Of a stretch of 64,000 nt of DNA, positions 1 to 64,000 are shown piece by piece. The notes under the pieces are model-generated. The model saw only the letters and a list, made by a program, of their open reading frames with translations, did no database searches and was not told the DNA's origin. A program made the translations under genes and the position numbers. Origin of the DNA: Blastomussa wellsi (taxonomy: Eukaryota > Cnidaria > Anthozoa > Scleractinia > Plerogyridae); assembly GCA_947652115.1 (NCBI GenBank), contig OX393563.1, positions 9,025,942 through 9,089,941 of the forward strand, written 5' to 3'. Numbering within the stretch: position 1 is the first letter of the stretch; each line of letters starts with the position of its first letter.

Positions 1-119
1 CGAATACGTTTGGTATCGCTAGCATGAAAAGAGCATATCGGTTGTCCTGTCAAAGAACGTATGGTAGTTTATTGGTGAAAAAAGGTTATTTTTTATTAAT
101 TAAACTTGTTTCTTTGCAG

Positions 120-2233
120 AGAAGGCCGCTACCTGCTTATCATGACAGAAAACTTTGCAGCTCTACCAAGAGTAAAACAACTTTTGTTAGAAAAAGATTC
201 AGAGGAACCATATGTTATTTTTGGTAGTGGTTTCCCAAAAGATCAGTTATTCACTCAGGTGAAAAAGATTTTTCTGGCATTTTGTTGCTGTAATGTTGTC
301 TGTCTGTCTGTCTGCCTCTGTCTATATGTTCGCTCGAAACGTCAGCTTTTGAATCTCTTTACGGTGGCCAATTCACATTATCAACCTAGTTGATAAAACC
401 AAATTATCTTGCTATACTTCTCACCGACACAGCACCACACTTTCTTTAGAAACTTACCCACTTTATTTATATGTCCGTCAGTTTCTTGTCACTAGTGTAG
501 AAATAATGGTAAAGTGATGACGTCACAAAAACTAAATTTATGAAATTGTGGGATTTACTGGGATATTCTGAAAGTACATGATGAGCAATGCCTACTTGCC
601 GAAAATCGGCATCTTATTTCATATTTCAATTTGGGTTTGAGATATTGGCCCTTTCGTGCTTCAGTGACTCAATACAAATCATTGAAATTTTGTCTTTGTA
701 CAAAATTACAAGGATTTGTATGGAGTCACTGGAGCATGAAAGGGCCAACATCTCACCCCCAAATTGAAATAATATACTGATTTTTGGCAAGTAGGCATTC
801 TTCATCGTGTACTTTCTGAAGATCTTAATGAATCCCATAATTTCAAATTTTTAAATATTTGTGACGTCACACTTTACCACTCAATTGTTTCATATAACAA
901 ACTATATGTTGTTTTGACGGCATTTTTTACCTTAGGTTTGCCGCAACATCAACCGTGTCAAGATTTGCATGGAAACTGGCAGGACGGTGATTTTGTTAAA
1001 TCTCGAAAACCTCTATGAGAGCTTGTATGATGCACTAAATCAGGTCAGTCAAGTTTATCTTACAAAGCACATCATCGCCATTGCCCAAACTTGTACGTTT
1101 ATAATGTAATATGCAATGCGTCGAAGCAATACTTTAACGTTTCACTTGTGAATGAAACAATTTCCCATTCCAGAGTTTTAACTGTTGAGGACCGTTAAAA
1201 ACCCGCAGCCTACTATTTGTGTTTTATTTATATATAACTTTGGTCTTCCAGTATTACGTGACTTTTGGAGGAGAGAAATATGTCGATTTGGGACTTGGCA
1301 ATCACCGAGTCAAATGCCGCGTTCACAAAGATTTCAGGTAATCTCTTTTTAATGCGTTATACTGCAATACCTCTTTCGGATAAATCTATGTGGCACGTCA
1401 GCAGCGCCCCTGATAAGATTTAAGATATGACGTAATCAGGGTGGATTCAGTTCACTTGGAGCTTAATCGTATATGTAAATATGAGCCCAAATATTTGATA
1501 GTTGTTTAATGATTCGCTTTATACTTAAGTGTACCTTGAATGCAGCATTATTTTCCTGGTAAGGTTTCCTTTCAGGATTTTAAAAATCAGTGTTTCTTTA
1601 CAACAGACTGATTGTCATCGCCGGTAAAGACGTGGTTTACAACAAGTTTCCTATTCCGCTGATTAACCGCCTGGAGAAACATTTCCTTGTAATGTCTTCT
1701 GGTCTTACAGAGCCGCAGGAAGAACTGACCAGGAAATTAAAATTCTGGGTTGAAAACTTTGCTGATGTTTTCCAGCCAGCTCACGAGAAAAAGAGGTTTT
1801 TACTATAAAATTAAATAAACGCACTTTGTCTTTTTCACATCTTTTCCATAGAGCTTCATGTAGTTTGAATAAAACTATGGGTAGTTAACATCAGTACCGA
1901 AGCTTTAAATACGTGTAGGACTGTACTTTAACACTAAACTGTTTATTTATTGGTCCTGAAGCAGTTTATTGGTATAAAATAGAACCATATACAAATCCTA
2001 TTTCAGTTTTTTGGAACTACATTACTTATCGTATTATCCAGTATTGTGCACAATAATATTAAATCTCATAGCTATCTCTTTATTCTTTGTTTTCAAGGAC
2101 ATTTACAAAAGGAGACGCTTTTATCGGTTACCACGAGGACTTTGTTCCAGCTGTGGTTTTGCAAGTTTGTGCTGAGCTTCACGACAACGGCTCAGTTTTG
2201 TCGGAAGAGGACAGGCCGTCCTGGGAAGAAAAT
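120..2233 (+). CDS. RNF213: Copy A exons 1-5: C-terminal part of the last AAA+ module
   Basis: Exons 1-5 (120-258, 936-1043, 1252-1337, 1607-1795, 2098-2233) encode about the first 219 residues visible here. They contain IFGSGFPKDQLFTQVCRNIN, LNLENLYESLYDALNQYYV and VVYNKFPIPLINRLEKHF. These are hallmark blocks of the AAA+ region of vertebrate RNF213; the NR of LINRLEKH sits where AAA+ proteins place an arginine finger or sensor. The Walker A and B motifs of the active AAA units lie upstream, outside the window, so ATPase competence cannot be judged. Bases 1-119 look intronic: the acceptor ttctttgcag ends at 119 and the first full codon follows one base later. Confidence 0.9.
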
Positions 2234-5200
2234 GTAAGTTTCTCTATAAATTGTAATAAGTGTCATGTACAGAGCCACTTTCTAAAAGGCCGAGTTTTAG
2301 TTCACGATTCTTTGGCATTAAGACATTTTCCCCATTTCCAGTCCTTGATCGTTGGCATGGCTGAGTTTGGTACGGTACAGTACATAACTAAAAGATCGAT
2401 CATAAAGATCACAAGGAAGGCATCATTGAATTCTGGATTTTTCTTTTGAGTCACGGCGTTACTAACTTGGTACATGCATGTGTAAATCTTTGGCAAAAGC
2501 GATTTTACGACATATGCTTGCAACAATTTTATTTATTTATTTGTCAGATACTTTTTTTATTATTTTATTTGCCACATAAAAGAAAGAAAAAAATTGATGA
2601 AAACAATACGGCGAGGAGACCTCCAGGAAACCACCGAGCTTATAGGGGAGGCCACCTCGGTTATCAATATATTTTATAATTAGGCTGTATATGTGCGGCT
2701 TGGGCAATTCAGTATCATTTCTTTAGGAATTGTTGAAGTGCTTCAAATTGAACGTTAAGCCTGCTAATGATCGCACGCTAGTTAACTCAACGTACGATAA
2801 GTGTGGGGTCGAGAACCGTCACTAAGGAAAAGAGGTTAGCGTTTAAATTCTTCCAAAATAATACCATGTGTGTCCTGTGGAAGAAGACAGAAGACTTATT
2901 TGACCGTTAGCTAATTCACCAACGCTAGCTCGATTTAATTTGTCTACATTCCAAAATAACAACAGGTTCTTGGATGTCCTTTAGACAATGCCGTTGTTTT
3001 TCCCCAGGTACTCAGATGTTGCCAAGAGCGTTTGCTTCAATGTGCGACACCTGATTCAGTTACGCGTCTTCGCAACTCGCGCCTGAACGCACAGGCAGGC
3101 GATTTATGGACCACGTATTTCCGCGAACAGGAGCATTCAAGCCTAGTTAACTTTCTAAATAAAGCTCTGGGAGACGTCAAGTCACGTGCAACAGGCAACA
3201 CTAACAAAGCGCTGCGTGCCCAAGTAAGGATGCTGACCGCAATCATTACGATAACAATTAGCTTTTACGCAGCGGTGGCGGATACAGGGGAGAGGGGGAG
3301 GAGTGCGCCCCCCCCCCCCCCTTTCCCTAACCGAATTTTTTGTTTTTACTACTTGTTTGAAGCTGAGATTCTCGCTTATTGTCACTCAACTGAGTTTGCA
3401 CCCCCCCTATCAAAAATTCCTTGATCAACCCGTGCGTATGATTTGATCTCAGTTAAATGCACAGTACAATGATTTTTCCTGTAGCTGTACTTTCTTGTGT
3501 TGATATTTACTGGTGTTTTAGTTTTTGCGTGTTTTTTCCAGATTTCGACGCATTCACGTCTCCTGTCCTACAGAGATATTCCAGTCATAGCCGAGGCTGT
3601 TGATCTTTCTGCAGGCTGCGTGAAGTGTGTGTCACTACAGCAGTTCCAAACCGAACAACAATTCTGTAACAGCGTAGGGTAATGCATGCATTTTGTGTCG
3701 TGTATGGTTTCCAATTTAACGCTTTTCCTACAAGGGAATACATAGTAATTGCGGTGACCTGAAAGTAAAACTAGGGTGTCTTGAACAGTAAACATTTACA
3801 AACGGAAGCACACCTGTCATTTTTACGCAGTTATGTACTCAACTTTTAAGTTAAAAGTAGCTGTGACTGATTAAAGAAAGCCTGAAAAATTGACCTCTGA
3901 GATACCGTACAGGGCTCTACAAAAAAGCTATCAAGCCAAATGGGAGCTGGTCACTTTGCGAGTTCGTAGTATTCCCTAGAAGTCGGTGCATGATTTGAAA
4001 GTTATTACTGTATGCTTCCATAAGGCAACTTGGAAAATCAACTATTTAAGCAGGCAGCAGAATGTAAATGGTCCATTTTCTTTCACCGCAGGAGGGACTT
4101 TTGGGCAAGGCTCGGAGGCAGGGAGAGCTTGTTAATTGTGCAATGCGATTCTGCGGACCCAAGCTTGGGCCTGGTAGCATGCTCTCGACATTTGCTCATG
4201 GAAGAATGTCGGGATATGGAGAAAGAGTTAGATCCCGCTTCGATTTGTCCCAGTCACATCTTGATGATTGTACAGCTGTCTAGAGTAGCAGGCGGTTGTT
4301 CTGATTTCATTGGCGTGCAGGGTGAGGATTGGCAGTCAGTTCACATTGACGAGTTGTGCCCGCCTAGTGAGGAGATGCCACCGATAGAAGCATTGATGGG
4401 GCGTTCGGTTAGCACAATTTTTGACAGTGTTCTTCACGAGACAGAACCTATAGCTAACCTGACTGTAGGCCAGGTTCTTGCCAGCTGCGTTCAAGAGGCA
4501 GCAAGCAGAATTGAAGATGATGAAACTACTCTCGGAAGGGCAACCAAAAGAATTGAGTTGTTGCTGAAGTTACTTTCTTCAAAGACAAACACTGGTGAGA
4601 CTAACTTTATAATTTTTTGCTCTATGTGTATTGTCTATGGCCGTTGAAAGGAACTACTGCTGTGCAAACCGTTGCTCTAGATCGTTCTTGTTGACAATAA
4701 AGGCCGGAATAACAGTAAGCAAACAACTATTTGTCTGGAATTTCGGCTAGCTTGGAGCTTTATTTTAATAAGAACATTCATTTGTACCTTTATGGTTTTG
4801 TCTCGAATACAGTGTATTTAGTTTATAATCCTTAAAAGACATTCTTGGTAAGTAAATTGTTGATCATATTCAGTGCTGAATTTTGAATAGGTGACGGTCG
4901 TCTTGAGATGGTGCTAGGCAAACGTCTGTGTCACCTGTTACATCAAAAGGACCTGCGAGCATTGAATGAAGGAAACCAGTGGCTTCAAACCGAAGCCTTG
5001 TCGCCTAGACTACACGAGACTGGAACATTCAAAAAAGCCCTGTGGCGCCGTTTCCAATCCGTTGTGTCGCCCATCCTGGCAGAAGTTATAGCATACGCTG
5101 ATCGCGACGGAAATCTTGAATTGGCTGCCAGTGAAGAGCCTTGGGTGGTAAACCTGTGGTTGAGGCTCTTTGAAGACAGTTCCCTTACTGAGCTTAGCTT

Positions 5201-8200
5201 TGAGTCCTTTCAAGAGGGCGGGGATGTTCCAGTGGTTCGTAACAAGGTTCCAGTTGTAAAATCAGGATATCGTTCGCATGCCTTTCAGTGCAGGTTTCCC
5301 TTTTCATGGCTTCTCAAAGAGCGTATAGATAAGCTGTATCAAGACGCGAGAAGTATTGCAGGTGAGCTTCGTGATAACCTGCGATCAGGTGTTTTTATTT
5401 ATTTACTTTTTTTTTGCGGCCAGAGAAAGAAATTTTTTTCCTTCCACTGGCCGCGAAAAATAAGAACGTCTGATCGCAGTTCCTGTATTTCGCGTTACTT
5501 TTTTGTAACTGCAAGATGAGGATAGCAAAACTGCATATCCCATACATAGATACTTTATCGTACTCGCTTGTATATTTTTCCACTTGCTTAAAGGAGCTAC
5601 GTCACGGAAACTCATCTTGAAAAAACTGGCAGGTTTTTTAAGTTTGTCGTTTGTAATCGGTCTATATCGTTGTCATTCGAAACAATCCTTGTATAATTTC
5701 AGCATTTTATTATCCCGTTGGTGTTTTTCGGCATTATAAAACTCCTACTCTTAGATTTCCTTCACTTTTAAAGTAAATGGGAAAATGGCTTCAAATGCCG
5801 TGACACTGCTCCTTTAAAACGTGTCTATTATTTTTCAGCCAATTCCCATCAAAACGTCACGGAATGTTTGCGAGGATTGCTGAACAATTCAGAAGTGAAG
5901 TCTATTGTTTCAGAGGCCATCAGTGAGGGTGGCGAGGAGTCGGTAGTGGCTGGCTATCTGTACGACTTTACACACATGGTTTATAAACCTCATGTTGAGG
6001 AGGAGCTGGAGGTAAAAACTGAGATATATTACGTTCTGTTTTATCTTTATTCCTGAGAGGTGCTGTGGCCTAATGGTTAGTACGCTGGACTGGCCTGGAC
6101 ACTGCGTTGTGTAACACACTTTAGGGGCGGTACGCAGCTCTTTACAAGGTCCCACAGTATTGGCTGAAAAAATGATAAACAAACAACATTAACAATGAAT
6201 CCTAGTCCTAAGACAATAGAGCTGTGTGCTATAAATGAAATTAGGGGTTCTAGAGAGCTGCGAACTATCTCATACTTTACTCTCGGCTCAGTGTCCCTCC
6301 GCATCCAGGTGTATAAATCCCAGGGGGGTACTCAAAATAATACATGACGGGGGGGTCCGACGGAGCCTCGTACTGCAAACCCAAAAAAATACACGACCCT
6401 GAAATTTTAGACCCAAAAAAAAAAAAGGCACAAAATTTCATACCCAAAAAAATACACGACTTTAAGACCTCAATTTGGATTTATTCAATCAAACAGAACC
6501 TTCTAATGCACAATTTTGCACCTATAAGCTAATGAAATTGATATGTCCGTTAGTGTCTCTTCATCCTCCCTTCTGCTCCACATTTACAGATAGGTCCTCA
6601 TTGTGACACTTTATAACCCAAAAAAATACACAATTTTTTTCAAGACCCAAAAAAATACGTGACAGATTTTTCGACCCAAAAAAATACCGAGCATGTAAAT
6701 TTTAACCCCAAAAAAATACGTCGGACCCCCCCGTCATGAATATTTTGAGTACCCCCCCTGGGGTATAAATAATAAGCTCCGGCATGATGGGCTACTAGGC
6801 TCTTTGCAGACTTTACCATATTTTATCTTTATTCACATTATAGCTTCACGCTTCTTAAAAAGATTCAGACAAGCTAGGTCATTAAAACATCTGAACACTA
6901 CAAAAACGTGGACACACTGAAGAGTGTGTCGTTGCAGAAACGTGATAACACATTCGTATAGTAGCTGTGATATTAATTATCATCAATAAACAAACATCGT
7001 GCTGTTTTCGATCGTCAATAGCAATACATGTATTATAATCCTTTTAGGTTGTTCAAAAAGCGATTACAGCCGCTGCAAAAGAGGTTCATTATGCAGTCCT
7101 GAAGCCAGGCGAGAATTTTTCTATGGATTTGGCACTGGTACATGTGGCACATTCCCGTATTCAACAGCGACTCAACTGTTTATCCCTCTTACTGCAATCC
7201 AGGCCTGATATTGTGCCAGACCTTCGAAGCAAATTCTCTTGGGATGAAAACGAAATGGTGAGTGGTGCTCTGCTTGGCCTTCTCGTTATCTTCTTCTTCT
7301 CGTTATCACCAAGCATCCAATGCATGCACATAGGCTTATTTTCGTAAATGTAATTTAGGTACTGTAATTCTGAGCTGACTAAGTACTGTATTGTAAAGTA
7401 AACATTTTTCCTTGAAAAATAGTTCAGTTTCTCTGGACGATGTTACAGGAATAAATGGTCTTCTAAATTATCATTGAAATTGTTTTCCAGTACCCATTTG
7501 CCTAGAAAACAAGTATTACAACGGCAAAACATAATAATAATAATATAAACTAATTTAAAGATTGGAAAAAAAGCCTTTGCAGACTGCTGAAAATGTGTGC
7601 AATTAAACAGGAAAGTAAAAGCTTAAAAATATATTTTTTCGTAACCAGTGCAGCTACATGTGAACTCAGTACTATAAATATAAGCTCGACGACTGTTTCT
7701 CAGGTTAACCGATCATTAACTGATCTCAAGGGCTCGGAATTCCTAATCAAAGAACGCAGGCAAGTCACCTGTAAAAACGACGCCAAAAGACAAGGCGTTT
7801 CCGTTATATTAATAAAGAATTACCCGAAACGAATAAAATTTGTTACACCGCGTTTTTTCCAGCGAGTGGATATTGAAAAAACCTGTGGCTTTAATAAAAA
7901 AATGATTTTTTCATTTTTAGACTGTTGATGCCATGGCTCTGCAAATGTGCTTGGAGCGTATGGAACCTTGTACAGAAGATGTAGAAGATACGTCACGAAG
8001 GCAGGCATGGTGTGACCAAGTCTTGTCAGTGAAAAGCCCAGTTGAAGAAACAATCGGGGGGAACTCTTCGGGAGACAACCCACGCGTTGGTGAAAAAACC
8101 GAGTTAATCCTTACTCGGTGCAGGTAGGATTTGCTATTATTTTGCTGAATTTTTGTTCAGGTCAGTCATTAAATCCAGTATGTTCATCCTGATATTTATT

Positions 8201-11200
8201 TTGAGTATAGGGTTTATTCCCCAAGTTGTTTAGTCACGTGATGTTCAGTGGTTAGGATTTTACTTCCGATTTTCATTTTCAGATGCATGTGGCAGCGTCT
8301 TAGTGCAGTAAGAATGTTCATTGAGCACGTGTTTCCATCCCACGGTGAAATGGATCCTCAAGATTTGCAAAACATTTTAAGACTTTGGAAGGTAAGATCT
8401 GCCCGGATTTTCCATGGGAAAAGGAAACTACGTACATAGCCATATTTCTAGACTATTAGTATTTTTATTATTTCGTCGTATTTTGTAGGCCCTTGGTGAC
8501 AGGACGAACTTTTCAAAACTAGAGTCTCTCACTATTGTTGAACGGTTTTTGGTGAGCTGCAGTGAGGACTCAATTCAAAGATTGCAATCGTAAGTCTGCC
8601 ATTTAATCATCTGGGAGAGCACATGTTGGTGCGTGCGTTTCTGTTTTGAAGTTAGCATGCACATACTAATTAACCTGCTTTCTCAGCGGTGATATCACTT
8701 CCTTTGTCTGCAGAGACAAGCCTGAAGATCATGAAAAATTTCTTCACCGTTGCAATGCATTCTTCATGGATATCGTCTCAGTGTTTTGCTTTGGAGAAGA
8801 CGTGCGCTTTTTGGATCAGGAAGTGTTTGAAATGCTAATGCGGTTTGTTACAGGAACACAGTCAGCTCGTGAAACAAAAGAATTTTCACCATTTCCTGAG
8901 TTTGGAGCGGACAGGAGTCCTGTAGTGAGATCATTTCTCTTACAGCAACTCATCAACTCCAGGTAGGTCTCTCTGTGTTCATATGCCTAACTGCAGTACG
9001 TGCTTATTGACAGTATTTCAAGGTCAGTTTCATGTTGTTAGCGCAGTCACCGGTGACTGCGCGCAAACAAAGCATTTTCTCAACCTGTTTCCTTTTCGTT
9101 TGCTCTTCTCTGTTTTTTTCTTCTTCACTCCCTGTCACTTTAAATCATTTGTTACGTTTTAGTTCGCGTCCTTACTCAATTAAGCTAATTATTATTAGGA
9201 AAAACTAGTCAGCCTCCGCCATTTTCGATGGCATCGAAATTATAGAAATTGTATGGTGATGCGCAAACGTATTGTATTGCTGAAGGTTAGGTTACTACAA
9301 GTGTTCAAATTACCTTTAGCAAGGGATTTCTTTCGTTTCGACACAATCCGCGTAAAATATAATACTGAAATTCTCACATGTAAACAATAACAAAGGTGTG
9401 GCTCCTAGTCAGCCACACCTTTGTTTTTGTTTTTATCTACATAGTTTTTACGTGGAGCGTGTCAAAATGAAAGAGATCACTGAAAAACTTGCCAAAGGTA
9501 AGATCACTTCCAGGAGCACACCTTACAGCAATGCGATTTTGCTTCACCGACTAGGGCCCTTTAATGCGACTGCAGTCGCCCTTTTAAGGAACATATTACA
9601 TTTGCTATATTGCTTTTACTGACTGTATGTAATCTTCATCATCTTTCCGTCCAGTGACGAAAAAGCAAAGAAACACCTCGCGCGTTTCCTTTTAGAAGCT
9701 CAGGGTCTATCATCAGAAGTGCCTCATATTCTAAACGTTTGTTCTCTCGCTGTGCAGTGTATGGAGGTATGTATAGAGGGCAAATGTCATATTTAAAGAT
9801 AAACAATTGATAGCTAGGTGCATAAAACTGTGGTGATAACTTGGGAAACCATGGCCTACGATTAACCCCAGGTATTCTCTTGTTTTCCAAAAGCAGTGTG
9901 GTAGAATATTCCTGAAATACATGATCATACTAAATTGCCTATACTTTTCTGCACAAATGTATCCCTTTAATTGTAGAACTCGTGGACCAGTTCGTTTTCC
10001 AAGAATGCCAATCTCGAACTTTGCATTTACATCGGCCTCATTATCAAGTTATGCCAAGACGCACTCAAGATCCTGAATGAGGAATTCACAAGTTCCGATG
10101 AACTGCAAGTCGATTCACTAAAAGCAATAGCAATGGCGCGTTACACTCTAGGTACGACTGCGGAGTTCCTGTACCTGAGCTGTGTTAGTGATGACGAGAA
10201 GTGGAGAAAACATGACGTTCGTGTTGCCCTGGATCATCTTTTCACCAAAGTTAAGGCGTTGTGTACATCCGGACCTTCCAGGTCACCTGCTCTGTATCTG
10301 CTTAAACAGCTGGTCAAACGTTACGGGGGACATTCAATTGCCACAATTTCTCAAAACGAAGAACTTTCATGGATCGTTCCTGCTGAATTCCAACGAAGAA
10401 GGGTAAGATGCTTGTTTCAGTCTTTGTTACATCATAACGCTGATTATTTACTTGTTACCTTGAAATATATTGACACAGCGATGGAAGCATTGAGTGAGGT
10501 ATGTGTTGCGAGAACGTGGACTGTCTTTTGACCCAACATGCACGAAAACGGATACGAGTTAAGCACAGGATCTACAAAAAAATTCTCTTGATTCGCAAAA
10601 ACATGTATTTTGGGGTCTGCAAGAATATTTCCTAGAGTATAATAGACCAATTTCGATATTTAAAATTCCGGTTGAAACAATAGACCTCAGCACGAGGCTC
10701 CGGAGTATAAATTATAGAGTTTGTGGGATTTATTCCCCGGAGCCTCACAGTGATGTCTATTGTTTTAGGCTTAATTTTAAAGTATCGAAATTGGTCTATT
10801 GGTGACAGGCTCAGTGGCCATTTTATCTTGATCATCGAATCATATAATCTATATGTATTTCTGTATCAATAACAGATCTGAGCATTTTATATATTTTTGA
10901 GTAACTTAAACTTTTAAAAGAATGATTTTTATCCTTAATTGTTTTTCTTAGGTGTCCTTAGCATTTGTATCTTTTTATTGAGTACGCGACCCCACAAGCT
11001 TGTTAGCTTTGAAATTTTTATCATCTATAAATAAAGGTTGTATGTATGTATCAATTCAAGACGAACAAATTTTTCACAAATTTAAATACCATTATTTTAC
11101 CTATTTTTCTACAGGATGATGGGATGAGTCTAGACAGGTTCTTGGTGTATGGAGAGCTGTATCGGGAAGTGAGAGATTCTTTAGCAAGGGCTATCTTAAG

Positions 11201-14200
11201 TGGCAACCTGGATGAGCTTGTTGCGTCACTAGAGGTAACATGTAACCTCTCTGTGACCCTTTTTGATATGAAATCTTGCCTGTTTTGAAGTAAAGAATTT
11301 CTTATATAATAGCGGTAAGAGCTGTGAGTGCGTTGTATTTCTCTACAATTTTAAGCTTATTGTGACTTGGGTTTCGTTAAAGGTTAGTCTGCAGTCGGGC
11401 CTAGTGGCCAATCAGGCCGGAGCTTATCCCGGTTTCTGTAACATGAAGCGACAGAGTATTTCTACTCCCCCCTGGATGGGACGCTAGTCCATCGCAGGGT
11501 TACCCCCCAGCAGTAAATTCGCCGGTACCCATTTATACACCTGGGTTAAGAGAGGAACTGTGAGAGTAATGTGTCTTACCCAAGAACACAACGCAGTCCC
11601 CGGCTAGAGACTCGAACCCGGACCGTCCGATCCGGAGTCCAGAGCACTAACCATTAGGTAACCTGCGATCAGGCAATTTTTTTTAGACGTTTTCTTTTTT
11701 TAACTGATGAAGAAGAACCGGTGGCCATCCGCCTGCTAAGTCAGCTGTCAAAACCACTGCAGTTAATTGGCTTTAATTTGGTGGATCGGATTTCCACCAG
11801 GCGCGAAAAATGTCTGCAGAATAATTTTTTGGATACGCAACAAATATATTTAAAAAACGTCCTCGCGTATAAAAATGAAAATTTATTTGGAAGAAGGTTG
11901 AACTGGTGTTCGCGGGGTTATTTCAGTAACTAAGACGAATTATTTCTATAACAACATTCGTTGGGTTTATAACGTGGGCGATTAAAGTATTTTTAATTCA
12001 CCGGTAAACACCCTTAAATTATTTCAAAAACCCGTTGGGCTAAACACCAAAACGTCTCCACGCAAACAGATTACGCGTCTTGTAAGCATTTAAAAACGCT
12101 CTCTGTGCTCGGCCTTTTGAGAATTATGCCATAAAATTGTCAGGGTTCCAGCTAAATCGTTACAATCGTTCGAACTTGTAAACATACTTTGTCTCGACCG
12201 GAAGCCTCATTTAAACAAGACAGCCAATGAGAACACAAGCACGTCATAAGCATTGTTTCTCGACCAATCAGATAAAAAGCCAAAATCTGGCTTTTTTACA
12301 TGCAACCTGTACAAGAAATGTATCATGCCCTCCTTCCCAGAGATGATAAGTAGGGAGGGAGGGCATGATCGCAGGTTAACCATTAGGCCACTACGCCTCC
12401 CACTGGGTTTCGTTAACTCTACAGTTATTCGAAAATTGTTAGTTGATATTCCAACTGAATGCTGCAAGGTAAATGTGATTGCAAAATGGTTAACGTACTT
12501 ACCAATAAGGTTATACGTGTTGTTATTTTTAGGCTTTGCGAGAAATACCAGGACATGCCAGAGATATCGTTATACTGCTGGCTGTGTATCGAGAGGTCGC
12601 TGTACCGCAAGGAATGTGGGCACAAGACCAGCAGTTTCAACATGACGTAGGTTGCATCTTTTCCGCTCACAGTAAACTGCTTACTGCAAGCATTACATGA
12701 TTTTTTCATTATGTGTAAAGTATATTGTGGTTCAATAGGCCATTTCCAAGCTGCCTCCTTTTCAAAACGAGTCTAAGTGCGAAACCGTTCCTGTTAATGA
12801 TGAGTTTACTTTGCTTGACAATGCAGGGTAGAACACATTTTTTTGTGAATGGTTTCGGACTCGTTTTTAAACAGAGGCAAAAAAAGAACTCGGAAATGGC
12901 CTATTTCACCCTTGCTATAATTTCCTATTTTCCTTTGTTCTGGTGTATGGTAATTTATGATAATAAGTATAATACAAGGGGGAATGACAAATTGTACCAA
13001 GGCAAAATACATTTTTTAATTCCTGATTAAGGGATTTGCAAAGGAAACAACAACACTAAGTTAAATATGGTTTTGGTTTTCGAGTTATTCATGGTGATAT
13101 GATATTTTATATTTTTCAGAAATGTGCACAAATAGCAGATGTCATCCTGAAAAGGGGAAGATTCTTGTCTACAAATGTAAGTCGAAATACAAGTTATATA
13201 AATATTGCCGGTTCAGTTCTGTTTGCAGGAAGTTCGTCGTAACACCAAAATATTGCACATTAATGACAGCTGGATTGTATTGTTGCATATAGAAGCGTGC
13301 ATCTTTGTATTGAGCATTGTAACACCAATCGAACAGAGAACTATGCCTTTTCTCCTGAGTGTTAACGTTTTCGTGTTTTTACGCGTGTTTATTAATGCTT
13401 ATTACCGTAACCTTTGTTTCTTTTAGTTTGAAGATGGTATAGAATACCTTATAACATGAAATTTTCGCGACACTTTAATTTCGCTATTTTTTAAAAGCGA
13501 AAATAAATGTCGCGAACATAAAGTGACGCGAAAATTAAGTGACTCTTCATTGTGGCCATGATACTGAAATTAGTTCTTACACAAATTTCAGCCTTGGACA
13601 CCTGTCCGTTCTTCAAAGGCTCTTAAATATTTGCTTTTCTCAGCCTCGACGCTCTTATAAGAAAAAGTTCTTACAAAAAGAGTATAATTATAAAAATATG
13701 TATGGCTTCTGAGAACTGTTTCGTTGTTATGGCTGTTACTATTGAGTTAAGTCGTAATTCAAGAAATATTTAACACCGTGATTACGATAGAAATAGTCAA
13801 ATTAAACTAATAACGTTGGTAAAATCGCGAAATTAAAGTGAGCTTGGATACAACGTATGCCACCTCCGAAATCGCGAAATAAACGTGTTGCGAAAATTTC
13901 ATGTAATAAGGTAATACCGAAATATAGCATCGAAAATTTCCTTGTATTATTTGTCTATATAGCGGTAACAATGCAACTACTTGGTTTAACGGTGTACGTT
14001 TATCCAGTTGCCCAGTTATAAGTGACAGAGGCTTCAGGGGTTTATAGATCTCAGTTCATAAATAAACAACAAAGCAAGATAAAACTTTTAAAGTACTTTA
14101 TAATTAGCGAGCGTACCTTGGTTCTCCATGAAATATCCCACACCACGGTAAATCCATAAATGTTGTGCTGTTGATATCTCATATAGGCTCGCCATTTGGC

Positions 14201-17200
14201 AAAGGATCTTTTGAAGAATCCCAAGGGACTGCGATTTCCGTTCCTTCCCGTTCAAGAGACGCAGAGCGAAATAGAAAGGGCCTTACCCGAGATCTTGTTT
14301 CACGTGACGTCTGTCCTCCAGTGTATCGAGTTTGATGTGATGTTGGAGCCTTTAAGGAGGATGATTCTTGCTCCAAGCGATATGCTAGTAGGTCGAATTT
14401 TCTGGCCAGGTGTCAGATCATGTTATAACAATATTTACAATTATTACAGGGCTGTGGTACTCAAAGGACCAATACCAAATTCACCCAAAAGGAGTTCTCC
14501 ATTGTCGATCCAATATTTTCTAAGTATTGGACCGTGTAGTGTCCCCAATTATCCCGCCTGCGATTTGGCGTATAAAATATAAAAATAAAAATTATTGGTT
14601 TGTAAAACAACATAAGGAAATTTTGTTCCCCCACCGAAACGCGCAGGTATTCCTTTCGAGTGGTTATATAGTCATGCGCACCACAAGGCTTCAAGCCCAC
14701 AAGGTTTCTGACGTCAACTTGCCCGTCGGCATATGTTGAGTGAAAACTTCAACCTACACGTCTGCGTTTTTTATTGGTTAAATCGAACGACATATAGCCG
14801 ACACTTGCCATAAAGAGGCTTATATTTTCAATCTCCTTGCAGGGTTCTTTTCTTCCGACTATGCCAGAAGATAGCTTTGATGAGGCTCGAACAGGCTTGT
14901 CGGAGGAAGGCAATTGGTACGGTAAGTAAACTATATACAGCTAAAATAAACATATCGCGGCTTTCATTGGAGTTCAACAAATGGAAACATCAACGTTGTT
15001 GGCTTGAAATCCATCGCTTGCTAATAGTAAAGGCTTGTTCTACCTGTTTGTCTATCTCTCTAGATCTGTCAGTCGGTTTGTTTATTGACGTAACGTATAT
15101 GGAATTATTCAGAGATGAACTGCGAATGGAGATGGGAATTAGAAATGATCAGCACAGTGAATTTCCAATTTAAGCAATTGGAATAAAGAAGCCTGAAAAT
15201 CCAGGGCTTCAACATTTCGTAGTTTTTGCTAAAAACGTTTCCCCTGGCTTTTTCCCCTGTCTTTTTATGGCAGGTGCAGCTGAATATTTTCATAGAAACT
15301 GCGCGGTCAACATTGGATGTCATCATTAGAGAAAGTTGATCATTTCAAGTTTTCATATATGTACTGGATTCAAAACGAGAAACAAGTCAAGTCGATTTTT
15401 CTGACTATGTCTAACTTCATGTTTTTAGAATGTCCTTCTGGTCATCGGTACTTTGTTGGTGACGTAAGTACTGCACTCTATTAATTCATTCATTCATTCA
15501 TCCATCCATTCAGTCATTCATTCATCCATTCAATCATTCATTCATCCATCCATCCATCCATCCATCCAACCATTCATGCATTCATTCATTCATTCATTCA
15601 TCCATTCGTTCGTTCGTTCGTTCGTTCGTTCATTCATTCAATCATTCATCCATTCATTGTATAATTAACTCGCTTCAAGTTGAGTTCGTTATATATTTAA
15701 CATTATGGCAATGGTATCCTGCAAGGCTCGATTGAACACTTGACATTTATTTTTACCTGTCATGAGTATCCAATGAGAGCTCTTGGCATAGACCAAAGAA
15801 TTGGTGTTTTCAGGACCTAAGAAAGCTAAATCTTCTGTCTATATGAATGGCTAACATTGGATAATGGCAAAAAAATGTGAAAATAAATGTCAAGTGTTCA
15901 CGGTTTCGAGTGTCCTCACTGTAATAGTTTTGTTTCTGTTTGGTTTGTTAATTATAAGTCTATCCTATCATATTCGCTTAATTTTTACCATTTTCTTCAA
16001 TTGTAGTGCGGTAGACCAGATGAGACACGTGATTGTCCCTGGTGCGAGTCAGGGGTAGCAATTGGAGGCGAAGGTCACCATTTAGTCCAAACCAATAGGC
16101 TGGCAAACAGGTAATCATGATATGAGACATACAGAATGAAAACGTCACGTTAGTTCGTGTAACATATAAATTATTTACAGATCAGAGGCGGTTTCAGTCA
16201 GTATTCGCGGAATTCTTTATTACGTTTTCAGGCACGACCGTTCTAACACTGGACACATCTTGGGAGCCCCCCAGCGAGTAATTGCAGAACGGGATCTTTC
16301 TCCCGCCAACGTAAGCCTACTAAGAGTCATTCTACATTCAGCCATGCTAACCGGAGCCTACCAACAACCCGAGGTAAAATGTTTTATTTCGTCTGGAACC
16401 AGCTCATGTTAAACTATGGATTTGCCTTCGCAAAATCGATATTGCTAATTGGTATCCTTCACTGGATTATGGGACCCCCTATAGAATGACGGGGTTCTCG
16501 TCGGAAAATTTCAAAAGCTCACGTACAAGAATCTCATTATATGGGTGCGGTCCGAATTCATTTATACCCCTAGGAGATGCCTATTCTAAAATAACAATTT
16601 AACCTGCACTGTTAAATTGATTACATTCGAGAATTTAAAGGGGAACGGAAGGCGAAAAACCACTTTTTAAAAAGTCATTCATACGAAAGCACATGATAAG
16701 TCGTAATCAAATCGCCATATTTTAGGATGTGAACTTACCTTTTAACCTGATTGTAGCAGCATAAAGCTCCGTACCAGAAAAATTTGAACGTCCGCCATAT
16801 TGAAAGGCTTGGGCGCATAGCATGACATCGCAATGCACACCTGGACACAGGCAGCCCAAGCTCACGTTGTGATCAGGATCATACTGCATAATAGATGTCA
16901 TGACAAAAATATAAGAGTTTGTATGGGAATAATTTACAACACCTTTTAGCAAACCGAAATACTGCCAAATCTTAAATAAAATTGATTTACCTTACTTTCA
17001 CTGTGTTTTTATTCTTGTCTGAACGCTTATTTTGCCGATTCTTAGCCATTTAGGCGAGTTATCGCTTTGTGGGTTCCCCACTACAAAGAAAAGAACAAGG
17101 CTGCACACTCCAGTTCGGAACGCCCGACGAGCCAAGCGAAAAATCCCAGCATAAAATGGTCAAACGGCCTCAAATCCATCGCGAATTCCAAGAAGAGATG

Positions 17201-20200
17201 TTCAAGTTTCATTTTAACTCAACAACAACTCAGTCCAGGCTCTGTCATCGATGCGAAGCGGCCGTTTGCTTGCCTGTACACGCTCGTCACGACACACGAC
17301 CGTTAAAAAGCTCCTTGGTAACCCTGCCTCGATAATCGTCCTGAGGGGACCAGGGGAGTCAAACAAAACTTGTTGAGGGCAATTGACGGTGTGGTACTCC
17401 GGTGAGGAAAAGTTTGTTGATGAGGCGGGGTTACCAAGAAGTTTTTTAACGGTCGTGTGTCGTGACGAGCGTGTACAGGCACAATGGCGATCTTTTTACC
17501 ATGGATTTTTTAAAGCAAACGGCCGCTTCGCATCGATGACAGAGCCTGGACTGAGTTGTTGTTGAGTTAAAATGAAACTTGAACATCTCTTCTTGGAATT
17601 CGCGATGGATTTGAGGCCGTTTGACCATTTTATGCTGGGTTAGTCAATTTTATTTAAGATTTGGCAGTATTTAGGTTTGCCATGACAGCTATTGTGCAGT
17701 ATGATCCTGATCACAACGTGAGCTTGGGCTGCCTGTGACCTGGTGCAATTAAACGAATACGAAATTATATCCCATTTAACATTTTGATCAGGGTCTATAA
17801 TAGCCTTCTTCAGCCTCACTTTGATTATTGTAGTGTGGTATGGGGAAACTGTGGAAAGGGCCTTTCTGAAAAGCTTCAAAGGCTTCAAAATCGTGCTGCC
17901 CGCATTTTGATGTCTGCGAGCTACGATAGTGATTTAGATGAGGTATTCCGGGCATTAGGGTGGCGTAAACTCTGTCATCGAAGATTAGAAAAGAAATCTA
18001 TCATGATGTATAAGACTTTACATGGGATGACACCAAAATATTTACGATCAAAATTCGTTTATCGCGACAACGCGAGTGCTTATCGTTTGAGGAATACCGA
18101 AAACAAATAAGTTCTTCCACAACCTCGCACTGATTACCTGAAGAGAAGTTTTTCATACAGTGGAGCTCAGTTATGGAACAACTTACCCACAGAATTAAGA
18201 CAAGCGACTTCCTTAAGCGAGTTTAAGACAAAACTGAGTCGCCACAGTTTTAAGTAAATTTTTATTATAATTCTTAAGCGAAATTTTTAAGTATATTTTT
18301 TGAACACGGCCTCCATGAAAAGCAGTTTTTATTCTTTTGTATTTTACACCTTTTTTTGTAGCTAGGAAGATAGGTAGTTAGTTAATTACCATAAATACTT
18401 CTAAATAAGCTGATGGAAATACCGTGTATAAATAAAGTTATCTTATCTTATCTTTTTTCTTTTTGTTTTCCACAAATCTATGTTATTTCTACCATTTCCA
18501 GGGGTCAAATAACAAAATTGTCTGTGGTCTTCCGTTCTCCTTTAAAGTTATTTCCTTAACAGATACGTTTACTTTTCCTGACTTTCTTCAGACCATAAAG
18601 GCCCCTAACGACAACTCCAGCGGCGGTCATTTTGGTTAAAACACTATAAGCGCGCGGTCAACGCCACCAATGTTACCTCCTTCACCCCTGATATTTTTTA
18701 TAGGGTACTTCCTCACCCCCCCCCCCCCCCCCCCCGAGCATTTAGAAGGAGTTTTGCTGATTCTTCGCATTTAATCAGTATGCGTAGCAGCTCTGAATTC
18801 CACAGATATAAATTCCTCGGAAAAGCTCAGTTTCAAGGTGATATTATGAATTTATGATGGCCATTTTAAAGTATGTGATTAATTGAATTATGTTTTAACA
18901 CTTCCATTCGCTCTCAACCACAAGGTTTCAAGTCATCTAATGCAACCAGAAGTCCAACCAGATGATGTTTGTGAATTTCTCCGGCAACATCTTCTCAATG
19001 ATGTAAGAAATATATCGACAAGCCTGGAAAGGAGCGAAGATGAAGTGTTGCTGATGATTCATCTTGTTTTATCTGAAATTATGAACCGAGCAACAATCAG
19101 TAAGTCAATACGGTCAACTTGAATAACAGGGTCAATCCAGATACATTTTTGAGGCAAGGTGTCAGCATGGAATTCTGAAGGGTCAAAGTCCGACTGCTAC
19201 AGCATTTGTCAAGTCAGGAAGCAGACGTTCTCAGGCGTTCGATCTGAGACATCTGTTCTCTGGAACGCCGAAATAGCGCTACATCCATAAGGAGGGTTTC
19301 TCGCTGTTTTCACTTGCGTTTTTTGGAACACAGGAACAGTCTTTAAAACAAATTATAAACTTTTATTTTATTGACCTTAGCAATTACTTTTTTAACTTCA
19401 AGGAGGACATGATTATAGTGGAAAATGGTCAACAAAACCAGAACGAAAGGAATGGGAAAACGAGTTCGTAAATGTTTTTGCAAGGCCTGTCAGTACGGTA
19501 AGAGTTGCACTTAATTTTTCATATCTTGTTTTTCGTCACGTGACGACCCTAATAACGACTGAGGAGGAAATTAGTTGTTGGCTCCATTACAGTATTTCTG
19601 TTTTTATTTCTGTGGATTATTCATACTTGAGTGACTCTGTGTTCACTGGATCTATATTGACGGAAAGTTCGTAATACACCTGATTTGGGCGTGTGACTGA
19701 ACTCCAGAGTGCCTTTGGGCCAGCACCCGCAAAGGAGTCACGTATTCTCAGAAAGGGGAGGAAATTGATGTTTATTTAACAAGTTTTTATTGTTAGAGTT
19801 CATTTAAAAAACTGTTAAAAAATATTACTAATAGCTTCTTTCTCCGTTCATAGAACCTAGAAGAGCACTTGCAGAATTTTTATGCTCTATCTGTCAACGA
19901 TAGAAGATTAGGTAATGGAACCTCAGACGGAAGTACTTGGGACACCTCACCTTGTCCCCTCCCCCGAAACAATGTTGCATATTAGGTAGCATTGCTTTTT
20001 TATGAAACAAAACATTGCAAAGGGGGAGAGGGGAAGTAAGACTGAAATATTTGTTCTTGTTTCAAGTGGTAAACACCGAGCAAGTGTCCTAACAATTCCC
20101 TCTTAGATTGTAGCTATACTGAATTTTACTGAAGTTTCTATACTAACTTAATTTATACTTGCACCTAGTTTCAGATATAAGTTCGCAAGCACTGCCTTTT

Positions 20201-23200
20201 TTATCATTCCAAACATTTTGGCGGATCATCCCAGCCAAAAGACAGAAATCGTTACACTATTTTAAGTGCATGCAGCATTAAAATTCTTAGCTTGTGTTAT
20301 GTTGCTTTACTGTTAGAAAAAAGGTGTTGTCGAGTTTGAATGAATAGTGTGCTTTATGGTAAACTACAGGAAATGATCCACTCATGCGACAGATCTACGA
20401 GGTGGATGTGCCTCCCCCTACACGCACAACAGCAGATATCCATCCTGGTCATGCGGCATTTTGGAAGTACAGAACACGCGTCACAGTCGAACACGTCGTT
20501 CGCCAGTTTCAAGACGTTAAGTCAAATGTGGCTGCTTGCAAGGTCCTCGGCAAGTTTCTCGCTGAGGTACGTGTTATTTGAATGATGGCAGCCCTTTTAC
20601 TGAAGGGCACTGGATAATTTTAGAATTTTAATTTGCCTTTTTGTGTAGCTGACGGTTAATTTTTTTGTCTTAGGAACATGGCCTTCGTGCAGTTCGTCAC
20701 CTGCCGGACATATTGGCCTTACAGAGAATATTGACGGATCGCTTTCGTAGACGAATTGACAGAGTCAAAGCCAATCAGCTAAAGATACGAGACTTCTTAC
20801 AAGAATTCCCAAAAGGTTATCCATTTAAAATTTGTGTTTTGCTCTGCTTTACAGAGTTAAGGTGGATTCATTTTAAATAAATGGAAGGTTTGGACTTAAG
20901 GTCTCATCACCAACGGTTCATAAACTATTTCCACGTTTATACACTTCCAGCAATTACTAATGATAGGGAACACAGTTTGGTACTTTGTTGTAATTAACTA
21001 GTCCCACATGTAATTAAGAATTCTACGGAATTTATGGAAACCAAATTTTAACTTGTATGTTTAATTTGATAAAATTGCATGTTCAAATAAGAGATTCCGT
21101 GTTTAAATAAAAGATTCCATCCATCCATCCACCATTTAACCAGAATTTGTCATACGAAATCGAAAAACTTCGACTGTTTTCCCTTGTGAAAATTGTAATC
21201 ACTCCCAAGTGCATGCACCCTTTTCCACCGCAACTTAACCTTAATTATAATAAAAAATAGACGAGATTCCGCTTTATGTTCTACTTCGTCAAACTGCTGA
21301 TCATGATATAGGACCTCGTAAAAAATAGCAAGAACCAAGTTTTATATATCAAACTAAATTTAATTTGGTAACACAAAATTGAATAAAGTGATTCGAAACT
21401 AACCTTTTACATTTATTGTTAAGTTGCAGGTCAGAACCGAGAAAACGTAACAAAGTTATTCCGAAGTTTCAGTGCTGCATGGGATCAAGTTCGCCTTCAG
21501 TTGAGTTCACAAGGTGACAACCTATTCTGCATTTTGTTTTGTTGTTGTTGTTGCTTTCAGTTGGACAGACTTCAATAAAGCGAAAATCCATAACTAAAGG
21601 CGTGAAGGGAGAACTCCATATATTGCAACCTAGCTATTTTCGGTTGTGTATTGACCATGTTCATCTTCTATTTCTAGGACGTTTTGCTCCTACCAAAGAG
21701 CAGTGCTCACAGCCAATAGACATGAACTCTACCATTTCAGTGTTACTACCAGCTGATGTAGGTGCCGGCGTTTGTTGCAAAGGATTGCTCTTTTTCTTGG
21801 TCAATACGCACAATGAACTTGTGCAAGCATACTTCAATTCCAACGGGAGTGCACGGTAACTACATTTAATCAAAAATGTTTCTTTTCATTCCTTTAATGG
21901 CACTTGAGTTAGTGCTCACTCCTGTTTGGAGAAGAAAAATAAATTAAGGAGCTTCGTCACGGTTTGTGTCTTTTGAATAAATTAGCCAATTTTTTTTTTC
22001 AAATTCGTCATTTGCAATCCGTCTCAATCTTCTACATCCTTAACCATCCTTGTTCCGTTTTGGTTTAGTATCACTTCTTTGGTGTTTTCTTTCCATAGTA
22101 AACTACTGTTTTCGGTTTCCAACATTTTAAGGGGTCCGTCACAAAAAAGGACTCAAAATATCATGAAGTGGCTCCTGTAAGGTTACATTCGAAATTTTCT
22201 TTTTAGAGTCTGCAGGCTTTTTCCTCTCCCCATGAAGTTAAACCATTTAACACCCAAACTATATATTTTAAACACATTTGTAACTCAGTCATTATCAGTC
22301 ATAATTAAATCATAAATACGAAAAATCGTTTATTTCCCGAATAACAGATCCGCCGAGAAGATTCCCCTTATTGAAGTGTCTGGATCGCAGCTGATAGCGT
22401 ATGACTCTGAGAAAGACCTCCTGCCTGTGATGCTGGCCAACTGCTCCTACTCATTAGAGGTCGGAAAAGAAACGCTACTGCAGTACAACTGGGAAACCCT
22501 TGAAAAGCAGATAACTGACAGGTTCATACGGGGAAGACCCCTAGTGGATTTTGAGGTAAAAATCGTTTTGGCTGTAGAGAAATTACTTCTATTGCAAAGT
22601 ACAAAGATGAATTTCACGCCTTGTCATCTTGTGTAAGTTCTTTTCATCACTTACTCTTTGGTGATGTTTATTTATGTTGTGGTCTGGAAAACATTTCTGT
22701 CCATCTGACTGTCTGTAAGTCTCTCTGCATGTCTATCTTTCTGGCTGGCTGTCTCTGAGTCTCTCCAAACAGCTCAAGTTTCTTTCTAATGATTTTATCA
22801 TGTTGCATGATTTCAAGCGTACGCGTCATCCCAAACATTATAACTGAAAAGTGGTTTACAGATATGCCTTTTTTTACGTTTGTCTTAGGTGGAGGATTTT
22901 TTGTTTCGTGAAGACGCTCGTGATGATATCTCTTTTGACAGATTGAGATCCAAGATTCCACAGGTTTGCACAATTTGTACAAATTCAAAGGCACTGGTGT
23001 CGGCGCAATTAGTTCAACTTCAGACATTCCATGCTTGAAAATGAAACCCATGCATCATGCTTCACGCGGTGACTTTCAAGATTTTTTGTACGACCCGGTA
23101 ACAAGTACAAAATAAGGGGCACCAGTCTGCCAATATCCCACTGCGTATTTACGACTCATGCAGTATATTTGATTTTGCAGCAAGTGTCCGTGTTATTCTT

Positions 23201-25945
23201 TGGCAGGTCCACGTGAACTGTTATTCAAGAGTAAATCGCTAAGGGACCGACTTGTGAAACAATTGTTAAAAAGGTCGAGGTGATTCTTCTGGGTTAACAC
23301 TAAAAACCTCGGCTTTTCGAAATTTGCTACGGCGGTTTAGTTGATAATCAGCTAAGCAAGTACACAGGTACGCTCCTTGTGGCATTTCTTGATCCATCAT
23401 TAATGAACGCTGTTTTCTTTCCGCTTTCTTAAGGAGCCCATTCCAGGGCACGTTCGGGCCCAGATTCTGTCCGAGCTTAAAGAACTCACTGACGTATGTG
23501 ATTTGCTTTCAACGCTGGAAATGGCTATTGGCTTTCTGTCTACAGCTGGGGGAAATCCAGAAATGAAAATCAACGACTACTTTAAAACCGTGTTGATGCT
23601 TACTGATGGAAAATCGAGCTTAAAGAGCAAGAAGGTGGGCAATGTATGGAAATCGTGGTAACGTGTTAATTTTGGTCGTCGTCTAAAAGCCAATCTCGGC
23701 TATATGCATGCCAAGCCCTTAACCTGACAAGTAGCGGGAGTAGTGACTAGGGGAACTTACCATTTACACGAAAAAGAAAACGGAAATTCCAGTTGGGTAT
23801 TAAATGGTTCGCATAAATCTATTTGGAACACTTTGCAGTGGTGTAGCAGCTCTCGTAAGCTTGAAAGTCAACATGTACTGGTCCTTTTGTATAGCAGTTG
23901 CTATTGTTTTAGGGCCTTGGGGCATTGTTCCTGTTGTTTGTTTCATTGTTTAGGTTCTTTAAATCTTAGTGAATTTGGATCTGTTTTAACGCATTTCTTT
24001 CCTCTCTGTGTAAGCCAAGATCAGTTATGGAATATTCCAACTGTATAGTTTGTGTAAATTGTAAGCGCACCAGAGGTTTACTGGAAACAAATAAACAGAC
24101 AACGCTTGATCAACGCTTGGCTGTAAGCCGAGGCCAAAACATAAGCTTAAGTCTGAATTTGGGCGGTAATACTGCATCAAAACGTCGTTGCTCTGAATAT
24201 TCACTAATCTGAGTTTTTTAACTTTTCCTTGGCTTCAACAACGGCAACAAGCATCGCAAGTACGCCACTTCTTTTATACTGCAAAAACACAAAAGCATTG
24301 TTCATCTGATGTCCTCGTTATTATTTTCAAATCACTGATCGTTTGAAATCTCTGCCGGATGTCATATTTACTATACACTTTGTATCACATTTGATTATTG
24401 TACTTTATTGTCTGTTGTTTATTCCTGTTTTGTACTAACCGACATTTAAGTTAATACGAAACAGGATCACTTTGTGATGCATTGTCTCGATTGTCTTTTT
24501 AGGCTCTGCAATCGTGCAATCTACATCACATTCTGGATCTATGGTCCACACTTGCTGTTGCAAGAGCGAAATCGTTGTTAAGAAATGAACAGGTGTGTCT
24601 ACTTTGTACACTTATTATTCGGAACTTTAACCACTTTATAATTATTACTATATGAGGTTTTTTATGTGGGCATTCTTTTTGCCTCGCCTTCTTTTGAATT
24701 TGTTCGTGACAAAAACATATTTTAAGATCTACATATCTAATGTACCCCTAACTGGAGGAAATTAGTGCTCGTGAAGGAATAAGCCTGCGGACAAGCTTAT
24801 TATGTACGCTAATCAGTTGCGGTCAATTTTCACGGATTGCTTAGCTTGTCAACTGTCAAATTTTAACCAATCAGCGCTTTGCGTCCAAACTTTGGACGCA
24901 CAACATTCGAAATTCTGAGACTCGCGTGCAGGCTCCACTGCTCGGGGCTTAGGGCCGGAAAATAGCGCCCCTTACACTACTCTTTTACTAACTTTTGCAA
25001 ACTCCGTTTCTGTTAAATCAGCGCAATATTTTTTTTTTATTATTGTTATTTATTTCTTAGGACCCATTTGAAGAAGTCCCAGACGTTTTCAAAACAGAGA
25101 TGCCACGTCCGGTGATAACGCACTTCAGTGCAGCTTTAAAAAAGATCAACATTGAATTGTTTTTGAGTAAGGTGGTTGAAGTCATCACTTTACGGCTTGC
25201 TCAAGAAGAAGAACAAAACGGAGAAATGGGGTAAAGTATTTGTTTAACTTGCTCAGTTCAGGTCACAGATAAGCGAAGATTTGTCAGTATCAGCCAACTG
25301 CCAGCTACATAGTCTCAACTGCATCCATTTTTGGGATGTCACGGAGCGTTGCGTGACATCCCAATAAAGGGCTGTGAAGGAGACCTTCTGTTAGCCGGTT
25401 ACAGGAAAATCGATACCAACTATCTCATAATTGTTTTTAATTGTTGTGAGCTCAAAATATGTAGTTTCGCCGAAACAATACAGCTTAAGTTCTGTGTGGG
25501 TCGGTATATCAAGCTGAAAAGTCATGGGAATGCTATTGACATGCCCGGGGAGACCCCTTATGAAACAGATGGGGATGCTCAGGCTGACATGCAGCGAAGC
25601 TGACGTCCATTTCGCTCCAAATATTCTGCCCACTGTTCGTCAATATCACTAAACTAAGCAATTATTTTTGACGCAGTCTCTTCTGAAGTCATGATATCTT
25701 TTTGAATGAAGGAGTAGGCCGCAAGTTGAATGCTTCATACATTGTAGTATTTTTTGTTCTATGTTCAGAAAACTTTATTTTCTTACTGCAGACTCGGGGA
25801 GTATTTGTCAGTGTATTCAGATAATTACCCGGACGCGAATGAAATTCCTGAAGAAGTCTGTGTAAAGCACATGATCTATGCTTGGCAGCTTGCACTGGAA
25901 GTTCGTGAACGAGACCAAGGACGAAGAAGGTCCATGATGTCGTAA
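120..25945 (+). CDS. RNF213: RNF213 (mysterin)-like giant AAA+ ATPase/E3 ubiquitin ligase, copy A, 5' end outside window
   Basis: Partial gene, 38 exons, 2081 residues to the stop at 25943-25945. Exons: 120-258, 936-1043, 1252-1337, 1607-1795, 2098-2233, 3008-3223, 3542-3678, 4092-4594, 4891-5361, 5839-6011, 7048-7257, 7921-8123, 8283-8391, 8489-8589, 8714-8962, 9655-9766, 9977-10402, 11115-11234, 12533-12646, 13120-13176, 14187-14387, 14843-14921, 15429-15463, 16007-16110, 16232-16373, 18925-19099, 19403-19497, 19854-19911, 20370-20566, 20674-20815, 21430-21513, 21678-21855, 22348-22555, 22889-22963, 23434-23634, 24503-24592, 25061-25230, 25792-25945. All junctions are GT-AG and the joined frame is open throughout. 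Identity rests on near-verbatim RNF213 segments such as CRNINRVKICMETG and FPIPLINRLEKHF plus an RZ finger. The family acts in the cytosol in antimicrobial ubiquitylation, including of bacterial LPS; that role in this animal is inferred. The weakest junction is the acceptor at 18925. Confidence 0.93.
328..459 (+). repeat. 3' tail of the same Penelope-like family
   Basis: About 130 bp matching the tail of the element at 46791-47450: CTCGAAACGTCAGCTTTTGAA, GGTGGCCAATTCACATTATC, TTGATAAAACCAAATTAT and the GCACCACA end. It lies in the first visible intron of copy A, preceded by (TCTG)n. Confidence 0.75.
508..878. repeat. Foldback element, arms about 180 bp
   Basis: GGTAAAGTGATGACGTCAC at the left and GTGACGTCACACTTTACC at the right. 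The arms continue inward through GCCTACTTGCC, TATTGGCCCTTTC and CAGTGACTC in inverted order. Intron of copy A. Confidence 0.75.
3008..7257 (+). CDS. RNF213: Copy A exons 6-11: start of the C-terminal E3 module
   Basis: Exons 3008-3223, 3542-3678, 4092-4594, 4891-5361, 5839-6011 and 7048-7257. Recognisable RNF213 landmarks are LLQCATPDSVTRL, LLIVQCDSADPSLGLVACSR, VQLSRVAGGCSDFIGVQGEDW followed by the SVHIDEL block, GTFKKALWRRFQSVVSPILA, AYADRDGNLEL and PFSWLLKERIDKL. In vertebrate RNF213 this helical region links the AAA+ ring to the E3 core. The two longest exons (503 and 471 bp) correspond to copy B exons of 518 and 468 bp. Introns here hold a small inverted-repeat element (5379-5479) and a SINE with a nested foldback (6053-6820). 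Confidence 0.9.
5379..5479. repeat. 100-bp foldback element
   Basis: CTGCGATCAG at the left and CTGATCGCAG at the right, followed inward by inverted GCGGCCAG segments. It sits 18 bases after the donor site of copy A exon 9. Confidence 0.65.
6053..6820 (+). mobile_element. tRNA-headed SINE, interrupted by a foldback
   Basis: Head TGTGGCCTAATGGTTAGTACG resembles a tRNA A box. The body shares CATCCAGGTGTATAAAT, AAGCTCCGGC and TGATGGGCTACTAGGC with the SINE at 11381-12403. A 14-bp target-site duplication TTTTATCTTTATTC flanks it at 6039-6052 and 6821-6834. Bases 6319-6763 are a later insertion. Confidence 0.72.
6319..6763. mobile_element. Foldback element with internal ACCCAAAAAAATAC repeats
   Basis: Ends CCCAGGGGGGTACTCAAAATA and its inverse, followed inward by TACATGACGGGGGGGTCCGACG. 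Flanked by TATAAAT at 6312-6318 and 6764-6770, a likely target-site duplication. The interior repeats the unit ACCCAAAAAAATAC at least six times in one orientation. Confidence 0.75.
7921..8962 (+). CDS. RNF213: Copy A exons 12-15: region that carries the RING finger in vertebrates, RING absent
   Basis: Exons 7921-8123, 8283-8391, 8489-8589 and 8714-8962. The conserved flanks of the vertebrate RING are both present: MWQRLSAVRMFIEHVFP on the N side (residues about 859-875) and HRCNAFFMDIVSVFCFGED on the C side (from residue 938). Between H872 and C940 only one cysteine occurs (in FLVSCSED) and there is no C-x2-C pair, so no C3HC4 or other RING can form. The introns here are 159, 97 and 124 bp, too short to hide a RING exon. 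Exons 13 and 15 are exactly the length of their copy B partners (109 and 249 bp). Confidence 0.88.
9655..14387 (+). CDS. RNF213: Copy A exons 16-21: helical part of the E3 module before the RZ finger
   Basis: Exons 9655-9766, 9977-10402, 11115-11234, 12533-12646, 13120-13176 and 14187-14387. Landmarks are LYLLKQLVKRYGGHS, LSWIVPAEFQ, DRFLVYGELYREVRDSLARA, ILLAVYREVAVP and VLQCIEFDVMLEPLR, which correspond in order to vertebrate RNF213 (for example YLVYGDEYKALRDAVAKA in human, recalled rather than searched). Exon 9655-9766 joins directly to 8962: the phase works (AG|T = Ser), and copy B has the same direct join. Exons of 112, 426, 120 and 201 bp match copy B exactly. Confidence 0.88.
10641..10800. 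repeat. 160-bp inverted-repeat element
   Basis: Both ends read AATAGACCAATTTCGATA inward, followed by AACAATAGAC segments; the arms are about 55 bp. Intron of copy A between exons 17 and 18. Confidence 0.7.
11381..12403 (-). mobile_element. tRNA-headed SINE, interrupted by an inverted-repeat element
   Basis: On the - strand the head GGGAGGCGTAGTGGCCTAATGG is at 12403-12380, and the rest, with a B-box-like GGGTTCGAGTC, is at 11658-11381. A 13-bp target-site duplication TGGGTTTCGTTAA stands at 11368-11380 and 12404-12416. Bases 11659-12376 are a second element. It lies in the intron between exons 18 and 19 of copy A. Confidence 0.75.
11659..12376. mobile_element. 718-bp inverted-repeat element inside the SINE
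   Basis: Short terminal inverted repeats ACCTGCGATCA at both ends, with an 11-bp duplication TAACCATTAGG at 11648-11658 and 12377-12387. No coding capacity seen. The same terminal motif is found in the small element at 5379-5479. Confidence 0.68.
13436..13918. repeat. About 480-bp inverted-repeat element
   Basis: Ends GGTAT...ACATGAAATTTTCGCGACAC and its inverse GTGTTGCGAAAATTTCATGT...ATACC. The interior is AT-rich with further GCGAAA words; no coding capacity. Intron of copy A between exons 20 and 21. Confidence 0.65.
14843..16373 (+). CDS. RNF213: Copy A exons 22-25: RZ-type zinc finger
   Basis: Exons 14843-14921, 15429-15463, 16007-16110 and 16232-16373. After FLPTMPEDSFDEA comes the RZ finger, with ligands C1381, H1385, C1392, C1401 and C1404 (numbering from the window edge) in ECPSGHRYFVGD and CGRPDETRDCPWC. 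The spacing C-x3-H-x6-C-x8-C-x2-C equals that of human RNF213. C1392 aligns with human C4516, proposed as the transthiolation cysteine, and the finger is needed for LPS ubiquitylation in vertebrates. The finger is split by a phase-0 intron just before C1392. The block ends with TGHILGAPQR, typical of the segment after the finger. Confidence 0.92.
15482..15658 (+). repeat. Tetranucleotide microsatellite (ATTC/ATCC/GTTC)n
   Basis: About 175 bp of TTCA/TCCA/GTTC units starting 18 bases after the donor of the exon that carries the first RZ-finger ligands in copy A. Such tracts vary in length, and this one lies in the intron that divides the finger. Confidence 0.9.
16841..17739. repeat. Large foldback element
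   Basis: The sequence from CACAGGCAGCCCAAGCTCAC near 16841 is matched in reverse up to GGGCTGCCTGTG ending at 17739. The inner arms 17150-17335 and 17424-17640 are nearly identical inverted copies, except for about 34 bp (around 17482-17515) present only in the right arm. The outer arms differ by deletions. Two shadow open frames in the arms encode the same peptide for this reason. It lies in the same intron as the LINE fragment. Confidence 0.8.
17760..18460 (+). mobile_element. 5'-truncated LINE (CR1/L2-like) 3' end
   Basis: Open frame 17784-18110 encodes SLLQPHFDYCSVVWGNCGKG, KLQRLQNRAARIL and MYKTLHGMTPKYL, the familiar C-terminus of non-LTR reverse transcriptase proteins. A single TAA at 18108-18110 stops it; the same frame then continues with SFSYSGAQLWNNLPTELRQA to a natural stop at about 18255. 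The copy ends in a TTATCTTATCTTATC tail (18437-18456), typical of such elements. It lies in the 2.55-kb intron after the RZ finger of copy A. Confidence 0.8.
18716..18735 (+). repeat. Run of 20 C
   Basis: Uninterrupted C tract in the intron before copy A exon 26; other C or G runs stand near 3308, 41239, 43577, 47693 and 58892. Such runs are prone to assembly error and length change. Confidence 0.85.
18925..25945 (+). CDS. RNF213: Copy A exons 26-38: conserved C-terminal domain
   Basis: Thirteen exons from 18925-19099 to 25792-25945. Landmarks in order: VLLMIHLVLSEIM, FWKYRTRVTVEHVV, HLPDILALQRILTDRF, LLFFLVNTHNELVQAY, LIAYDSEKDLLPVMLANCSY, RFIRGRPLVDFE and LEMAIGFLSTAGGNPEM. These follow the order of the vertebrate RNF213 C-terminus. 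The acceptor at 18925 (accacaag) is weak but is supported by phase and by the copy B exon 49476-49656. The last residues, RRRSMMS before TAA, are not conserved in copy B. Eight of these exons have exactly the length of their B partners over 20674-25230. Confidence 0.9.
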
Positions 25946-26519
25946 ATATTCGTGGTTTTAAACTTCACATATTAAGTGATTACTCAAAAATCTTTAACTG
26001 ATAGACCTAGACCGTCGTACAGGAACTTTTCAATACTTGTAGATGAACATAATCATATAGGTAAGGTTCAGCGTGCGGAAAGTTAAATAAAAATAGAAAC
26101 AGAAATAAATAATGACATAACTAAAAACGTGAAGATGTTAGCTTATGACCAAGTAACAAAACAAGCAGCTGTTAAGGACATGTTTGGTTTAATGTCTAGA
26201 GTGCATTTTAAAGCAATGACATGATATTTTGTCCTATAACAAGATGAAATAAAATGTGTTTGTGTTAAGGATTCATCCAAAAGTGAATAAGCCGAGCCAG
26301 TTCCCCCAAGTTTGAGAACAAGAGCTTTTGTCCTTCCTGCTATTGATTTCTCCTCCTAAACAACTTGACGAACGATCTGTTGCTTTAACTTGAAATATAA
26401 AAATTATATACGGTTTCCTTGTCCCCTCTCCAGCCACCTTTATTAAAGGGGAATAACTTCTACAAAAAGTACTTATACCTTTTGGCTTATTGATTTCCAG
26501 TGTTTAATTAATTTTGAGC
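25946..26519. other. 3' flank of copy A
   Basis: AT-rich, no open frame of note. It holds the candidate polyadenylation words and nothing else recognised before the SGNH relic begins. Confidence 0.6.
26086..26091 (+). promoter_or_regulatory. Candidate polyadenylation signal of copy A
   Basis: AATAAA lies 141 bases after the stop codon of copy A, in AT-rich sequence; further AATAAA words follow near 26104 and 26246. Position fits a short 3' UTR, but AATAAA is common in AT-rich DNA. Confidence 0.35.
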
Positions 26520-27380
26520 TTTTTATAGTACGCGAAACTCCCAACTTTCCTTTAAGTTCCCAATGGTTTGTAACCTTGAAATCCGTCAATGCCAGCAGGA
26601 CCTAAAATGATACCGTGAGAGAAGTTATTTTCTGGCCGTTGTTTCCAAGGTGATGGTATGTTAACCCGGATATAATTGTGAGGCCACGAAGTAAATACGA
26701 GTTTGAAAATGAACCAAGCGTTTTTCCAGTTGTGGTCACCGCGTTCGATTTGTCCATATGTCTACTTGCCCCTCGTTTTGCTTCAGTCGACAATCCCCAG
26801 AGACCACTTTTTGATCCACGACAAGTTCTTTTGGGACATAAAAAGAATATTCGATGAAGCTTCCTTGTTGATCCGACACCCAACCACCAAAGGCACAAGT
26901 TCGATCTTGAAATAGAACAGAACCAAAAGTCGATCTTAGCTCTGACATAGTTTATTGCTAGCTCCTTAAAGCCTTGCTTACGTTCGACGCTTGCGTCAAG
27001 AGCTTGGTGTACAACAGATATTCCCCATCTTGGGTTTGTGGCAGCCCAGCATAGTGGGTTTATTTCCAGTATCGAAGTGTTAGTAAGAAAAGGCCTCCTT
27101 AACCTAGATTTTGTACAACTTGGTTGTCCTTCACTCTGAATCACATACTGAAACTTGGACATACCCTTTGACATCAATATGCAAATTGTTCTCATTGACC
27201 ATTCCCGGTCGCATGTAAGGTTTTCGGATGCGATCCACTGGATTTATAGGACATAATATATCGCGCCAGCTGAACAATGTAATCCCATAGTAAAATGAAA
27301 GTTCTCGTTGGAAGTCTTCGAGGTTATGACAGCGTGGATTTTGAATACTACTGCAAGATGCGCTTTTCTTGAGGGTCACT
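26520..27380 (-). pseudogene. Truncated, frameshifted SGNH hydrolase-like relic
   Basis: Only the C-terminal half of the family is left. Homology begins at LKKSASCSSIQNPRCHNLED near 27370, so the serine, glycine and asparagine blocks are gone. NLHIDVKGY (triad H) is present near 27190, then about 14 residues are deleted relative to the intact gene. Later pieces sit in different frames: PLCWAATNPRWGISVVHQAL, CAFGGWVSDQQGSFIEYSF, and LGPAGIDGFQGYKP before a TAA near 26550. At least three frame changes rule out function. Confidence 0.85.
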
Positions 27381-28097
27381 TTGACGGTTGAAATTTTAGT
27401 TCATGTGACGGTTGACGGTTAATTTTTTGGAATGTCGTTTAAAACTTTTCACTTCTTGTAAAGAACTTGCTTTCTTTGTTTCTTCTGGATTGTGCTTTTG
27501 CTTCTAGTCTATCTTTAGTCTAAATCCGAATTTTCGTCTTCATTCTTCCCAATTATAACAAGTAGACCGATTTTTCTCTCTTAAAACTATGCGTTTTGTG
27601 TGAAACTGAACTTCAAAGCTTGCTGTTCGATCGTACGCACCTCGATGGTTTTCCCGCTTCAAACGATCTGAACGTAATCTGATTGGTTTAAATTCATCGC
27701 GTGAACCAGTCAGCTTCAGGGCCGTTGCGGCCCACACAGCGTGTGTTTTGACGAGGCCAAATTTCAATTTGGCATGACGTTATACGGCAAAGGCGAGCCT
27801 GCCTTTCATTTTGTTACCTTTTTATCTAATTCGCGAATAAATCTCTCAGAAAAATAATGAAAAAATCACTCGTTCACAACAAACACGAACCGGTTTATTT
27901 CCGCACACAGACACCTAACGGCCAACCACGGAAGTTGAATTTTTTCCGTTCGCGGGAAAAACAAACGTCATGCTCAATCACTCTAATAATTGATCATAAC
28001 ATCGCAAAGATATAAGCTTGAGGTAACCTAACATGTGCTCCTGACCTGAGCCCGCGATATTCCCACACGATGCTCATCTGCGGTTACCCTATGGCAA
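27381..28097. other. Spacer between SGNH relic and intact SGNH gene
   Basis: Contains short TGACGGTTGA repeats near 27395-27420 and otherwise unrecognised sequence. If the relic was once a full gene, its 5' half was lost from here. Confidence 0.5.
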
Positions 28098-28225
28098 CGT
28101 CGTCGGTCTTACGCGCACGCGAACCATTCCGCTAGCCATTTTGACTATGCAAATTGGATTGCACGGGTCTCTCCAAGTATGGTACTCCGCTTGGCGGCCC
28201 TTCGGAACTCCGGAGCTCCGATTAA
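28098..28225 (+). repeat. Repeat block shared with 30903-31025
   Basis: CATTCCGCTAGCCATTTTGA, GCACGGGTCT, GTATGGTACTCCGC and CGGAGCTCCG recur in the same order and orientation near 30930-31020. One copy lies just below the intact SGNH gene, the other about 560 bp above its start. Confidence 0.65.
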
Positions 28226-28233
28226 ACATCAAC

Positions 28234-30344
28234 TTATTTATTTGGAATATATTTGAACCTCTTATAGTCCTCGAGACTCCAAACTTTTTCTAATGTTCCA
28301 GTGGGCTTATATCCTTGAAATCCTTCGATGCCTGCAGGGCCTAAAACGATACCGTTTATTAAAAGAGAAATGATTTTTTGGCCATCTGTTTCCAAACTAA
28401 GAGTATGATGACCTGAAGAAACATCTGAGCCAACGAAGTAAACACGAGTTTGGAAATGAACGCTACCGAACGCTTTTCCAATTATGGCCACAGCGTTCGT
28501 TTTGTCTTTATCAAGCCACATTCGTACTCTTCCTGTATTTTGTCTCATTCGGCGCAGTATGATCCCCACCGACCATTTGTGCAAGTTTGTTGGAACTTGA
28601 AACGAGTATTCTATTGAGCCACCTGCTCGATGGGACACCCAACCACCAAACGCATCTGTCCGAGGATCAGAAGGGAATCCCATCTTTGCTTTGATACTCT
28701 TTAATGGAAGCTCGCTAAAACCCCGTTCTTTTTGGACACTTACTTTAAAAGACTGATGTATAGTAAGTTTTCCCCAGCCTGGGTTTGTGGAAGCCCAGCA
28801 AAGTGACGAGTCACCCATCACCAGTTTCGAAGTATCAGCGAACAAGGGTTGCTTCACTGTAGACTTCGCACAGTAAGGTTGTCCTGTTCTCTTTAGCACG
28901 TTCTGAAAGTACCGGATTATCATCAAAGCAACTTGGGCATGCCCTTTGACATCAATATGCAAATGATCCCTATTAACCATTCCCGGTCGTATGTAAGGTT
29001 TTCGGGTTCCATTCGCTGAATACAAAGGACATAATATATCGCGCCAGCTGAACAATGTAATCCCATAGTGAGTTGCAAGTTCCTGTTGTCCCAGATCCTC
29101 GAGGTTGTGGCAACGTGGATTTTTAATGCTGCTCAAGGAAGCGCTTTTCTTAACCAGATCAACCAAACTTACGTACAGCAGTAAAGGAAACGATGAAAGC
29201 GACAACACTCGTCTGGTCAGCAGTTCCATCGGTCGAGCAGTTTTACCGTGTAAGTATCCATAATCATTAACTGACAACTCGATAAGCACAATATCTGGTT
29301 CGTCATTCTTAGATACAAAATTTTGCAGGCAAAATGTGAACAAGTCGCTTCCCGTACCTCCAAGTGACAGATTTTCCACTGCCAGCTTTGATCCGGTATT
29401 TGGAAAAATCGCCTGACCCCACCATTGAGAAACGAGCTGATGATACAAACGCTTATGGTCTGGAATTCCTCCACCTGCCGAATTAGATCCACCAATCACA
29501 ATCATTTTGATGGGCTCGCGCCTCATCACTTTGTTTATCAGTGTCGAGACTCTACAGGGATCCTTATCATTCATATAAATAGCTTTAGTAATGTCTTCTT
29601 CACTCACACTCAAATGGTCAATTTTTCGGTAAAGATCTCTATCTTGCCAAAATGAAAAAGGTTCTTGATTAAGCCACTCCATTTGGGGAACTGCAGGGTA
29701 GTAGCCCCTTAAAAATATTAAAATAGTGGTGTGTTAACGAAACAACAGAAATTATACTTCAATTGATGACGTCAAAGCAGTGTACACATACCCATACTTA
29801 TTGACGCTTCAAACCTGGCTCCCACAAATACCGAGACGTCACTGTCTGCACGAATTTAAACTCTATTTAGTCCGACAGTTCCTAATCCTCTAGCATGGGG
29901 TAATAGACTATTGAAGAGTTCGTTTCTTTTGTTTTACATCGTTTTGAGTCAGTTCCATTATTTTTATGCGCGCCTTAAATTTTCCAGACAAAAGTTAAGA
30001 ACTTTTACTTACTTTTATCATTTTCAAACGCAAAAAAAGGAGTGACCGTTGTATGGAAATTTCAACAAGAATTACTTTTACAGATAAGCGCATGGTAGGG
30101 ACAACAATTCATGGCAGTTATAGGAACACAAAAGGTGACCGTGACTCCGAAAATTAAGGACAAGCGATTTACAAACACAGGTGGTAAAAACAGTCTTTCC
30201 TTCAAAAGTGAGCGTTAGCTTATTCAGTTGTTGGTCGGTAAAACTATTTTTCAACACTTACCCAGTTGATCTTGTTATCATAGTTTTCTTCTGCGCGGCT
30301 TGACAGCAATGATAAACCATTACGAGAAACAAAATCCAAACCAT
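28234..30344 (-). CDS. Secreted SGNH/GDSL-type hydrolase-like protein, intact copy, two exons
   Basis: Exon 1 is 30344-30262 and exon 2 is 29707-28234; together 518 residues. Exon 1 encodes a signal peptide (MVWILFLVMVYHCCQAA) and ends in phase 2; exon 2 starts after atttttaag. SGNH blocks are visible: GGSNSAGGG with the likely catalytic serine S102, GGTGSD (G145), ELSVND (N175) and RDHLHID with D275 and H278 as the other triad members. The first block is GGSNS, not GDS. The last ~230 residues form a second domain (FGGWVSHRAGGSIEYSF, then VRMWLDKDKTNAV). It is probably an esterase or deacylase acting on a glycan or lipid outside the cell; the substrate is unknown. Two broken relatives lie on either side on the same strand. 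Confidence 0.85.
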
Positions 30345-30657
30345 TTCCGTTTGTTTATGGATATCGATCAGCTTATTCGACTATTTTAATTAGAACCGCT
30401 GTCAACGATGTTTACGGCAATTTTCCAGTGGGCTACAACTTGCTTTAATGTGTGTAAATCAAAAGCAAGACAATTCTGCTCTAAAATATTAATTGCTTAC
30501 AAAGTTGACAATGCCTTGTGATAAGTGTCATTTACAATAGGCGTGAGCAGGTGGTAACCATGATTAATCCCCGATTCCCTCAATGAGACTTTCGCACAGG
30601 AAATCATGGTAGTTGTCAACTTCCCGCACCAAGACATGAAAATGTCGTGGGCGTGAT

Positions 30658-30684
30658 GAATCAATCAATCAATCAATCAATCAA
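30658..30684 (+). repeat. Short (AATC)n tract
   Basis: Six to seven AATC units in the spacer upstream of the intact SGNH gene. Confidence 0.85.
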
Positions 30685-30902
30685 TACGAAGACTGAGGTT
30701 AAGATTCTCCCATACAGACCGACTAAGCTCGGTTAATAAGATGTTTATTATATGGCCAAACGGAAACTTAAATTTGCTCACTGGTCACTGAATACCTTGT
30801 TTAACAGCTCTCAACTGGCACTAAATGAATGTCCAATATCAAAGATGTAAATGCGTAGCTAAGATCGAACTATTTTGGAGCATGGCCGCCATGAGCGACC
30901 TT

Positions 30903-31025
30903 GTTGTCGGTCGTACGTGCCCGCCGGCGAGCCATTCCGCTAGCCATTTTGATCATGAAAAATAGACTGCATGGGTCTGTAAGAGTATGGTGCTCCGCTT
31001 TGGGCTGCCGGAGCTCCGCTACTAG
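30903..31025 (+). repeat. Repeat block shared with 28098-28225
   Basis: Second copy of the block, with ATTCCGCTAGCCATTTTGAT, GCATGGGTCT, GTATGGTGCTCCGC and GGAGCTCCG. The rest of 30345-31125, upstream of the intact SGNH gene, shows only a short AATC tract and no clear core promoter. Confidence 0.65.
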
Positions 31026-31125
31026 GTGTGCTGTGTTAACAAATCAACATATCTGATCGTTCCTCTGATGGTCGGCTACTCGCTGATCCAAAGTCACCGG
31101 AGTAAAACAATCTCAGTAATAACCG

Positions 31126-32193
31126 TTATAACCAACATCCTAGGGTGAACAGGAACCCTTGACCGAATTTGTCGACTGAACAACATTTGGTTAGATATTC
31201 CATGAGACCTTCATTCAAATTGCACCCTTTTCTCAGTAAGTTTTTAACAATGTGAACTGCCTTTTCTGCAAGACCATTGGCCTGACTATATTTGGGACTG
31301 GTTGTTACAATGTCTATGCTATATTCTGTGCCATAACTGTCTAATTTCCTTGGAGTTGTAAGGTATGTCATCCGCAACTAGAGTTCGCGGATATCCATGT
31401 CTTGAGAAAAATTCCGACATTCAGACCCCAGATTACATCATTACTTGTTTTATAGCCTGCAAAGCAGGCGATTTTTGTGGGGGAATGCTTCGAAAACACC
31501 GTCCGCCATTTTCAGCGAGTGAACACTGGGGAGAGGAAAAAAGAGACGGGGAGGGGGTAGGTGGCGTTATCGCTGTTTTCGAAACATTCCCCCACAACAA
31601 CTCCCTGCTTTGCAGGCTACTTGTTTGACCATTACGTCTAGTAGCCTCTATATACTTTGAATAATAATCAATAACAACAAGGTAATTTTGATTTTTGTAT
31701 TCAAACAGATCTAACGCAACTGTTTGCCAAGGTAATAGCGGGACTTCTCGAGTTTGTATGGGTTCATTCGGTAGCTTACTCTGATATTTCATACATTTTT
31801 CACAACAAGACACCATCTGCTCAATATGCGTGGTCATACCAGGCCAAAATACTGTCATGCGTGCATTAGCTTTGGTTTTTTCAATGCCACAGTGGCTAAT
31901 ATGTAATTTCTGGAGAATATCTTTTCTCCACGGTGAAGGAATGACAAGCCGTTCATCCTTAAGTAACATTCCATCTGCATCATGAATGTCATTCCGTACA
32001 TCCCAGAAAGATCTGAGAGGAGGTGGTACATCACACTTGTGTTCTGGCCAACCTTCCTTGGAATATTTGTGTAACATTTGCATTGTAAGATGACTGGAGT
32101 TAAGTTTTCGCAATTCTATTAACTTAACATCTGAAATTGGGAGATTGGCGCTCTACAGGTATTGTACCCTTACTCTCATTTACCTTCGTATCA
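31126..32193 (-). mobile_element. Ty3/gypsy-type fragment: integrase, interrupted, without reverse transcriptase
   Basis: Going down the - strand from about 32140 come the usual pre-integrase segment (HLTMQMLHKYSKEGWP), an HHCC zinc-binding region (HISHCGIEKTKANAR ... CCEKCMKYQ), the first core aspartate in WQTVALDLFEYKNQ, then a 168-bp element (31451-31618). After it come GYPRTLVADD with the second aspartate, a frameshift, and SPKYSQANGLAEKAVHIVKN with the catalytic glutamate. Reverse transcriptase and RNase H, which should lie between protease and integrase, are absent. No LTR was recognised. Confidence 0.8.
31451..31618. mobile_element. 168-bp inverted-repeat element (MITE) inside the gypsy integrase
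   Basis: Arms of about 48 bp begin AGCCTGCAAAGCAGG and run through TGTGGGGGAATG and TTCGAAAACA; they are near-perfect inverted copies. An 8-bp duplication ACTTGTTT flanks it at 31443-31450 and 31619-31626, which points to a hAT- or P-like transposase. Confidence 0.8.
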
Positions 32194-32203
32194 AGAAAGC
32201 ATT

Positions 32204-33254
32204 AGGAGACGGCTGCACTCAGGCTATTTCCTAAAGCGAAAAAGTGACGTCTGCGAAACGGCGTCGCTAATCGTGTTCCAGTATCCTGCTGTTCGAGATT
32301 AAATTTAGCATAAATTATAGCTTTAATTCAAGAATTTCGCTAAATCAAATATAATCAATTTAGAGAGCTTAAGCAATAGAAATAAAACAGAAAAACAGTA
32401 ATAGCAAAGACAACGAGTACTAAAACATATGGCAAATCACAGCTCATGACCTGCCAAGTGTCAGAAAAAAAATTCACAGGGTTAAAGAAATGGTGAAGAC
32501 CTGTGACCTCAGCTAAATGTTTGCTAAATTACTGAGTCGGACTGTTTGAGTTGAAGTTACCCTTTCAGAATATAACCAGCATTAAAAAAAACACAAAGCA
32601 AAATAGCTCGAAAACGAGTTTAATCTGAGACAAATGTTAGGAACCGCAAGAGTTATATACGGCAGCCTGTCAACTCCTTTAGTAACTTTTAGTACACGAT
32701 CACGAAAGCGATTCATCCAAAAGTACTCGCCCTTCGAGGATTCCACACTGTTTATTCCAAGTTTTTGGAACTCCTTATTCACTAGCAGCTCAGCCTTGAA
32801 AGATTTATAACCGCTTCCATGTAAGATTTCGTCTTCGACCCCGGGTCACTTCCGTAGCTTTCCAACGCATCGATTGCTTGATACACAGGGATCTTGAATT
32901 TACAGCAACTGTACAGAGCGGACTTTGTCACTTAGAAATTCTCCTCTACCTTGAACCAGACTTCTGAACTTGTGATTCACAACAAGCGAAATAAACTGCA
33001 CAAAATCACACGTGAGCTACGGTTAATGTTTTCCTCTTGCATGTTAATGAAAACACAATGCATAATTATGTTAAGTATTTTACGATGAAAGCCAATCAGG
33101 GTTGATTCTTACAATGCCTACTGTCAAAGCAACCAATGAGAGAGCGGTCCCCAAATTCTGGAGAAACAGCAGGACACTGGAACACGATTAACGACGCCTT
33201 TTCGCAGACGTCACTTTTCCGCTTTAGGAAATAGGAGACGGCTGCACGCAGGCT
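32204..33254. mobile_element. 1051-bp terminal inverted repeat element inside the gypsy protease
   Basis: Flanked by a 10-bp target-site duplication AGAAAGCATT at 32194-32203 and 33255-33264. Inverted arms of about 70 bp start CTATTTCCTAAAGCG and continue through GTGACGTCTGCGAAA to TAATCGTGTTCCAGT. The outermost ~22 bp (AGGAGACGGCTGCAC..) stands in the same orientation at both ends, unlike the inner arms. The interior holds only one short open frame (32582-32782) with no recognised domain, so the element is probably non-autonomous. Confidence 0.75.
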
Positions 33255-33264
33255 AGAAAGCATT

Positions 33265-33727
33265 TGCCCACAGTATCTAACTGGTGCCCCCCATATGATT
33301 TGAATAACATGCTAGTTGGCCCTATCCGGGCATTAAACTGATTGGCCAAACCCAAAGACATTACATTACATTCTGCACCAGTATCGAGTTTGAAAGTTAT
33401 GGGAGTGTTATTAACTAACAAATATGACTGAATGTTCCTTCTAGTGCTACCTTGAATTTCCTCGATGTACAGTCCCTCCGCTGGTTCTGTGCCTTCATTC
33501 CCTTCTATTTGTACATGACGAACTCTTCTCTCTTCCGTACCAGTCTTCGTTTTGAGACAGCACCGAGCGTAGTGGTTTCGCTCGTTGCATTTTTAACACG
33601 TGGCTCCATAGGCCGGACAATTTCCTCTGTCGTGGGACTTAACGCAGAATTTGCATTTGATTGTTCTCTGCGAATCTTCGTGTTTGAATTTTCCCGTGTC
33701 TTGTCCCCGCCTCGATTAGTTTTGTAA
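33265..33727 (-). mobile_element. Ty3/gypsy-type fragment: Gag zinc knuckles and aspartic protease
   Basis: Reading the - strand from 33665 there is a CCHC knuckle (CKFCVKSHDRGNC), then a second knuckle (KCNERNHYARC) just after an in-frame TAA, then a protease block with the active-site motif FKLDTGAECNVMS at about 33350-33390. The protease frame stops at 33265, where an inverted-repeat element has inserted. The stop and missing downstream domains show a dead copy. Confidence 0.8.
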
Positions 33728-34310
33728 CTATATATATATTTACGGGGGAAAGCAATGTTTGTAAAAAAATTAAATCTTAAATGATGAATAAAAGTTTAGT
33801 TGAGTAGAAGTTGTTAGCTGTTGCAGTCAAAGCCCAATTAAAAGAAGACGTTCCACACACTCATAATCTGCAACATCGCAAAGAAATAGCTTCGCAGAAA
33901 ATGGTTTCCTCAGTATACAAGCGTCGACAGGTACTAATTAGGCGTAGACAGGTGTTAACATTAAGACTGGAGAAGAAATCCAAATTTTGGCATAACGTTT
34001 CGGTAACCCACACTAAAACGGAAATTAATTTTAAATATCCCCAACTGTGAAAACTCACTTCCCCGCCCTTAGCAGTAAGCATGCCGCATGTCCAGGTACG
34101 AGAAGAGACTCCATTTTACTGACTTCGGCCAGCCATTTTAAAACAGCTTTCGAAACATAATCAATTGAGATTGTTTATTATTCAATGAATTTTCCCATGA
34201 ACCAGCAACTCAAATACTAGCAACTTATTAGCAAAAATGCATGCCTTAAACAATTAACTAATAAATTGTTTTCTAGTGCTTCGCAAACGCAGATAATTTT
34301 TAAAACCGGA
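33728..34310. other. Spacer between gypsy remnant and SGNH pseudogene
   Basis: AT-rich, a TATATATATA tract near 33729, no recognisable coding sequence or LTR. Confidence 0.5.
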
Positions 34311-35864
34311 TTAGCGTTTATTTGATTCTTTTGTATTAAGAAGCAGCATTTTGTAATCGTCAGGTGACCAAACCTTCTGTAACGTATTTGTTGGCTTATA
34401 CCCTTTTATATCCTTCATACCTTCTGGACCTAATACTATTCCATTGACAAGAACGTCGAATTTTTCACTGCCATCAGTATGTATTTGCATTTTGTAGTTG
34501 CCTGGGCTTATTTTCTCCCCTAGAAAGTATATACGTGTCTGTAATAGGATTCTTCCATAGCTCTTTCCCGTTATGGTTAATGGGCTACGTTCTTCTTTAT
34601 TCAGCCACACTTTTATCTTGCCATTTTGAAGACGACGAAGTACTAAGCCGACTGACCACTTTTCTGTTTTTTTCCTGCCATTTCAGGAGCAGTGAAGGAA
34701 AATTCAATGAAGCTTCCACCTTTTCTCGATTGCCAACCACCGAACGAATCAGTTATGTCTGCGCCAGTTTGCATCATCCTCGCACTCATGCTCTCAGGTG
34801 TTATTTCATCAAAACCGTTTCGTTTTAACACCTTGACTTTAAGTGACTGAACTCCGCCTGGAATTCTCCAGTTTGTCGATATCAGTGACCAACAAAGTGG
34901 CTTTGAAATTAACGTTTGGTTGGGAAGTTTGATAAATAATGGCGCTATTTCACCATAGGACCCAGCTATCCCGGTCTCATATTTCCAGGGACAACAAGCA
35001 ACTTGTCTGAGCCCTTTCTGGAAGTAACAAGTCAACATTAAGGCAATTTGTGCGTGACTTTTAATGCCAATGTGAATATGATCCTCGTTGATCATGCCTG
35101 CTTTGATTTCGATGAGGTTGACTTATCTTTGAGGTTGACTTATCCAATGGACAAACAACATCTCGCCAGCTAAACAGCGTTATGTTATAGTATCTGGCGA
35201 TCTCCTGCTGACGGATATCTTCAAAATTGAAGCATCTTGGATTGAGAATTCTATTCCACCAAGTCACTTTTTCGATTAAATCGACAAGCGTCACAAACAA
35301 GACGAGTGGTCGAGACAAAAAAGACATTACTCTTCGTGCCAACTGTTCCATCGGCTGGGCAGCCACACCATAGAGGTACCCGTAATCATTTACTGATAGT
35401 TCGATTACAACTAAGTCGAGATCTTTACTCATCGATAAATAATTTTGTAAACACAGGCTGAAGAAGTCGCTTCCAGTTCCTCCTAGAGACAAATTTTGGA
35501 CTGTAAGTTTCGAACCAGTGTGCGGCAAAATCACACTGTTCCACCACTGAACGACCAGCTGGTGATAGAGTTGTCTGTGATCTCAAATTCCGCCTACAGC
35601 CGAATTCGATCCTCCCATAACAATCATTTCGATATTCACTCCCCTCAACACTTTATGAAAAAATGACCAGACACGAAAAGAACTTTGGCCATAATTACAT
35701 GTGGCGCTGTCAATAGTCTTTCCAGAGACGCTCAGTTGCTCTAGGTTTCGATAGACGAGCCTGTCCCGCCAAATGCTAAAAGGATCTTTGTCGAACCATA
35801 ACGGAGTGCAAAAGCATACTCCTTGAGATATCAAGACCAAAAGCGTCCAAAATTGTTGATGCAT
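34311..35864 (-). pseudogene. SGNH hydrolase-like pseudogene, intronless, with a stop and two frameshifts
   Basis: Relative of the intact gene at 28234-30344. It begins with a signal peptide (MHQQFWTLLVLISQGVCFC) that runs without an intron into the mature part (DPFSIWRDRLVYRN). GGSNSAVGGI carries the catalytic serine, but an in-frame TGA at 35583-35585 follows at once. GGTGSD, ELSVNDYGYLYG and EDHIHIGI (triad D and H) are still readable in other segments. The frame breaks near 35110-35145, at a 17-bp tandem duplication, and again near 34650-34680, in a run of seven A. The C-terminal part (SYGRILLQTRIYFLG, DIKGYKPTNTLQKVWSPDDY) is intact. It is either a retrocopy or a copy that never had the intron. 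Confidence 0.85.
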
Positions 35865-37138
35865 CTTACAGGAAGAAAGTTACAAGTACTGTCTCTTTCA
35901 GGATTATTTAAACAATAACTTAATTTGTCCCACAAACGTCATCTTCCAGTTTTCTTATTGCGTCCCGAGTTTTAAGACAAAGAAACAACCAGGTGCCATA
36001 TTGTTTCACTTTATGTAACAGTTGCGACATCCTTTACCTTCTAGAGGCCCCACATGAATGATTATGACGACCAATTGATACATGACTCACTGGACGAGAT
36101 TTATAAGAGATTTCAGCAATATCTCTTCAATGTCTATACCAGAAAACTGTGTTCAGTTTCAATGACCGTTCAAGTTCTGCAAGCGCCAATCAAACAATTT
36201 TGGAGAAACTTAAATCAGTAGACCTGACGACAACTGTAAGAGATCTTAAAGACAAACACTTCTTCAATAATGCCTTCCACAACACTGCATTCAATTCCAA
36301 GGACCGTCAAAGGAAAATAGACGGATGTAGTGAAATACACTAAACCAGTCTTGATAAGCCGAGGGACAAAAACGCCCATAGTCACTGACCAGCAGTACTT
36401 TGTTCATAATTCTAAATCGGTAACCGACATCCGGGTTGTCTCGGTTTCACGCGCCGACCTTTGCACTAATGAGCACAAACTGGGAAGGGCTGTAATAAGC
36501 TCGACTGCCTGTTTCCGAAATGCGTAAAAAGGCACAAATTTGAACAATGGAAATTCATTGTCAGCGACGTCTGGCTGGTATTTCGATTTATATTTTGGTA
36601 AGCACTCACAGTTAATTCATGTTTTTCTATCCTTTAATGGAAAATGTTCCTAACGTACATTAATAGCTATTAATTTGTAGCCACAAAGAATAAAATAGTA
36701 TCGCATGTTTAACTCTTTCCAGTAAACAAAAACAGAAAGGACCTACTGCCTTAACCATATCATTTTGTATATTTTATTGAATTAATCGAAGAAAAAAGGT
36801 AATTTACAACTGACATTAGCTTACCAAAGAAGGCAGTAAGATTTACACCTCGCTTTTACATTGTGTCATCAACCTACAGAAGACTGATTTTGCATTTTAG
36901 CACTATAAGCTATCAGTTCGTCATCTAACTTTTAAAAATGGACGTCTAGCTTTCCAGACACCGATTAACATCTACAAAGCAATCAATAATATTCACCTTG
37001 AATTAAACCATTGCTACACTGAGAAATGCAACTCATATTGGTATCAACATTACGAAGTGACTGACTGATTAACAGGACATTTTTGTCCTGATATCTTGAA
37101 GTAGGCTGTGCCAGCTTCTAGACTTTGAATGCTGCTTC
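35865..37138. other. Spacer between SGNH pseudogene and copy B 3' end
   Basis: Short open frames on the + strand (36149-36527) match nothing I recognise. The part next to 37139 should contain the copy B 3' UTR. Confidence 0.5.
36773..36778 (-). promoter_or_regulatory. Candidate polyadenylation signal of copy B
   Basis: AATAAA on the - strand about 360 bases after the copy B stop codon, in AT-rich sequence. The word alone is weak evidence. Confidence 0.25.
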
Positions 37139-40100
37139 TCAAGCAGAAGCTGACTGACGCTCTTTGTGAAAGTCGTCACTTAGTTGGACAGCGGAATTCC
37201 ACACCGCTTTTAAGTGCGTCATTTTGATGTTTTCAGGTATGTTCTCTGTTCCAGGTATTTGTTCTTCGCCTTTATCTGCCAAGCACAGCTCCAAATACTC
37301 GCCAAAACTGCAAGAAAATTGTAATAGATATCTATATTCCCTTCAAAAATGCTGATAATACCTACATACTGAAGAAGCAATTAAGCACTTAGCAGTATTA
37401 CACGACCGACTAAAGCTTTAAATCTAAGAGACCAGGTAGAAAAAAACCTGCGTAGGAGGTTAACCCCGTACGAATCAGGGCCGAACACTACCTCTCGCAA
37501 CGAGTGACGCTACTTGTTGTTCACAACAATTCCCCTGGCCCTAGAAAACAACAGAGCTAGTGTTTATAACGGGTGAAGCAAAATAGAGGTTCTAAAGAGG
37601 CAATGTTTTAATACTGAAGAATCAAGGGATTTCACAATTTGGTTGCGCGGAAATGCCGGGCACCCTCTACCTTTCTGGAGCCTCCATTTTACCTCTATTG
37701 TTTTCCAGGCCTAGACGCATTGTTGTGACGTGTTATCGATTGTTTTTTAGAACCAATGACATGTCTCTTTCCGATTGGCAGGTCACGATCCGAAAATTGG
37801 AGAAAAGCAAAAGCGTCACGAAGTCTTTTGAGGGAAAATAATTTCGTGACGCACCCATACAGTGAGAACAAAGGTGGACATCTTGGGTTCTTTCGAATCG
37901 AATGCTTTACTTTTAAGGTATGGTAGCAACTGGTTTAGTACGAGTATATGCATATGGAAGTAAGCTATTAATACTAAAATACTTTGTGATTACCTCATCG
38001 TCGAGATAATTTCCCCATCTTTTTTGACATTCAGAAGAATCATTTCCAGGAGTTGCGGTAAAAACAAGTCCACGTCGATTTTTCGCAACACGCGATTAAG
38101 GTGCGCAACGTCACTCGAGCCCAATTTTTCCTTGAAAACTTCAGGCATTTGCTCAAATGGCTCCTAAAAATGTTCGGAAAAGTGATTTTATTATGGTTTG
38201 TCTAGCTAACCCAAGCTCACTTGTTTTATAAATGGTTTTATTAAAACATAAAGTAAGCCAAACAAATTATAGCACATCTTATACACCTGCGTAGGATTAA
38301 GTTTCTTGTTTGGTCATAACATAATTTGAGTTCTTTGTTAGCGCCCCGTTTCCGACATTTCAACTCCTCTAAATAATTCCCCCTATACCGGTACCCATAT
38401 ACCCATGGCAAGTCAAGGAAAATTATGAACGGAAAAAATACTGGAGGCAACTAAATGTTTAAGAGTCACCTGCCCACCACGTTTTATTAAAAGCTTTTAG
38501 TGGATATGTTTCTATTAATAGAAATAAACAATATATACACAATCCCTGATAGCTATTGCTCTTTATACCAAGATTCATGAGTTAGATATACCTGTCGTTA
38601 TAATATATATATGAAACCAATAAGAACTAGGAGTTCGCATGTGATAGGTGGCGCAGTAACTTAAGTTATTATTTCAACAAAGCACAGGCTCAATTAAGTA
38701 AAGCCAAAATAATTCCTTATAACTCTCGGGAACAGCTCTAACCTTCTTGACTAACGATCCACCTAAAAGAAGAACTAACCAGAAGCAATTATAAGTCTTG
38801 GCGGTTGGTGCATGGCCAAATTTGATTTTAGATAGGACGAAAGCCAGATTCATTACCCCATAGCGTAACAAAGTTAATACACTCTATAAACCTGTTTGTT
38901 CCTGGACTTGATTTTCGCTCTCTCAAGAGCCATGAGTCGCCATAGTGCCAAGGTGTGAGACAGGTTGCAGTGTTGCTCTGCCTGTAATCATATTATAACA
39001 ATGATGAAGATGAAATGTTCATTATGACAAGAGCGTGGTACAAAGAAACAGTTCCCAACAGGATTCGAACTCATGGCCTCCCAGATATCGGTTATGCCGC
39101 ACTCCAACGAACTGAGCTACGGGGAACTCATGGTAATCTAGGCCATTTACTAGCAATGTCAAATGCAACGTTAATGAACCATACAACATTCTATGTTTGA
39201 GTTTGGTTTTGCTACCCGTTTGAATTACCACAACATTGGAACACGAAACCTTCAAAAGGTACTTACGGTTGGGCTCTTGAGGCCGCGTTCATTGGGTAAC
39301 TTAAGTACTTCATGTAAGTACCATTTTAAAGGTTTCTTCGGTTGGCCACCTGATGAAGCCAGAAAACCAATGGCAATATCCAACGACGACAAAACATCGC
39401 AGACATCAGACAAGGAGGAGCGTAAATCTACGATAATCTGGCCTTCGCTTACGCGAGAAATGGATTCCTGCAACGAAAAGAGGAACATAAGAAAAAAGTG
39501 CTGCCTATCAAAACCGTTACGAAAGAAACGTAGCGTCTACACTACCATTATAAAAAGCTGAAAATACATGGCGCTTGTATATGTACAAAGAACCACGATG
39601 AACTTATTTCTCAAAGAAAAATAATTCTCAGCTGCAATTACGTGAACGATTACACACGTCTCATTTTCATACTTCCACAAAAACGATAAATCCTTTTTCA
39701 AAAGAAAGACATCCACTTTGCGTTTTCAAAGGCCCTCTTTGTAGTACGGACGGTAGGCCACCATGCTTTCAAAACGAGGGTCCTCATCTCTGGGTTCTAT
39801 GGTTTTTCTCTCTCCACGAAAACGAGAATTCAAAGTCGAACAGTGGATTAAGAGCCACTATGTGCAAATGCGACTTCGAATTTCCATTTATTTTCTCTTT
39901 ATTTTTTACTCCTTACCTATTTTACCTACGAATTTCAAAACAGTAATCCGTGAACGCCTTACCTGGGGAATTTTTTCAGCAAGTGACGCGAACACGGCAT
40001 CGTCACGTGTGTCACGACTGAAAGCAAATCGCTCCTCCTAAAGTGAACACAAATGAAGACAATTACAAAAATCACACATACTTTGTTTGTGAAGCAAAAC

Positions 40101-43100
40101 TGACAAAAGCAAACCTGAAAGAACTTCATTTTCAACAACAATATCAATTTATATGTATCTTGAACATGTTGCTAACAACCTACCTTGAACTCAACAAACG
40201 GTCTTCCCCTCAGAAACCTGTCAATGAGCTGCCTCTGCAGAGCCGCCCAGTCATAATGAACTGAAGTCTCCTGTCCCACCTCCAGAGAGTAGTTGCAATG
40301 CGCCAGGATAAGAGGTAGAAGATCCCGCTCAGGATCATAAGCTATCAGGTGCGACATGGTCACCTCCGTGACGGCTACACGATCAAGGGCGCTTCAAACG
40401 AGATAACGTTTATAAGTAAACAGGAATTGAGAAATAAATTATACATCGATCGATCAGTTATTCCTAGAAGGCAAAAGAACTAACAACCGCCTGTGATAAT
40501 CTGAAGCATTGTTGACGCTACTCTGTTATTAATTCTACTGTAACAGGGTCGCTTATTCTCTAACTTCGGTTGACCTTTTGTACCAAGCAATTCTGAAATG
40601 AAAACATATTGTTCAGACATACTGCAATCGTTTCATTCCTATTGTATAGTCTCGATGGAAAATGCAAATTAGTCGATCAAACGTCACAGGATTCTTTTTC
40701 TGTTACACCAAATTACTGCTATTCATGCAACTAAACCAAGAAATCACTTGAGGGGCCCGGGGGGTTCTCCCCCTCCTCCCCTTATTAGGGAGCTTAAGCA
40801 AACCACGACTGCAACGTCAACGAGAACGTCGCTAAACAAAAGATTTAATGAGCAGTACAATAGCTCGGCACGTGCGTTATAATTCTATGTACATTTCTTT
40901 GCCGTCCTCTGCAAAACAACAACGTGAAATGACCAATTTCTCAGTACTTTGGAGAACGTGAACCTCGACGGCTAAATTGTCGGTTTTCTGTTTGAAAATA
41001 AACGCCGTCCTTATATTTTTTACAAGAACTATGTTTGAAAGCGATAGATGCACCGAATACATCAAGACAATTGCGAAATTCGTGCGTAAAATATAAATTC
41101 ATTTTTAAGCAGGCGTCGTCCTAGCCGTTGCCGTCGTATTTGCTTAAGCTCCCTATTGGCGAAAATTTTAAGGCCCGAAGGGCCGGAAAATATTTCGGAC
41201 CCCCACCTTAATTTAAGGCCCGCAGGGCCGAAACATTTCCCCCCCCCCCCCCCCCCTCCCCCGCTTAGAAAGAAGTCTGGATCCGTCACTGGGACAGAAG
41301 CGAATAATAACATACCTATCCTGGCTAGTAGCACTACGATATGCTCCCAAAAACTCGTCATGCGCATTAACTAAGTAGAAGGTGAGCGAAGTCGAACACA
41401 CTCCCATCCCAGTGGTACTAGGGAGACACATAGCGATTGGACAGTCATTGTCCATGGTGGTGTTGCAAAGGTCTTGTGGTACACGCAGCCGTCCTAGAAG
41501 AACAAAGACAATTCACAGACAATTATTTAAAAGCCTTAACAAAATGTAACTCCACCTGAAAAAGAACCTTAGTGAAGTGTTTCATCGTTACGAGTAACGA
41601 GTTTGCCATGAAACTACAAGGACTAGGAAATAATCTACACTTCGTTATGCCCATAAATAGTCCTACTTAACAATTAGATTATGAGCTCGAGATTTCTATT
41701 TGAGAAATAGGAAACATGTACCGTGTTTCTATTTAAACAATAGAGTGTTTCTGTCGAGGAACTATCGGCTGATAGTTGCTCCGCGGAAATTTGATGTTCT
41801 TAAAACAAATAGTTTTAAGAACATCAAATTTCCAAGGGGCAACTACCAGACCGATAGTTCCGAGACAAACTATTTTTTTACCCTATTTCTGAGACTAGCA
41901 ATCACTTTCTTCCTATAACAGGAATATAAACAATTCCCATTGCAGAAAAATAAATAATCGACAGAAACGTGAACTTATTGAACAGATATTGTGGCCTCGA
42001 GATCACTGCATACTAGTAACAAGTTGAATCAAGGTCGAATGGAAATGCGTGCTTTCATAATGAAACATATATTAAATTGTTCCTTGAAGGCGATACAGTA
42101 GTATATCTATAGTTTTTTCCCTTGTTTTGCTTTCTCCCTATTTCTTTCTTCTCCCATAAGACGTGGCATGAGCTAGTCAAATGAGAACATTTCTGAAGCT
42201 GATATTTTAACGAATTATGGGGTATTTTCAAGGTGCTCCTGCTCCTAAACGAATATGGGAACCCTTCTTTTTCATTACAAAATTTAAATTCCCTTACGAT
42301 GAACAACAAATGGGCAAAGTGTGAACGAAAATCTATTGTCAGTTCTATTTCAGAGGAATGACCTTAAATGGAGTAGACACGAGCTGTTCACGTGCACTGC
42401 TATTAGCTTATCAAATTTCTGGAAGTGTACCGAAAGCTCACCGCGCATCAGTTCTAGAATGTCTGGCAAAAAGATGACACGTTAACTCTGTGCGTCGCTT
42501 TAATTATAAACTTTGGTACTATCAGGCAGCACTGCTTTTCTTTTCTTTTTCTTTCGGCAAAAATACAGACGCTTCAAAGTGCTGCTACGATGAAAAATGT
42601 TGCTCTTGTTCTCTTTCGATTGCAATTGTATATTTGGAGAGAATGCATCATGCCAATTATTACGCCTCAATTTTTGTAATGTGTGAACCCAGCTGATTAG
42701 TATGCAGCACGAGCTTTTGGAAGTAAGTTAATGTTCTGCGTACCAAATTAGCTGGGTTCACACAGTAAAAAATGATACTTGTGAGCAGATAACGTCATTT
42801 TCTTTCTCGATCCAGCTCTCTCAATGCAACTCGACTGAAGCCGAATCGAGTGAAAGCGGACAGTTCAAACAAGAAATGATCGACGAAGGGCTAACGTTCG
42901 AAACGTCAGCTCTTGAATCTCTTTATGGTGGCCAATTCACATTATCAGCCCAGTTGATAAAACCAAATTATATTGTTATACTTCCCACCGACGCAGCACC
43001 ACAATTTCTTTAGAAATTTACCCCTCTGTTTAAAAAAAACGGACTTATTTTGAAAATTGAGGCGCAATAATTGGCATGGTACTTTCTTGCCAAATATAAT

Positions 43101-46100
43101 TCGGAATCAAAATAGAACAAGAACATTTTTTTTCATCGTAGTGGACGCTTTAAGGCCTGTGGTCCATACTCATTCTTTTATTAGTTGCCGCGATTAGAAG
43201 ATTACTCGAGAATTGCACCGAGAGAAGTAACTTCGAGAAACGTTTGATGATCGAATGAATCAACACACAGTTGAATCAGTACTTGTTATTAAAAATGGCT
43301 CACTGATTGTTTTAAAACAATTTGAGAAGTTGAATCAAACTAGTGAGATGATCTCAGATAGTGCAGAGTGTTATCTACAACTTAACATGCCGTGGCAAAC
43401 GAGGACACGTTGTTGCTCCTTTTGAGCAAACTGGGAAACAATTTTTGCAAACACAATGTTTCTGTTGCGCAGACGGGCAGACAGGGAAACATTTCTGTCT
43501 GCAACGTTTCTTCATTTGTCACGGCCGTTAGGATGGTCATCTACAAAGGTGAGAGTACTCCTGCAGGTCTCCTATCCCCCCCCCCCCCCCTCCCACCCAC
43601 CCAGCCTGTAGTGACTTCAGTTATAATTATACTATTTGATTTGCCAAACATGAGCAGACAGAAACTTTAGATATTTTGCTTACTTTTTTACTTGACTTTC
43701 TTAAATATTTTTTTAACACCCAATACACAACTTTGATTTCCAAGTGTAATATGTTTTGTTTAGGGTAGAGACTAGAGGGCTTTTCATGATATGTCATTCC
43801 GGACACAAAAACGCAAAGATGCCACTTTCTCAACACAATTTCAAGTATATTTATCATACTCCTGATACTACAGTGACGTCTTCCATGGCAAGATAAAAAT
43901 CGTTTCTCAGAAGCTTTAGTCAAGACAGCTTTTTAATTTTAACCTTGGTTTTGACGCCAATCTTAGTTTATTTTAATTGCAATAAGGCGTTCAAGCAGCA
44001 AACCATTCCTGTTCCCAGAGCCCTCGTTTCTTTGGGTCACGTGGTTAAAAGAAAACAAGTGGCCCTGGGGACGAGGATACTTGATACTTTTGTTTTTCTC
44101 TCGCAAACGTATGTAACATGATACTTTTGATTCTCGAAAACATATTAAAAGATGTGTTTCTTTTTCAATAACTGGTATTTTTCATTGAAGTGATAAATAA
44201 GAACTAATTTAATTATCGAATAGTTACGGAATAGTACATTATTTTTCCGTTGTCGCCATTCGGTTAAAACCACTTAAACTTTTCTTTATATACAAGGATA
44301 TCGATTTATCTAGGAAGCATTTTAACGAAAAGTATTAAAGGTAAACAGCTTTGCTTGACCAAGAGTTTCCAGCACCGGTGAAAACTAAATACCTCAAACA
44401 ATAATTAAATTTATTTACGGTTTTCGGAAGGCGCCGCAGAGTCTTCTGCAATATTTGGGAACTTTCCTTGCTTCAAACTTGAAAAAAGTCTTATTCAAAC
44501 ATCAATGTTTTGACTCTTCTTTTTCAGTGAACTATCCATTAATGCAAAAGATTAAACCCTGGCAGAGACTTAGCGGAAACGGAAGTTCTGGAGGCGCTTG
44601 GCAGTGTGCAACAATACCTTCAAATTTAGCAAGTTTACCGTACTGTGACAAAGTCGGGGAAAAGCTTGAACAACGTTTGCACGTGTGTCCATTAAAAGGA
44701 GAAATAGACAAGACGCTGGAGAGAAATAATACGCTTCTCTTTATTTGAACCCTGAAAACACAATACTTTCAAAACTGCAGAAAAACTCTCAAATACACAG
44801 GCTTGGGTTATTCAACACAAAAGATATGCAACCACAATACTGAACATGATAAGTGTCGACACCCAAAATAAGTAAAAATATTCCTCCTACCCGACTAAAA
44901 TCAGAGAGCATTAAAACGAACGCGCCTTACACGTTGTGTTCTACAGCAAGGAAGAGTACAAGACGTTCTAGTGTGATTCCGTATTTGCGTAGTTTAACTT
45001 CCATCTTAATTTTGTAGTGTGTCATTCTCGTCCCCAGAGGCCGCGATTCGTTTGGTCAGCACCAAGGAATCGAGACCTCTGGCCGCAACCAAATTGTGAG
45101 CATGCGTAGAGAACTCGTTTTGTAGCTTTCAGCCAATCAGATTTGTCAGATTTGATTTTGCGCATGCGCAGAGTGACGGGAAGTCCGAAAATAACGGACT
45201 TCCGGTGTTGGACGTTCCCAGAAGTCGCGATTGTTGGTGCTGACCAAAAGTATCGCGGCCTCTGGAGACGAGAATGGTAGTGTGCAGTAAAGTAACACAA
45301 ACTAATCTTCTGCGCATGCGTTGGGAGCAAATCGCTTTGTTCTAGGAACTGTAAAGATAGTACCACAAGGCAGGTATGGTGTTTTCTGAAACATATATAT
45401 ACCTTTTGATGTTCAAGGAGTAGTAGTGCAGATACCAGCGTTTTACGTGGTACAGTACACACCCCTCCGCAAGACTAATTAATTAATTGGTATTAATTAA
45501 TCAAACAAACATTAAAGTTTACACATTAGCGCTTTAGACCTTTAGTGCCTTAGTTCCTTAGTGGGTCAGAAGAGGACAGCCCACAACACATCATCCCAAT
45601 AGTGCACTCTGCACTAAAAATGATGAAACAGTCAGTTTTTACCTTGATCACCAAGAAATGACCTGCAAGAATTCCATGCAATTTTGAAACTCTGTAACAA
45701 AGTATTGTATTCATCTTTCACAGATCCTAGAATAAAGAGAATAACGGTTACACATATTTCAGTACCGTAGCAGTCATTTTCCTTTATAACACAGACATTT
45801 GCCAATGACCAACGGGTTTAAATCACTGCTCAGGTAAGACGTGAATAAAATTTGGCCGGTTTCGAGGAAACCTATGCTATAGTCATGATCAATATGGCAA
45901 ACAAACAAACTTCAAACTATCAATAGTACATTTTGTTTCCTTAAAACTCCCCTTTTCATCCCCCACGCTTTGCCTTGTGAAAGACTGGTTTGAACATCTA
46001 AGTTACTCAAGCTCTTCGGTACAAGAAGAAAAGATTTGACCTAGTATGCCGCACGTGAATAAGGTTTTCTTCTAGGTGCAGTCCTTTTTACAGCTTAAAA

Positions 46101-49100
46101 GTAATTACCCAACCAAGCGGAGAGGGTACGATAAGTTTAGAAATAATTGAGAAATGAATTAATAATGATAGCTGTGACATGTACCTCTTGGAAGATCCTG
46201 TAGGAATTTGCGGATGGTATAGTTCTCAGCATCTGTTCTGTCGATTCTTCTGTGAAATCTGTCCATCAACAAACGCTGGAGACGAACAATGTCAGGGAGA
46301 AACTGGACAAAGCGCAACCTGTGCTCCTGTATTTGTTAAAGAGAAAGCGGTATTTAAACTTTTAGTATTTAACTTCTTCTAAGGTGATTCCTCAGTATTG
46401 CATTGCGCATCTTTAACAACATATTTCGCGCGATTAGCGCGCGCAGCGCGTGCACACGAAACAATATGGCGGCTTTTTCTACAGGGATTTGCTCATGAGC
46501 GAGGAAAATCGTCATTATTCTCGTAAACAAGCACAGTGACTGACCTATATTTTTTATTGCAGAATTTTGGTGTACTAGTTACCATCTTTAAGTTAAAAAA
46601 ATAAAAAGAAAAATCCTTGGATATGAAAAAAAGATATAGTTAAAACCTCTCAGAAAATCGTTACTCGAGGATGCCAATCATAGCCTTTCGAACAACCAAT
46701 CGAGGTACGTTTTGTGTCGCTATTGTTTGAATTTGTCTAATTTTTGCCATAAATCATATGTTAAATTGTTCCATATAATCGAGACTTAAAAACTGTGGTG
46801 CTGCGTCGGTGGGAAGTATAACAATATAATTTGGTTTTATCAACTGGGTTGATAATGTGAATTGGCCACCGTAAAGAGATTCAAGAGCTGACGTTTCGAG
46901 CGTTAGCCCTTCGTCGGAGCGAATCAAGTAATTGTGGGTCGTGTGTGGTTTATATACAGAAAGATGGAGCTTCGCTATTGGTTGGTGCCTGGTAACGTGA
47001 AAACAACGAAATAAATTAGTTGAATGAAAAGCGTTCGTTGATACCGTGAGGATTAAGAGTGCCGATTTGAAAAATAATTTTTTGTTCTAGAGTTTTGCGG
47101 CTTTCCGTGCTCCCTTGATGAAGGGAAAGGCCGCAGACTACCATATGTTGCTTAGAATGATTTGGGAGATTGAAGCGTCTCGCGACGGGTTTAGATGCAT
47201 TTTTGTCGTCTTTCTCTACGTGCCGAAGGTGTTCTCGGAATCGGTCGCCTAATCGTCTCCCTGTTTCGCCGATGTATAACTTTTTGCAAAGAGTGCAAGT
47301 TATACAGTAGATGGCATTGGCTGAGGTACAGGTGAAATGATCAGTGATCTTGATAGATCGCTTGAGTCCCGATATTTTGTCAACGTTTTGAATGAAAGGG
47401 CATGTTTTGCATCGTGCGCGAGTATTAGCTATTTAGTTTTTGTCAAGTATTCGGTTAATAATCTGTCCTTTCAGCTACCACAAAATTAACCGTGAAACGA
47501 TGAAATAGCGTGCGTGTTTAGCATAAATGGGGTAAGACTGGCCCATCATATCTCTTTTGCTAGCACGGTGACCTACCTTTTTATTGTATTTTTAGAAACA
47601 GTGCTTGGAAGGGAACATGCAGGGAAAGTTTCAAAAAAATTGGTGGACAACTTCTATTTCTGAGGAATCACCTTAACGGCTCCAGTCGGAAAGGGGGGGG
47701 GGTTAACAAGACGGAGTGGTAACGACTGCTACTTGGCATGATGCCATTCAAAATTTCTAATTTAACCTTCGCGAACTTGAACTTCGTGAGCTTTTCTTTT
47801 TCAATTTGGGTCTTTTTCCGTTTGGAAATAGAAAACAAAGCTCATAGAAACAGTAACAAAACTTATGTTTAACCTTTTTGACCTGTTTGATCGTCTTTGC
47901 TCGCAGATACAACTATCAGATTCTAACAAATTGTTGGTACCTGTTTAAGGAAAGCATCCAGCACTTTGTACTTTTCCTCTCCACCAGAAACAACTTCTTG
48001 TCGGAATGAATTTCCCAGATGTTCCACAGTGATTTGCCGTCGGTATTTCCACAGTGCCCTGGACATGGGCCTTACCCCCTGGGGTAAGTTCTCTACATGC
48101 GTATCGAACTCGAACACTTGTCTCACTAATGGATCACTTCCTGCAGTCCATAGATTAAGAAGCAGAAAGGCGAAATGAAATTATTATTATTACGTATATA
48201 CTTCGTTGTCAATCAAGCAGTCAACAGTCAAGTTTTTAAGGCTATGAACATGTCTGTTAAAGTAATAATATTATCGACACTAACACTTGCCCGCTTTCCA
48301 ATGGAAAGTCAATTTTCTTCTTGGAAAGCAAAAAAAAATTAACCAAAACACTTACCTGCTCAGGAAGAAAAAAAGGTGTAAAAAAGAGGAATAATCAAAT
48401 AAGCGACAGCTAGGACGACGCCTACTTAAAAATGAATTTATATTTTACGTACGAATCTCGCAATTGCCTTGATGTATTCGGTGTATCTATCGTTCTCAAA
48501 CGCAATTCTTGTAGAAAATATAAGGACGGCGTTTATTATCAAACAGAAAAACGAAAATTTAGCCGTCGAGGTTCACGTTCTCCGAAGTACTCAGAATTTG
48601 GTCATTTCACGTCGTTGTTTTGCAGATGACGGCAGAGAATTGTACCAAAAATTATAACGCACATGCAGAGCTATTGTACTGCCGATTAAATCGTTTGTTT
48701 TGCGAAGTTCTCGTTGACGTTGCCGTCGCGGTTTCCTTAAGCTCCCTATTGGAGGATCAAGAGAGCTACCGAGGAGGTGTGGGTACGATAAACTACACGT
48801 GGCACGGTGCAATTAATTTACAGTTAGGAGCTGTGATACTGCAATCCATTTTTAATTAAAAAATAACATTTTGAGACGGAAAGTATATGATTTTTCAGTC
48901 TACTTCCCAAAGTAGAAAGTGGTGTAAGAAGTTAGTGTCAAGTCCTACTACAGTATATATAGAGTCGTTCTAGAAATATGTTGTAACCGCACCAAATCTC
49001 TCGTCTTCCATCACAAGCCTCGAAGCCTTCTGTAGATTCTGGTCAAGATCCTGACATGGAATGCATACAAATACAGCATGAGAAATAATTACATCTACGA

Positions 49101-49656
49101 CAAAAGACGATATATAATAAAGGAATAAGAAAGGCAAAACAATTGATCAAGGACGCACCGTGATTACAGGCACAAGAATGACAGAACAGAAATCTATCTC
49201 CCAGCTCATACGACTGCCTCGGCTTTGAAGGCGCATGTCATGTGCGTTTGCTGAAAATGATAAAGGAAGGAAGAATTAACATGCAATAGAACAAGTAATG
49301 AATATAATGAACTTTATCAGTACTGTGTAAAAAAGCTACAATTTGACTAACTTAATGAAATAAATCTGTTTACGAATGGCAAGGCAACATCATTTTTAAG
49401 TTCTTAAAATAATATGCAAACAGGTGTCCTTTCAGTTATTGTTCATAGCACGTACTAAAGTAAACAAGTTTGTACCAGTTTGTCCTCCGTTTAGCGAGAT
49501 CATTTGCTGGAGTACAAGGTGAACTGTCAGTGCTGCGTCATCAACACTACGCCCCAGTGCCCTGCCAAGAATATCGAGGTCACGTTGCAGATGCTGCCAC
49601 AAAAACTGCGCTACAGGCTGTGCTCGGTATGGAGGTGTGATCAGCTGTGCAGTTGC
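37139..49656 (-). CDS. RNF213: Copy B exons 22-34: conserved C-terminal domain
   Basis: Thirteen exons from 49656-49476 to 37307-37139. Landmarks: AALTVHLVLQQM, ALWKYRRQITVEHLG, FLPDIVRLQRLLMDRFHRRI, LTFYLVNAHDEFLGAY, LIAYDPERDLLPLILAHCNY, RFLRGRPFVEFK, LDIAIGFLASSGGQPKK and EPFEQMPEVFKEKLG. The acceptor for 40391-40184 is placed after tttgaag at 40392-40393, because the nearer gtgtag would break the frame. Introns in this part are the largest of the gene and hold a Penelope-like element (46791-47450), a Penelope tail, two copies of one inverted-repeat family and several hairpins. Confidence 0.88.
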
Positions 49657-52600
49657 CTTTGAAAAGAAGGGTGCTTGATTTAATTCGATTTTCTGAAAAC
49701 CCATTTGGCTACACGAATTCCATATTTCCCACAAATGAAGTACCTTTTACAAATTTCCAATAAATAATCTTTTTCACATTGTTTTTGAAGGTTTCCAATA
49801 CACTATTCAACTGCAATAAAACACATTATTATTCATTCAAAATATTTCCCCGTTTCTGATTGGTTAAAATCACACGCATAATTCACCATAACCAGCTTCT
49901 GTTGACCAAATTTGGAAAGAATTTTGTCATATTCAACCGATGACGTCGAAAGTGCAGCCCGCTGCAGATTATTGAACCATTGACGTCAAAATGACGTCAA
50001 AAGTGCAGCCCGCTGCAGATTATTGAACCCTTTACCGAGAAAACCTGGGGACGAGGTTGTGTTATTTTTGGTGAGCAGAAAGCCAAAGAGCAAAATGGCT
50101 GCGAGTAGGTTCACAAGTTTGAGCGAAGAAAACATTACCCAGTTAATATTTTGAATGAATAATAAAGCAAATATTGAATTCGGCTTTCGTAGGACATGAA
50201 GAATTCTGCATTCAAGAATTGCTAATTATGAATATAGGCCATACACGTCAACCAAAACTCCAGTTTGCCATCAGAAAAAATTCCCGCACCTGGTGTCAAA
50301 CGTTTTACCTGGGCATTTCGGCATGCTCCCATGACCATGGCCGAGTGCATGAGAATTCTCAGGAGACTGCACACTATCGGTGACATTTTTCTTTGCGGTT
50401 CAGCACAAGTGGGTCTCGAACCAGGTTCCCCGAGCGCATGACCAGTCTTCGTTCGGTCCTTTCTAGTTTTAAATCACATTATTCATCTTAAATGTTGCGG
50501 GCACGTAAAAGTTACAGAAAACGGGTTAAAATGAGTGCTACTAATGTAAATAAACAAAGCATCAACCAGAGCCTACAAAGAGTATTTACAATTTTAAAAT
50601 AGATAAATGATTGGGTTATAAATGCAAGGCCGCCAGTTAATAGACAATATATTTTACCATGTTCTAACTCCAGGTCGGGCACAAACAAACTCAAAAGAGC
50701 TCAAAAAGTAATAAACGCAGTTAAGCTCAGCAACCAGTAAACTAATACAATCAATGAATAGTACGAGTAAATGATGAATGTAGTATTACAAAACAACACT
50801 TTCACCAAAGAGTGGAGGAGCGCTTTGCAGAAAACTATTCTTTGATCAGATAGTGTTTAATTTTCTTTTTAAACAGAGCTAACGATGATTTTGTATCTCG
50901 TCAATACAATTCCATATCCATTAGTCCTGACCCGTTATATTACATACTCCCTATTTTTTCTTGCTTTTGGAAGATCATAAACCTGTTTACAGTAGGCCTT
51001 GTGTCATAGTTGAGGAACCGTTATATTGGTGACAAAGGAAGTACTGAAAGTACCTCCTTCAAGTACTTGCAAAGTACTTGGAGAAAGTTATCATCATCAA
51101 ATTGTGTTTTTACCTATCGGAAACCTTGTAGTCTCCCAGAAACTTGTGTTGTTCCCCTCCCATTACTTTTCCACAGTCCGGACACGAACTCTTCTCCATT
51201 GGTTGTGTACACTAATCCGGAAAAAAAACAAATGACAATAGATGTTATTTTATGGCATGTTCCGTGAGTATGGCAACATAACCCCTTGCCCGCTCAGATT
51301 TCCACGCTGTATCCTGCGTGTTCATTGTGTGCCATATAATACCTCTTTATTCAACAAGCTACTTTGGTGAATACGGAACGACACTAGTTTAATAACCCAG
51401 AGTTTGAAAATGAGGAAACTGGGGTCGCGTATTGGTTCTGAATAACGTACACTCACCTCTCCAATGAAATACGGATGCTTGCAATTTCCGCACTCTGAAA
51501 AAGGAAAAAGCTAAATGCCTCAAGAAGTATAAATCTAATTAATGGAACGGAATAAGAGGGCCTGTTCAAGGTAGCTTTAAAAATTCGAAGCCAACCTTAA
51601 AGTGGAAGTATCACGGAGTTTATCACGATTTTTGGTTAGAATAATCTAAATTTAAACTTCTAACGCCTCGTCAATACTCAAATCGTTTCTAAATCACTAA
51701 CTTTATAAAACCAGTTGAATTCAGAACAGAAGGACGAGGCACAATATGTCAGTAATGATGTCATATGTGATCCAATGGGAGAACGCGATAACGTCGGCCC
51801 GACATTCATTCAGTTTCAAGCTGGCATCAATCTCGATCTTGGCCAACCGCCCGCAAAACCATGTACAAACAGTTATTATACATTACGATAGTCTTTGAAA
51901 GGATTTTTTGATCATTATCATGAAGCCTCTATTAAACCAAAAATTTGATGTGTTACTAAAAATAGCGTGATACTGCCCCATTCAATAAGGTATCCATCAT
52001 GTTAACTGATTTTGGCAATGGAGTAATTTAATGCAACATCTTAATTGCTATTAAACTACAAATTAAATTTTTCATCACACAAGTTCCACAATACCAATTC
52101 AACGAGTACACTAATAACAAAAGACTGGTGCTTTTTTTATGGTAACAAAAGGGTAAAAGATAAAAAACAATTACTCACCATACCACTCTCCAACCCAACC
52201 AGTGCCCTTCATAATCTCAGCAATGGCATTGATGCACTCAAGAAAGTTGTCCTCTGGCATGGTCGGTAGAAACGAATTCTGAACAGTGCCAAACAAAACA
52301 ACGGGAATAAATTTCATTTTAGTTTTAGCTGCTGCGGGACTTTCATTAAAAGATATGGAGTCTGGAATACTTTTTTACATTCAATAATAGTAATAATGAA
52401 GGTGAAGAATGATCATCGCAGATGATCAGTCTTGTTGGGAATCATTTGATCTTTGAAACTTCAAATTCGTACCTTCATTGTAGATGGATCTGACATTAGC
52501 GCATAAAGTGGCTGAGCCAATGACCCGGAACCAACACACTGTAGGGCTACTGAAGTGTGGATAACAATTTCAGCCAAAGTATGTTCTTGTGGACTCTTCC

Positions 52601-55600
52601 CACAAAAAACATGAAGTTCCTTAAGTTGACCTCCCTGGCTATTTTCTAGAAGTTGTCTGGCAAAAGGTTGAGCCTTGAAGGAACAATATCAAAAAGAGGT
52701 CGTTAGCAAATAATACGCCCATACAAGCTACAGCTGGTCAATCTAGTTTACTGACTATGTTGCTGTTAGTTGAGGTCAACTAGCAATAGAGTTATTTCAG
52801 TAGAGTTATGGCTTAGAGCTAGAGTTAAGGACTGCCAAAATCCTGAATTCAAGATTTTGGCAGTCCTCAACTCTAACTCCCACGCTATAACTTCATGAAG
52901 ATAACTCTAACAGTAGCCGTCCCCCTGTTAGTTGCTTGACTCTTGACAGAATATTCTTGCTCGCTGTAGATTCAAAGGGTAAAACGTCGAACTTCACATG
53001 AGTCGAACCTAATGTGTTTTTGCTTATTTACATTAGGTTTGACTCAAGTGAAGTTCGACGATGACCATGACCACTAGCTCCATCTCCGATTTGAAATAGC
53101 CCAGTCCATTTTATGTCAAAATAATCTTACAACGATTCACAGCTACTACGCTAAACAAAAGTGGTAAGCACAAGTGAAGTCACATTAAATCTAACCAACA
53201 AATAAGCATTCCACTACAGATTGCATCCGACAGATTGCCGTTTTTCCAACAGGGATGTTTGTTGACAAGAGGAATTTTAGAAAAGGTTTATTTATTATAT
53301 ATATAGCGACAATTTTAGGTAATAAACCTTGCAGATAGAATTCTATATCTGCTATATTTTCAAATGTGAGAAAAGCGATACGTCCAATCAGCTTCGCGTA
53401 TAGCTTTCTTCACATGTGAAAAATATAACCAATCAGCATCAAGAGTAGAACGACCTAACCAATCAGAGCGCGGGAATTCAAATGGTTTCCAACAAGGTTG
53501 TGAAAACAACGCGCTGCAAGTTTGCAAGCTCTCGAAGACAGTTTATGTTTTGACTACAAATTTGGTACTTTTGAGAACTTTATGGAAAGGAAAGCCATCA
53601 GAAATACGCCAAGCAAAACCTTAAGAACACAGTTATGATATGGAAATGCTAAAATCATTCTCCAGGCGGAGCGAAGACAAACTAAATGTCGATAAGGGAA
53701 AGCCAAGAAATGAAAGACTTTCATTGTAGCTTTGATACAACGCAACCGTGGACGTTCTAAGAAAATTCAAGCACTCTTGGGAACACCAGGGTAAAGTAAA
53801 TATTTCACTTTTGAATATGGATTTACGTCGTAATTATTGTTTAATGAACCGACTCCTTGTGTTGTCACAACTTTTGTTCAAAAATTCGCCAGTTCATTTG
53901 CGCGCAGTAGTTGATTCACTTATGGCGACGTTTCTCGATGCGATAGCGAAAGCTTTTCTTTTAAAAAGTATTAACACAGTGTGTTTTACACCGCTATTTA
54001 AATAAAGTTCTTGTTTACTATAGCTTGTCGTCGCCGTAATTTTTCTTTTCTATTTAAAAGAGATCTCGCTTGGAAATCCATCAGAATGCATTTGCAGCTT
54101 TGTTTTCCTCGTAGCGCTGCGTTTAACTCTTTAATTATAGACTAGAAAAAATAGCTTTAAGTTAACAATGGTTGAGTACTCGTTATATATAATAAACAAA
54201 TTACAGCATAGAAAGTGCTTTGTACGGATTATTATTCACTCGTCGCAAAACTTTGCAACTCGTGAATAAAAATCCGTACGTCGCACTTTCTATGAAGTAA
54301 TCTATATTTATCGTACCGCCACGGAAATATGTCCTCCATTTTTTACGAAATCATCCAGCTTTTCTTTGATCTGGGAAGTAAGAAAAATACTGACGTGATA
54401 ACGATCTCAACGCTATCCAACTTATAGACAAAAAAACGTAAAAAAGATATCTGAAAAGTGTTATTCAATTAAAAAGGTAAATGAAAAAGAAAACTGTATA
54501 TCGTTGTAAATATTTATATGCCTGGATCTATTAAAATCGTACTTTATTAGTTATTGACTCACCTCTTCGGACTTCGGACGTTGAACTTGAGAAGCATTTG
54601 CCAAAGTTACTTCACGATACAACGCTAATAGAAGAAGTACGTCTTTGTTGACACCTTGTACTTCGGTTTCCTGCAAAAAAAAGTCAAGGTGCAATGCACT
54701 AATAATGTTTTTCATGTGTCAGCAGTGGCCAACTGAATCATTGACGTAAATAAAATACAGTAAATACAAACCGTGATAGCAGTAATGATATCTTGGATGT
54801 CGCCACTGATCACAGTTTTTGCCAGTCCTTCGCGAAGTGCAAAATAGAGGTTCTCGTGAACGATAAACCTGTCTTGGATGGTATCATCCTCCTAAAAATA
54901 AAAGTCATTGTTGATCAGCAAACATTTCCTAAAAGTAGTTCTATTTTCGTTTAATGCTCCACGAAGTTTCTAAACAGAGAGAATATGTTAGCTTCAAATC
55001 TGCCAGTACTTTAATAGGACTATAACTAAAGGCAGAGAGTGGCTCTATCCACAGCAGCTAGTAGCCAAATAGAGAATACCTGACAGAAGCATTCTCCTAC
55101 CTGTTCTCGAGCCTCTGGTGGCAGAATCCACTCCAGTTCTTTATAGCTTCCGAGATCCCGAACGCAATCGAAACCATACCGCCTGACAAGCTGTTTTAGA
55201 AGGTACAGTCGTGGTGTGGAACTCGATCCTTCCATGCAAAGCCGTCTAGCAGATTCCAGTAACGCCATCACTTCCCTCTTGACATCAAGGTCTTTGTTAC
55301 CGCTTTCTCCCTTGACAAACCACGTATAAAGGTAGTCTGCTACAAGTGATAGGACGTAACGCCCTTTGGCGACGCCTTCCAGCGAGTTTGCATTTATTTC
55401 AAAAGAATCTTCTTCACTCGTTTTAAGACCTTTAAAAGCTTCATCGCAAGCCCGTTTTGTGTGCTTGAGTTTCACCGTCAACTTAGAATCAGCCACTTTG
55501 GCTTGGTACCGGCTTATTAGGATGTCCTGAGAAAAGAAAATCAATGTGGGCAACAATTTGCTGACCTGGTATTGCAATTTACCTTTCCAATAAGAAATAC

Positions 55601-58600
55601 AACTCTCCTGTAAGTCAGGGAGATAGATGCCATCGACCTGGCTGCTATGTGAGCATAAAAGTTATATCACATACCTCTGTACATTGAATATATAGAAAGC
55701 AAACTTCTTTGATGTGCTGGGGTTCTGGCTTCAAGCTCTGAGCCTTTTCCAAGAAAACTTCAAGATGTTCTTTCACCAACTTTGAGCTATTAATGAACGC
55801 GAAAAAAGAATGGTTTAAATAATTTTTTCCCATATATGTCACAACGGCACGCGTTCGTTAACCTGCGAAAACTTCCAAAAGAAAGCTTGGTACCTTGCTC
55901 TGCTTCATTATATATTTATTGACATTAGCTAGTGCGTTACCTGGAACGCAGAAGTTGCTGGAGGAGAAAAGAACGCACCACAGGGGTGGGGTCGATGCCA
56001 TAATCGGGAAGTGGTGAGAAATCCTTCGTTTGGGTCGAGCTGTGACCGATAACATAGTTCATAAGAAGGATGAGAGCATCTTGCTCCAAGTCTTTAGAAA
56101 CTGAGTCACCAAAACAGAATATTGATACGAGTTCCATGAAAAAGGCGTTGCAGCGGCGACGCAACTCAGTCGTTGTCTTTTCATTGGCCCTACCAGGAGG
56201 AAATAAAGACATTATTTACTTTTCTAAAATAGGAATTGCTGTGAGTACGTGGAGTGGTCCCGAGAGGTTGATACAGGAACGTGTCTCTTGAAACGTTACA
56301 AATACCGTTCGAGACCTTGATGAATGCTTGTGCTCGGATCAGCGCATGGATCGTAGAGTAAACCGATGGACCCTATGCCATGTGTAAAAACACTATCCAT
56401 GGTACAGCGGGCGCAATTTAGAAATTCAGAAATCAACGTACGATTAGAATGGCTGCCTCGTAGCCATTAAAGTGTTCTCGATATAGACTAGTTTACTCAT
56501 CCTGAACATGAGCAGGGTTGGGGAGCAGGGTTGGCGCAGTGGTGAGAGCGCTCGCCTTCCACCAATGTGGCCAGGGTTCGGTTCCCGACCGCGGCGTCAT
56601 ATGTGGGCTAAGTGTGTTGGTTCTCTACTCTGCTCTGAGAGGTTTTTCTCCGGGTCCTCCGGTTTTCCCCTCTCCACAAAAAACCAACATTTACATTTGA
56701 TTTGATTTGATTAATTTGTAATATAATTTTGAATTGTGCTTCACAATGTCCCCAATTAGTACGTCAGTGCTAGATACATTTGACACTCAAATAAAGGTTA
56801 TTATTATTAAAGGTTATCATGAAGAAATGACTGTCATGACCCATAAAAAGGTGAGTTGTGATGGCTTACATAAAAGCTCTGAAGAGGTGTTGACTTCATA
56901 ACCTTTTGCCTTTGGCAATGACATAAATTTCTTAGCGTTCTGGACGCTTGAGTACAAGCTTGTACCACACAACGAAAGTATGACTAAATTATGTCATATT
57001 GCACAAAAAGGCAGTGGAATTTAAAATACTGCAAAAACTGCACTGCGTATTTGTGATCTTTATAACGGTACTGGTTTACCTCATCTGGACGTCTTCAATG
57101 TAATCAATTAAGAATTTCTCTATGACTTGCAGAGATCTTAGCAATGAAAAGTCAGTTTCTTCTCCCAAGGCCTGAACAGTGAAGAAAAGAATTCGGTTTC
57201 GGCTTTCATGAAGAGTATTAAACGCTAAATGTAATAAACGATTAATAAAAGGGTGTCTTTGTGTTTAGCTGTTCCCAAAACATGTCTCAAATGTCCTGTC
57301 ACAATGCAGTTGACATTGAGTGTGATAAAACCAAAACCAAAGTAATTACCTTGGCCAATAACAAAGGACGGAGACAATCCAGTGAACCAATCAAACTCGA
57401 CGAAATTACATGTAGCCGAGGCAATGCGCGGGAAAACGTGCGCGTAAGGGGCACGATTGGTTTTGGAATTACTCCTGATTGGTTGAAAAAGTGGCAAAGA
57501 TTTTTAAACCAATCACTGAGTGTAGTAATGCAAAACCAAAGCAAACGCAGAATTAGTTTCGACACTGAAAGAAAAACCGCTTTAACTACTTAACCGAGGT
57601 CAGTTTGTTTATTCAGCGTTTTCTAACAAATCTTGCAAAAGTAAACTTGTTTAAACATAATGGAATCCAACTTTGTTTGAAGTATTTTCCTTTAAAATTA
57701 TACATTGTCAATGTAGGTAGGTACCTTCCACAATTTAACCACGCCCTCGGAATTTGAGTTATCATCTTGCGCGTAAAACAAGGTCACATGTTCCATAAAC
57801 AGTCTGACTGCTCCTGCTCGTTGCCACATGGATCTGGTACAAAAAATAATGAGTAGTTTTCAGAACACCATGGCGAAGAATACAGAGATAATCAGAAAAA
57901 AAGGGTCAAACTGTCTATGACAGTAAGGAATTACATTTGTAGGAATAACGAAGGACTTGCTTCGCAGTAGATAAAGCAGAGAACACGGAACATAGGGGAC
58001 CAAAGGACCTCAAACAGTTTATCAATCTAATACTCGACCCCAAAAAATTACAACTTAACACCCTTCGCTTTCTATTAGAAAACTGATAACTGATATCATT
58101 GTGACTTGAAATAGTAGAGTGTCTAAATGAAAGAGATCGCCGTGAACCTGCAAGAGGTTGTTTAACAGACCTCCAGTAACGCAACGTGCGGCTGACTATC
58201 GAAAATGGCAAATTTCACTGATTGTCGGACGTGGCAGTGTATGGACCTTTTAAAGGATTTTTCCTTGAACGTGAGGGCAGCGCTGAATGCATCACATTAC
58301 CTGCAGCGACCAATCACTACTTTGGATTTCTCTCCGTAGTTTGAACTAATCTCCGTGACGGGTCCAAACCTCTCTTTCCTCATCATGTCTTCCACCGCTG
58401 GTCTGATCGACAGCACTCTATCACACCAAGCTCGGCGTGAGTATGGCTTTAACAAAATTTCACCGGATGGGCTCAGTGCTTCAAGACAAACTTGCAAAGC
58501 AACAGCGTCTAGGAGCTGTTCAACAAGAGCACAATTATTTGACGATGTTGAGCATGATGGCGAGAATAACGAGGGCCTAACCTAGTGTTAACCGCCTGAG

Positions 58601-61600
58601 CGTAAAGGTCAAAGCGTTTAGATTTTGCACAAAACAACAATAAAGTGAGTCACAAAGAAATGGGCTGCTTTTGAACAAGGTGCAAAAACCCACTTCGCTG
58701 ATACAGTCTTAACCTACAATCTGGGCCAAAAGGTTTAGGGGCACTTCCGTGCTTCGCGTTGTTTTAATGTAGGAATTGCATCTTCCCAACTATTGAAAAT
58801 AAAAAATTGCCGAACAAAGAACTCCCCCCCTTAAGAATGTTGAAGTTGCACGTTTTTGAACGTGCGCTTGACTTCTTACACCCAACATTGTCCGGGGGGG
58901 GGGGGTGAAATGAAATTGTAGTTTTTTTACTGTATTATGATTAAGTGTCCCAAACGTTTTGGTCAGCCTTGCAGTTACACAAGCTTGGTAATCTTGTTCT
59001 AACGTATCTTGTTCTAACGGCCAGTAAAGAAACCAATGAAAGCAATTGGAAGGTGATATCGAGTCCTATCCAGATGACAAAAACAACGCAACGCAAGAGC
59101 GTCGTAGGAAAATCGGCACTTGACAAAGGATTAGTTCTCCATGGATATATTTCTACTCACCAGTTCAGTTTCTTTTTCTCGAAAAATTTCACTCAGTCTT
59201 GGCAGAACATCAGGATCGGCTTTGACAAGTTTTGCAAAACACCGTAAGCGGGACTGGGCTCTACTGTACGCCAGATGAACGAGTGCTATATCAATTACTT
59301 CGTTGCCATCTTCATCTTCCAGAGTGCCCAGTTCTCTCGCTGATGAAAGAATTGCTTCGTAAACAAGCTAAAAGAACAAAGGGAGTAAACGTTCTAACTT
59401 AAACCTTATAACACTTCATTATTTATTAGCCAACGAATACGGTCTCCCAATGAGATTGGCTACTGTACTGTGTTCTTGGGCAAGACAATTTACTCTCATG
59501 GTGCTTGTTCACCCAGGTTTGCAAATGGTTACCAGTGAATTGAATAATGAGGGTCACCCTGTGATGGGTTAGCAGTCCATCCAAGGGATCCGGGGGGAGT
59601 AGAAATGCTCCTGGTCGCTTAATGCTAAGGAAAATGGGATCCTTTCCGGTCTGATGGGCCACTACACAGACTTTCGCAAAGGGAAGGGTTCCAGAGAACA
59701 ACGCTAATGGCGCTTACCATTAGTCAGAACTGATCCAAATTCCGTTGTTAATCAGAACTTTTCGGCCAGATCAGTCAATTCCCAAATTGCATTCACCCTT
59801 CTGATGAAATTTTATAAAAGTAAGGGAAAATTCGCAAAACAAAGGGGTCAGATTCATTTTAAAATATACGACTTTGGCCGGGCTACTCCTGACTAATGGT
59901 AAGCTCCCCAAGAAACAAATGTTGTGACAAACCTCGTGTTCACTATTGCTTGAAGGGTTGTGCACCATGTGGACGAAATCCATTAGGTATGCCAGTCCTG
60001 AGAAGTGATGATGACGCAGTTCACTAAGTAGCGGCCCCACTTCTGAACTGTCGATCAAATCACGTATAGATTCCACCACGATAGTGTTAGACTGGGCTGG
60101 GAAAAAATAGTTTAAATAGAAAAAATATTTTAAAAATAGTTAAAAATTATGCTCTGTATAAAAATGTCCTGAATAACATGTAGCTCTAAAGCGTTTGTCG
60201 GTAATATCTGAAAAGACATTAGCGTTACATACAGAGAGCGAGGCTCTTTAATGCATTATTCATATGTTCACCTAATATAAGTCCTAATAAAAGAGGATCA
60301 GTGATGGCACTTAGAGCATGAGTCAACTTAAAAAGAAATTCCTGGTTCAATGATCACTTGATTCTTTACATTTTACTTCAAGGAAATTATTGATAATTAC
60401 ACACGGTCCAGACGCAGTGGGAATTTTCGGTTGAGCAGCAAACAGAAGCTGGTTAGCTTCGCTCCCTCAGTACTCGCTATGCACATTACTGTAGACATTA
60501 ACTAACTGAATTTGTACCTGAAACGCTAAGCGCGCTTTTCAACAATTTTTCCATCTGTTGCTTGATAAGAAACGAAAACGGAAATCGGCACAAGAACCCG
60601 TGTCCGCCAGCACCAGAGCCGATGACTTGAACACGCTCGCGAACGGAATTAGTAACAGGTGAAATCATCTTGCTGTAACTTAACTCTGATATGTTAGGCT
60701 CAGCCAATATATTCAACCACAGCGTAGAAACCCAGGAGTTGGCGTTCGTCATCAAGTCCAGATTGCTGTCCCTGTCAGCCAACGCGATGATCTCAGCCAG
60801 AATGGGCACAACAGCAGAGTAAACTCTTTTCCAAAGAGCCTTTCTGAATGTTCCCCATTCTTGCACCCCTGTCCCAGACAAAGCTTCCGAGTGGAGCCAT
60901 TCGTGGGCATTGTATGCTTTACTTTCTCTTTCTTTTAGGAGATGAAACGTTCTTTGTGTCAAAACGCTGGCAAACGTCTTTTCAGCTGAATGGAATAATG
61001 GTAAAGAAACTGAATATAGACTTTAATTTGCTCTTCATAACCATACCTAATTTAATCCATTCTTTATCCACAGATTTAAAGCTGTATTCAAGGGTAAAAT
61101 TGAACTACAATAAATATTTCGATTAAATCGCGTAGAACAATTCAAACGTTTTCGTACGTAAAAGGTGAATTGGAAAAATAAATATGTACATTGCTTAGAT
61201 AAAACTACTTCCAAACTTGTATTGAACAACGTTCTGTCAAAGGTACATTAACACTTATTTCATGGAACACATCTGGTTTAACAGTTATGGCACGTAAATG
61301 GTCAACACTTCAGTAATATAACAAACCTCCAACACCCTGAGCGTCTTCAGGGAGCAATTGCAAAAGAAGCTCAATTCTGTGAGTGGATCGGTTAGATGAT
61401 TCCGTTTCGTTATCAATTCTGCAAGCTGCTGCTTGCACGCAATTCCGCAGGAGCATTGCAGCTAAGGCTGGTGTTGCGGCAACCTCTTCTACTTGGTGCT
61501 CATTTCCAGTTCCGAACAGCTCACTGATTGGTCGATCTAAGAGTTGCTCGATAGAAGGAGTGTGCCTGTCAGGTGGACGAAGTTCGTCAATGTGGGTAGA

Positions 61601-63732
61601 CATCCACTTTCCACCTTGGAAGCCGACAAAGTTACGACATCCACCGGCCATTCTTGGCAACTGTACAATCAAGACGATGTGGACGGCTTCTATCGATGGT
61701 AGATTGAGCATTTCTGGCGCGTTAGACCGTTCCTCCAGCAGAATATGCCTTGCACCCGCAATCAGGTTGAAGTTGTCATCTCCTGAATCACACTGAACCA
61801 GAAGAATGCCCTGGCATTCTCCTCCGAGGCATCCAAAAAAGGCTCTACGAAAACGCGAGGCAAAACGCATCATGAGTAGTTATGCACTTGTAATGCGTTA
61901 ATGGCCAAACAGTGACAACATAGCAAATAAGTAGTTTATATTACGTGTAACCTACTCCGTTCATTATTATAACAAAATTAAAGTAAGGCAAGTAAGGTCA
62001 GTCAGTAAAAGGCAAAACTTAGGGCTAGTAATGTAGGTGAAGACGGTTAAATATCAAGCCGCTTTACTGCTCTCTAGACGAGATTTACCGTTAATCATTA
62101 ATCTTGTCTGCGTTACCCAGAGTTTTAACATTGGCATATCAATAATACATTGAGGTTCAAACATGAATTAAGGCAAGTGACAGAAGACAGAAACCAACAT
62201 GTCCGAAGTGTGAGCTAATAATGCTCGATGACAGACAGTTAAGAGATATGCTTACTAGTGGTATTGGCGTCTTCAATGGAAGCGCAAATTTAACTCAAAT
62301 TGTTGCTTTTACTAACAAGAAGAAGAAGAACAAGCAGAAGCGGCAGAAGCAGACGAAAATGAATACTGTCTACAATGACCTTTTCAGTGATAAAGAAAAG
62401 TCTCTCTAAAAAGAGTATCTTAATTTCTTCTTACTGGCAAGTACAACGAGAAGAATACGGCAATGCTCAACCGGTAATTATTTGGTGTGGTATTCGAAGG
62501 GAAATGGTGCGTCAAACATTGTTTTATGCACAATATTACCTCAATGAACCTCTGAACTGTTGCTCTGTCTGAAACTGTTGCAGTGTCATGAAATCCACAG
62601 TCGAGCGACGAAAACCAGTGCGGTTGCATATGTCAGCAAGATCGTTGTTAGAGAGAAGACGCGAATGGGTTGTAACCTAAAATACACATTATGTGAAACA
62701 ATTAGGCAAATAGCAAGACCAACTAAAATAAAGAAAATACCCCCGTCTTTCGTATTAAAAATAGCACAATTCGCGGTTAGAGTGACATTTCAAAAAACAG
62801 AATAGATCCAGCATGTCAAATGAAATATGAAAAATCAAAAATTATAATTTTTACAAAGAAAAACTGTAAAAATCACAAAATCAAAACTTCTACATTTCTT
62901 AAAGGTTGAATCAGAACTCAGTATTGCTAAAAGTGGTATGGCAATTCTGGATATTTCCCTCGCCCACCCCACCCCTAACCCATGTTTCTCCACTAAAGTC
63001 CCAAGTCACTGCGAAACATGGGCTAGGGGAGGGGTGGGTGGTGTTTTTCCCAGGAAAGATGATTGATACTCAATCCTACCCTTTATTTTTGTTTTTCATT
63101 TAATGTAATATTTAAAAATATGACGCTAAACGCGAATTGTGCAATTGAGACTCACTTGGATTAAGAGCCCTTCATGACGAACATCGTCCAAAGTGAGTAC
63201 ATGCTCCATGAAGGCCGCCAAACTAGAATGCTGCTGCTCATGAAAGTAATCGTCCCAGATACCGCGAGCTCTTCCTTCCAAGGCAGTGGCTGGAAGACGA
63301 GCTATTGCATCAGGTGCAGCCATCTCCAGAAGCATCTTCTGACATCCTCGAAGCACCTTGTAAGATAAATATGAACAATTCCTTCTTGCTTTTACTACGA
63401 ACTACAGCAATCAACAGTAAACCTTCATGCTAACTATTGCACATGCGGAACGTTACGGTCCGACAGGGGTTTTTTTTTTCGTTATTTAAGTAATTCCACC
63501 AAGCCTCTCCTCTGATCTTTCCACCTCTGTGTTATTCTAAATATGCGTTATTTCTAGATCCCAGGACAACAAAAAAAAGGACTTCGGTTATCTTACTTTC
63601 ATTTCCCATGTATCTTCCGTGGTTTCGTCTGGTAATTCCTCTTCTTCTTCAATGTCATTGCAGACTTGCATCACCATGGAGGGAATTGTGTCCTCGTGAT
63701 ATCCAACAAAAGCGTCGCCAACTAAGAAAAAC
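37139..63732 (-). CDS. RNF213: RNF213 (mysterin)-like giant AAA+ ATPase/E3 ubiquitin ligase, copy B, 5' end outside window
   Basis: Partial gene on the - strand, 34 exons, 1917 residues to the TGA at 37139-37141. Exons, 5' to 3': 63732-63597, 63356-63156, 62676-62540, 61844-61327, 60985-60518, 60096-59933, 59367-59161, 58515-58301, 57833-57725, 57171-57080, 56189-55941, 55786-55675, 55526-55101, 54891-54772, 54670-54563, 54370-54317, 52673-52473, 52278-52179, 51494-51457, 51211-51114, 50462-50309, 49656-49476, 49250-49159, 49050-48993, 48140-47941, 46326-46185, 45726-45643, 41493-41316, 40391-40184, 40037-39963, 39467-39267, 38981-38892, 38163-37994, 37307-37139. Junctions are GT-AG and the joined frame is open. 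Each exon pairs with copy A exons 5-38 in matching phase, and length differences are all multiples of three. By eye, identity to A is about half in the best exons and lower elsewhere. Function is inferred as for copy A; it may be specialised. The largest intron is 41494-45642. Confidence 0.92.
39051..39127 (-). repeat. tRNA-like sequence, probably a SINE head
   Basis: On the - strand, GTTCCCC and TGGGAAC ends pair over six bases; an A-box-like TAGCTCAGTTCGTTGGAGTGC and a B-box-like GAGTTCGAATCC are at tRNA spacing. The T stem pairs poorly and no clean anticodon arm forms. A CATCTTCATCATTG tail runs on to about 39000, next to the acceptor of copy B exon 38981-38892. This points to a SINE rather than a working tRNA gene. 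Confidence 0.5.
40787..41154. mobile_element. Inverted-repeat element, copy 1
   Basis: Ends AGGGAGCTTAAGCAAA and TTTGCTTAAGCTCCCT. The body is shared, in reverse orientation, with 48395-48747. It has inserted into an older GC-rich repeat (CCCGGGGGGTTCTCCCCC to GGATCCGTCACTG, about 40753-41293). Confidence 0.7.
41757..41864. repeat. Near-perfect 108-bp hairpin
   Basis: GGAACTATCGG to GTTTTAAGAACATCAAATTTCC with a five-base loop. The central 22-25 bp arms are perfect complements, and the outer arms carry only small differences. Confidence 0.75.
42570..43155. repeat. Inverted-repeat element split by a Penelope tail
   Basis: Arms of about 100 bp at 42570-42672 and 43050-43155 are imperfect inverted copies (TACGATGAAAAA, CATGCCAATTATT, GCCTCAATTTT). 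Inside, 42679-42760 is a second foldback with GTGTGAACCCAGCT at one end and its inverse at the other. Confidence 0.65.
42881..43023 (+). repeat. 3' tail of the same Penelope-like family
   Basis: Second tail-only fragment, + strand, starting CGACGAAGGGCTAACGTTCG and ending in the GCACCACAATTTC tail. It has landed between the two arms of an inverted-repeat element (42570-43155) in the largest intron of copy B. Confidence 0.75.
45022..45276. mobile_element. 255-bp MITE with 8-bp target-site duplication
   Basis: Arms begin CATTCTCGTC(C/T)CCAGAGGCCGCGAT and contain TTTGGTCAGCACCAA. Flanked by GTAGTGTG at 45014-45021 and 45277-45284, as expected for hAT-type transposition. Intron of copy B. Confidence 0.78.
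46791..47450 (-). mobile_element. 5'-truncated Penelope-like element with GIY-YIG endonuclease domain
   Basis: Read on the - strand from about 47420, an open frame contains CKTCPFIQNVDKISGLKRS, then ITCTLCKKLYIGETGRRLGD (YIG codons at 47268-47276) and RFNLPNHSKQHMVV. This matches the GIY-YIG endonuclease that ends the protein of Penelope-like retroelements. The reverse transcriptase part is missing. The 3' tail (CGAAACGTCAGCTCTTGAATC ..., 46791-46925) recurs at 328-459 and 42881-43023. It sits in an intron of copy B, in the gene's orientation. The frame is ATG-less in the preserved part. Confidence 0.82.
48395..48747. mobile_element. Inverted-repeat element, copy 2, opposite orientation
   Basis: Shares TTTATATTTTACG, GATGTATTCGGTG, AAGGACGGCGTTTAT and CTTAAGCTCCCT with the element at 40787-41154 as its reverse complement. 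The left end is eroded. Intron of copy B. Confidence 0.65.
49941..50029 (+). repeat. Duplicated 38-bp unit with TGACGTC motifs
   Basis: TGACGTC(G/A)AAAGTGCAGCCC with GCTGCAGATTATTGAACC occurs at 49941-49978 and 49992-50029, with an extra TGACGTCA between. Intron of copy B. Confidence 0.75.
50309..52278 (-). CDS. RNF213: Copy B exons 18-21: variant RZ-type zinc finger
   Basis: Exons 52278-52179, 51494-51457, 51211-51114 and 50462-50309. After FLPTMPEDNF the finger reads ECGNCKHPYFIGE, then CTQPMEKSSCPDC after a phase-0 intron. Ligands are C1207, H1212, C1219, C1228 and C1231 (window numbering). The first spacing is C-x4-H, one residue longer than in copy A and human, and an additional cysteine (C1210) lies in the inserted turn. 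C1219 aligns with the proposed catalytic cysteine. TGHALGEP follows, as in the family. The extra codon explains why exon 51494-51457 is 38 bp against 35 bp in A. Confidence 0.9.
52473..55786 (-). CDS. RNF213: Copy B exons 12-17: helical part before the RZ finger
   Basis: Exons 55786-55675, 55526-55101, 54891-54772, 54670-54563, 54370-54317 and 52673-52473. Landmarks: PRLYLLKQLVRRYGFDCVRD, LEWILPPEA, QDRFIVHENLYFALREGLA, DVLLLLALYREVTLA, SVALQCVGSGSLAQPLYALM. The 426, 120, 112 and 201 bp exons are exactly as long as in A. The 1.6 kb intron 52674-54316 contains three perfect or near-perfect hairpins, listed separately. Confidence 0.87.
52790..52910. repeat. Inverted repeat around CTGCCAAAATC
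   Basis: AGAGTTAAGGACTGCCAAAATC is answered by GATTTTGGCAGTCCTCAACTCT, and outer TAGAGTTAT segments also pair. Intron of copy B. Confidence 0.65.
52986..53063. repeat. Hairpin with 31-bp arms
   Basis: CGTCGAACTTCACATGAGTC..AATGT pairs with ACATTAGGTTTGACTCAAGT..CGACG around a 14-16 base loop, with few mismatches. Same intron as the previous hairpin. Confidence 0.72.
54208..54292. repeat. Inverted repeat close to a copy B splice donor
   Basis: CATAGAAAGTGC..GTACGGAT..ATTCACTCG is answered by CGAGTTG..ATTC..ATCCGTACGTCGCACTTTCTATG. It ends 24 bases below the small exon 54370-54317. Confidence 0.6.
55941..58515 (-). CDS. RNF213: Copy B exons 8-11: RING region with no RING finger
   Basis: Exons 58515-58301, 57833-57725, 57171-57080 and 56189-55941. 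Flanks of the missing RING are MWQRAGAVRLFMEHV and RRRCNAFFMELVSIFCFGD. The roughly 63 residues between them contain no cysteine at all. The intron 56190-57079 holds a SINE but no cysteine-rich open frame on the - strand. The region otherwise aligns with copy A exons 12-15, including identical exon lengths of 109 and 249 bp. The segment SPLPDYGIDPTPVVRSFLLQ matches SPFPEFGADRSPVVRSFLLQ in A. Confidence 0.87.
56530..56815 (+). mobile_element. tRNA-derived SINE (second family)
   Basis: Starts GGTTGGCGCAGTGGTGAGAGC (A box) with GGTTCGGTTCCC (B box) 40 bases on, then TTTTTCTCCGGGTCCTCCGG and an ATTATTATTA tail. It is antisense to copy B, in the intron 56190-57079. Confidence 0.8.
59161..63732 (-). 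CDS. RNF213: Copy B exons 1-7: start of the C-terminal E3 module
   Basis: Exons 63732-63597, 63356-63156, 62676-62540, 61844-61327, 60985-60518, 60096-59933 and 59367-59161. Landmarks: VGDAFVGYHEDTIPSMVMQV, MAAPDAIARLP, MTLQQFQTEQQF, LLVQCDSGDDNFNLIAGARH, LPRMAGGCRNFVGFQGGKW, GTFRKALWKRVYSAVVPILA, ALADRDSNLDL and VIDIALVHLAYSRAQSRLRC. Exon 1 is taken to begin after gttctctag at 63733-63734, because that gives the same phase and length (136 bp) as copy A exon 5. The donor of exon 3 is placed at 62539, not at the earlier GT at 62549, because only the former keeps frame with exon 4. Bases 63733-64000 look intronic. Confidence 0.87.
59452..59690 (+). repeat. Headless copy of the first SINE family
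   Basis: Shares TGTTCTTGGGCAAGACA, TTTACTCTCA, CCCAGGT, GGGGGGAGTAGAAATGCTC and GGTCTGATGGGCCACTA with the body of the SINE at 11381-12403. The tRNA-like head is missing and no flanking duplication was recognised. Intron of copy B. Confidence 0.6.
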
Positions 63733-64000
63733 CTAGAGAACCACAGTTAAAAGAAACCCCATCGTAAGATGCATCCAAGGTCCCTAAGCCCCACATAAAA
63801 GAAAAACCAGTGACCAAAAAATAGCTTAAGAGATTCAAAATATCTGACAACGAAGATTGCTTCTTCTGTAAGTCCCCTGACTGCTTGGAGCATGCATTTC
63901 TGGAGTATCCTGCTGGCTTGAATTTGTTTCAAGAAATCTTGCTTGGTTCAATAATGAGCATAAAGTTCAGTTTACGCCATCTAAATTAGAGCTACTTTTC

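What the first reader, a model, noticed from the sequence alone, without database searches (positions are those of the whole stretch)
7921..8962. Copy A is an RNF213-type ligase with no RING finger
Seen: FIEHV and CNAFF, which flank the RING in vertebrate RNF213, are only 67 residues apart, with one cysteine and no C-x2-C. The introns in this stretch (159, 97 and 124 bp) cannot hide a RING exon. Known: vertebrate RNF213 ubiquitylates through its E3 core and RZ finger, and its RING is reported as dispensable. Inference: this coral-type protein is a natural case where the RING is absent while the RZ finger keeps human spacing, so the RING may be a later addition or a secondary loss.
Basis: partly seen in the sequence, partly recalled or inferred. 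Interest (0 to 1): 0.8.

Follow-up and report, generated by a model that had tools for sequence, protein, structure and literature searches.

The report
Coral RNF213 copy without RING exon
This coral carries two giant RNF213-type ubiquitin ligases that have cleanly lost the exon for the RING finger that gives the protein its name but keep the RZ finger, while a third copy in the same genome still has the RING exon, so nature has made the same RING deletion that biochemists made in the lab.

Summary
Window 120-25942 (+) encodes an intact 2095-residue C-terminal part of an RNF213-type gene (copy A) without a RING: 66 residues separate FIEHV from CNAFF, with one Cys. Copy B (- strand) lacks it too, and a RING model finds none in the window or 60 kb of flank. 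The new point: a third copy in the same genome, 1.12 Mb beyond the window, has the RING on one symmetric 186-bp exon (phase 2-2); copy A has a 124-bp intron of the same phase at that place, and 62 codons is exactly the length difference to the Oculina RING+ protein. Sponges, octocorals, Nematostella, molluscs, lancelets and vertebrates have a RING there, so it is ancestral and was lost, not added later. The loss is old (the A clade includes sea anemones), and segments of 59-64 residues are missing at the same place in gene models of an octocoral, lancelets, a crinoid and one Stylophora gene. RZ zinc residues and C-terminal domain are kept; in the model the two helices flanking the RING site are joined by two residues. 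Most likely A is a working RZ-dependent ligase, a natural counterpart of the lab-made delta-RING protein. Activity and transcripts are untested.

The parts
120..6011 (+). Copy A exons 1-10 of those in the window: AAA6 and start of the E3 module; exons 120-258, 936-1043, 1252-1337, 1607-1795, 2098-2233, 3008-3223, 3542-3678, 4092-4594, 4891-5361, 5839-6011
   Evidence: GT-AG junctions, open frame; phmmer to mouse RNF213 E 5.9e-146
7048..8123 (+). Copy A exons 11-12 (7048-7257, 7921-8123), E3 module before the RING site
8283..8391 (+). Copy A exon 13, holds FIEHV; 109 bp, same length as in the RING+ paralogue
8489..8589 (+). Copy A exon 14, helix before the RING site; 101 bp as in the RING+ paralogue; ends inside a codon after its second base (TC|)
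8590..8713 (+). 124-bp phase-2 intron: the place where the RING+ paralogue has its 186-bp RING exon
   Evidence: no RING by HMM
8714..8962 (+). Copy A exon 15, starts with the last base of the split codon, holds CNAFF
9445..14387 (+). Copy A exons 16-22 (9445-9497, 9666-9766, 9977-10402, 11115-11234, 12533-12646, 13120-13176, 14187-14387); acceptor of exon 17 chosen to keep the frame
14843..16110 (+). RZ finger of copy A on exons 14843-14921, 15429-15463, 16007-16110: YECPSGHRYFVGDCGRPDETRDCPWC
   Evidence: PF20173 E 9.2e-18, 64 bits, cut-off 27; aligned to mouse RZ without gap in this stretch
16232..25945 (+). Copy A remaining exons to the stop codon TAA at 25943-25945 (C-terminal domain)
   Evidence: open frame; phmmer to human RNF213 E 3.8e-82 over 2-600 of 615 residues
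50324..63732 (-). Copy B, second RING-less RNF213-type gene, convergent with A; 18 exons joined from 63732 to 52179, RZ exons 51494-51457 and 51211-51114, further homology to 50324
   Evidence: PF20173 52.1 bits
56190..57079 (-). Copy B intron (890 bp, phase 2, AG|G) at the RING-exon site; no RING found

Best explanation
Copy A (and copy B) are RNF213-type AAA+ E3 ligases that lost the RING by clean loss of one symmetric exon in a duplicated gene. Shown: the RING+ paralogue in the same genome has exon 13 (109 bp), exon 14 (101 bp), a 186-bp RING exon with both ends in phase 2, then exon 15; copy A has 109 bp, 101 bp, then exon 15, with the same phase-2 junction. Losing 62 codons leaves the frame open and, in the model, the two flanking helices joined by a short turn. 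Shown: AAA6, E3 module, RZ finger and C-terminal domain are present and in frame in A. Inferred: A still recruits its E2 through the C-terminal domain and transfers ubiquitin through the RZ finger, as reported for the delta-RING mouse protein, so the RING was a part that a duplicate could shed. Also inferred: the RING+ copy does whatever job the RING has.
Confidence: 0.82

Rival explanations
1. The RING is a later addition and copy A shows the ancestral state.
For: RING-less forms are numerous in cnidarians (26 of the 33 RING-less rows, counting A and B).
Against: Sponge proteins (Oscarella P0047/P0123, Corticium P0071), octocorals P0034/P0121, Nematostella P0030, lancelets, hemichordates, molluscs and vertebrates have a RING at the same place; independent gains at one codon would be needed.
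Confidence: 0.04
2. Copy A is a decaying or inactive duplicate: loss of the RING is one step of degeneration.
For: RING-less copies are duplicates; some B-clade relatives have Tyr where the RZ His is (P0015-P0018, of which P0015-P0017 are isoforms of one gene by name, and P0028). No expression evidence.
Against: 39 exons in the window with GT-AG joins and open frame; RZ ligands kept in A, in the four coral A-clade rows that cover the site (P0001, P0002, P0004, P0005) and in two anemone rows; C-terminal domain kept; 84% identity to Oculina within a clade that includes anemones.
Confidence: 0.1
3. A RING exists but is missed: far away, trans-spliced, or lost through mis-assembly.
For: Gene models and assemblies can miss exons; this assembly has an N run in the paralogue.
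Against: RING HMM negative over 40 kb up, the window and 20 kb down; introns of 97 and 124 bp; A-clade proteins of Oculina, Stylophora, Porites, Actinostola and Actinia are RING-less too.
Confidence: 0.02
4. RING loss in A and B was selected as escape from pathogen proteins that seize the RING's E2-binding face, while the RING+ copy keeps the RING's other job.
For: A bacterial effector binds only the RING of human RNF213, and the delta-RING form is no longer degraded (PMC12440826, passages); RING-length gaps recur in separate lineages.
Against: I looked for no such effector in coral microbes and know of none; neutral loss after duplication explains the same pattern. The paper itself argues that the RING was kept under this pressure because it has a function.
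Confidence: 0.1

Closest known systems
Vertebrate RNF213 (mouse 6TAX/6TAY, human 8S24/9JWG)
   Same: AAA6, E3 module, RZ finger spacing, C-terminal domain
   Different: No C4HC3 RING between the last two E3-back helices
Laboratory delta-RING RNF213 (mouse 3941-3999 replaced by Gly-Ser-Gly-Ser-Gly, PMC7311170, passage)
   Same: Same module removed at the corresponding place; the lab form keeps autoubiquitylation
   Different: Natural form lacks 62 codons by exon loss, without linker, in a paralogue beside a RING+ gene
RING+ RNF213 paralogues of corals (P0007 Oculina; own genome C4:10208104-10208289)
   Same: Same exon 13 and 14 lengths and phases around the site
   Different: They keep the RING exon
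Other RING-less RNF213 rows (Xenia P0122, Branchiostoma P0042/P0053, Antedon P0060, Stylophora P0010)
   Same: 59-64 residues missing at the same place compared with a RING+ relative
   Different: Separate lineages; known here only as gene models, without DNA

Membership tests
RNF213 (AAA+ E3 ligase) | Homology through AAA6 and E3 module | tested here: met
   phmmer to mouse RNF213 E 5.9e-146; E3 region E 5.4e-26
RNF213 (AAA+ E3 ligase) | E3-back/E3-shell fold | tested here: met
RNF213 (AAA+ E3 ligase) | RZ finger with zinc ligands and the conserved Cys between them | tested here: met
   PF20173 64 bits, cut-off 27; C/H/C/C/C aligned to mouse without gap in that stretch
RNF213 (AAA+ E3 ligase) | C-terminal domain (reported E2 recruitment) | tested here: met
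   E 3.8e-82 to human chain 4228-4832; role from PMC12075652, passage
RNF213 (AAA+ E3 ligase) | Two active ATPase sites (AAA3, AAA4) | tested here: inconclusive
   Upstream of the window: one Walker A (GETGCGKT) and two Walker B-like motifs in exon hits; a second Walker A not seen by the pattern
RNF213 (AAA+ E3 ligase) | RING C4HC3 between the last two E3-back helices | tested here: not met
RNF213 (AAA+ E3 ligase) | Ubiquitin ligase activity | not testable with these tools
   needs biochemistry
RING-type E3 ligases | RING domain | tested here: not met

The most novel reading that the evidence does not exclude
The RNF213 RING is a detachable cassette on a symmetric exon that animals have shed repeatedly from duplicates, with a RING+ gene still found in each of five coral genera and in this genome; the RING-less copies form an old hexacoral RZ-only ligase class with its own role (for example one that RING-seizing pathogen proteins cannot touch), and skipping of the RING exon may also serve as a splice switch.
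Probability: 0.2. Interest if true: 0.75.

Novelty: new variant of a known kind. Interest (0 to 1): 0.55.

Why it matters
What the RNF213 RING does is open: PMC12440826 calls its function elusive although patient mutations hit it (passage), and reports conflict on whether RING deletion matters. A genome with two natural RING-less paralogues beside a RING+ one makes the question testable by comparison: a RING-specific job should fall to the third copy alone. It also settles polarity: the RING is old and was lost. A further hint: the residue after the last zinc Cys, the linchpin that is Leu in mouse (PMC7311170, passage), is Lys or Arg in 11 of 11 cnidarian and 7 of 8 lancelet rows, 6 of 10 hemichordate/echinoderm, 4 of 10 sponge and allied, 6 of 80 molluscan/other/unlabelled, 18 of 60 fish and lamprey and 4 of 11 reptile and mammal rows, so early RINGs may have been catalytic.

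Tried and rejected
Later-addition reading: rejected, see rivals. A RING hidden in an intron or elsewhere: searched with a family-specific HMM over 124 kb, none. Deciding whether A and B lost the RING once: not resolved. RZ finger of the RING+ copy in this genome: not assessable, 5000 bases of L024 read N; I left it there; Oculina P0007 carries both RING and RZ models in its precomputed list. Many bivalves looked RING-less in precomputed Pfam lists, but the alignment shows divergent RINGs, nearly all with three C-x2-C. The 27 rows in neither class: 17 with 0 to 6 residues at the site, two with 17, one with 51 (P0046, looks RING-less but partial), and seven of 95-114 residues, five of which hold three C-x2-C and so are RING-bearing but short. 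Fish rows P0208, P0216, P0229, P0242 are short at the RING; as unchecked gene models I build nothing on them. Foldseek gave no match at E<=0.001; the VIA second look did give RNF213. Print: six searches showed in their listings no paper on natural RING-less RNF213; the library holds open-licence papers only. I read passages, never a whole text, of nine papers: PMC11549300, PMC12440826, PMC12075652, PMC7311170, PMC11252262, PMC13319465, PMC9481131, PMC9993606, PMC11299980. Two are cnidarian papers that name RNF213 once each, as induced in activated immune cells and as rhythmic in a coral; PMC9993606 reports RNF213 expansion in symbiotic bivalves; PMC11299980 made an RNF213 tree with invertebrates whose result I did not see, so it may touch RING content.

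Full report
What is there. The window lies in a 368-Mb genome (G000, contig C4:9025942-9089941); the best database match of copy A is a stony coral protein, Oculina patagonica P0001, 84% identical over the 1100-residue query region. Copy A on the + strand has 39 exons in the window, from 120 to the stop codon at 25943-25945, GT-AG joins, no internal stop, 2095 residues from AAA6 to the C-terminus. Its N-terminal half lies upstream: exon hits cover 2109 of residues 1-2150 of P0001, the first at C4:9004359. Copy B, on the - strand, is a second gene of the family, 42-43% identical to A in two large exons and joined over 18 exons. A and B converge.

The missing RING. From FIEHV to CNAFF inclusive copy A has 76 residues and copy B 73; the RING+ Oculina paralogue P0007 has 138. 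Mouse RNF213 has 67 residues between the two aligned stretches, 3411 and 3479. Neither Pfam nor a RING HMM made from 77 RNF213 RINGs finds a RING in A, B, the window or the 60 kb around it (best window score 9.9 bits, E 0.24), while the positive control scores 38.6 bits in Pfam and 48.7 with the HMM.

The exon. A search of the whole genome with the Oculina paralogue's RING region hits C4:10208102-10208293 at 88% identity, far above other RINGs (E 1.9e-35 against 5.6e-8). There exon 13 is 109 bp, exon 14 is 101 bp, the RING exon is 186 bp (C4:10208104-10208289) and exon 15 follows; both ends of the RING exon split a codon after its second base. Copy A has 109 bp, 101 bp, then exon 15 with the same phase; 138 minus 76 is 62 codons, 186 bp. 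Leaving the exon out of the paralogue on paper keeps the frame and gives YTRKAV, the join seen in Stylophora P0010. Copy B has the same phase at its 890-bp intron. A probe with exon 15 finds three places in the genome: A, B and this gene (counts can be lower bounds by the tool's own note).

Distribution. Three homologue searches gave 242 proteins (each listed 120, of 1416, 1218 and 241 matches). Of 244 aligned rows with A and B, 184 have a RING segment, 33 lack it cleanly, 27 are in neither class. Of the 33, 26 are cnidarian (A and B included; some are isoforms), two lancelet, one crinoid, four fish. Five coral genera show both kinds: Oculina, Desmophyllum, Stylophora, Acropora, Montipora (in Montipora from two species). 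Five RING+/RING-less pairs differ in length by 59-64 residues at this place; four of them are neighbours in the trees, P0040/P0042 was not placed. These are gene models, so skipped exons or annotation errors are possible there; for A and B the DNA itself was read. For Porites, Actinia and Actinostola only RING-less proteins were among the rows; whether they have a RING+ gene is open, since length limits and capped lists could hide one.

Tree. With the RING segment left out, 29 of the 244 rows gave an IQ-TREE tree (LG+C20): A clade (corals plus the anemones Actinia and Actinostola, 100/99), B clade (100/100), RING+ coral clade (100/100, with the RING-less P0010 inside), Nematostella (RING+), octocorals (RING+ with RING-less P0122 inside), bilaterians and sponges RING+. 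Three changes suffice. A+B as sisters has 49/45 support, and alternatives are not rejected. The wider quick tree of 55 of 122 rows needs five changes, four forced by starred branches. Long branches are flagged by the program. The root was put on sponges by me.

What is kept. RZ fingers are found in both copies (64 and 52 bits); A aligns to mouse without gap there, B has one residue more. Of the 27 RING-less rows of the first set, 17 show C-H-C-C-C at the five RZ positions, five have Tyr for His, five give no full reading, among them copy B whose joined piece stopped short; its own RZ reads ECGNCKHPYFIGECTQPMEKSSCPDC. The C-terminal domain matches human RNF213 at E 3.8e-82, which matters because E2 recruitment by that domain is reported (PMC12075652, passage).

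How it most likely works. In mouse the RING is inserted between the last two helices of the E3-back, has Leu3986 in place of the usual linchpin, and can be replaced by a short linker with wild-type-like autoubiquitylation (PMC7311170, passages). In human cells RING inactivation spares ubiquitylation of Salmonella and Listeria; the results report partial impairment at the Toxoplasma vacuole while the discussion says no effect (PMC11549300, passages). Against this, a RING-less RNF213 failed in a FOXO1/Treg assay (PMC11252262, passages). Copy A is best read as a natural delta-RING, RZ-dependent ligase. This last step is inference; no coral protein was assayed.

Verdict.

Noticed in passing
window 51494-51457 and 51211-51114 (-): Copy B's RZ finger has one more residue before the His and an extra Cys two residues before it; some B-clade relatives (P0015-P0018, P0028) have Tyr in place of the His, so B-type RZ chemistry may differ.
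   Followed up: partly
L021 2905-3090 and homologues: The linchpin position after the last RING Cys is Lys/Arg in 11 of 11 cnidarian and 7 of 8 lancelet rows but in 6 of 80 molluscan/other/unlabelled and 18 of 60 fish and lamprey rows; the last C-x2-C was picked by pattern and at least P0207 is misread.
   Followed up: partly
window 28237-29733 (-) and 35064-35582 (-): Two similar-looking open frames between A and B; the first weakly resembles a GDSL-like lipase (PF13472, 23.6 bits, below its cut-off of 32.9), the second gave no Pfam match at 0.001.
   Followed up: partly
window 31436-32152 (-): Open frame with an Integrase_H2C2 domain (54.3 bits), probably part of a retroelement.
   Followed up: no
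L024 1461-6460: Run of exactly 5000 N in the RING+ paralogue, between exons where its RZ part would be expected.
   Followed up: no
G000 C20:14781576 and 14791039, C1:32335662, C2:14602676, 14627634, 14651955: Six further RZ-finger places (PF20173) not hit by the RNF213 exon-15 probe; perhaps other RZ genes such as ZNFX1-like ones (guess).
   Followed up: no
P0208 (Salvelinus), P0229 (Esox): Two fish gene models also short at the RING (75 and 81 residues), a possible further loss.
   Followed up: no
PMC13319465: A cnidarian immune-cell paper lists RNF213 among effectors induced in activated cells (passage); which paralogue is not said in the passage.
   Followed up: no
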